A stretch of DNA of 34,346 nucleotides from Bacteroidota bacterium (lineage in GTDB: Bacteria > Bacteroidota > Rhodothermia > Rhodothermales > Bin80), in the NCBI GenBank assembly GCA_026709065.1, contig JAPOTS010000086.1, forward strand, positions 1 to 34,346. Direction: 5' to 3'. Shown here one piece after another: positions 1 to 34,346 of the stretch. Below the pieces are notes generated by a model. That model saw only the letters and a list, made by a program, of their open reading frames with translations, was not told the DNA's origin and made no database searches. Numbering within the stretch: position 1 is the stretch's first letter; the number at the start of each line of letters is the position of its first letter. The position numbers and the translations under genes are program-made.

Positions 1-991
1 TATGCGAGTAGGTGGTCATGCCATGACTGGCCACTAGATCTGAAAACGTACTTCCACCGTCTGTGGACACCTCAATTTTGTACCCAGTGATCGTCCCGCA
101 TTTGTTGGTCGTGGGAGCGGTCCATGAGAGATCTATCGCTGTTTCACCATCTGCTGTGGCGGTGAGCCCCGACGGGGCAGATGGCGCAGATACTGTCCCC
201 GTGCTTGCATAGGCTTCGTCAGAGAAATGATCATTACCAATACGGAATCTGTAACCATAACACACTCCAGTAGTTAATCCAGTAAATGTATAAGACCATT
301 GAGAGGCTCCAGCATGAACAATGAGAGTTAAATTCTGCCAAGTATTTCCATCATCATTGGTGAAAATAGGTGTAATTGCATTAATTGTTGCATCAGCGGG
401 GGGATCTGCAGTAACTTTGATAGAAGTGGCGGACTCTCTTGTTGCACTAACATTTGTCAAAAGATTGGTACTTGATTGAGCGACTGCAGTCCCACTCGCT
501 ACCGATGAAGGCTGACTTTCATTATTGTCGGCATCCTTTGAAATGACCCTGTACTGAAAGGTGGCTCCAGAGGTAAGCAGATTACTTATGTGATCGTAAC
601 CTGTGGGAACTAAATTATCCACCAAAACCGACCAATTGGACCCACTGTCAGTAGACCACTCAACCTTATAGCTGACGGCACCGCTAGAAGGCTGGGTCCA
701 GTCCAATGCAAACACTAGAAATCCTCTAACGGTCACCGTCAGTCCCGTTGGTGGATCAAGGGTAGCTGAGGTGGATGCCTCTGGATTGAAGTTTCGTGTA
801 GATAGTGGAAATGGCCCTGCTGAGTCCTTCCTTGGATTCGTTAATGCGGTACCATGAAGCACAGAATCGGTGCTTGCAACCGCAGAATGGACCGGCTCAT
901 TTAAAAAATGGGGGGGGGGTATTTCGACTAATAAAGAATCACTCCCAGCGTTGGGGATCAGGAACGCGAACAAAAAGAAAGTAATGGGCAT
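1..991 (-). CDS. Secreted fibronectin type III repeat protein (3' end outside window)
   Basis: The reading frame starts at an ATG at 991 and stays open for 330 codons to the left edge, so the C-terminus is missing. An in-frame TAA lies two codons upstream of the ATG, which fixes the start. Residues 1-16 form a short hydrophobic signal-like segment. Residues 20-78 are low in structure and rich in Ser, Thr and Pro. Three FN3-like units follow at about 79-170, 175-268 and 270 to the edge. The first and third show the usual Leu-x-Trp strand (LDWTQP, LSWTAP) and the Tyr-Lys-(Val/Ile)-Glu pattern. The second is more divergent. FN3 arrays of this kind are common in secreted or surface-attached Bacteroidota proteins; the rest of the protein may carry a catalytic or sorting domain. 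The 10-C coding tract at codons 25-28 could switch the gene by slippage. The function beyond surface binding is unknown. Confidence 0.85.
   Translation of the reverse strand, partial: MPITFFLFAFLIPNAGSDSLLVEIPPPHFLNEPVHSAVASTDSVLHGTALTNPRKDSAGPFPLSTRNFNPEASTSATLDPPTGLTVTVRGFLVFALDWTQPSSGAVSYKVEWSTDSGSNWSVLVDNLVPTGYDHISNLLTSGATFQYRVISKDADNNESQPSSVASGTAVAQSSTNLLTNVSATRESATSIKVTADPPADATINAITPIFTNDDGNTWQNLTLIVHAGASQWSYTFTGLTTGVCYGYRFRIGNDHFSDEAYASTGTVSAPSAPSGLTATADGETAIDLSWTAPTTNKCGTITGYKIEVSTDGGSTFSDLVASHGMTTYSH
910..919. repeat. Homopolymer tract G10 (C10 on coding strand) inside the FN3 gene
   Basis: Ten consecutive G on the plus strand encode Pro-Pro-Pro-His near codon 25 of the FN3 protein. 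In the present length the frame before it (signal-like segment) and after it (FN3 domains) agree, so this copy is in the ON phase. A change of one base would truncate the protein early. Confidence 0.9.
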
Positions 992-1400
992 TGCTTACGG
1001 CAAATGATGGCGATTTAACATGAGATCCTTTTCGGGGTTCCAGATCCACCTCATTCACTTAATTGCGGTTTGAGAACATAAGATTCTCTCTTCCGATCAA
1101 AACCCCTTTCAAAGTAAGATGAATCGTTATATTTTTCGTATCCATACGATAATACCATGAACATCTACTGAATGTAGCCTTATATCTATTTCCACATTGA
1201 AATATAGCCAGCGAGATCCTAATTTAGTGAGAGAAGCAACAAGTATTCTATAAATGTATCGTGTATGAAAAAATAAATGTGGTGGAACCAAAACCAATCG
1301 TTTCCAAACAAAACGTGATAAAACCCCAGACGACAGTATTAGGGATCTTAAAGAGTTGGTGTGGAGGATTCATAAACAAAGGTCATCGTTCATGGTCAGC
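992..1400. other. Intergenic region, no gene seen
   Basis: This AT-rich stretch lies between the start of the FN3 gene and the stop of the DoxX-esterase gene; both are on the minus strand. It should hold the FN3 promoter. I found no convincing sigma70 or Bacteroidota-type (TAnnTTTG) box, no terminator hairpin and no credible small gene. Confidence 0.5.
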
Positions 1401-2672
1401 CTAATACTGATGAAAGGCTTGCGAAATAAAATGAAGCACGACGGGCAAGCTTTCCCGCCAATACGTCCATGTATGACCACCATCACGGATTCGAAATTCA
1501 TGAGGAATACCTCGTTTTTTCAATACTATATGTGCAAGTGAATTACCTTCATACAGATAGTCATCATCTCCGCAATCAATAAACCACCGTACGGATCGAA
1601 TTGCCTCTTCTGGTAAAGTACGAATCAATTCAACTGCATTATGTTGAGTCACATACGCTTGAATCATTTCATCTGAAAGATCACTTAGATCATTACCCCA
1701 ACGGGCCATAGTCGTCCTATAGTCTTCCACAGAGCTCGGGCCAATCCATGCGCTCAAAGGAGCAGCGGAAGAAAAATATTCTGGGTGACGTAGAGCATAC
1801 ATGAAGGATCCACCTCCCCCCATAGATAATCCTGCAACCGCACGATATCGCTTTTCTGGTTTAATCCGAAATCTCTCTTCAACATGAGGAATCAATTCTT
1901 GAAAAAAGAAATCTTCATAACGCCAACTATTGGTAACATCGTTAAAATACCCCCGAACACCTGTATTTGCATCGGGCATAATAATAATCATTGGCGTGGC
2001 TTTGCCTTCACGAATCGCTTTATCTGTGATATATTTGACCTCTCCGAACTGAATCCAACCTGTCTGATCATCACCTGAGCCATGCAAGAGATAAAGTGCA
2101 GGGTAACTGCGCTCGCTGCTATGATAATCTGGAGGGAGATAGATTGCAAATTTTCGCTCTGAGTTTAAGATTTCACTTTCCAAACTTAATTGATCATGGA
2201 CTGTGCTGTGCTGGGCATAAGCTCCAATGGGAAGAACCATCAGAACTAAACCAACGATGGCCTTGCCAGCAAATCTAAAATCAATGCTGTATTTTCCAGG
2301 TCCGACAAAAAACATGCCTGCACAGACGAATAAATTCTTAAAGGCGTGTGAAGGATCGCCCGATCCTGTGACTGCTAACGATAGAGTTGCGACTAACATG
2401 GTAAATCCTAACATGGCAATCGCTGGGCGATAAAGGATGCCTAAGATGACACATATTGCTCCAATTGTTTCCGCAAAGCAAGCAAGAAACCCAAAGAATG
2501 TATGGCCAAAGCTAAGTCCAAAAACCTGCATCGCTTCACCGATCTGCTCCCACACATCAGGTCCGCCGATTAATTTTCTCCAGCCATGAAAGATGAACAT
2601 CCCAAGACCGAATCCGATTCGAAAGATGAGGTGGCCTAAGTCAGAATGTTTGCTAAGTTGATTCCAAATCAT
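1401..2672 (-). CDS. DoxX-like membrane protein fused to a periplasmic esterase-D family hydrolase
   Basis: The protein has 423 residues from the ATG at 2672. The frame is open back to 2774, but that extension looks non-conserved. Residues 10-130 resemble the DoxX family: four membrane segments, the first containing a short FHGWRKL-like motif. A fifth hydrophobic stretch at about 137-150 ends in Ala-Tyr-Ala-Gln, like a signal peptide, and leads into an alpha/beta-hydrolase of the esterase D/feruloyl esterase (XynZ-like) type. The nucleophile elbow is GLSMGG with Ser283, an acidic cluster near Asp366-Asp369 is the likely triad acid, and His400 sits in GGHTW. With five membrane passes the hydrolase would face the periplasm. 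The substrate cannot be read from sequence; carbohydrate-ester or acyl-ester hydrolysis is typical for the family. The two halves are usually separate proteins, so this is an unusual fusion with no interrupting stop. It is monocistronic here. Confidence 0.82.
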   Translation of the reverse strand: MIWNQLSKHSDLGHLIFRIGFGLGMFIFHGWRKLIGGPDVWEQIGEAMQVFGLSFGHTFFGFLACFAETIGAICVILGILYRPAIAMLGFTMLVATLSLAVTGSGDPSHAFKNLFVCAGMFFVGPGKYSIDFRFAGKAIVGLVLMVLPIGAYAQHSTVHDQLSLESEILNSERKFAIYLPPDYHSSERSYPALYLLHGSGDDQTGWIQFGEVKYITDKAIREGKATPMIIIMPDANTGVRGYFNDVTNSWRYEDFFFQELIPHVEERFRIKPEKRYRAVAGLSMGGGGSFMYALRHPEYFSSAAPLSAWIGPSSVEDYRTTMARWGNDLSDLSDEMIQAYVTQHNAVELIRTLPEEAIRSVRWFIDCGDDDYLYEGNSLAHIVLKKRGIPHEFRIRDGGHTWTYWRESLPVVLHFISQAFHQY

Positions 2673-2774
2673 AATTAATAAATTGTTTAACTCGATACAA
2701 GTTACGATATAATAAAAAAAGAGTATGAATGAAAAGTATTCTATTCCATAGAAGTAAACAATTTTAACTGGCAC

Positions 2775-3215
2775 AGAGAGTATTCATCCCAAGAGCTTCA
2801 AGGAACTTTTTTGCTAAACACGGAAGTGTGCATAAAGAATGGAGTAACATGAGAATATAAGTATTCAGACTACTATACTAAGAGTGTACCCATCATCTAC
2901 ACCATTGCGTTGTGTACTCCATAGAAAATCTCCGTCCAGAAACGGGAAATTTTCTTCGAAACTCCATAGTTTATAGTATTTCTGGATGGGCACTCATTAT
3001 AATTATGCTTCTAAGACTGCAATAAATAATTGATTTCTGGCAACATAGGCAAGTTGTTGAGAATCGTGAGATCACCTCACCAATTACGGCAAGAAAATTT
3101 AGTCACACTTTTGTACTCTAATAAGATAGATGAAAATCAACTACATATCATAGCATGATCAAATTTCACTTCAAGACATTGATAATCTTAATTCTTGATG
3201 TGATGCGTCACAGGG
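2775..3215. other. Intergenic region holding nested inverted repeats
   Basis: No gene is supported in these 441 bases. A short imperfect palindromic structure (2882-2995, listed separately) is the only organised signal seen. Confidence 0.5.
2882..2995. repeat. Nested inverted repeat, about 114 bp
   Basis: The outer arms are GAGTGTACCCATC at 2882-2894 and GATGGGCACTC at 2985-2995, inverted with a two-base gap. Inside lies an imperfect hairpin: AGAAAATCTCCG at 2923-2934 against CGGGAAATTTTCT at 2943-2955, loop 8 bases. The 9-base direct repeat ACTCCATAG brackets the hairpin at 2916-2924 and 2961-2969. It has no coding content and could be a REP/MITE-like miniature element or a remnant. No second copy was noticed in the window. 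Confidence 0.4.
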
Positions 3216-3692
3216 TTATGACTTAGATTGGCAGAGGTCTCTTCTTCTAAGCAATTTCTTATGCCCTGTGGAAAAATCTTTTCGTCCATCATTGGTAGTG
3301 TATATTTTACCTTGTGGATTGTTAATTAAATCTCTGTTTTTGAAATCCCTCTGTAAGTTCTTATCGTTGGAATACAAAAGGCGTGCACCACTGACTTGTG
3401 CTAACGAAATAATGTGATAATCATTGGAGATGCATGCGGATGCCCTTAAAAGATATTCCTCCCGTTCATCAACTTGATTATTATCAATGAACATAATTTT
3501 CCCAGAATTTACTGCATTCAGAGCCCATTTCTGAAATCTTGAAACTTTCTCTAATTCATCCGAGAGTTTACCACCAACAACTAAACGTACATTGGGATTA
3601 TTTTCAATCCACTCAAGGAATTTCTGTCCAGCCTCTGGAGGACGCGTTCCAAATACTTCGGTGACAACATTTACATCTATGATTGCACACAT
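3216..3692 (-). CDS. PIN-domain nuclease, partner of the upstream ATPase
   Basis: The protein has 158 residues from the ATG at 3692, which lies two bases after the stop of the ATPase gene, so the two are translationally coupled. A GTG at 3704 is an alternative start giving a 10-base overlap. The fold pattern is that of a PIN domain: first acid Asp6 in AIIDVNV, Glu46 in LSDELEK, Asp91 in NDYHIISLA, Asp110 in YSNDKNL. The spacing fits the metal-binding acids of VapC-type RNases. The C-terminal 45 residues are basic (GHKKLLRRRD) and may bind nucleic acid. PIN proteins cleave RNA, or more rarely DNA. Here there is no VapB-like antitoxin; the ATPase probably controls the nuclease. I infer a defence or abortive-infection role from the pairing. 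The exact target is unknown. Confidence 0.75.
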   Translation of the reverse strand: MCAIIDVNVVTEVFGTRPPEAGQKFLEWIENNPNVRLVVGGKLSDELEKVSRFQKWALNAVNSGKIMFIDNNQVDEREEYLLRASACISNDYHIISLAQVSGARLLYSNDKNLQRDFKNRDLINNPQGKIYTTNDGRKDFSTGHKKLLRRRDLCQSKS

Positions 3693-3694
3693 TA

Positions 3695-5017
3695 CTATCC
3701 CCACAAAGATCTCCTAGTTTCTTCCATAAAAAATTTGCGATAACTAACTGGAGCATTAAAAATATTTCCAAGATGATCTAGACGGATAGAATGAATTTGA
3801 ACACTTAGGTCATTTCTTTCAAAGAATAAGATAGATACATCCTCGGGCTTAAGATCTGTTTTCCCATCACGAACATCCATACGAACTCGATCAAGTAAAT
3901 GATCGCTGTGAGTTTCAACGATTAACTGTCGGCCTTGACCAGAAATTTTGCATAGCAAGCTTCCCAAAGCGGCCTGTGCACTTGGATGAAGGTGTACCTC
4001 TGGCTGTTGGAGTAATGCTATTCTATCAGATTCTGGAAGTAATAATTCTGTTAAGATGGGTAATACTTGACTCACGCCATATCCTACATCAATTAAATTC
4101 TGTTTTATGCCCTTTCGTTTACTGCCATACTTTCTAATTTGTATTTCAAATGGAGATCCTTGCGATTTTCCGAGGCGATTGACATCAATTTCGTCAAAAA
4201 TTCCTGCACTTGAACCGAACTGCTCTAACTTATCTTTGAAGTTAGTCCATGTCTTGTCTCCGACGAATGCTAAATCAGCCAAAATCATTGGACTATTATC
4301 TCCTTCTGGGTTAGATATCAAACCGTCTGGGCTGTAGGTACGTTGAGGCTGAGAGCGAACAGGAGCACTAGCAAAGGGTCTTTCTTTGTCATGAAATAAC
4401 TCCAATAATCTAAAATTCGCAATCAATTCTGAATCTGAAGGTGAGAAGTCTGGAGAGCCTTCAATAGGAGTGAGACCTGAGTTTTTATTGATATATTCAG
4501 GGAAAAATAGCTCTGGAATGGTAGTGGGTAGGAGTCGTCTTGATGTTAACAATGACATGACAGTACCCCGAGAATCTGTCATCTGAGATGTTTCCCAACT
4601 TCCTTTAGGAGTGGTAACATGAATTGATGATTTACGTTGACCATCATGGAATTCTTTTAGCCATACACCATTATCTCCAAGGCATGTTTTTATGGGTACG
4701 GGAGCCGTATTTTGTTTGCCAAATTCAAATTCAGCATCTAAACCATGACCTAAATGAATTTTCACCTCAAAAGTAGAAGATTGAGGAGCCCGTCCATTCT
4801 GTCGATATGCAATCTGTTCAAAGGTTCCAATATCAAAAGGTGCCTCTTTAAAGTTTGGGATACGATGACCATATATACAATCCCACAATGCTCTTATGAT
4901 AGCCAAAAAAGATGTCTTTCCGGTACTGTTATCACCCACCAGCAATGTCAAAGGCGCAAGCCGAGATACCTGCTTTTCATGAAAGCAACGGTAATCTCTC
5001 AAGGTAATCTCTTTCAT
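3695..5017 (-). CDS. AAA/ABC-type ATPase of the RecF/SMC/OLD-like family (AAA_21/AAA_15)
   Basis: The 440-residue protein has a Walker A, GDNSTGKTS, at residues 28-36, directly after the N-terminal strand and the YRCF motif common to RecF/OLD-like ATPases. Towards the C-terminus are an ABC-type signature (YGVSQVLP, near 315), a Walker B with catalytic glutamate (QQPEVHLHP, Glu340) and the switch histidine in ETHSDH (His370). The middle has no coiled-coil long enough for a true SMC. There is no TOPRIM domain as in full OLD nucleases, so cleavage would come from the PIN protein encoded immediately downstream. Similar single-domain ATPases act as sensors or regulators in two-gene defence modules such as PARIS and Septu; the partner here is of a different type. 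It is the first gene of the pair, and its promoter should lie in 5018-5100. Confidence 0.85.
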   Translation of the reverse strand: MKEITLRDYRCFHEKQVSRLAPLTLLVGDNSTGKTSFLAIIRALWDCIYGHRIPNFKEAPFDIGTFEQIAYRQNGRAPQSSTFEVKIHLGHGLDAEFEFGKQNTAPVPIKTCLGDNGVWLKEFHDGQRKSSIHVTTPKGSWETSQMTDSRGTVMSLLTSRRLLPTTIPELFFPEYINKNSGLTPIEGSPDFSPSDSELIANFRLLELFHDKERPFASAPVRSQPQRTYSPDGLISNPEGDNSPMILADLAFVGDKTWTNFKDKLEQFGSSAGIFDEIDVNRLGKSQGSPFEIQIRKYGSKRKGIKQNLIDVGYGVSQVLPILTELLLPESDRIALLQQPEVHLHPSAQAALGSLLCKISGQGRQLIVETHSDHLLDRVRMDVRDGKTDLKPEDVSILFFERNDLSVQIHSIRLDHLGNIFNAPVSYRKFFMEETRRSLWG

Positions 5018-5815
5018 TGTATGGAGTAATTTACCTCAATAATATATTTAGCCATGAATATACATTTTAATCTATTTGGTGGAATCCTAATCCTACTACC
5101 GTTCAAAGACCATACATCCCGAAACTCAAATTGAAATATAAACGATTATTAATGACAAATCAAATACTCAAGGGACTGACAATCGTTAGTACCTGAAATA
5201 CAATTGTGTACAGTATAGAAGATACTGACTGGAAAGACATTTTACCAATAATCATTGAATCAGTTTGAAGGGGTGACATATTGTAGAAACAATAGCCCGC
5301 ATAAAATACTGCTGTAATTTGTTCAAGTGAAGCAATAGGATTGAATGTTATTTTCTAATTCAAACTACTCCAACTGCTTTAGTCTTCTACCGGATTCTCT
5401 TTATCAAAGTGCACATTAATTTACCCAGAAATCATTGCACATTGCTTTTCAATTACAATACCACAGGGTTTCACAATAGAATTCTCATCTAACGCTAAAC
5501 CCCCTGATGTGTAAAGATCCGAACCTTTGAATAAAGAACAGTTTGGTATCTGAGACTATAAGATTCATGATTAACTCAATTAGCAATTCACTATACAATC
5601 ATAATGATTGCGTTCGGATAACACATCATTGTACATATGATTGTTTCGTGATAACCATCAAATCCCAATGGTCGCGGGTATAATGAATGGTACAGAATAA
5701 TCGTCAAAAAAATGTATCAAATGATGAAAGATGAGTCATCATACACGCGAGAAATTGCGTGGGTTGACTGTGAAGTTGCAGTAGTTCTAATAAAAGTCCA
5801 TGATTTTATGTAAAT
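5018..5815. other. Long divergent intergenic region, no intact gene
   Basis: These 798 bases separate the divergent ATPase and spondin-protein genes and should contain both promoters. Minus-strand reading gives two short protein-like stretches, about 5421-5522 and 5160-5342, in different frames and ended by stops. They may be debris of a lost gene, but I could not identify a family. Confidence 0.4.
5764..5793 (+). promoter_or_regulatory. Candidate promoter of the spondin/Calx-beta-like gene
   Basis: TTGACT (5764-5769) is followed after 18 bases by TAATAA (5788-5793), a reasonable sigma70-like pair, 25 bases before the ATG at 5819. The 13-mer GTTGACTGTGAAG covering the -35 box is repeated exactly at 10459-10471, upstream of argH. 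Confidence 0.35.
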
Positions 5816-5818
5816 TTG

Positions 5819-8800
5819 ATGAAAATCTCTAATATGATGATGCAGAAATTCTTAGGATTATCTTTGATCGCGGTGGTTTTATGGACTCATAGTGCACTGG
5901 GGCAGGGGACGGCTACATATAAGTTGACATTCACATCAACATGGACATCTAGCACCCATCCTACAAATTATCCACCAGGCCCTCATTTTTCTCCGCTAAT
6001 CGGTGCAACGCACAATTCAAGCGTTACGTTTTGGCAAACGGGAGCTCAAGCGACTAATGGCATAGAAGTTATGGCAGAGACGGGTGGCACTAATAGATTC
6101 AGAACTGAAATCAATACGGCTCGGAGCGCCTCCAATGCAGATGTCATCATCAGTGGTTCAGGATTAGGCGCACCCCCAACATCTACATCCCTCAACTTCA
6201 ATATAAAACCATCGTTCCCTCTGGTGACTGTCGTATCTATGTTAGCTCCAAGCCCTGATTGGTTTGTAGGGGTTTCAGGATTAAGCTTGTTGAATTCCGA
6301 TAACACCTGGAAAAGTAGTGAGGAAGTGATGCTTTTTGTTTATGATGCAGGCACTGACAGCGGTCCTAACTATACATCCAGCAATGCTGATGTAACTCCC
6401 CATGAAAATATTGAAAGGATTGCCGGATCCCCATTTTTGGTCAGTGGCAATGTGAAACCCGTTGGCACCTTCCTATTTGAACTAAAAAATAGCAAGACTA
6501 TCACAGTTCAAAGTTCTATAACCGTCACAGAAGGTGGCTCTTCATCATTGAATGTGAGGTTAAACGCTGCACCAACAGCAAATGCCACAGTTACATTTTC
6601 AGACTTCATTAATCCAGACCTGTCTCGTAATCCTACCTCATTGGTTTTCACAACAACGGACTACAATACTCCTAAGACGGTCACTATTACAGCCGCTTCA
6701 GATGATGACGCGATAGATGAGGCTGCAGAGACCATTACGTTGACGGCCAATGGAGGTGGCTATAGTAGTGTTACACGGGACGTAACGGTGACCGTCATCG
6801 ATATTGACGAAATTGCCTTGGATGTCAGTCCCACTGCCCTTAACATTGCAGAGGGTTCATCGCTTTCCTACAATGTCAGACTTAAATCAGAACCCGCTGG
6901 GACTGTAACCGTCGCTATCACTGGAGCATCTAACGAAATTACAGCGTCTCCTGCAAGCCTTACATTCGCAACCACGAACTGGAATGTCAATCAGCCGGTA
7001 AACGTAACTGCTAATGTAGATGATAATGCTATTGATGAGCAAATCACACTTACCAATACCGCCTCTGGCGGTGGATATGGATCAGCGCCAGCCGTTGGGG
7101 TGACCGTGACGGCCAATGACAATGAACAGGTCGAATTGGTCGTTACTCCCCTTACCTTAAATGTGGATGAAGGAAGCAGTGAGACTTATACAGTTAAGCT
7201 TGGATCGGAGCCACAGGGAACAGTCACAGTTGAGGTGTCGGGAGCTTCTGGAATGATTTCTGTTGATACAGATCTCAATACTCAAGGACTGCAATCTTCA
7301 TTGTCATTTACCACTTCAGATTGGGACGATCTACAAACTGTGACTGTGAGTGCTGATCAAGATGATAATGCCATTGATGAGCAGGTCACACTTACCAACA
7401 CTGCATCTGGGGGTGGATATGCATCGGCTGCATCGGTAGGAGTAACCGTCAATGCGAATGACGATGAAGAGGCTAGATTAGTCCTTGCGCCTGTGACATT
7501 AAATATTGATGAAGGGGCATCCAATAGCTACACTGTGACGCTTAATTCTGAGCCATCAGCTTCGGTAACTGTGACTATAAGTAGCAATTCACAAAACGTC
7601 ACCATAGATACTGATAGCGGCACCTCTGGGAATCAGAATACCCTCACATTCACAACATCTACTTGGAATAATCCCCAGACTGTGACAGTCAGTGCAGGGC
7701 ATGATGATGACGGTGAAAATGAAGAAGTGACTCTTAATCATGATGCAACAGGAGGTAATTTTGAGTCGGTGTCAAGTTCACTTGCTGTGACCATTATGGA
7801 TGATGATGAGGCAGAACTTCTAATTAATCCCACATCAATCATAATTCTTGAAGGCGCAAGCGAGACCTATACGATAGCACTTGCAACTGAGCCTCAAGGG
7901 ACTGTCACGGTAGATGTTGCAGGCGGTTCTGGAGTGATAACCGTTGATACTGATTCCAATACTCAAGGACTGCAATCCTCTTTAACATTTACCACTTCCA
8001 CTTGGAATACTGCCCAATCTATTACGGTGACTGCACTGGAAGATAATGATGAGTCTAATCATGATATCACAGTGACCAATACTGCATCTGGCGCAGACTA
8101 TGCCTCGGTTGAAGCCGATCTCAGCATTACGGTTATGGACAATGATGAGCCTGGACTGATGGTCAATCCAGTATCGTTAACTGTCAACGAGGGTGGGGTT
8201 GCTACGTATACAATACAACTCACGACTCTGCCATCGGGGACTGTGACTGTTGAGATAACTGGGGAATCAGATGGTATCACTTTGGATTCTGATGCCAACA
8301 CGAACGGCGATCAATCTACATTGATCTTTACCACCTCAAATTGGAATAGTCCACAAACGGTCACCGTCAGTGCGGGTCAAGATAATGATTCGATTAATGA
8401 TGTAGTCACATTAACTCATTCCGCATCTGGTGCGAACTATCAATCGGTTGAGACGGTGGCGATAGAGATTACCGTCGCGGATGACGATCTTTCGGGGGCA
8501 GCGATCACGATTGCATCAACCACAGTGAGTGTTGACGAAGGATCCAATGCAACCTTTGATGTGACCCTCGCAGTTCCCCCTACGGGAGAGGTTGAGGTGG
8601 GGATTTCTGATGTTTCAATTCCGAGTTTAAATCGATCTCCAGCGAGTCTTACATTTTCTTCGTCAAATTATAATCAACCTCAGACGGTGACAATCACAGC
8701 GAGCGAAGATCCCGATAACAATAATGAATCTGACTCCATCACATTGAATCCAAGCGGTGGGGGATATGATAATGCATCTTCATTACAAGTGACGATTACT

Positions 8801-10423
8801 GTCCAAGATGATGATGCACCCCAGATCCTGTTGAGCGATGAAAGCATTGAGATAGGCGAGGGAGCAACCGGTAATTTTAACGTTTCTCTTGTCACAGTCC
8901 CTACATCGGATGTAGAGGTTACGGTTTCAGAATTTACAAATCCTGAGTTAACGCGAACGCCCGCAACGCTAACATTTACAACATTAAACTATAATCAACC
9001 TAAGACGATTTCCGTGTCTGCCGATCATGATGTTAATATGGTCAATGAAATGGAAACACTCACTTTGACAAGTACAGGGGGTGGCTATACTGGAGTTTCG
9101 GCAAGATTGTCAGTTACGACCTTAGATGATGATATTGGTAAACCAACGGTCACTCTTACGGTTGATTCTAATCCTGTTACTGAAGGGGAATCTGCTTCGC
9201 TCACACTGACACTCTCGGCTCCAATTACATCTGCTGTTATGATTCCGATGATTATCACTAATGATTCTGCCGAGCAGTCCGATTACGAACCTGTTACCAT
9301 TATCAGTATTGATGCGAATAAGATGACGGGCGTAGCCACATTGATGACTAATGAGGATGATGACTATGATGATGAAGAACTTACCATCAAATTGGGAGAT
9401 CTACCTGACCAAGTGCTTCCAGGCACTACGACATCCATTGTCTTAACGATTGAGGATAATGATATTGAAGAGGTATCAGTGATATTTACACAGACGATCA
9501 TTGAATCTCAAATAGACTTGTACATAGACGACTCACTCTATGTAGATAACTTTAAGTTTCAATCTTCCACGAGGCAGGACATTGAGATCGGAACCATTAA
9601 GATCGATGTGATTGATAGCGATGCCACAGATAATTCAAGTCCGCTATACACAGAAGAGATGGAGCTCATAGCCGATCAACAGTATCATATCATCTTCCAA
9701 GGAAAAGACACTGATGATATCTCAACGGTTGAGGTGCAGGACAATAACGGTGATGACTCGATTGCTCAGGACTCAGTCTATGTTCTTGTGATCCATAGTG
9801 CGCCAGATTTAGGTCCGATCACGGTTCAGATTCTTGACCCAGAATCCAACAATGATATTATCCAAGTCCTGAGTGACAACTTGAACTATGGTGATGCGAG
9901 TTCCCAAGTTTTACTCGCTCAAAAACAGTATAATTTTGCAATACTTGGAGGATCAAATAAGCAGGATTCACCATTAGAGGTCTTTTCCGCTGACTGGTCA
10001 CAGTCTTCACAGCCTAAAGGGTTTTTGATTCTCTCTGGTAGTGGGCGTTCTATCAGTGAGGGACTCAATATGATGGGGGTGTGGCAGGATGGAGGTGTTT
10101 ATTTTCCTACCAAAGTCACATCAGCTGAGGATCTTCCCTTGAATCCTATTGATTTTGCGGTGGGTAATTACCCGACTCCATTTATAGATCAAACAAATTT
10201 GTGGATGACTTTGCCCGATGCATCCAACGTACACATTCAAATCGTTGATATTTTAGGGAGAATGACCTATGAAAATATTGGATTTGATGCCCAAGGCGGT
10301 CAGCGCCATCTATACGAGGTCAATACGGCCTCTTGGCCATCAGGAGTCTATTTCTACAGAGTCGTCGTGACCTCTCATGATGGGCAAACCATTGGTACTG
10401 GAAAAATGATCCGAGTCAAATAG
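5819..10423 (+). CDS. Giant secreted spondin-N / Calx-beta-like repeat protein with T9SS sorting domain
   Basis: The protein has 1534 residues from the ATG at 5819; a TTG at 5816 directly precedes it. The signal peptide covers about 1-27 and ends in SALGQ. Residues 30-220 match the spondin_N fold, with the hallmark strings HFSPLIGATHN, AETGG, APSPDWFVGV and YDAGTDSGPN, whose acidic residues bind calcium in F-spondin. Nine tandem units of about 100 residues (230-1215) resemble Calx-beta domains; each opens near a Glu-Gly and closes with an acidic Asp-rich loop (DDDAIDE, DNDSIND and similar). Two DUF4397-like beta domains follow at about 1219-1305 and 1320-1405. The C-terminal 85 residues, from YPTPF through LGR and GVYFYRV to the end, are a type A T9SS sorting domain. 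It should be exported by Sec, cross the outer membrane by the Por system and act as a calcium-stiffened surface adhesin. No catalytic site was seen. Confidence 0.92.
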   Translation: MKISNMMMQKFLGLSLIAVVLWTHSALGQGTATYKLTFTSTWTSSTHPTNYPPGPHFSPLIGATHNSSVTFWQTGAQATNGIEVMAETGGTNRFRTEINTARSASNADVIISGSGLGAPPTSTSLNFNIKPSFPLVTVVSMLAPSPDWFVGVSGLSLLNSDNTWKSSEEVMLFVYDAGTDSGPNYTSSNADVTPHENIERIAGSPFLVSGNVKPVGTFLFELKNSKTITVQSSITVTEGGSSSLNVRLNAAPTANATVTFSDFINPDLSRNPTSLVFTTTDYNTPKTVTITAASDDDAIDEAAETITLTANGGGYSSVTRDVTVTVIDIDEIALDVSPTALNIAEGSSLSYNVRLKSEPAGTVTVAITGASNEITASPASLTFATTNWNVNQPVNVTANVDDNAIDEQITLTNTASGGGYGSAPAVGVTVTANDNEQVELVVTPLTLNVDEGSSETYTVKLGSEPQGTVTVEVSGASGMISVDTDLNTQGLQSSLSFTTSDWDDLQTVTVSADQDDNAIDEQVTLTNTASGGGYASAASVGVTVNANDDEEARLVLAPVTLNIDEGASNSYTVTLNSEPSASVTVTISSNSQNVTIDTDSGTSGNQNTLTFTTSTWNNPQTVTVSAGHDDDGENEEVTLNHDATGGNFESVSSSLAVTIMDDDEAELLINPTSIIILEGASETYTIALATEPQGTVTVDVAGGSGVITVDTDSNTQGLQSSLTFTTSTWNTAQSITVTALEDNDESNHDITVTNTASGADYASVEADLSITVMDNDEPGLMVNPVSLTVNEGGVATYTIQLTTLPSGTVTVEITGESDGITLDSDANTNGDQSTLIFTTSNWNSPQTVTVSAGQDNDSINDVVTLTHSASGANYQSVETVAIEITVADDDLSGAAITIASTTVSVDEGSNATFDVTLAVPPTGEVEVGISDVSIPSLNRSPASLTFSSSNYNQPQTVTITASEDPDNNNESDSITLNPSGGGYDNASSLQVTITVQDDDAPQILLSDESIEIGEGATGNFNVSLVTVPTSDVEVTVSEFTNPELTRTPATLTFTTLNYNQPKTISVSADHDVNMVNEMETLTLTSTGGGYTGVSARLSVTTLDDDIGKPTVTLTVDSNPVTEGESASLTLTLSAPITSAVMIPMIITNDSAEQSDYEPVTIISIDANKMTGVATLMTNEDDDYDDEELTIKLGDLPDQVLPGTTTSIVLTIEDNDIEEVSVIFTQTIIESQIDLYIDDSLYVDNFKFQSSTRQDIEIGTIKIDVIDSDATDNSSPLYTEEMELIADQQYHIIFQGKDTDDISTVEVQDNNGDDSIAQDSVYVLVIHSAPDLGPITVQILDPESNNDIIQVLSDNLNYGDASSQVLLAQKQYNFAILGGSNKQDSPLEVFSADWSQSSQPKGFLILSGSGRSISEGLNMMGVWQDGGVYFPTKVTSAEDLPLNPIDFAVGNYPTPFIDQTNLWMTLPDASNVHIQIVDILGRMTYENIGFDAQGGQRHLYEVNTASWPSGVYFYRVVVTSHDGQTIGTGKMIRVK
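6510..9465 (+). repeat. Nine tandem Calx-beta-like coding repeats
   Basis: Units of roughly 290-330 bases begin near 6520, 6845, 7160, 7500, 7845, 8180, 8530, 8850 and 9175. Units 3 to 6 also share an Asp-Thr-Asp...Asn-Thr insertion and a TFTTS(T/D)W strand. Parts of units 3 and 5 are close at the DNA level; ATACTCAAGGACTGCAATC occurs in both, around 7278 and 7958. This points to recent duplication or recombination. The unit number may vary between strains. Confidence 0.85.
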
Positions 10424-10523
10424 CCAACTCAGACCAACATGGTTGAAAAGTTTTCATAGTTGACTGTGAAGATGGCTCAATCCATCAAATAGAAAATATT
10501 CTTGATCAGACCGTAAATCATTG

Positions 10524-11972
10524 ATGGAAAAGGATTTTGACCAAGCGACATCAAAACGAATGTGGGGTGGTCGTTTTTCTGGGGACACAGATGCGTTAGT
10601 TGAAGTCTTCGGTTCGTCGATTGAAGTGGATAAGCGAATGGCTTTGGAGGATATTGAGGGATCATTAGCCCATGCTTCCATGCTGATGGCTCAAAATATT
10701 CTGTCTGAGCAAGAATGCGATCTCATCTGTAAGGGGCTTCAAGCCATCCGTGATGATATAATTGCTGAAAGATTTGTTTGGAATACCGCCTTAGAGGATG
10801 TCCATATGAATATTGAGCACGAACTGACGCGCCGCATTGGGCCAATCGGTGGCAAACTTCATACCGCACGAAGCCGTAATGATCAGGTGTCCACAGATTT
10901 ACGCCTTTGGCTCCGTAGAGCGAGTGAGCGAATCGCACTAGAACTTTATACATTTCGGTCGGAGCTCGTCAAGATCGCTCAATCTCATCTAAATGTGGTC
11001 ATGCCGGGTTATACCCATCTACAGGTTGCACAACCAGTTCTATTTTCTCATCATATCATGGCCTATTATTCGATGTTCAGCCGTGACGCAGAGCGCCTTT
11101 CACAAGCTCAGAAGCGGATGAATGTGTCTCCTTTGGGCAGTTGTGCATTGGCAGGCACTGGGTTTAATATTGATCGTGGGGAGACCGCATCCAAACTAGG
11201 ATTTGATGGAGTGGCTATGAATTCAATGGATGCCGTCAGTGATCGAGACTTTGTATTGGACTACCTTTCAGTCTTTAGTATCTTGATGATTCATCTCTCT
11301 CGGTTGAGTGAGGAATTCATCCTTTGGTCAAGCCAGGAGTTCGGATTTATTAGCCTTCCTGATAGCCATGCAACTGGAAGCAGTATCATGCCCCAGAAAA
11401 AAAACCCTGATATGTGTGAATTGATTAGGGGAAAAGCTGGGCGGGTCTGTGGTAATTTCATGGCCCTATTGATGACGATGAAGGGATTACCACTAAGTTA
11501 CAACAAAGATATGCAAGAAGATAAAGAGGGTGTCTTTGATGCGGTAGACACCGTTGAAATGTCTCTTCAAATCTATTCTTCAATGTTGTCTGGAATAAAG
11601 GTCAATGCCGACCGGATGAGGCAAGCTGCTGAGTCAGGATTCAGCAATGCAACTGATTTAGCAGACTATCTCTCCACCAAGGGAATGCCATTTAGAGAAG
11701 CACATGAAGTCGTTGGCCGTTTAGTCGCTATCTGTTTGAGTGAGGGTATCACTTTAGAGTCGCTTTCCATCCAACAGATGCAAGAAGTAAGTCCGCTGAT
11801 TGAAGATGATATCAAGGATTATCTAACACTTGATGCAGTTGTTGGAGCACGGAGGAGTGCTGGGGGGACAGCTCCAAAGGAGGTTAAAAACCAGATTGCG
11901 TTTGCAATCAAGGAATTAAGCTCTGAAGCAGAGATACTTACTCCTGCTCAGACTCAGTCGTTCGTCCATTGA
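10524..11972 (+). CDS. argH: Argininosuccinate lyase
   Basis: ArgH cleaves argininosuccinate to arginine and fumarate, the last step of arginine synthesis, as a cytoplasmic homotetramer. The 482-residue length is normal. I see the N-terminal KRMWGGRF motif, the HTARSRNDQ substrate-binding stretch at about 110-118, the GYTHLQ(V)AQP motif and the superfamily signature GSSIMPQKKNPD at about 285-296 with catalytic Ser286. The ATG at 10524 is preferred over the preceding TTG at 10521. No other arg gene lies beside it. Its 3' end overlaps the convergent AI-2E family gene by 35 bases. No Shine-Dalgarno sequence is present, as in most genes here. Confidence 0.97.
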   Translation: MEKDFDQATSKRMWGGRFSGDTDALVEVFGSSIEVDKRMALEDIEGSLAHASMLMAQNILSEQECDLICKGLQAIRDDIIAERFVWNTALEDVHMNIEHELTRRIGPIGGKLHTARSRNDQVSTDLRLWLRRASERIALELYTFRSELVKIAQSHLNVVMPGYTHLQVAQPVLFSHHIMAYYSMFSRDAERLSQAQKRMNVSPLGSCALAGTGFNIDRGETASKLGFDGVAMNSMDAVSDRDFVLDYLSVFSILMIHLSRLSEEFILWSSQEFGFISLPDSHATGSSIMPQKKNPDMCELIRGKAGRVCGNFMALLMTMKGLPLSYNKDMQEDKEGVFDAVDTVEMSLQIYSSMLSGIKVNADRMRQAAESGFSNATDLADYLSTKGMPFREAHEVVGRLVAICLSEGITLESLSIQQMQEVSPLIEDDIKDYLTLDAVVGARRSAGGTAPKEVKNQIAFAIKELSSEAEILTPAQTQSFVH

Positions 11973-13029
11973 CAGAACCCATCAGCACGGCAATAGGGTG
12001 AAGGGATTCAATATTCTCAAAGAAGATTTTGAGTGTGGCTGTCAATGGGACGGCGAGGATCATTCCTGCTATTCCCCAAAGCCATCCCCAAAAGATTAGA
12101 GACACTATCACAAGAAGGGGGCTTAAATTCAAACTGAAGGCCATCAGTCTAGGATCTACAAAATTCCCCATGACCATTTGGATCAGCCACATCAGCAAGA
12201 GAGATACGATCGGAATTGTAAAGGTATCAAACTGAATCAGGGCAAAGCAAAAGGGAAGAATCACAGCAATGAATGAACCGATGTTCGGGATATAATTCAA
12301 AAGAAACGCAAGAAATCCCCAAAAAACAGGATAATCCACTCCTAAGATCCATAGGACTAAAAAGATCAGCAAGCCAGTTCCCAAACTCACCAATGTTTTT
12401 GCGACCAAATATTGCCTAACCTGTTGGCTAATGTTGTCTATGACTGAGGAGATACGATCGGCAATATCGGGAGGGTAGGCACGCTGAACTTTAACAACCA
12501 GCTCTCCGCTGCCCGCCAAAATAAATAGCATAAACAGAAAGACTAAAAATGTATTGCCTGCAAATGTCAGTGCTTCACCAATGCCATTTTGGATCATGCT
12601 AGGTACGATGGAGGGATCAATCAATTGTTCAAGTGCTCGTCCCTCTTGAAGTCCTATGATAGATGCGCCGCTCTGGACTAATCTATCAACATTTTCAATT
12701 AAGGTCTGAATGGAAGGTAGATATCGATCTGACGCGGTTGCAAGCGATTCAGCGCTGGAATAAACGACATAACTAATCATAAAGGCGATAGATGCCAGAA
12801 CAACGACCACCATGATCAATGCGACGACAGTTGGGACTTTGTGTTGCTTGAGATAGACAACGATTGGCTGAAAGATAAACGATAATAGAAGTGCAATAGA
12901 AAATGGAACTAACACAATTCGAAGCTCAAGAAGCGTAACGCCAACAAAAAAAGCAGCGATTAACCCCAAGAAAATTGATATTACTCCTTGTGGCTTTAGA
13001 TCCGAAAGATGTTTTGTTGAGTCAACCAC
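11938..13029 (-). CDS. AI-2E family (PerM/TqsA-like) membrane transporter
   Basis: The protein has 363 residues from a GTG start at 13029; no in-frame ATG lies close. It has the layout of the AI-2E/UPF0118 family: two N-terminal helix pairs (about 17-90), a periplasmic segment rich in Ser and Gly (about 90-150), and a C-terminal membrane block with the family's conserved LNYIPNIGS string and a VDPRLM segment. Members export various small molecules or ions; the AI-2 link is established for few of them, so the substrate is open. It is convergent with argH, with a 35-base overlap of the coding ends. The GlsB-like gene lies just upstream on the same strand (29 bases) and could share its transcript. 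Confidence 0.9.
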   Translation of the reverse strand: MVDSTKHLSDLKPQGVISIFLGLIAAFFVGVTLLELRIVLVPFSIALLLSFIFQPIVVYLKQHKVPTVVALIMVVVVLASIAFMISYVVYSSAESLATASDRYLPSIQTLIENVDRLVQSGASIIGLQEGRALEQLIDPSIVPSMIQNGIGEALTFAGNTFLVFLFMLFILAGSGELVVKVQRAYPPDIADRISSVIDNISQQVRQYLVAKTLVSLGTGLLIFLVLWILGVDYPVFWGFLAFLLNYIPNIGSFIAVILPFCFALIQFDTFTIPIVSLLLMWLIQMVMGNFVDPRLMAFSLNLSPLLVIVSLIFWGWLWGIAGMILAVPLTATLKIFFENIESLHPIAVLMGSVNGRTTESEQE

Positions 13030-13058
13030 TGATCAAGAGAGTCGATGATAGTGTCAGG

Positions 13059-13307
13059 TTAATTACGAAAGCGTTCCCATAGCCAGATGACGAACATAGA
13101 TCCAATGATTGCAACCAGAATGCTCCGCCAATCAAGTCCACCGACCCCTACGCCAAATAATAGGCTACCCGCAAAGCCTCCAAGCATTGCACCTACAATT
13201 CCGATAAGCATGGTCTTGAAGATCCCGTAACCTTGACGACCGGGATAGATCCATTTTGCCAATCCTCCAGCAATGAGCCCTAAAAGCATCCAACTAATGA
13301 TACCCAT
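13059..13307 (-). CDS. GlsB/YeaQ/YmgE family small membrane protein
   Basis: The protein has 82 residues and three membrane segments. It is of the Transgly_assoc family: the opening IISWMLLGLIAGGLAKW, the middle GIVGAMLGGFAGSLLFG and the C-terminal LVAIIGSMFVIWLW are typical. Family members are stress-induced inner-membrane proteins without a known enzymatic activity; the name transglycosylase-associated is historical. The ATG at 13307 gives the family's usual length. It sits 29 bases upstream of the AI-2E permease start and may form a short operon with it. Confidence 0.9.
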   Translation of the reverse strand: MGIISWMLLGLIAGGLAKWIYPGRQGYGIFKTMLIGIVGAMLGGFAGSLLFGVGVGGLDWRSILVAIIGSMFVIWLWERFRN

Positions 13308-13376
13308 AATAATAAAAATTTGGTTAACAGATCTATTTCCTACGTAAGGTCAGTGAAATAAGGTTCATTACAGGGC

Positions 13377-14285
13377 TTACAAATAATAGAGAATACTTAG
13401 GATATGTCCAGGACCGTCAAAACCATCTTCAAAGGGAATATATGCATAATCTGCAAAAATTCTATCAAAGAAGAGACCGATTCCAAATGTAAAATTTCGA
13501 AGTTCATCACGGGTAATATATCCACCCCGTAGGTCTACTAGATCCATGATCGTGACCGTACATCCTAGATGAAGTCGGGTTAATTCATCATCAATCAGGT
13601 GCGATGCTTCAATGTTCATACTCACATCAAGGAGTTGAGTCTGATCATAGAGTGCAATAATTTGGAGGGGGGAAATAGCGATTCCACCCTGAATGAGTCT
13701 AGGGAGAGGAGTACGCTCTACTTCAAGCGCACTCATTCGTCCGAAGTTGCGGGCTGCACCGCCCAAATTTAATTGTCCGTCAAGAAGGTCTATCTGTATG
13801 CCTAAATCAAACGCATATCCTGATGCGTCTGTGTCAAAGATTCTTTCACGTAGGTATTTAGCCGTAATCCCGGTTCGGATTCCAGCAATCATTCGTGCAT
13901 AACTTACCCCTGCACTAATAAATTGAGCACTGAATGTTCCATCTGGGGCACCTGGTTGAAGTCTGGCTTCAAGCTCCCCACTATCGGTAGCCGTAAGCGC
14001 TAACCCCCAAGCAATTTTATCGCCGACGGGAAGCTGAGCAGCAACATCGTAAACTTGAATATCACCAAGCCATCGACGATGCGAAGCGGCGATTGAGCGC
14101 CTTCCTTGGGTTAGCCCTGATGGATTCCAATAGGTCGCAAATGCATTATTAATAGTTGCCGTTTGAGCGTCACCCAATGCGCTTCCGCGCGCATTGACAC
14201 CTATCCGTAAAAAACTCAAACCAGTCTCCTGTGCCACCGTCAACGGAACAAATAAAGCTAGGACTAAGAGAATGATAAGTCGCAT
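13377..14285 (-). CDS. PorV/PorQ family outer-membrane beta-barrel protein
   Basis: The protein has 302 residues with a signal peptide at 1-18 (ends TVAQE). The N-terminal LRIGVNARGSALGDAQTA motif, followed by ATYWNPSGL, is the family signature of PorV/PorQ (UPF0164) proteins. The rest alternates in beta strands and ends in an aromatic-hydrophobic strand (SILYYL), as expected for an outer-membrane barrel. PorV is the T9SS shuttle that carries sorting-domain proteins from the translocon to the attachment complex. Whether this copy has that job or is a general FadL-like barrel is not decidable here. It is the last gene of the 18913-13377 operon, two bases after the previous stop, and two genes downstream of a protein that itself has a T9SS-type tail. 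Confidence 0.85.
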   Translation of the reverse strand: MRLIILLVLALFVPLTVAQETGLSFLRIGVNARGSALGDAQTATINNAFATYWNPSGLTQGRRSIAASHRRWLGDIQVYDVAAQLPVGDKIAWGLALTATDSGELEARLQPGAPDGTFSAQFISAGVSYARMIAGIRTGITAKYLRERIFDTDASGYAFDLGIQIDLLDGQLNLGGAARNFGRMSALEVERTPLPRLIQGGIAISPLQIIALYDQTQLLDVSMNIEASHLIDDELTRLHLGCTVTIMDLVDLRGGYITRDELRNFTFGIGLFFDRIFADYAYIPFEDGFDGPGHILSILYYL

Positions 14286-14287
14286 AT

Positions 14288-15295
14288 TTACAAAAAGAAT
14301 CGCAGGGTAAGCATATGCATCGCTCCCGTTGCATATGGTTCTAAAACAAAGGTATATGCAACTTGAGTAACTAAGAGTCCGAGAGATTGTTCAGTCATGA
14401 ACCCAACGCTAGGGCGCGGCCCCCCTTCAGTCATTGCTTCTAATCGTCCAAATCCAGCCCGTAATATCAGTGCAGGAACTAAGTTAAATTCAGCTCCTAA
14501 TCGCACATAGCTATGATGAAGGGTTAATTCCCGAGTGGAATAAATTTGTTGAGGGTTATTGGATGAAAAGATCACCATGGGTTGTTCAATTAAACGCTGA
14601 GAAAAGCGAGATTCATATTCGGCCAGAAGTTGTAATCTTTTTTGAAGTAGTGTCCAAGATACACCGATCCGCAAGCGGGTAGGAAATTGATCATCTGCCC
14701 CTTGCCCTTGTCCATCAAAAGAATCCCAATCATATTTGGCCAACAGATCATCAATGACGATTCCGAGATGTAATGTGGGTAAGATGTGTAATCCGATTCC
14801 AATATCAATTCCCAAGGTTTGAGTAGCTTCAAGATCGGCATGCAAATCGTTACGAAACAGTTGTAACCCTATGCCTACAGAAGCACGATTTTGAATCCGG
14901 ACTCCAAAGGCTGCATAGAACGCGTATTCATTCGTTGAAGCCATTCCAAGATGGTAGCCACTGGAATTGCGCTGGTCAATCTGTCCTACACCTGTATGGA
15001 TTAGCCCCGTTGCAATTCCAGCAATCGGCCTAAGTGGTGTTTTAAATTCAACGAATTGTAGCTGCCGATTGTGTGTCATCAGAGCCGCACTCAGTCCGAT
15101 GCTTTGTTTGGGAATATAGGGAGCAAGTGCCGGGTTGTAGAAGGGACTCGCCTCTCCAGAAGCATCTCCAGCTAGTGCGTTACCAACAGCAATCCCTCGT
15201 CCTCCAAAGCCAATACGCCCAATTTGCCCTGCCGTTTGACCATTGGCAAGGTATGTCAAAAACAGTAATAAGCTGATCACAAGATAGTGCTTCAT
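14288..15295 (-). CDS. Second PorV/PorQ-like outer-membrane protein
   Basis: The protein has 335 residues with a clear signal peptide at 1-19 (ends LANGQ). Near the N-terminus GRIGFGGRGIAVGNALAGD, then SPFYNPALAP, is a divergent version of the PorV/PorQ signature also seen in the next gene. Strong beta-strand alternation and a terminal Phe-rich strand (TLRFFL) support an outer-membrane barrel. The start ATG overlaps the stop of the upstream beta-propeller gene in TAATG, and the next PorV-like gene begins two bases after its stop, so the three are coupled. Two tandem paralogues suggest duplication and specialisation. The role is inferred: surface assembly or anchoring of the neighbouring propeller and lipoprotein. 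Confidence 0.8.
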   Translation of the reverse strand: MKHYLVISLLLFLTYLANGQTAGQIGRIGFGGRGIAVGNALAGDASGEASPFYNPALAPYIPKQSIGLSAALMTHNRQLQFVEFKTPLRPIAGIATGLIHTGVGQIDQRNSSGYHLGMASTNEYAFYAAFGVRIQNRASVGIGLQLFRNDLHADLEATQTLGIDIGIGLHILPTLHLGIVIDDLLAKYDWDSFDGQGQGADDQFPTRLRIGVSWTLLQKRLQLLAEYESRFSQRLIEQPMVIFSSNNPQQIYSTRELTLHHSYVRLGAEFNLVPALILRAGFGRLEAMTEGGPRPSVGFMTEQSLGLLVTQVAYTFVLEPYATGAMHMLTLRFFL

Positions 15296-16884
15296 TAATC
15301 AACAATCAGGATTTTTCCCCAGAAGAGTTCACCGTCAGTTTGAACGGCATAGAAATAAGGTCCATTGGCGAGTTTAAGTCCTCGGTCATCGGTGCCGTCC
15401 CAAGGAATTTCGTTCGCACCAATAAGCCCAGAGATAGACATGATTTCTCTCACAACTGTCATTCCAAAATCATAGATCCGAAGTGTGACTTCTTGGGAAT
15501 TTTCTAAATCATAACGGATGCGAATCAAACGGTCAGAAGACGGTGAGAATGGGTTTGGATAGGCATATGTAGAGACTTGTGGGACTCGATCAGCAGGAAT
15601 GATAGAAGCGAGTCCTGATGGATCAAGGGGAATCTCTGTGCGGAAAATTTCCCAAGAATTACCCTGATCAGTGCTTTTAAATAATCCATCTTGTGATCCG
15701 ATCCAGACCGCATTATCTGTGACGGCAACCGAATAGACGGATGCTCCTTCCCGTGAACTTCTTGATGGATTATTACGGTCTACAAAATTATTTTGAACGA
15801 AAAATGTAACGCCATCGTCATTAGATCTATACAAGCCTCGAGCGCAGACAATGTAGATTCGGGGGCCATCAAATGCAAAATCATAACATTGCTCACCATG
15901 CAATGCGGTTTGAAATGTCTGGCCTCCATCTCGAGTCACCGAAATCCCGTATCTCTGATTTCTTCCACGCCCTGGCCAATTTGTAGCCCAAATAGCGGGC
16001 CTGAGTGATCCACGGTCCTGCTGCTCAATCGACACAACCCAGTTTCCGAGTAACCCTTCTTCGCTGGTATAATGATGCCATCGGATACCTCCGTCTTCTG
16101 AGCGATTCAGCCCACCGGCTGTTCCGACCCAAACCGTTCCTTCAAGGTCAACGAGGACTGAAAAAGCCTGAAAATTTAATCCTTCAAATAGGGCTTCTGG
16201 GATGCCGACTGGTTGAACAAAAAACGGAAAATCATAGCCAAGTTCAGGGGCTAGATACGAGGTCGTATCGGGGGGAAGGATGATACGTTCCCAAGTTTGT
16301 CCCATGTCGCGACTACGACGAATTCCAGCCAACTGGCCTGCAACCCAAACTGTACCAGAGTCTGGATCATGATCAATGTCCCAAGGTGGACTCTGGGGAA
16401 GAACGGTGACCGCTAAGGCAGAAAGCCTTACAGATCCATAGGTAATCAATGTATCATTCGGATTATCAATCAGTCCAGTTGTCTCTGGATCATTGTCTGA
16501 TGGGGGGGCAGTGGTGCGGAGCAACCATGAGTTTCCACCATCGGAGGAAAATAACAACCCACGAGGTTCATTGATGGTCTGGGAACCATTATTATCAGTG
16601 GTGGATGTATACTGATTACCGATCCCGACCCAAATGGATTGATCTTTCACACTGAGTGAGTAGACGGAGTTATCAAAGCCGCGCAGTGATTCAACATTGG
16701 CTGCTTGCCAAGTGATTCCACCATCATGGGATACATTCAGATAAGGGCCAGCCCAAATAGATTCGCCAGATGCACCGAGGTTGGTGATATTATTGGCTAG
16801 GATTCCAGGTGAAGGGACAAGAGTTTGTGCTTGGACTGTAAATGCACAAGTGAAGAGAGCAGTTAAGAGGATGCGACGTATCAT
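15295..16884 (-). CDS. Secreted Asp-box (BNR) beta-propeller with FlgD-like/T9SS C-terminal domain
   Basis: The protein has 529 residues with signal peptide 1-19 (ends VQAQ). Residues 20-430 contain at least seven Asp-box motifs of the S-x-D-x-G-x-(T/S)-(W/F) type, for example SHDGGITW, SSDGGNSW, SEDGGIRW, TRDGGQTF and STDQGNSW, the hallmark of sialidase/Vps10/YCF48-like propellers. Sialidase catalytic Arg residues are not evident, so a binding or assembly role is more likely than hydrolysis. The C-terminal 85 residues begin with YPNPFSPSS, pass through LRIYDFGMTVVREI and EIPWDGTDDRG, and end GPYFYAV...GKILIVD: a FlgD Ig-like fold used as a T9SS sorting signal. It shares ATGA with the upstream lipoprotein stop and TAATG with the downstream barrel gene. 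Confidence 0.88.
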   Translation of the reverse strand: MIRRILLTALFTCAFTVQAQTLVPSPGILANNITNLGASGESIWAGPYLNVSHDGGITWQAANVESLRGFDNSVYSLSVKDQSIWVGIGNQYTSTTDNNGSQTINEPRGLLFSSDGGNSWLLRTTAPPSDNDPETTGLIDNPNDTLITYGSVRLSALAVTVLPQSPPWDIDHDPDSGTVWVAGQLAGIRRSRDMGQTWERIILPPDTTSYLAPELGYDFPFFVQPVGIPEALFEGLNFQAFSVLVDLEGTVWVGTAGGLNRSEDGGIRWHHYTSEEGLLGNWVVSIEQQDRGSLRPAIWATNWPGRGRNQRYGISVTRDGGQTFQTALHGEQCYDFAFDGPRIYIVCARGLYRSNDDGVTFFVQNNFVDRNNPSRSSREGASVYSVAVTDNAVWIGSQDGLFKSTDQGNSWEIFRTEIPLDPSGLASIIPADRVPQVSTYAYPNPFSPSSDRLIRIRYDLENSQEVTLRIYDFGMTVVREIMSISGLIGANEIPWDGTDDRGLKLANGPYFYAVQTDGELFWGKILIVD

Positions 16885-17720
16885 TCAATGATTTCAATCG
16901 TGTGAAGGACTTGCTCACTCCGAAGTCCAGATCGGTCTGTGGCTTCAAATACGAATGTATTAACTCCGAGGTCATTGGTGCCAAGAATAAATACGGTGCG
17001 AGTATAGATTCCATCCCGAGCTTGGGCATCACCGCTCTCTTCACTGTTTCCACATCGATGCTGATTCCCATCATCGCATAACAGTAATCTACTGGAAGGA
17101 GCCGTAATATTCCAGAATTCAACTGATTCAATGTCGTTAAGCCCTTCTGGATCAGATACTTCAACCTCAAAGGTAGCCAATCTAGAGGGCTGTCCAGAGG
17201 CAGGGCGCTGAATGGTTGACGGGATATTTAATCTTTCAATGACGGGTGGTGATATAGGTTCAAATGAGCGTGCATAATCCAACATTGTTCTGGCTTCACC
17301 ACCGAGTTGGTTATTGGCATCAATCACATAGATAATTACGGGATATGATTTTACTTCAAATGCATTCAGAGTCAGATTCACTCGTGCGATATACCTGCCA
17401 TTTTGGGCAAAGGCGAGGCTTCCAGTTCTAATTGGTTGTCCAAGTGTATCTGGAGATAGAATCGCGTAGTCAACTTTTGAAACTTGGCTCCCAGTGGTTT
17501 GCACTTGGGCGTTGATACTCAGCGATATATTGACACTATCACCTGTAATGGATTCTTCATCTAATAGAGCAAAGACGACGGTTTGAGGTGAGATGGAAAA
17601 CTGCTCAATCAGTGGCGGACGATCGCTAGTTTCATCGACTGGGCTTGGTACAGAATCACATCCTGCGATAAGACAGATCACCAGTACAGAGACACCTAGA
17701 TATGAGTGATATAAAACCAT
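16881..17720 (-). CDS. Lipoprotein with Ig/cadherin-like domains
   Basis: The protein has 279 residues. The N-terminal hydrophobic stretch ends in the lipobox LIAGC, so Cys21 would be lipidated. The mature protein is mostly beta; two Ig-like units are likely, at about 38-150 and 160-279. The second has VEVSDPEGLNDIESVEFW and an acidic DGNQHRCGNSEESGDAQARDGIYT loop pattern seen in surface proteins of this group. The two Cys residues in that loop may pair. The start lies two bases after the site-2 protease stop, and the stop overlaps the propeller start by four bases (ATGA), indicating translational coupling. The function is unknown; an outer-membrane anchor or periplasmic partner for the propeller is a reasonable inference. 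Confidence 0.78.
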   Translation of the reverse strand: MVLYHSYLGVSVLVICLIAGCDSVPSPVDETSDRPPLIEQFSISPQTVVFALLDEESITGDSVNISLSINAQVQTTGSQVSKVDYAILSPDTLGQPIRTGSLAFAQNGRYIARVNLTLNAFEVKSYPVIIYVIDANNQLGGEARTMLDYARSFEPISPPVIERLNIPSTIQRPASGQPSRLATFEVEVSDPEGLNDIESVEFWNITAPSSRLLLCDDGNQHRCGNSEESGDAQARDGIYTRTVFILGTNDLGVNTFVFEATDRSGLRSEQVLHTIEIIE

Positions 17721-17722
17721 AC

Positions 17723-18913
17723 CTATATTGTATAGAGAGGTTTAATGCTGAAGCACAGAAAAAAGATGCCCAGTGTCAGATATCCGATGAGCCTACGCTT
17801 CGAGCCAAGCGGATGGGTCAATGGGACATGAGGGTGATCTACTTTAATTAAAAAAATGATTAGAAAACACCAAGGTAACCATCCAAAATAGGCAAACCAT
17901 CTGAATGCACTTGGAATGATCAAGGCAAAGGATGCAATAAATAAAATTGCAAGAGTAAATTTCCACCATAGCAGGCCAAAAGCCCTTTGGGTTAGCAGTA
18001 CCAGAAGAGCGGCCAAAGTGATCCATGCACTAATCGGGCCCAACGTTTGGTGATCTAAGACTGCGGATAAAAAATCTGGGAGTATAAAGGCCCCGCCACT
18101 TGTCATTGATAGGAGTAGGACAAAGACAAAGGCACGGGAAATGATGGAGTGCCATTTTGGTCCAAAGAGTGAGTAAATGATATGACCGCCATCTAGTTGA
18201 CCGACCGGCATCAAATTCAGGGATGTGAAAAAGAGTCCAAGCCAACATGCAAACAGCAGGGGGTAGTGATACATTTCAAACAGCGGGGGCACATTGGTAG
18301 AGAATTGTGTCAGCATCCAGTATAGCGGAGTCATTCCCAATATGAATTGACTACCATCGGATTCATCTGATATTGGAGCATCTGGAAACTGCCCTGTTGA
18401 CCGAATGTATTCAATAATTGACTCATGGCCTCCAACCCCATACATGAACTCTGGAGGAGGAAGATTCACCATGGCCCAGATTAGAAGGATGATGACAATC
18501 AAGAATCCTGCAATTGGCCCCGAAACACCTACATCAAAGAGTTTCTTGAGGTTCGGAATGGGTTGGCGGATGCTAATGACCGCTCCAAGAGTTCCGACTC
18601 CAATCAAAGGTGATGGGATAAAGTACGGAAGCGAGCAGTTAATTTGGTGTCTACGAGCAGCAATAAAATGACCAAATTCATGGACCGTTACAAAGGTTAA
18701 GAACGCTACACCAAACATAAACGCATCGGCTAAAAATGCAGTAGTGACGGGGAGGCCACCAACGCTAAACAATGGATCACTCGCCGACCACGCAATGGTT
18801 CGCCCTATGAAGACAACCGCACCTGTAATAGATGTTGATAACAGCGTTACAAGAAAAAGCCCAGTATGCAATAGGTAGCGATTAGGGGGCAAGTAGGATG
18901 CTGGTGGTGTCAA
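17723..18913 (-). CDS. Site-2 protease family (M50) intramembrane zinc metalloprotease
   Basis: The protein has 396 residues with about eight membrane segments. The zinc motif HEFGH is at 78-82 within a helix, and the second metal-ligand motif reads LMPVGQLDGGH at about 240-250, so both catalytic elements are intact. The GVGTLGAVISI string after the first motif is typical of the EGY-like, PDZ-less branch of site-2 proteases. These cleave membrane-embedded substrates such as anti-sigma factors. The start is TTG at 18913; an ATG ten bases upstream is out of frame. It leads a five-gene envelope operon, so its substrate may be one of the envelope regulators or proteins encoded with it (inference). 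The gap to aspC is 57 bases. Confidence 0.88.
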   Translation of the reverse strand: MTPPASYLPPNRYLLHTGLFLVTLLSTSITGAVVFIGRTIAWSASDPLFSVGGLPVTTAFLADAFMFGVAFLTFVTVHEFGHFIAARRHQINCSLPYFIPSPLIGVGTLGAVISIRQPIPNLKKLFDVGVSGPIAGFLIVIILLIWAMVNLPPPEFMYGVGGHESIIEYIRSTGQFPDAPISDESDGSQFILGMTPLYWMLTQFSTNVPPLFEMYHYPLLFACWLGLFFTSLNLMPVGQLDGGHIIYSLFGPKWHSIISRAFVFVLLLSMTSGGAFILPDFLSAVLDHQTLGPISAWITLAALLVLLTQRAFGLLWWKFTLAILFIASFALIIPSAFRWFAYFGWLPWCFLIIFLIKVDHPHVPLTHPLGSKRRLIGYLTLGIFFLCFSIKPLYTI

Positions 18914-18970
18914 TATGTGGAGACATGAATGTGAAAGACATTTATATCAAATGCTAATAGATGTGTTCAT

Positions 18971-20173
18971 CTAAGATACGAGTTCGCTGAGTCCTTTTTT
19001 GATTCGGTTGAACGCCGTTTGTAGCTCATCCATTGAGGATGCATATGACAATCTAATTCCGTTTGGATCGCCAAATGCTGCACCAGGAACCAAAGCGACA
19101 AGATGTTCTTCAAGGAGGTAAAAACATAGATCTCCACTTGAATTGATTTTACGTCCAGATGGTGCAACTTTGCCATAAAAATCACTGATTTGTGCAAAAA
19201 GGTAGAAGGCACCTTCGGGTTTTGGCACATGTACACCTGCAATGGAATTGAGGCCATCAAGCAAAAAATCTCGTCGTTCACGAAATGCTTGAACCATGGC
19301 TCTGATTGGAGCTTGATCCATATTCAATGCTGCGATCCCCGCTTTTTGGGCAATGCTATTGGGAGCGGAGGTGAGTTGCCCCTGTAATTTGGAAGCCTGT
19401 TTAATGATATTGATCGGCCCAGCCATATATCCGAGCCTCCATCCAGTCATCGCAAAGCATTTAGAAAATCCATTGATCGTAATGGTTCGTTCTAACATAC
19501 CTTTCTGTGTCGCAATAGGGATATGGGACGCATCATAAATCACATGTTCATAGATCTCATCGGAAACGATCACAATTTTTTCGTACTGAAGTAGCACCTC
19601 CACTAATGCAGCCAATTCTTGTTGTGAATAGACGGATCCAGTAGGGTTGGATGGGGAGCACAAAATAAGGACACGAGTCCGATCGGTGATTGCGTCATCA
19701 AGTGCCTGTGGGGTTAAACGATAGTGTGATTCGGCAGTAGTTGAGACAATCACTGGTGTTGCTCCCGAAAAGCGTGCCATTTCTGGATAGCTAACCCAGT
19801 AGGGAGCAGGAATCAGGACTTCATCGCCTTCTTGAGCAAGGACGGCCACGGCCATTGCAACGGATTGTTTTGCGCCATTGGAGCACAGAATTTGATCTGG
19901 GGAGTAATCTAGATTGTTTTCACGAGTAAACTTTGTACTAATGGCCTCACGTAATTCTGGCATTCCGGGGTTTTGCGTATACCGTGTGAAGCCTTCTTGG
20001 ATGGCTTGAATTCCAGCTTGAGCAATTGGCTCAGGGGTATTAAAATCGGGTTCTCCGGCACTTAACGCTATAACATCGGCACCTTCGCGTTTAAGCTTTT
20101 TTGCACGTCCTGCCATGGCGAGGGTTGCAGAGGGTTGCATGGATGCAACACGGGGATTAATTGATGTAGACAT
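18971..20173 (-). CDS. aspC: Aspartate aminotransferase, class I PLP enzyme
   Basis: The 400-residue protein transfers the amino group between aspartate and 2-oxoglutarate in the cytoplasm. The fold-type I hallmarks are intact: SAGEPDFNTPEPI near the N-terminus, NGAKQSVA (phosphate cup), CSPSNPTG at about 168-175, SDEIYEH with the ring-binding Asp, INGFSKCFAMTGWRLGY with the Schiff-base Lys238, and the C-terminal substrate Arg in GIRLSYA. It belongs to the thermophilic/bacterial subgroup Ib by motif style. Prephenate aminotransferase activity is known in that subgroup and cannot be excluded. The ATG at 20173 lies 21 bases after the remains of the helicase gene, so its promoter must now sit inside that pseudogene or it is transcribed from the methyltransferase operon. 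Confidence 0.95.
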   Translation of the reverse strand: MSTSINPRVASMQPSATLAMAGRAKKLKREGADVIALSAGEPDFNTPEPIAQAGIQAIQEGFTRYTQNPGMPELREAISTKFTRENNLDYSPDQILCSNGAKQSVAMAVAVLAQEGDEVLIPAPYWVSYPEMARFSGATPVIVSTTAESHYRLTPQALDDAITDRTRVLILCSPSNPTGSVYSQQELAALVEVLLQYEKIVIVSDEIYEHVIYDASHIPIATQKGMLERTITINGFSKCFAMTGWRLGYMAGPINIIKQASKLQGQLTSAPNSIAQKAGIAALNMDQAPIRAMVQAFRERRDFLLDGLNSIAGVHVPKPEGAFYLFAQISDFYGKVAPSGRKINSSGDLCFYLLEEHLVALVPGAAFGDPNGIRLSYASSMDELQTAFNRIKKGLSELVS

Positions 20174-20194
20174 GGAGTTTTGGGATTAGGTTGA

Positions 20195-21244
20195 TTATGT
20201 ATGATTCTCTTGTTGCAAATGAGCGATAGAATGAGGAGTATCCTCACAGTCTATAGCCATCCAGCACAGTAACTTGATGTCGCCTGTTTCGATAGGAGGC
20301 AGAGGATCAGGCGGTTCAATGGCTTCAAGACCAGTCTCCAGTATATAGTTTACAAGCTTACTGGACAATTCTTGTAATTTTACGGGGCGACTGATGTCTT
20401 CTTTGGACTTGAATATTTTACGAAGATCAATCTGCTCTCGACGAGGCCAAGGAGTTTCAACAATATCAAGTGCCTTTTTACAATTTGCTGAGGAGATATT
20501 ACCAGGAGTATGTGAGCGGATAAATTCGGCCACTTCGCGATTGATTCGGTCAAGTTTGGGTTGGAAGCTTGCTGGATCAGTTTGCTTTGTCCAGTCTTCT
20601 AGAATATGCTCCTGAGCGATTTCCCAAAAATCATACACATTTTCATGCACTTTATTGGGGCAAGAAGTGGGAGTTTCTTCGTCACATTCAATCAGGCGTA
20701 AGCATGTCCCGATTTCATCAATGATTTTTTGAGGATCACTATGTGGTTCCCACTCAGGTGATGCATTGACAAAGCGTAAGTAGGTTCGTTCAAAATCTGA
20801 ATTGTCTCCAACAACGGCGCAGAAAAATATACCGCGTTGTTTTCCTTTAATCATGCCTGAACCGATTTTCCACGGCAGTGAAGTAAATTGATTAGGGTAT
20901 TCGCTCAGGGCTTTGCGCAGAGTATGACGATATTCTTCGCCCGTTTGGGTTGCTGCCACAGTACCTCCATGTTCAAAGAGTGAAGGATCTTCTTTGAGCA
21001 ATTCGTCAAAGAGGCTTTTATCATCTCCAGAAATATCATTTAGGAACGCTGTAGTTAAAATATGGTTATCTATTCCTTTAAGAAACTGTTTTTGTTGGAC
21101 AATCATTTTATTGATTGTTTTCCTAAATGCATAGCAGGAGGACTCAAATCTTTTCAATAGCCCTGAACGCAAGAGCCCCATCATAGCTTGTATATGTCCA
21201 TTTTCTTCTGGATCAGCGGGAACTTTTCGATAAGTATTAGGCAT
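20195..21244 (-). pseudogene. C-terminal fragment of a SNF2-family helicase (lobe 2 deleted)
   Basis: An open frame of 349 codons carries the linker and C-terminal domain of a large SNF2/HepA-like helicase. Residues 24-55 (MGLLRSGLLKRFESSCYAF and following) are the conserved segment between the two RecA lobes in this family. Residues from about 100 onward match its C-terminal region: WEIAQEHILEDW, TKQTDPASFQP and ETPWPRREQ. What is missing is the whole Helicase_C lobe with motifs V and VI, which should lie between residues about 75 and 95; a deletion has joined the flanks in frame. Upstream, the gene continues in other frames (see 21245-21863). The ATG at 21244 is a chance internal Met. The product cannot be an active helicase. 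Confidence 0.82.
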
Positions 21245-21863
21245 GTAGCGACAAAAGAGAATGTTTTTATCTACCTGGAGTCTAACGCATCTTCAAGTTG
21301 ATCAAAAAAGCCAGGTAATTAGGATTCCAATTCATAGCGGACTGTAATTGCATTAGGTTTTGGAAAGATGATGGGTTTTGGTGTTCCATCTGATATCTTG
21401 ATGGTATCTGATGAATAATGTTTTTTACGAACTCGCGAGTTCGTTTGATTGTCTTCGCATCAATAATTGGATAGAGTACATCAGGGCTAAGATCCGTAGG
21501 ATTTGTTCGCATAGCTTCTAAATAGCGTTGCTTGATGGAAAGAATTCCTTGATCCGCAAGATGTGCACTTGTCGGAATGAAGTAGCGAACAATGTAGTAC
21601 AAATCCCATAATGAATTATTGACAGTTATTGGTGTCAATAATAGGGGATCTCGTTTTGGGACAAATAGTAGACGACTCAATACTACGGCTCGGGTTGGGA
21701 TGTTAGGAGTAGGGTAATTGTGTGCATCATCAACGATGATGAGTTGGTATTCTTCTAAATCACTTTGTAGATGATGTCTTGTTGCATTTGGACGTTGTTT
21801 TTCTTTCAGTGGAATATTCCCCGCTAGTTGTTCAAGGGAGATACATTCAATAGCCCGTGACAT
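21245..21863 (-). pseudogene. Lobe-1 fragment of the same SNF2 helicase, with frameshifts and stops
   Basis: A 193-codon open frame (21863 to 21282) includes a Walker B-like LIIVDDAHNY (DDAH instead of DEAH), TPITVNNSLWDLYYI where TATPVNN is normal, and DLSPDVLYPIID. It ends in nonsense after a run of six A (21421-21426 as T6). In the shifted frame the conserved sequence resumes, starting CAT at 21420: HYSSDTIKISDGTPKPIIF, then PKPNAITVRYELES. TAA (21319-21321) and TAG (21271-21273) then interrupt it. A second single-base loss near 21255-21265 restores the frame of the downstream fragment (CRYMPNTYRK). The N-terminal region with Walker A is absent before 21863. In total: one 5' truncation, two frameshifts, two nonsense codons, and altered motifs II and III. 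Confidence 0.85.
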
Positions 21864-21913
21864 AGAAAAGTCGCTTTAAAATGAAGTCTTACGAATTCTA
21901 ACTGGCAGAGTTA

Positions 21914-23491
21914 TCACTTTTTTTCCTCACGCCTAAGCCACTCGGACTTGTTGATTGGAACCCTAGATATTCTCTGCCCAATTGAATGGGCGATTGACTG
22001 AGCGACCTCCGGCTTTAACTCTCCAATCCATTGATATTTTCCGTTAGTACGACTGCTAAATAAATATCTCTGATCACTTAATTCACTAGCTACATACTTG
22101 CTGTCAGATTTGGGTTTAAATTCTATGATCCGCCAGTCTTTGGGGTGCATGGATATCTTCATGATTTCAAATTCATTTTCTGTAACCGGCACAACTAACT
22201 TTAATGCTTTTCCCTTTTTTTCGGACCGAAGATTGAGAAAAAGAAATGGAGTAGGATTTTCGAGTCTTACAGTATCACATTTAGGGGTGATGCATAGAAA
22301 GAATTCCTCATTATCAATACATTTAATGACTGTCCCTGTTGATAACTGCTTAGGTGATTTCGTAAATACCTGCCTAAAGCACATCAATGATGCAAGGCGG
22401 AGATCAACCTCATTATTGCTACTCTGACCCTTTGAAAATCCATCAGAAAGAAGATTATAGTTTTTTGCTTTCATTGGGGCGTTTTGATTTTCAATTCCAT
22501 ATTCTAATATTTTAAGAACGCCCTTTTTATAAATCTCAGGATTCTGAAAAATCACCTGATCATCTTCAAATCTTTCATCACACCAACGTTTAATTGCTTC
22601 CATTCCAGCTGGACTTGGTTGATCAGTAATGACATCGTTTATGATTCCATAGAGCTCACTGGTTATTTGTTCTATAATATGCTGCTCAGAATCTTGTGGT
22701 TGAGGCAAACATGCCCGGTGGGCCAAAAATGCTGGATCAAGATCTGACCCAAAACACTTAAGTATGCGGTAAACATTTTCCCTTACCGCACTTAATGCAG
22801 TCAACGCTAGGCCCGATATAAGTCCTCCTACCTTGTTTGCAAAGTGCTTGATAAGATGATCTACCAGTTTCTGCTCATCTACTATAAGATTCTTGTGTGT
22901 ACTGACAGTTCCTAGCTTTTGGTAAACTACAATCCGATGGGCACCGAGATCTATTCCATAATGATCATTCCCTGAAAAATCGATCTGATCTCCTTCATTG
23001 AAAACAGCTTTAATCTGATTTAGGATATTTTCTGGGTCCGTTTCTCCAGTGTAAATTGCAATCAAACGAAGTTGATTTTTGAGATGATTATTCAGGATTT
23101 TTTCAATAAGTGGTAAGACAGTCTGATTCGTTTGAGTATTGAGTTGCCAGTCAAGAACTAATATATCCGCACGTGCAGCAGTCCTAACAAGGTTTTCGTA
23201 ATCAGATTGTTCATCCTGAGGAGAAATCGTGCCACAAATCATACCTTGACGGGCAAATGATTGCGTGATCCGATCTACATCTAGCGTGCGCAAACTGGTT
23301 TTCTCAGATGATGTCCCTTGTTTTCTTGATAAGGTATCACGAGTAGGGTTTTGCAGATTGCCGTGGGCAGATGAATCTGAAGGAATTGTAAGTTCATCAT
23401 CTATGACAAGTGCTGTCAAGAGAAACCTCTTTGCGATCTCTTCAGAATGCTGTGAAAATGTATCAGATGTCATGAAAGTCCTAGTGGTCAT
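21914..23491 (-). CDS. Receiver-domain protein with large unknown C-terminal region
   Basis: The protein has 525 residues from the ATG at 23491, which overlaps the stop of the kinase gene by 11 bases; ATGs at 23494 and 23473 are alternatives. Residues 25-165 fit a divergent receiver domain with an insertion: acidic pocket VIDDE at 29-33, phospho-acceptor Asp114 in ADILVLDWQL, switch Thr148 in IAIYTGE. The roughly 35-residue Ser/Thr-rich insert at 38-72 is unusual. The rest, about 190-525, has no domain I can name. It contains helical segments to about 320, then a beta-rich part (KLVVPVTENEFEI, DWRIIEFKP, YLFSSRTNGKYQWIGEL) and a basic tail. I see no output DNA-binding helix-turn-helix. Its position directly after a histidine-kinase-like protein makes it the likely phospho-partner, linking the sensor to the effector. 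Confidence 0.75.
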   Translation of the reverse strand: MTTRTFMTSDTFSQHSEEIAKRFLLTALVIDDELTIPSDSSAHGNLQNPTRDTLSRKQGTSSEKTSLRTLDVDRITQSFARQGMICGTISPQDEQSDYENLVRTAARADILVLDWQLNTQTNQTVLPLIEKILNNHLKNQLRLIAIYTGETDPENILNQIKAVFNEGDQIDFSGNDHYGIDLGAHRIVVYQKLGTVSTHKNLIVDEQKLVDHLIKHFANKVGGLISGLALTALSAVRENVYRILKCFGSDLDPAFLAHRACLPQPQDSEQHIIEQITSELYGIINDVITDQPSPAGMEAIKRWCDERFEDDQVIFQNPEIYKKGVLKILEYGIENQNAPMKAKNYNLLSDGFSKGQSSNNEVDLRLASLMCFRQVFTKSPKQLSTGTVIKCIDNEEFFLCITPKCDTVRLENPTPFLFLNLRSEKKGKALKLVVPVTENEFEIMKISMHPKDWRIIEFKPKSDSKYVASELSDQRYLFSSRTNGKYQWIGELKPEVAQSIAHSIGQRISRVPINKSEWLRREEKK

Positions 23492-26426
23492 CATGGATGG
23501 GTGAGATGTAAAACGTTGTATTCCAATCCCTTTGTTGATCTGCAAGAATAAGTCTATATCCTATCTGACGCAATGTTTCCCGAGCAATGTGTAATCCCAT
23601 CCCCCGCCCTTCGGGCTTTTTAGTAAACCCTATCTTAAAAATATCCTCACGATCCCTAACATGAATTCCCGGGCCAGAGTCCGCAACATAAAATGATCCG
23701 TGAGATTCATCCAGTTGAATTTGGCGTTCAACGCGTTCGTTTTGACCAGAAAGCCAGTAGATTGAATTATCTACAAGGTTTACAAAGACAGGATACACTG
23801 ACGATGGATAGCTCTTCAGGGTAGATTTTGCAAAGGAATCAGTCTGAATCAATTCAACATGATGCCGGGATAGACGCTGCCCAAAAAGATTCGTAAGGAA
23901 TCGAAAAATTTCCCAACCATGAATCGTGACTTCCTTACGATATAATCTCCTCTGTAGAGGGGTGAAGAGACTGAGATAACCATCAAGATGATCAAAACCA
24001 TTGCGTATATTCTGAAAAAGAGGCATTAATTCGCTGTTGACATTTGCCCATTCCTTTAGATCTCGGAGTCCAATTCGGATAGCCCTGATTGCGGCACCAA
24101 ATTCATGGCTTATGATTTCAATTGCCATTCCTAATTGAATAAGCTGCAAATCGCTGACAGACTGTTCCTTCAGTGAAATATTGCTCTCCTCAATAGCAGC
24201 TATCTCGTCAAGCATAGAAGAATCATCGTTGAACTCAATAGCTGAGAGTAGCGCCAGAATGGATTCAAGTTTCTGTCCAGATTGATTCACTACTTCCTGA
24301 ATTACCTGCTCTTGTGAAGAACGAACAGCATATAAGTTTTGGTCATCAAGGCCCTGCAAGTCTTGCCGTGCAAACTCGCTCATGACTTCGCGAAATGTAG
24401 TTTCAATAGCCTCCCTCCATTTTTTCGTCACTCCACGAGCTTCACCAAGAATTCTGTTGGCCTCTCCCATAATTTTCTTGCTTTGAGATCCTGTCTGACG
24501 CTCGCCATAATTCTTCACATCATTTAAGGCAGCTTCTGTACGCTCTCTGAAAGTCAAATGCACTCCGGCATCTGCTATCTCCCGTGAAATAATACTATCA
24601 ACGGAGTCTTGAACATCCTTGATAGATGACAGAATATCCGCATGAGCATCTTGATAAATGTACCAGTCCTTCATTATGGACTTAGATAAACCTATTTGAG
24701 GTTTCGTAACCCTATATTTTGATTCTATATCTCTCAGAGATTTTCGGAGATCTTGCTCAATCTCCTGAATGAGCAAGGCAACTCGCTCTCTATTCTGATC
24801 GCAACATGCCTGCTTTATTCGTTTCTCAGCGTCAATTCCTATTTCCATAATCTCATCTACTGGATCCTTTTGCTCTATTTGCTCAAAAAAATCAGATAGA
24901 TCCTTCTTAAGTTTTTTTCGCTTGACAGAAACCTTTTTGGCTCTGGCTCTCCGATGCAATTCGGCTTTCTCCAGTTCCTGCTTTTGGATGATGAATTTCT
25001 CAGCATGTACCCCTTCTGAGCGGAAAAAATCAGCTGCCACTTGGACTAGAAAATTTTTCAGAATATCTCTTAGATCCCGGTATGCCTTATTTTCACGAAA
25101 GCCTTCACGGCCTGCCTTTTCACTGAGATTTGGATTATTGGAAGAGTCAACCTCAACGATTCCAAACATCTGGCGATATGAAAAATAGTAATATGAAGCA
25201 CTCTTCGTTCGGCGAAGCTCAATTTCCAGCCAATCATAATCCGTATTCCCATAGGGTTGAATTCGAACGCCGTCACGATAGATATATAATCCCCCTAATT
25301 TTCTAGTCTTAGCAAGCATCAGAGCATGATCTGGAAGAGGCAAGGTCGAATGTCTGGCTGCCCCCTCAATGGCGGCAAATCGTATCTGAAATGGACCACA
25401 ATCGGTAGATTTCCCTTTGCCACCGCTCCAATTGACAATATGTTGTTCAACGATTTCGCCATAAATAGATATGCTCCCCTTAAACTGACCCCACTTGTCA
25501 AACTCTCCCCAAATCTGGTGATCCGCATTTTGATAATCATCATCGGTAAAAAATTCGTTTTCATTGATGAAATTGTGGTGGCTTCCATCAACACTATGAA
25601 CTCTGAAGGAAGTTTGAATAATTGATTGATTCTCAGCCCCAAATGAAGGAGTAGTAAATCCTAAGAGTGCCTTCTGTAAGGGAGCAATCTCATCAGACTT
25701 GGGATTTCCATCAATATCATATTCCAAATTAGAGTTTGCAGGAAAGAGGTAAAAATGAGTACCATGGCCTTGTTCCAGAAGGGTTGGCTCACCTAAATGG
25801 CTCGCTAAACTCAGAGGATCTACAACAAATTGGTTAAGATCTTCCTGAATCTGCTTACGTTTCTCCTCATCTATACGTTCAAGAATCTGAGCGTTCATCT
25901 CATGGAAGTAACTAACCATTTCCGCAATATCATTGCCGTTAGGCATTCTGCCACCTGGGAATGTTTGAAGCTGAATCAGGACATCTTGAAGATTGAGCTC
26001 TGGGCACTCAAAGAATCGCCAGTTCAAGAATGCGGCGGTTAGATCGGATAAAATACCATTACGATTTGCACGTGTGAGAACCAGCACCTGAGGAGCAATG
26101 GTTGCGATTGCTAAGCGACCGATTCCCTTTTCTCCAAGTATGGGCCTGTTGCCTCGTGTCAACTCACGAGGACGCTTTTTTCTTTGAATACTTGCCTCTG
26201 TTGCTATGGTGAGCCAATTATCCCTGAACTCATTCAATTTCATCCCGATTCCATTGTCTCGCATCACGAATAATCCGTCGCTTCGATAATAATCAACCTC
26301 TACACGGGTTGCGTCTGCATCATGTGCATTCTTGAATAGCTCACTTATTGCCGTAGGGTTCCCAGCAATCTGTTGTCTACCCAACATATCCAGTGTTCTG
26401 GCCCGAGCCTCAAAACTGACGTCCAT
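23481..26426 (-). CDS. Double GHKL ATPase: MORC/Hsp90-like N-terminus, histidine-kinase-like C-terminus
   Basis: The protein has 981 residues. The N-terminal GHKL ATPase (HATPase_c_3 type) shows the N box SELFKNAHDAD (Glu29, Asn33), DNGIGM at 57-62 and GEKGIGRLA at 98-106, like MutL, Hsp90 and MORC proteins. A middle region follows, then a Lys/Glu-rich coiled-coil stretch (about 470-740). The C-terminal part has an H-box-like IEIISHEFGAAIRAIR with His774 and a second GHKL domain: N box NLVDNSIYWL at about 884-893, DSGPGI near 917, GRGMGLHI near 945. All ATP-lid motifs of both domains are intact. Such N-terminal ATPases clamp DNA in MutL/MORC families; the C-terminus suggests autophosphorylation and transfer to the receiver protein encoded next. 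It starts two bases after the methyltransferase stop. I infer a DNA-state sensor that signals. Confidence 0.85.
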   Translation of the reverse strand: MDVSFEARARTLDMLGRQQIAGNPTAISELFKNAHDADATRVEVDYYRSDGLFVMRDNGIGMKLNEFRDNWLTIATEASIQRKKRPRELTRGNRPILGEKGIGRLAIATIAPQVLVLTRANRNGILSDLTAAFLNWRFFECPELNLQDVLIQLQTFPGGRMPNGNDIAEMVSYFHEMNAQILERIDEEKRKQIQEDLNQFVVDPLSLASHLGEPTLLEQGHGTHFYLFPANSNLEYDIDGNPKSDEIAPLQKALLGFTTPSFGAENQSIIQTSFRVHSVDGSHHNFINENEFFTDDDYQNADHQIWGEFDKWGQFKGSISIYGEIVEQHIVNWSGGKGKSTDCGPFQIRFAAIEGAARHSTLPLPDHALMLAKTRKLGGLYIYRDGVRIQPYGNTDYDWLEIELRRTKSASYYYFSYRQMFGIVEVDSSNNPNLSEKAGREGFRENKAYRDLRDILKNFLVQVAADFFRSEGVHAEKFIIQKQELEKAELHRRARAKKVSVKRKKLKKDLSDFFEQIEQKDPVDEIMEIGIDAEKRIKQACCDQNRERVALLIQEIEQDLRKSLRDIESKYRVTKPQIGLSKSIMKDWYIYQDAHADILSSIKDVQDSVDSIISREIADAGVHLTFRERTEAALNDVKNYGERQTGSQSKKIMGEANRILGEARGVTKKWREAIETTFREVMSEFARQDLQGLDDQNLYAVRSSQEQVIQEVVNQSGQKLESILALLSAIEFNDDSSMLDEIAAIEESNISLKEQSVSDLQLIQLGMAIEIISHEFGAAIRAIRIGLRDLKEWANVNSELMPLFQNIRNGFDHLDGYLSLFTPLQRRLYRKEVTIHGWEIFRFLTNLFGQRLSRHHVELIQTDSFAKSTLKSYPSSVYPVFVNLVDNSIYWLSGQNERVERQIQLDESHGSFYVADSGPGIHVRDREDIFKIGFTKKPEGRGMGLHIARETLRQIGYRLILADQQRDWNTTFYISPIHDDH

Positions 26427-26428
26427 CT

Positions 26429-27526
26429 TTACACTTGTTTTCTTATCTCGTTTAGATGTTTTACAATTTGATGACCAATGATGGTTGCTAATTTAACCGG
26501 AACTGCATTACCAATTTGGCGGGCCATTGAGTGTAAATTACCAGTAAAAACAAAATCCTTCGGAAATGTCTGAAGGCTGGCAGCCTCACGAACACTAATT
26601 GCACGATCCTGTTCAGGATGTCCAAAACGACCATTAGAATAACTGATACATCGGGTAGTTAGCCCTGGAGCCGGACGATCCCATGACATGCGCCCATATA
26701 CATCACTATATCCTACCTTATTTAGATGACATTGAAGTCTGAGATGAGGAGGCCAATCCAAGTTACCTCCACCTTCTGGGGTTGCCTTTATGCGCTTCAA
26801 GTTGAGCTCAGAAAGACCAGCAGAACGATGATTTGGAACTTCATCATGTGTTTCACCAGCTGAAAGCTCTGGTAGCCTCCCGATCCAATCTCTAACTGTA
26901 GAAAATTCAGGGTTTGGTGTTCCTGGACCATGAGTTTGGGGAGGAAGTTTTATTCTGCCATGCCGACTTGCAATTAACAGGAATCTTTGACGGCTTTGTG
27001 GTACCCCATACTTCTTAAGATAAACCGATGCATAATCAATTTGATATCCAGCACTCTCAAGCCCATCAATAAATGTATTCAACGGATTCATGCTAACAGA
27101 TACCTTCTGTATTCCAGGAACATTCTCCAAGAAAACAATGTCAGGATTGCACCCCTGAATCAAGCGTAATAATTCTAAGATCAAAGGGATACGTTCATCT
27201 TTATCTGATTGTGGGCGAATGGTATTCTGTTTAGTGAAAGGTTGACATGGAGCACATCCACAAAATAGGATTGGGTTGGGACGTGCTTGATTCACAAGTA
27301 ATTGAGTATCTTTCGTCTCCACTCGTCGAATGTCTTCAGAGAGGAAGGTTGCATTAGGAAAATTTTTCGTGAATGTACGTTTCGCATCCATATCTTTATC
27401 AAGTGCAAAGACGATTTCCATTCCAGCATTCTGAAAGCCTTGACTGGCTCCACCACAACCAGAAAAGAAGTCAAATACCTTGACGAATAGACTTGGATCA
27501 AATGAAGAACATCCACTATGAGCCAT
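26429..27526 (-). CDS. DNA (cytosine-5)-methyltransferase
   Basis: The protein has 365 residues and transfers methyl from S-adenosylmethionine to C5 of cytosine in a specific DNA site. The conserved motifs are all present and in order: I FDFFSGCGGASQGF (17-31), IV APCQPF with catalytic Cys94, VI ENV at 134-136, VIII QSRQR at 177-181, and X QIGNAVPVKL near the C-terminus. The target recognition region between VIII and IX (about 190-290) is short to medium, so the site may be short; it cannot be read from sequence. It leads an operon with the GHKL protein (2-base gap) and receiver protein. No restriction endonuclease gene is adjacent, so it likely marks self DNA for the downstream system. A palindrome just upstream may be an operator. 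Confidence 0.93.
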   Translation of the reverse strand: MAHSGCSSFDPSLFVKVFDFFSGCGGASQGFQNAGMEIVFALDKDMDAKRTFTKNFPNATFLSEDIRRVETKDTQLLVNQARPNPILFCGCAPCQPFTKQNTIRPQSDKDERIPLILELLRLIQGCNPDIVFLENVPGIQKVSVSMNPLNTFIDGLESAGYQIDYASVYLKKYGVPQSRQRFLLIASRHGRIKLPPQTHGPGTPNPEFSTVRDWIGRLPELSAGETHDEVPNHRSAGLSELNLKRIKATPEGGGNLDWPPHLRLQCHLNKVGYSDVYGRMSWDRPAPGLTTRCISYSNGRFGHPEQDRAISVREAASLQTFPKDFVFTGNLHSMARQIGNAVPVKLATIIGHQIVKHLNEIRKQV

Positions 27527-27904
27527 CTATAATGAGTTAGTGATTAACAATCACACAATAAAGTAACCAATTTTTTAAAACTTTCAGTCATTAACTGTCA
27601 TACAACTCAAATTTAAGAAATATCACCCATATTAGTATTGAAGAGCGCTGAACTACCATTCATAGAAAGCCTATTATGGGTTTCCAAAACGATTGGGTGT
27701 TCAACTTGTCATAGGAGCGCTTAGATTGAAGATAGAATTTAAATTACACTATCATTTCCCAAGGTAGAGCTCATGAAAGGATATCTGTTGATGAAAAAAG
27801 GTTATCGGAAGTCAACACAACATCCAGTTCAGTAACAGGATGATGCTCTCAGATTCCTTTCAAAACCTAAATCAAGAATGACAATTAGATGAGAATAGGG
27901 TTGC
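27527..27904. other. Intergenic region upstream of the methyltransferase operon
   Basis: These 378 bases between the methyltransferase start and the crtI stop hold no supported gene. They should contain the promoter of the methyltransferase operon and the transcription end of the carotenoid operon. Apart from the palindrome at 27540-27554 I see no clear element. Confidence 0.5.
27540..27554. promoter_or_regulatory. Candidate operator palindrome upstream of the methyltransferase
   Basis: GTGATTAACAATCAC is a perfect inverted repeat (6-base arms, 3-base centre) lying 14-28 bases before the methyltransferase ATG at 27526. This is where a repressor site or an autoregulating methyltransferase would act. 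No separate controller (C-protein) gene is seen beside it. Confidence 0.4.
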
Positions 27905-29449
27905 TTAAATCTTAAAATCTTCCTTTATAGCATGCATTGTTGCACTTGCTGAGAGTACGACACCGGGCACCCCAGCACCTGGGTGAGTGCCTGCACCGAC
28001 CAAATATAAGCCCTCTATATCCTCGCTACGATTGTGGGGGCGAAACCACGCGGTCTGAGTGATTCGTGGTTCAATACCAAAAGCATTCCCTGCTGTAGAA
28101 TTATACTCCGATTCAAATTCATTCGGAGTAAAGACATGATGAACCTCAATGGATGCTCGTAAATCTTCTAACCCCCATTTTTCCAATGCATCAATCACGC
28201 GATTGGTCATCAATTCTGTTGTAGCCCCCCAGTCTGTATCAGAATATAAGTTTGGAACCGGAACTAAGATGTAGATACTTTCACCCTCAGGGGGAGCCAT
28301 TTCTGGTTCTGTTCGACTTGGCACATGAAGATACATACTAAAATCATCCGCCAATATTTTACGATCAAAAATATCCTGAACTAATCCCTTGTAGCGAGGC
28401 CCTAGTATAATCGTATGGTGCGAAAGCTGAGGATATTTCTTTTTGACACCAAAATATAACAGGAAGCAACTCATGGATTGCTGGATTCGCTTTAAGCGAG
28501 AATCTGTCCAACGCTGACGTTTTTCCTTTGCAAGTAAGTGTCCATAGGTATGTCCAACATCAGCATTGCTGACCACAATGTCTGCGGCAATTCTAGATTT
28601 AACATTTTCGGTTCTATCAATAACTTGAATGCCCGTAGCTCTGGGACGAGACGAAGATCTGTTTTCAACGTCAATCCGTAACGCCGTAGTATTGAGGCGA
28701 ATCTCACCGCCGATATCTTGAAACAGTTGGCCCAAACCCCGAACAAGGCTGTACATACCCCCTTTAGCATACCACACCCCGCCTTCCTTTTCAAGGAACG
28801 GAATCATCAGAAAGATTGATGGAGCACGAAATGGGTTACCACCCAAAAAGAGGGGATGAAATGAATAAAGAAATTGGTGTCGCCAGTTACGAAAGTATTG
28901 CCGAACAAATTGGGACACAGGCATCCATGCCCCAAGATTGAGAACTCGTGGTACAAACCCAATCATCTTGCCTAATGAATCAAAGGGGCGTGCTCCCAAG
29001 CCTTCAGTGATCACGGCTTCATAAATCGGTTGAAGTTTTGTAAAGAATTGCTCAAGGCGTTCTGCATCACGTTGATCAAATTGTGCCATTGAAGCTTTCA
29101 TCTGCGCAAGATCTGAGCGATAGTCTAAATAAGTCCCATCATGAAACCAAACCCGATAAAATGGATCCAGTGGCACAAGATTTACATAGTCTTCTAAGCG
29201 TTTTCCTGCACAATGAAAAATATCTTCTAACAGGGGAGGAGCAGTAATTAAACTCGGCCCAGTATCAAACGTATAGCCAGAGTCAATAATTTGACCAGCC
29301 CTGCCACCGAGTTGATTACGTTGCTCAATGAGTGTAGTTGAGATGCCGGAAGCTTGTAACCGTACCGCGGCAGTTAGTCCTCCAAAACCGCTACCAATGA
29401 CTACAGCACGATGCTGAGATTCAGGGGAATGCTTTGAATTATGAGGCAC
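27905..29449 (-). CDS. crtI: Phytoene desaturase
   Basis: The 514-residue protein desaturates phytoene stepwise towards lycopene and is a membrane-associated FAD enzyme. It shows the N-terminal dinucleotide motif VIGSGFGGLTAAVRL, the GRAGQ and YTFDTGPSL strings that follow, and the C-terminal bacterial-type signature LVGAGTHPGAGVPGVVLSA. The length is normal. The start is a GTG at 29449 overlapping the stop of the CrtE-CrtB fusion by 11 bases. It is the third gene of the cruF to crtI operon. Close paralogues (CrtD, a 3,4-desaturase) share these motifs; position directly after phytoene synthase favours CrtI. Confidence 0.94.
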   Translation of the reverse strand: MPHNSKHSPESQHRAVVIGSGFGGLTAAVRLQASGISTTLIEQRNQLGGRAGQIIDSGYTFDTGPSLITAPPLLEDIFHCAGKRLEDYVNLVPLDPFYRVWFHDGTYLDYRSDLAQMKASMAQFDQRDAERLEQFFTKLQPIYEAVITEGLGARPFDSLGKMIGFVPRVLNLGAWMPVSQFVRQYFRNWRHQFLYSFHPLFLGGNPFRAPSIFLMIPFLEKEGGVWYAKGGMYSLVRGLGQLFQDIGGEIRLNTTALRIDVENRSSSRPRATGIQVIDRTENVKSRIAADIVVSNADVGHTYGHLLAKEKRQRWTDSRLKRIQQSMSCFLLYFGVKKKYPQLSHHTIILGPRYKGLVQDIFDRKILADDFSMYLHVPSRTEPEMAPPEGESIYILVPVPNLYSDTDWGATTELMTNRVIDALEKWGLEDLRASIEVHHVFTPNEFESEYNSTAGNAFGIEPRITQTAWFRPHNRSEDIEGLYLVGAGTHPGAGVPGVVLSASATMHAIKEDFKI

Positions 29450-31346
29450 TTTCGTATATGTTTGATTGATTGATGTTTTGGGATACTTGTCGAAGTTTAG
29501 TGATTCCTTTACGCGCCAACAATATTTTTTTCATCGAAGATGTATGAGCTCGATGGGAGAGATTATTATACTTATTCGTACGGACTTCTTCATGAATTCC
29601 ACGATAAACACGCGCAGCAACAGCAATTGCATGACGCAACCGACTAGGCAAATACGGAATCCCTTCGTAAGCTCTATCATAAGACAAATTTGCCTCCAAG
29701 ATCATCTTTTCAAGTAGAAATATGTAATCAGCCGTGACGATTCCTGTTGCGTCAGCATCCTTTTTTAATTCATACAGAGACTCAGGTGTAAAATTATAAG
29801 TCGTCATATAATCTGTTGGAAGATAGATTCTTCCCATATCTAAATCTTCGCCAACATCACGAATAATGTTGGTCAATTGCATCGCATGACCTAAATCATG
29901 CGCGCGTTCAAGCACCCAAGGCTCAGTGACTCCAAACGCTTGAGTAATCCAATCACCTACTACGGAAGCAACGCGATATGTATATATTTTAAGGTCTGCC
30001 ATAGAAGCATATGTAGGAGGCTCAACATCCATACGCATTCCTTCAATGAGCTCAGAAACCAGTTGATAAGGAATTTCCATTTGTGCCATTCTAGACATTA
30101 CAACATCTGCAACTTGAATTGTAGTTGAATGACCTTCATAAGCAGAACGTGCAATCTCATCCCAGACATTTAGGGTTTCATACGCGTGGCGTATAGATTT
30201 ACATTCTTTATCGACCAAATTATCTGTAAAGCGACAGAACAAATAAATTCCAGTAATGAGTGATCGCTCTTCGGACGGGAAGAGGCGAGAGGCAAATGAA
30301 AAGCTAAGACTATTGCGTTGAAAGAAACTGCTCCACTCAGAAACTGGTCCAAGCTTCTGGGCCCGTGTTGCAATTTGCGAAGCGACTGATAATTGGGCTG
30401 ATTTATGGTTTAATGAATTTTGGCTATGACTGTTAGAGTTGTCCAATCCATTGCTATGGGATGCAAGTCCACATCGGTCAATCCATTTTTCAATGATCTC
30501 TATCATAGCTGGTTGTGCATCTAACTTTTGAATTTGATCCAACAAAGCAGACCCTCGCTCTTCAATCAGACATAACGCAGTTTCAGCCATGGATTGTTGC
30601 TTTTCAGATGAAAAGAATTCGCTGATCGCTTGGTTCGGAGGTTGGTCAAACCATTCAGTCCCATGAGAGCCTAATACAAATGTCCATACTCGATTATTAA
30701 AATCTTGTAGCTTAGGCTTACCGGTATGACCTGTTGGACAGTAGTCAAGAAAATCATCAACTAACTGATAAAGGATTCCAAGATCAATGCCGATTTTTTG
30801 CAACTGTTTAGGTGAATGATCACAGTTACCGCTCCAACTAGGTAACGCAGCAGCAATTCCGAACAGTTGACCGCTCTTCATCCGAACGACTTGCTCGTAT
30901 TTTGCCAGATGATCTTCAACAGGATCATCAGAATTCTGAATGGTTTCTCCACGAACCATAGTCTCAATTGCTACAATGAATTGATTTAAAAATTCATCAT
31001 ATCCTGTTAAGGCTGCAATTCGGTAAGCACCCGTGAGATATAAGTCCCCAACTAAGACTGAAGTCCCAATACCTTTCTTTGCCAATAGAGTCGCTTGATT
31101 ACGACGTTCTAATCCACCATCAAACACATCATCATGGATAATGGACGCTTCATGAACCATCTGAATAGCAAGACATCCAAGCCAAAAATTCTCATCAAGT
31201 TTGCTTTGGCGTTCAGGAGAGACAAAGGAAAAGGATGTGATTGGCCTGAGTAACTTTCCAGAGGGCACTGGAATAGTCATGCCAAGCTTTTCTGCTACTG
31301 CGACACCATTCAAAATTCCCGCCTTCACATTCTCAACAACTGTCAT
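29439..31346 (-). CDS. Fused geranylgeranyl diphosphate synthase - phytoene synthase
   Basis: The protein has 635 residues from the ATG at 31346, 16 bases after the cruF stop (an upstream start at 31406 would overlap cruF). Residues 1-290 are a trans-polyprenyl synthase: first aspartate-rich motif HDDVFD (Asp72, 73, 76) and second LVDDFLD (Asp197, 198, 201), making geranylgeranyl diphosphate. A 40-residue linker, rich in Ser, Asn and His, leads to a phytoene synthase (about 335-610) with both aspartate motifs, TDNLVD (375-379) and RDVGEDLDMGRIYLP (497-501 and on). That half condenses two geranylgeranyl diphosphates to phytoene. Both active sites look intact, so substrate could pass between domains. 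CrtE and CrtB are usually separate proteins. Confidence 0.92.
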   Translation of the reverse strand: MTVVENVKAGILNGVAVAEKLGMTIPVPSGKLLRPITSFSFVSPERQSKLDENFWLGCLAIQMVHEASIIHDDVFDGGLERRNQATLLAKKGIGTSVLVGDLYLTGAYRIAALTGYDEFLNQFIVAIETMVRGETIQNSDDPVEDHLAKYEQVVRMKSGQLFGIAAALPSWSGNCDHSPKQLQKIGIDLGILYQLVDDFLDYCPTGHTGKPKLQDFNNRVWTFVLGSHGTEWFDQPPNQAISEFFSSEKQQSMAETALCLIEERGSALLDQIQKLDAQPAMIEIIEKWIDRCGLASHSNGLDNSNSHSQNSLNHKSAQLSVASQIATRAQKLGPVSEWSSFFQRNSLSFSFASRLFPSEERSLITGIYLFCRFTDNLVDKECKSIRHAYETLNVWDEIARSAYEGHSTTIQVADVVMSRMAQMEIPYQLVSELIEGMRMDVEPPTYASMADLKIYTYRVASVVGDWITQAFGVTEPWVLERAHDLGHAMQLTNIIRDVGEDLDMGRIYLPTDYMTTYNFTPESLYELKKDADATGIVTADYIFLLEKMILEANLSYDRAYEGIPYLPSRLRHAIAVAARVYRGIHEEVRTNKYNNLSHRAHTSSMKKILLARKGITKLRQVSQNINQSNIYESAS

Positions 31347-31362
31347 GGAATCTATTGAGTAA

Positions 31363-32172
31363 TCACAACTGTATTTTGTTTGATAACACAATTCTAAGCC
31401 CACCAATCACTCCAAGTGTCAGAATGACCGCCAGCCAATAGCCTGCCAGTAAAGTCATTCCCAATGACAGTACAATCACAGTGAAGTAGTAAAATTCCAT
31501 GATAGATGGTGGAATTTTATCCGCCATTTTTCCTGTACCTGAATAATGAAAACCAACCATGATCAGTATACCCGTTCCGAACCAGCCAAGTAAATTCACC
31601 AGAGGCATACCGTAATATGGACCTTGATTATACCACACCCAGTAGTTAGTTAGTTCACTCATTGCGGGATCCAATGTTAAATCCCATGCGGTTAATAAAA
31701 ATGAGGCAATGATCCACTGTATGACGGGCACTGTAGATATATGTCTGGCTAACACATAGGCGGGAAACGCCATCATAAACCAGCTAATCGGAATTAATAC
31801 TGGAACCAGATTCAGGACTTTATAGCCCATCAGTGAGGTATATTCATACCCACTAAATGGGAATCCTGTCTTAGTGCCAAGAAGTTCCATCCCCAAAGAG
31901 ATTACTGATGCAATAATTAATGGAGGGAGCCATTTCAATTTGACTCTTGGAATAAGTAGAAGCAAAAGTACTACGGCTGCAAGGATCACATGTCCTCTTG
32001 AAAAAATAATGAATGCAAACCCATAAAATCCAGCTGCATCTGGGTACTCAGCTAAGAGGTTAGGATTAAGCCCAAAAGTGCCAAACCCAAGAAGAACAGT
32101 TAATGTGAATAGCCAAAGTAGAGCTAGGCTTAACCAATCTAAGGTGGTGAAAGCTGAACGAGGCTTAGACAT
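31363..32172 (-). CDS. cruF: Carotenoid 1',2'-hydratase (CruF family)
   Basis: The 269-residue integral membrane protein has about seven hydrophobic helices and belongs to the CruF/DUF422 family. GMELLGTKTGFPFSGYEYTS, AWDLTLDPAMS and the WYNQGPYYGMPLVNLLGWFGTG pattern are typical. CruF adds water across the 1',2' double bond of carotenoid end groups, giving 1'-hydroxy derivatives used for myxol- or salinixanthin-like pigments. It is the first gene of the operon; a TATTAT box lies about 15-20 bases before its ATG on the minus strand, but I could not match a -35 box with confidence. Together with CrtI and the CrtE-CrtB fusion it points to an acyclic or monocyclic hydroxylated C40 carotenoid. 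Confidence 0.9.
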   Translation of the reverse strand: MSKPRSAFTTLDWLSLALLWLFTLTVLLGFGTFGLNPNLLAEYPDAAGFYGFAFIIFSRGHVILAAVVLLLLLIPRVKLKWLPPLIIASVISLGMELLGTKTGFPFSGYEYTSLMGYKVLNLVPVLIPISWFMMAFPAYVLARHISTVPVIQWIIASFLLTAWDLTLDPAMSELTNYWVWYNQGPYYGMPLVNLLGWFGTGILIMVGFHYSGTGKMADKIPPSIMEFYYFTVIVLSLGMTLLAGYWLAVILTLGVIGGLRIVLSNKIQL

Positions 32173-32419
32173 AAAGAGGGTAAATAATACGGTTGATTTA
32201 TTGAGAGAACCTATGAGTAAACATGATCAACTAGTAATTACGCCTTTAATTTTTCAAATATTCGGATTACTAAAATGATAAAACCATGTTCCATAATTAG
32301 ATTACATCATTACAAAATTACGATTTTAAAATATATAGAGATCAATCTAATGGATAGCGTTGAGTAGTATGAGTGATTATAATGATGGCAAGTTGTGAAT
32401 TTGAAATATTTATCTTCAC

Positions 32420-32838
32420 TAAAATCCTTTGCATTTGATTACCCCAGATATTAATGAAGTGAATAACCTGTTAAGTTTTTTGCAGGAGATTGCTAAATCA
32501 GAAGCTATGATCGTATAGATACAGTCTGCCCATAACATTCTCAAATCCATACAACTTGGCGTGAAAATGATCGGATGTCCAACTTTCAGGCGGCTCATTA
32601 GAGCTCTGTTCTCTATCGTATAAGATGTAGAAAACGCCGTCAATGCACATAAATTTGACAAGGATGTGACGGTTGCATTGATAGGATATGCCGTTAATGA
32701 TCCAGTTGAAGCACTGGATCCCATCTAGGAATCTCTATTGCCAAGAAAGCCAAGTGGTGTGGACGATTCCTGAGATCAAATCGTAGACTCCGTTCTGGAA
32801 GGGATTGAGGTCTGGGAGCCAGCTACCCAGGATTAAGT
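32420..32838 (+). pseudogene. Degenerate plus-strand reading frame of unknown family
   Basis: In a single frame, bases 32423-32835 read like protein for about 138 codons (ITPDINEVNNLLSFLQEIA, HNILKSIQLGVKMIGCP, DKDVTVALIGYAVNDPVEAL, DQIVDSVLEGIEVW) but contain TAG, TAA, TAG and TGA before a final TAA. All three stop types occur, so recoding is ruled out. No start and no shift is needed to follow it. The family could not be named; the pattern around HNILKSIQLG vaguely recalls transaldolase-like aldolases, which I do not claim. The rest of the 32173-32896 interval shows nothing else. Confidence 0.4.
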
Positions 32839-32896
32839 GTCCAGTTAGGATATTTCATCCATGTAATTATCTCGGTTCCTCAATTCAATCACTCGA

Positions 32897-33565
32897 TTAT
32901 TGTGGAGGAACCACAATATGAATCATATTACGCTCTTCCTGAAAAATTGACTCTCCAAAAGAACATTTCCTCTTTGGATGCAGATCAGTGTAACTAAAAT
33001 ATGGGGTTTCATAGAAGTTTTTCATAATAAAATCAATGAACCATAACGGGGTCATTGGAGCAGTCACAGGAATCCGGCAGTGAGGGTAATGCCCCAAGGA
33101 AAGATGTGATTTTGGATGACTGAATTTTTGAGAACTGTTGGATCTGGTATCATAGTCAAAACGCAAGAAAAATGGATTGGTATTTGTCACAACAATATCT
33201 CCATCAATTTCATCATCAAAATAAATTTCAGGATTTGTAGAGAACTCATCTAAAGTTGGAGAAGGATAAAACGCCAGTCGATGACGCTTCAGCGATGTTT
33301 CAACAAACTCGTAGTTCATCTGGATCAGCCCACCATCAAGCATTTTGATGTTATAGACTCGCCGGGTAGTCATCAATCTGTATAATTCGAAATAATCACG
33401 CTTTTTCAAGGCATCCGAAAGATACTCTGATCCTCTAAATCGTATCTGGGTTGTTCCTCTACGGCTCGTAAAATACGCGAAATTCTGGTCATCAACTAAA
33501 TTATTTCTCGTTAAATGAGAAATGATTGAGTTAATTTCATTAACAATCTCTATGGGTGACGACAT
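32897..33565 (-). CDS. DUF2290 family protein
   Basis: The protein has 222 residues from the ATG at 33565. The C-terminal half has the conserved DUF2290 strings: HPKSHLSLGHYPHCRIPVTA, then TPLWFIDFIMKNFY. The central region has FFLRFDYD. It has no membrane segment or signal peptide. No catalytic residue set is established for the family; the His- and Ser-rich SHLSLG...CRIP motif is the best candidate for a functional site. It lies five bases downstream of the helicase fragment, so the two were an operon. DUF2290 genes are found in accessory islands, and I infer a defence-related function from the partner. The gene itself looks intact although its helicase is truncated. Confidence 0.75.
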   Translation of the reverse strand: MSSPIEIVNEINSIISHLTRNNLVDDQNFAYFTSRRGTTQIRFRGSEYLSDALKKRDYFELYRLMTTRRVYNIKMLDGGLIQMNYEFVETSLKRHRLAFYPSPTLDEFSTNPEIYFDDEIDGDIVVTNTNPFFLRFDYDTRSNSSQKFSHPKSHLSLGHYPHCRIPVTAPMTPLWFIDFIMKNFYETPYFSYTDLHPKRKCSFGESIFQEERNMIHIVVPPQ

Positions 33566-33570
33566 AATTC

Positions 33571-34254
33571 TTAATCGTCCTCAGAAAGAAGTGTTTGAAG
33601 TTTTGTCACAAGATTATTATCCAAGTCTTCCCGTTGAATGCTTCCAGATTCAACATCCTCAAGTAATTTAGTCAGGTAATTCCCATTTGATTCAAACCGA
33701 TCAATATCTTCAATTCGTGCATCTCGGTGTATAATTCGTAAATGTTTGATCTCCTCTTTCGTTGGATACTTGAATTTTAATTCAAAATTGTTCAACAGCA
33801 AAGAATTATATTCTTCCATTAACTCTTTCATTCCATCACCTATACCAAGTACGCGCACCCATGCCTTACTTCGGGTAATTGCAGTGAAAAGTTGATTACG
33901 AATTTTGGCTAAATTCAATCCTGCATATGGTCCAGAATAACATTCATGTGCATTGATGATATATACCATTGAAGCCTCGTTACCTTTTGCACGATGGGCA
34001 CCTGTAAAAATGATTGATTCTTTGGAATGAACGAAAATATCAGGGCTGGTCGTAATACCAGCAAGATGGTTATTGATTCCCATGTCTAAGAGGTGAGCGC
34101 GAACATGCCCAACATTTTTTCGGGTAGTAAGTGGATCTGGGTTGATAACAATGATGTCTTCGTAACAAAGCTCATCCTTTGATAAATTGTCAGCTATTTT
34201 CTTAGCCAACCATTGCGTTTGCTCCACTGTATCATCAAAACAAATGAACTTAAC
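33571..34254 (-). pseudogene. C-terminal remnant of an SF1 (UvrD-like) helicase
   Basis: The open frame runs from an in-frame TAG at 34255-34257 to the stop at 33571. The sequence directly after that TAG is already helicase-like (VKFICFDDTVEQTQWLAKKI), so the frame is cut rather than started here; the first usable start is a GTG at 34227. Motif V (GAHRAKGNEASMVYI) and motif VI (NQLFTAITRSKAW) of the UvrD_C_2 lobe are intact. The Walker A, Walker B and most of lobe 1 (several hundred residues) are missing, and the 92 bases up to the window edge show no continuation in any minus-strand frame. A functional ATPase is therefore not possible. It precedes the DUF2290 gene by five bases. Confidence 0.8.
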
Positions 34255-34275
34255 CTATATTGGACACTTTGATAG

Positions 34276-34336
34276 TTGAAAATAAATGCGTTTTTTAAAA
34301 TATACGCATCTTTCTCGTATATGTCTTAATTTTCAA
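34276..34336. repeat. Nested inverted repeats at the broken end of the helicase gene
   Basis: TTGAAAAT (34276-34283) and ATTTTCAA (34329-34336) are perfect inverted arms. Inside are two competing stems: ATGCGT (34286-34291) with ACGCAT (34304-34309), and ATATACG (34300-34306) with CGTATAT (34316-34322). The structure starts about 20 bases beyond the point where helicase homology stops, so it may mark a deletion or insertion junction. Confidence 0.45.
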
Positions 34337-34346
34337 GGATTCTCCA

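Follow-up and report, generated by a model that had tools for sequence, protein, structure and literature searches.

The effector of Septu (PtuB) is an HNH nuclease, that of Gabija is a TOPRIM domain fused within GajA, and that of PARIS is a TOPRIM protein (AriB) separate from the ABC ATPase sensor AriA. According to the available sections of the sources, AriA detects triggers and then frees a tRNase (PMC12409363), GajA is listed as inhibited by ATP and as not hydrolysing it (PMC10568477), and degenerate ABC sites are marked by lack of the catalytic glutamate (PMC7544095).

Pairs of an OLD-type ATPase and a PIN protein are already described bioinformatically, as HEC-03 in PADLOC and in a 2026 BREX survey (PMC12839542, available in part); a first-pass annotation of the locus studied here had taken such a pairing to be possibly new, which it is not. 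HEC stands for Hma-embedded candidate and HEC-03 for candidate 3, as given in the accessible part of PMC12988326. In HEC-03 an OLD-type ATPase (HEC-03B) is followed by a PIN protein of about 160–180 aa (HEC-03A), the same order as in our pair. The available text of the BREX survey gives a joint count of 594 taxa for OLD-ABC ATPases whose partners are HNH, PD-(D/E)XK or PIN nucleases. Its units of OLD-ABC ATPase and PIN endoRNase in BREX and BR loci have the same domain pairing as ours and likewise associate with DUF1156 methylase and DUF499; they are reported there as a domain pairing. The literature searched, with the HEC preprint lying outside it, yielded no experimental study of an OLD-type ATPase paired with PIN.

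The gene pair

The window, meaning the whole stretch of DNA analysed, is 34 346 nt long and is contig C91 of genome G000 (98% complete). The pair occupies its minus strand:

3695..5017 (−), OLD/RecF-type ABC ATPase, 440 aa (ORF; Pfam AAA_15/AAA_21; homologous fused model; Walker B alignment)
3693..3694 (−), 2-nt gap from ATPase stop to PIN start (ORF positions)
3216..3692 (−), PIN-domain nuclease, 158 aa (ORF; Pfam PIN; AlphaFold2; VapC match; conservation)

The ORF coordinates bear out the 2-nt gap of the first-pass annotation, which suggests translational coupling. The PIN gene begins at a conserved ATG at 3692; a mechanical GTG start at 3704 would give a 10-nt overlap with the ATPase gene. 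Pfam matches are AAA_15 (2.1e-20) and AAA_21 (4.2e-19) for the ATPase and PIN (6.5e-05) for its partner. The absence of an antitoxin, also noted at first pass, holds as well: apart from the pair itself, ORFs around 2775–5815 are all ≤76 aa except for a 91-aa ORF antisense to the ATPase gene, and among them we found neither an antitoxin-like gene beside the pair nor a VapB-type gene beside the PIN gene. The PIN protein resembles VapC/PIN toxins in its fold and four acids but has an ABC ATPase as partner where they have VapB. No tRNAs or Rfam families were found in the window, and the sole repeat found flanking the pair is one short imperfect direct repeat.

Conservation of the pair

Searching 84,980 species genomes with an ATPase alignment returned 568 stretches with 487 relatives, and the best 80 of these relatives provide a set of 79 loci from many phyla. 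A PIN gene lies directly downstream on the same strand in 74/79, a recurrence well above chance. Among the remaining five, the contig ends within about 215 nt of the ATPase gene at L026, L063 and L072, the PIN gene downstream at L078 is reduced to its two ends, and no PIN was found beside the ATPase at L086. In 65/74 loci the two genes are separated by −1 to 8 nt, and in 72/74 by −1 to 25 nt. No other family of at least 70 aa recurs in more than 12 of the 79 loci, so there is no sign of a third conserved gene of that size.

Sequences were aligned for 67 pairs (66 loci and the window), leaving out PINs judged by eye to be broken or cut (L029, L034, L039, L062, L065, L085, L087 and L094). The pairwise distances among ATPases correlate with those among PINs (r 0.59, against a maximum of 0.32 in 1000 shuffles), and dN/dS is 0.11–0.35 in 23 of 24 gene comparisons from 12 locus pairs, the PIN comparison of L066 and L069 giving no usable dS. 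Both genes are under purifying selection. They are not strictly interdependent, since several ATPases persist beside broken or deleted PINs and one orphan PIN is known (L178, 1501–1941, with all four acids and no ATPase detected within 1.5 kb).

Between L066 (771–2639) and L069 (915–2776), ATPase identity is 90% and PIN identity 55%, a contrast in the sequences that suggests effector exchange.

The Gln-Gln Walker B of the ATPase

The AAA_15/AAA_21 domain, Walker A (with K34), a signature-like VGYGVSQ and the switch His370 are present in the window ATPase and conserved in the aligned pairs. The first-pass annotation had listed these motifs correctly but called Walker B complete as well. It reads LLQQPE, with both acids replaced by Gln (Q337, Q338), as alignment with IIEEPE of TsOLD and LIDEPE of wild-type AriA shows; one deposited AriA, 8v46, has LIDQPE in place of the wild-type motif. 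The acidic pair (D/E-E) of OLD/RecF-type ABC ATPases is absent, and because Gln-Gln stands where TsOLD has EE and AriA DE, the protein counts, by its motifs, as a degenerate variant of that class. Walker B is Gln-Gln in 67/67 aligned pairs.

The ATPase fold was taken from the homologous pair of L038, predicted as one fused chain by reading through the native stop codon (AlphaFold2, 37 rows, mean pLDDT 83.9, pTM 0.69). Its ATPase part resembles retron PtuA, Rad50 and SMC heads, and also OLD and GajA; the predicted fold thus places chains of Septu/retron Ec78 PtuAB (PtuA) and Gabija (GajA) among the best matches. The fused model gave no usable ATPase–PIN docking and no interface error, and such a model cannot show a complex.

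One of the two patterns used in the locus search was QQPE[VI]HLH, so that the Gln-Gln counts in the 79-locus set are partly selected; they were checked against loci found by PIN instead and against viral contigs with a QQ, EQ or EE motif. Outside the 79, and excluding the window, PIN searches found 17 loci. The QQPE motif is present in 12, one of them a broken copy (C6 of G000). A broken copy on C132 reads QQPD, a decayed remnant on C103 reads EQ, and L016, L178 and L194 have no ATPase motif within the stretch. LxQQPE is therefore found in 12 of the 14 with a recognisable motif, the remaining two being decayed copies.

The viral counts cover all contigs encoding the motif in which the ATPase ORF reaches 300 aa and enough sequence follows it to hold a further gene (84 of 109 EQ and 24 of 30 EE stretches were used). 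PIN follows 4/4 QQ-type, 6/84 EQ-type and 0/24 EE-type ATPases (Fisher p 3e-5, QQ against pooled EQ and EE; 0.001 if L198, whose PIN is detected only by its own-family HMM, is scored as a miss). The HMMs derive from QQ-type and HEC-03 PINs and from L198's own family, and detection leans on these families; the window-family HMM alone finds PIN after 3/4 QQ viral ATPases. All QQ viral ATPases have PIN-like partners, including one type too divergent for a Pfam match. Among the six EQ ATPases followed by PIN, four have HEC-03-type PINs and two have the window type.

The PIN protein

The acids D6, E46, D91 and D110 are all present, as the first-pass annotation stated, and are kept in 66/67 aligned pairs, the exception (L057) lacking the first. 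Pfam PIN is recognised in 56/64 family members. The AlphaFold2 model of the window PIN (64-row alignment) has mean pLDDT 96.0, and its best structural matches are VapC toxins, led by 5x3t_B (Z 9.7, rmsd 2.9, 122 residues) and then VapC20; Foldseek alone gave no match with E < 0.001. With the PIN fold and its four acids, the protein belongs among PIN proteins. Two cysteines are also near-invariant, C2 in 65/67 and C154 in 66/67 pairs, and a C-terminal Cys is common to HEC-03 PINs and window-type PINs.

Comparison with PADLOC systems

HEC-03A was found in 9/299 Pseudomonadota genomes, each time (9/9) adjoining an ATPase of the NsnB/HEC-03B type. Eight HEC-03A proteins are PIN-like with acids D, E, D, D, a label that rests on motifs and weak Pfam matches. 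Their ATPases differ from the window family at Walker B, which is EQ in 8/8 with PIN partners and QQ in ours. The window PIN has no PADLOC match at E 0.1, and so lacks the match to HEC-03A by which the HEC-03 partner is recognised; one of 64 members of its family matches HEC-03A (E 0.034). HMMs of the two PIN families do not detect each other, and their similarity by profile–profile comparison is marginal (probability 39%, E 3e-4).

The window ATPase scores 94.7 bits with HEC-03B, for which no curated cut-off is shown, and higher with NsnB (161.9) and PDC-M55A (116.3). Neither of the higher-scoring systems was accepted. NsnB, the top match, has genes of about 310–400 aa on both sides with no PIN among the matches listed, and a literature search for the names NsnA/B/C returned unrelated uses only. 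The PDC-M55A partner is 297–325 aa and not PIN-like (2/6 loci with the ATPase found by the filter). PARIS shares a separate ABC ATPase sensor and nuclease effector with our pair but differs in having AriB, a TOPRIM protein, where the window has PIN; the fused TOPRIM of GajA differs likewise from a separate PIN.

Genomic context and distribution

In the sister genome G167 the gene order is HmaB (PADLOC E 2.6e-114), ATPase, PIN and HmaC (9e-93), so the window-type pair, like HEC-03, occurs inside an Hma locus. The decayed copy on C103 of G000 also lies between HmaB and HmaC. HmaB upstream (5 of 72 genes scanned) and HmaC downstream (5 of 69) are the commonest immediate-neighbour families, with PDC-S01 (3, upstream) and HEC-01A (3, downstream) also among the PADLOC families listed. 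For 70 control genes drawn from eight of the genomes that carry the loci, the largest PADLOC family had two members; each of the listings covers 25 families, and control families beyond them had at most one. Families that occur in three or more loci and are recognisably of defence type (DUF1156 methylase, DUF499, SNF2-type helicase, type I RM, Eco57I-type methylase, OLD-type ATPase), recur within 8 kb of 21/79 loci, about a quarter, a count without control. Judged by the HmaB and HmaC counts against control genes, defence context around the pair is enriched, yet confined to a minority of loci.

Viral contigs carry the pair too: on L199 it is flanked by the genes for the terminase large subunit and for portal, from which it differs in strand, and on L198 and L201 phage primases are near it. 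Scans by PIN across viral contigs, plasmids and phage records found no relative. PIN is present in 6/10 genomes of the window's genus and 9/16 of its family, with 1–5 matches per genome, some broken; in G000 itself one pair is intact and the copies on C132, C6 and C103 are broken. The sample of its phylum has matches in 4/247 genomes, two outside the genus, and other phylum samples in 7/400, 3/242 and 3/244. At the window's site in G959, esterase and argH are 3.5 kb apart, with other genes and no pair between them. Phyla are partly mixed on the ATPase tree, which requires 25 phylum changes where 14 would be the minimum; mislabelled bins could add to the mixing.

Because of the conservation of the pair, the nearby defence genes, the HmaB/HmaC embedding and the viral terminase/portal position, we regard it as a mobile, defence-like module. 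The coupled ATPase–nuclease logic of PARIS, Septu and Gabija, suggested at first pass, fits a near-obligate pair in accessory, defence-linked and phage-borne contexts. The survey of gene pairs and contexts proposed with it came out favourably for joint conservation and less so for context, as most immediate neighbours across loci, the window's included, are not recognisable defence genes.

Two of the 79 loci bear what we take to be names of sponge symbionts. Four others are Aplysina aerophoba sponge bins by accession (PMC5649159 table), and for 21 we infer a sponge origin from three-letter prefixes that fit the species of PMC8163846; the other 52 are unchecked and the ranking favours the window's relatives, so these figures are no test of habitat restriction. 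Sponge symbiont genomes are reportedly rich in restriction-modification and toxin-antitoxin genes, according to the part of PMC5649159 available.

Proposed mechanism and alternatives

We think it rather probable that the pair is a mobile two-gene defence module in which an ATP-gated ATPase sensor restrains a toxic PIN effector, and its role is probably antiviral. The OLD-type ABC ATPase would be sensor and gate, held in a putative physical complex with PIN: binding ATP, it would close into a stable dimer and keep PIN inactive. Little or no hydrolysis is proposed because both Walker B acids are Gln throughout the family. The toxic effector would be the PIN protein, most likely an RNase on tRNA or rRNA, as for VapC-fold relatives. 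The ATPase–PIN assembly would open on a phage trigger, perhaps an anti-restriction protein or falling nucleotide levels, and the freed RNase would stop translation and phage growth.

Changing Walker B to Gln-Gln is the kind of alteration made in the laboratory to trap ATP on ABC ATPases. In this family the motif suggests a non-hydrolysing ATP-gated switch rather than a motor, although it is no proof of absent hydrolysis, as another residue might serve. By analogy, the best account may be a PARIS/Gabija-like sensor–effector module with a PIN RNase and an ATP-binding, hardly hydrolysing gate. Only tentatively would we go further and see a distinct class of ABC-ATPase immune switch, in which fixed Gln-Gln gates a PIN RNase by ATP binding and release without turnover, spread in sponge symbionts across phyla and also in phages. 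If that were true, QQPE at Walker B would separate PIN-coupled ATPases from most relatives and predict a non-hydrolysing immune switch, and sponge symbionts would have a widespread two-gene defence module.

It is unlikely, in our judgement, that the ATPase is a conventional hydrolysing sensor that tolerates Gln-Gln, the motif being a lineage marker without mechanistic meaning. Such a marker would be common to one family by descent, as Gln-Gln is, and both the EQ motif of HEC-03 ATPases (8/8) and the two EQ viral ATPases with window-type PIN are in keeping with it; yet both Gln are invariant in 67/67 pairs while other positions drift, and the QQ viral ATPases all have PIN-like partners, the divergent type included. 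An addiction module, in which PIN would be a VapC-like toxin with constitutive activity and the ATPase would serve as antitoxin so that the element persists, would explain the VapC fold, the translational coupling, the patchy multi-copy spread and decay in one genome and the many stand-alone loci. We consider it a poor prospect, as the orphan PIN of L178 survives with all four acids and no ATPase detected, the ATPase is far larger than VapB with a conserved nucleotide-binding site, and the HmaB/HmaC embedding and phage moron position fit defence better.

A housekeeping role in RNA processing or repair is very improbable. Purifying selection on both genes and the ordinary genes beside the window pair would suit it, but the pair is missing from four of the 10 genus members and seven of the 16 family genomes and broken in some others, PIN is rare in all four phylum samples, and other genes take the window's site in G959. 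The defence module with an ATP-gated sensor remains our preferred reading.

Other genes in the window

The pair is bordered by an esterase-type gene and by the gene of a secreted repeat protein, neither of them a defence gene. This protein (5816–10423, +; 1535 aa) combines repeats with Spondin_N and a secretion-tail domain, and a distant relative of about 27% identity adjoins the pair copy on C6. Defence-like genes do not begin until 20 kb. At 20195–27526 (−) lie a cytosine-5 DNA methylase, a large histidine-kinase/HSP90-like ATPase protein, a Response_reg_2 protein and two smaller proteins, a group with weak similarity to SNF2/DISARM helicases and possibly a second defence operon. A DUF2290 protein and the C-terminal part of the PADLOC ‘Helicase’ model follow at 32897–34227 (−), cut by the contig end. 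Between them, at 27905–32172 (−), is a carotenoid-type cluster, in which a 655-aa ORF reads by eye as a polyprenyl synthase–phytoene synthase fusion.
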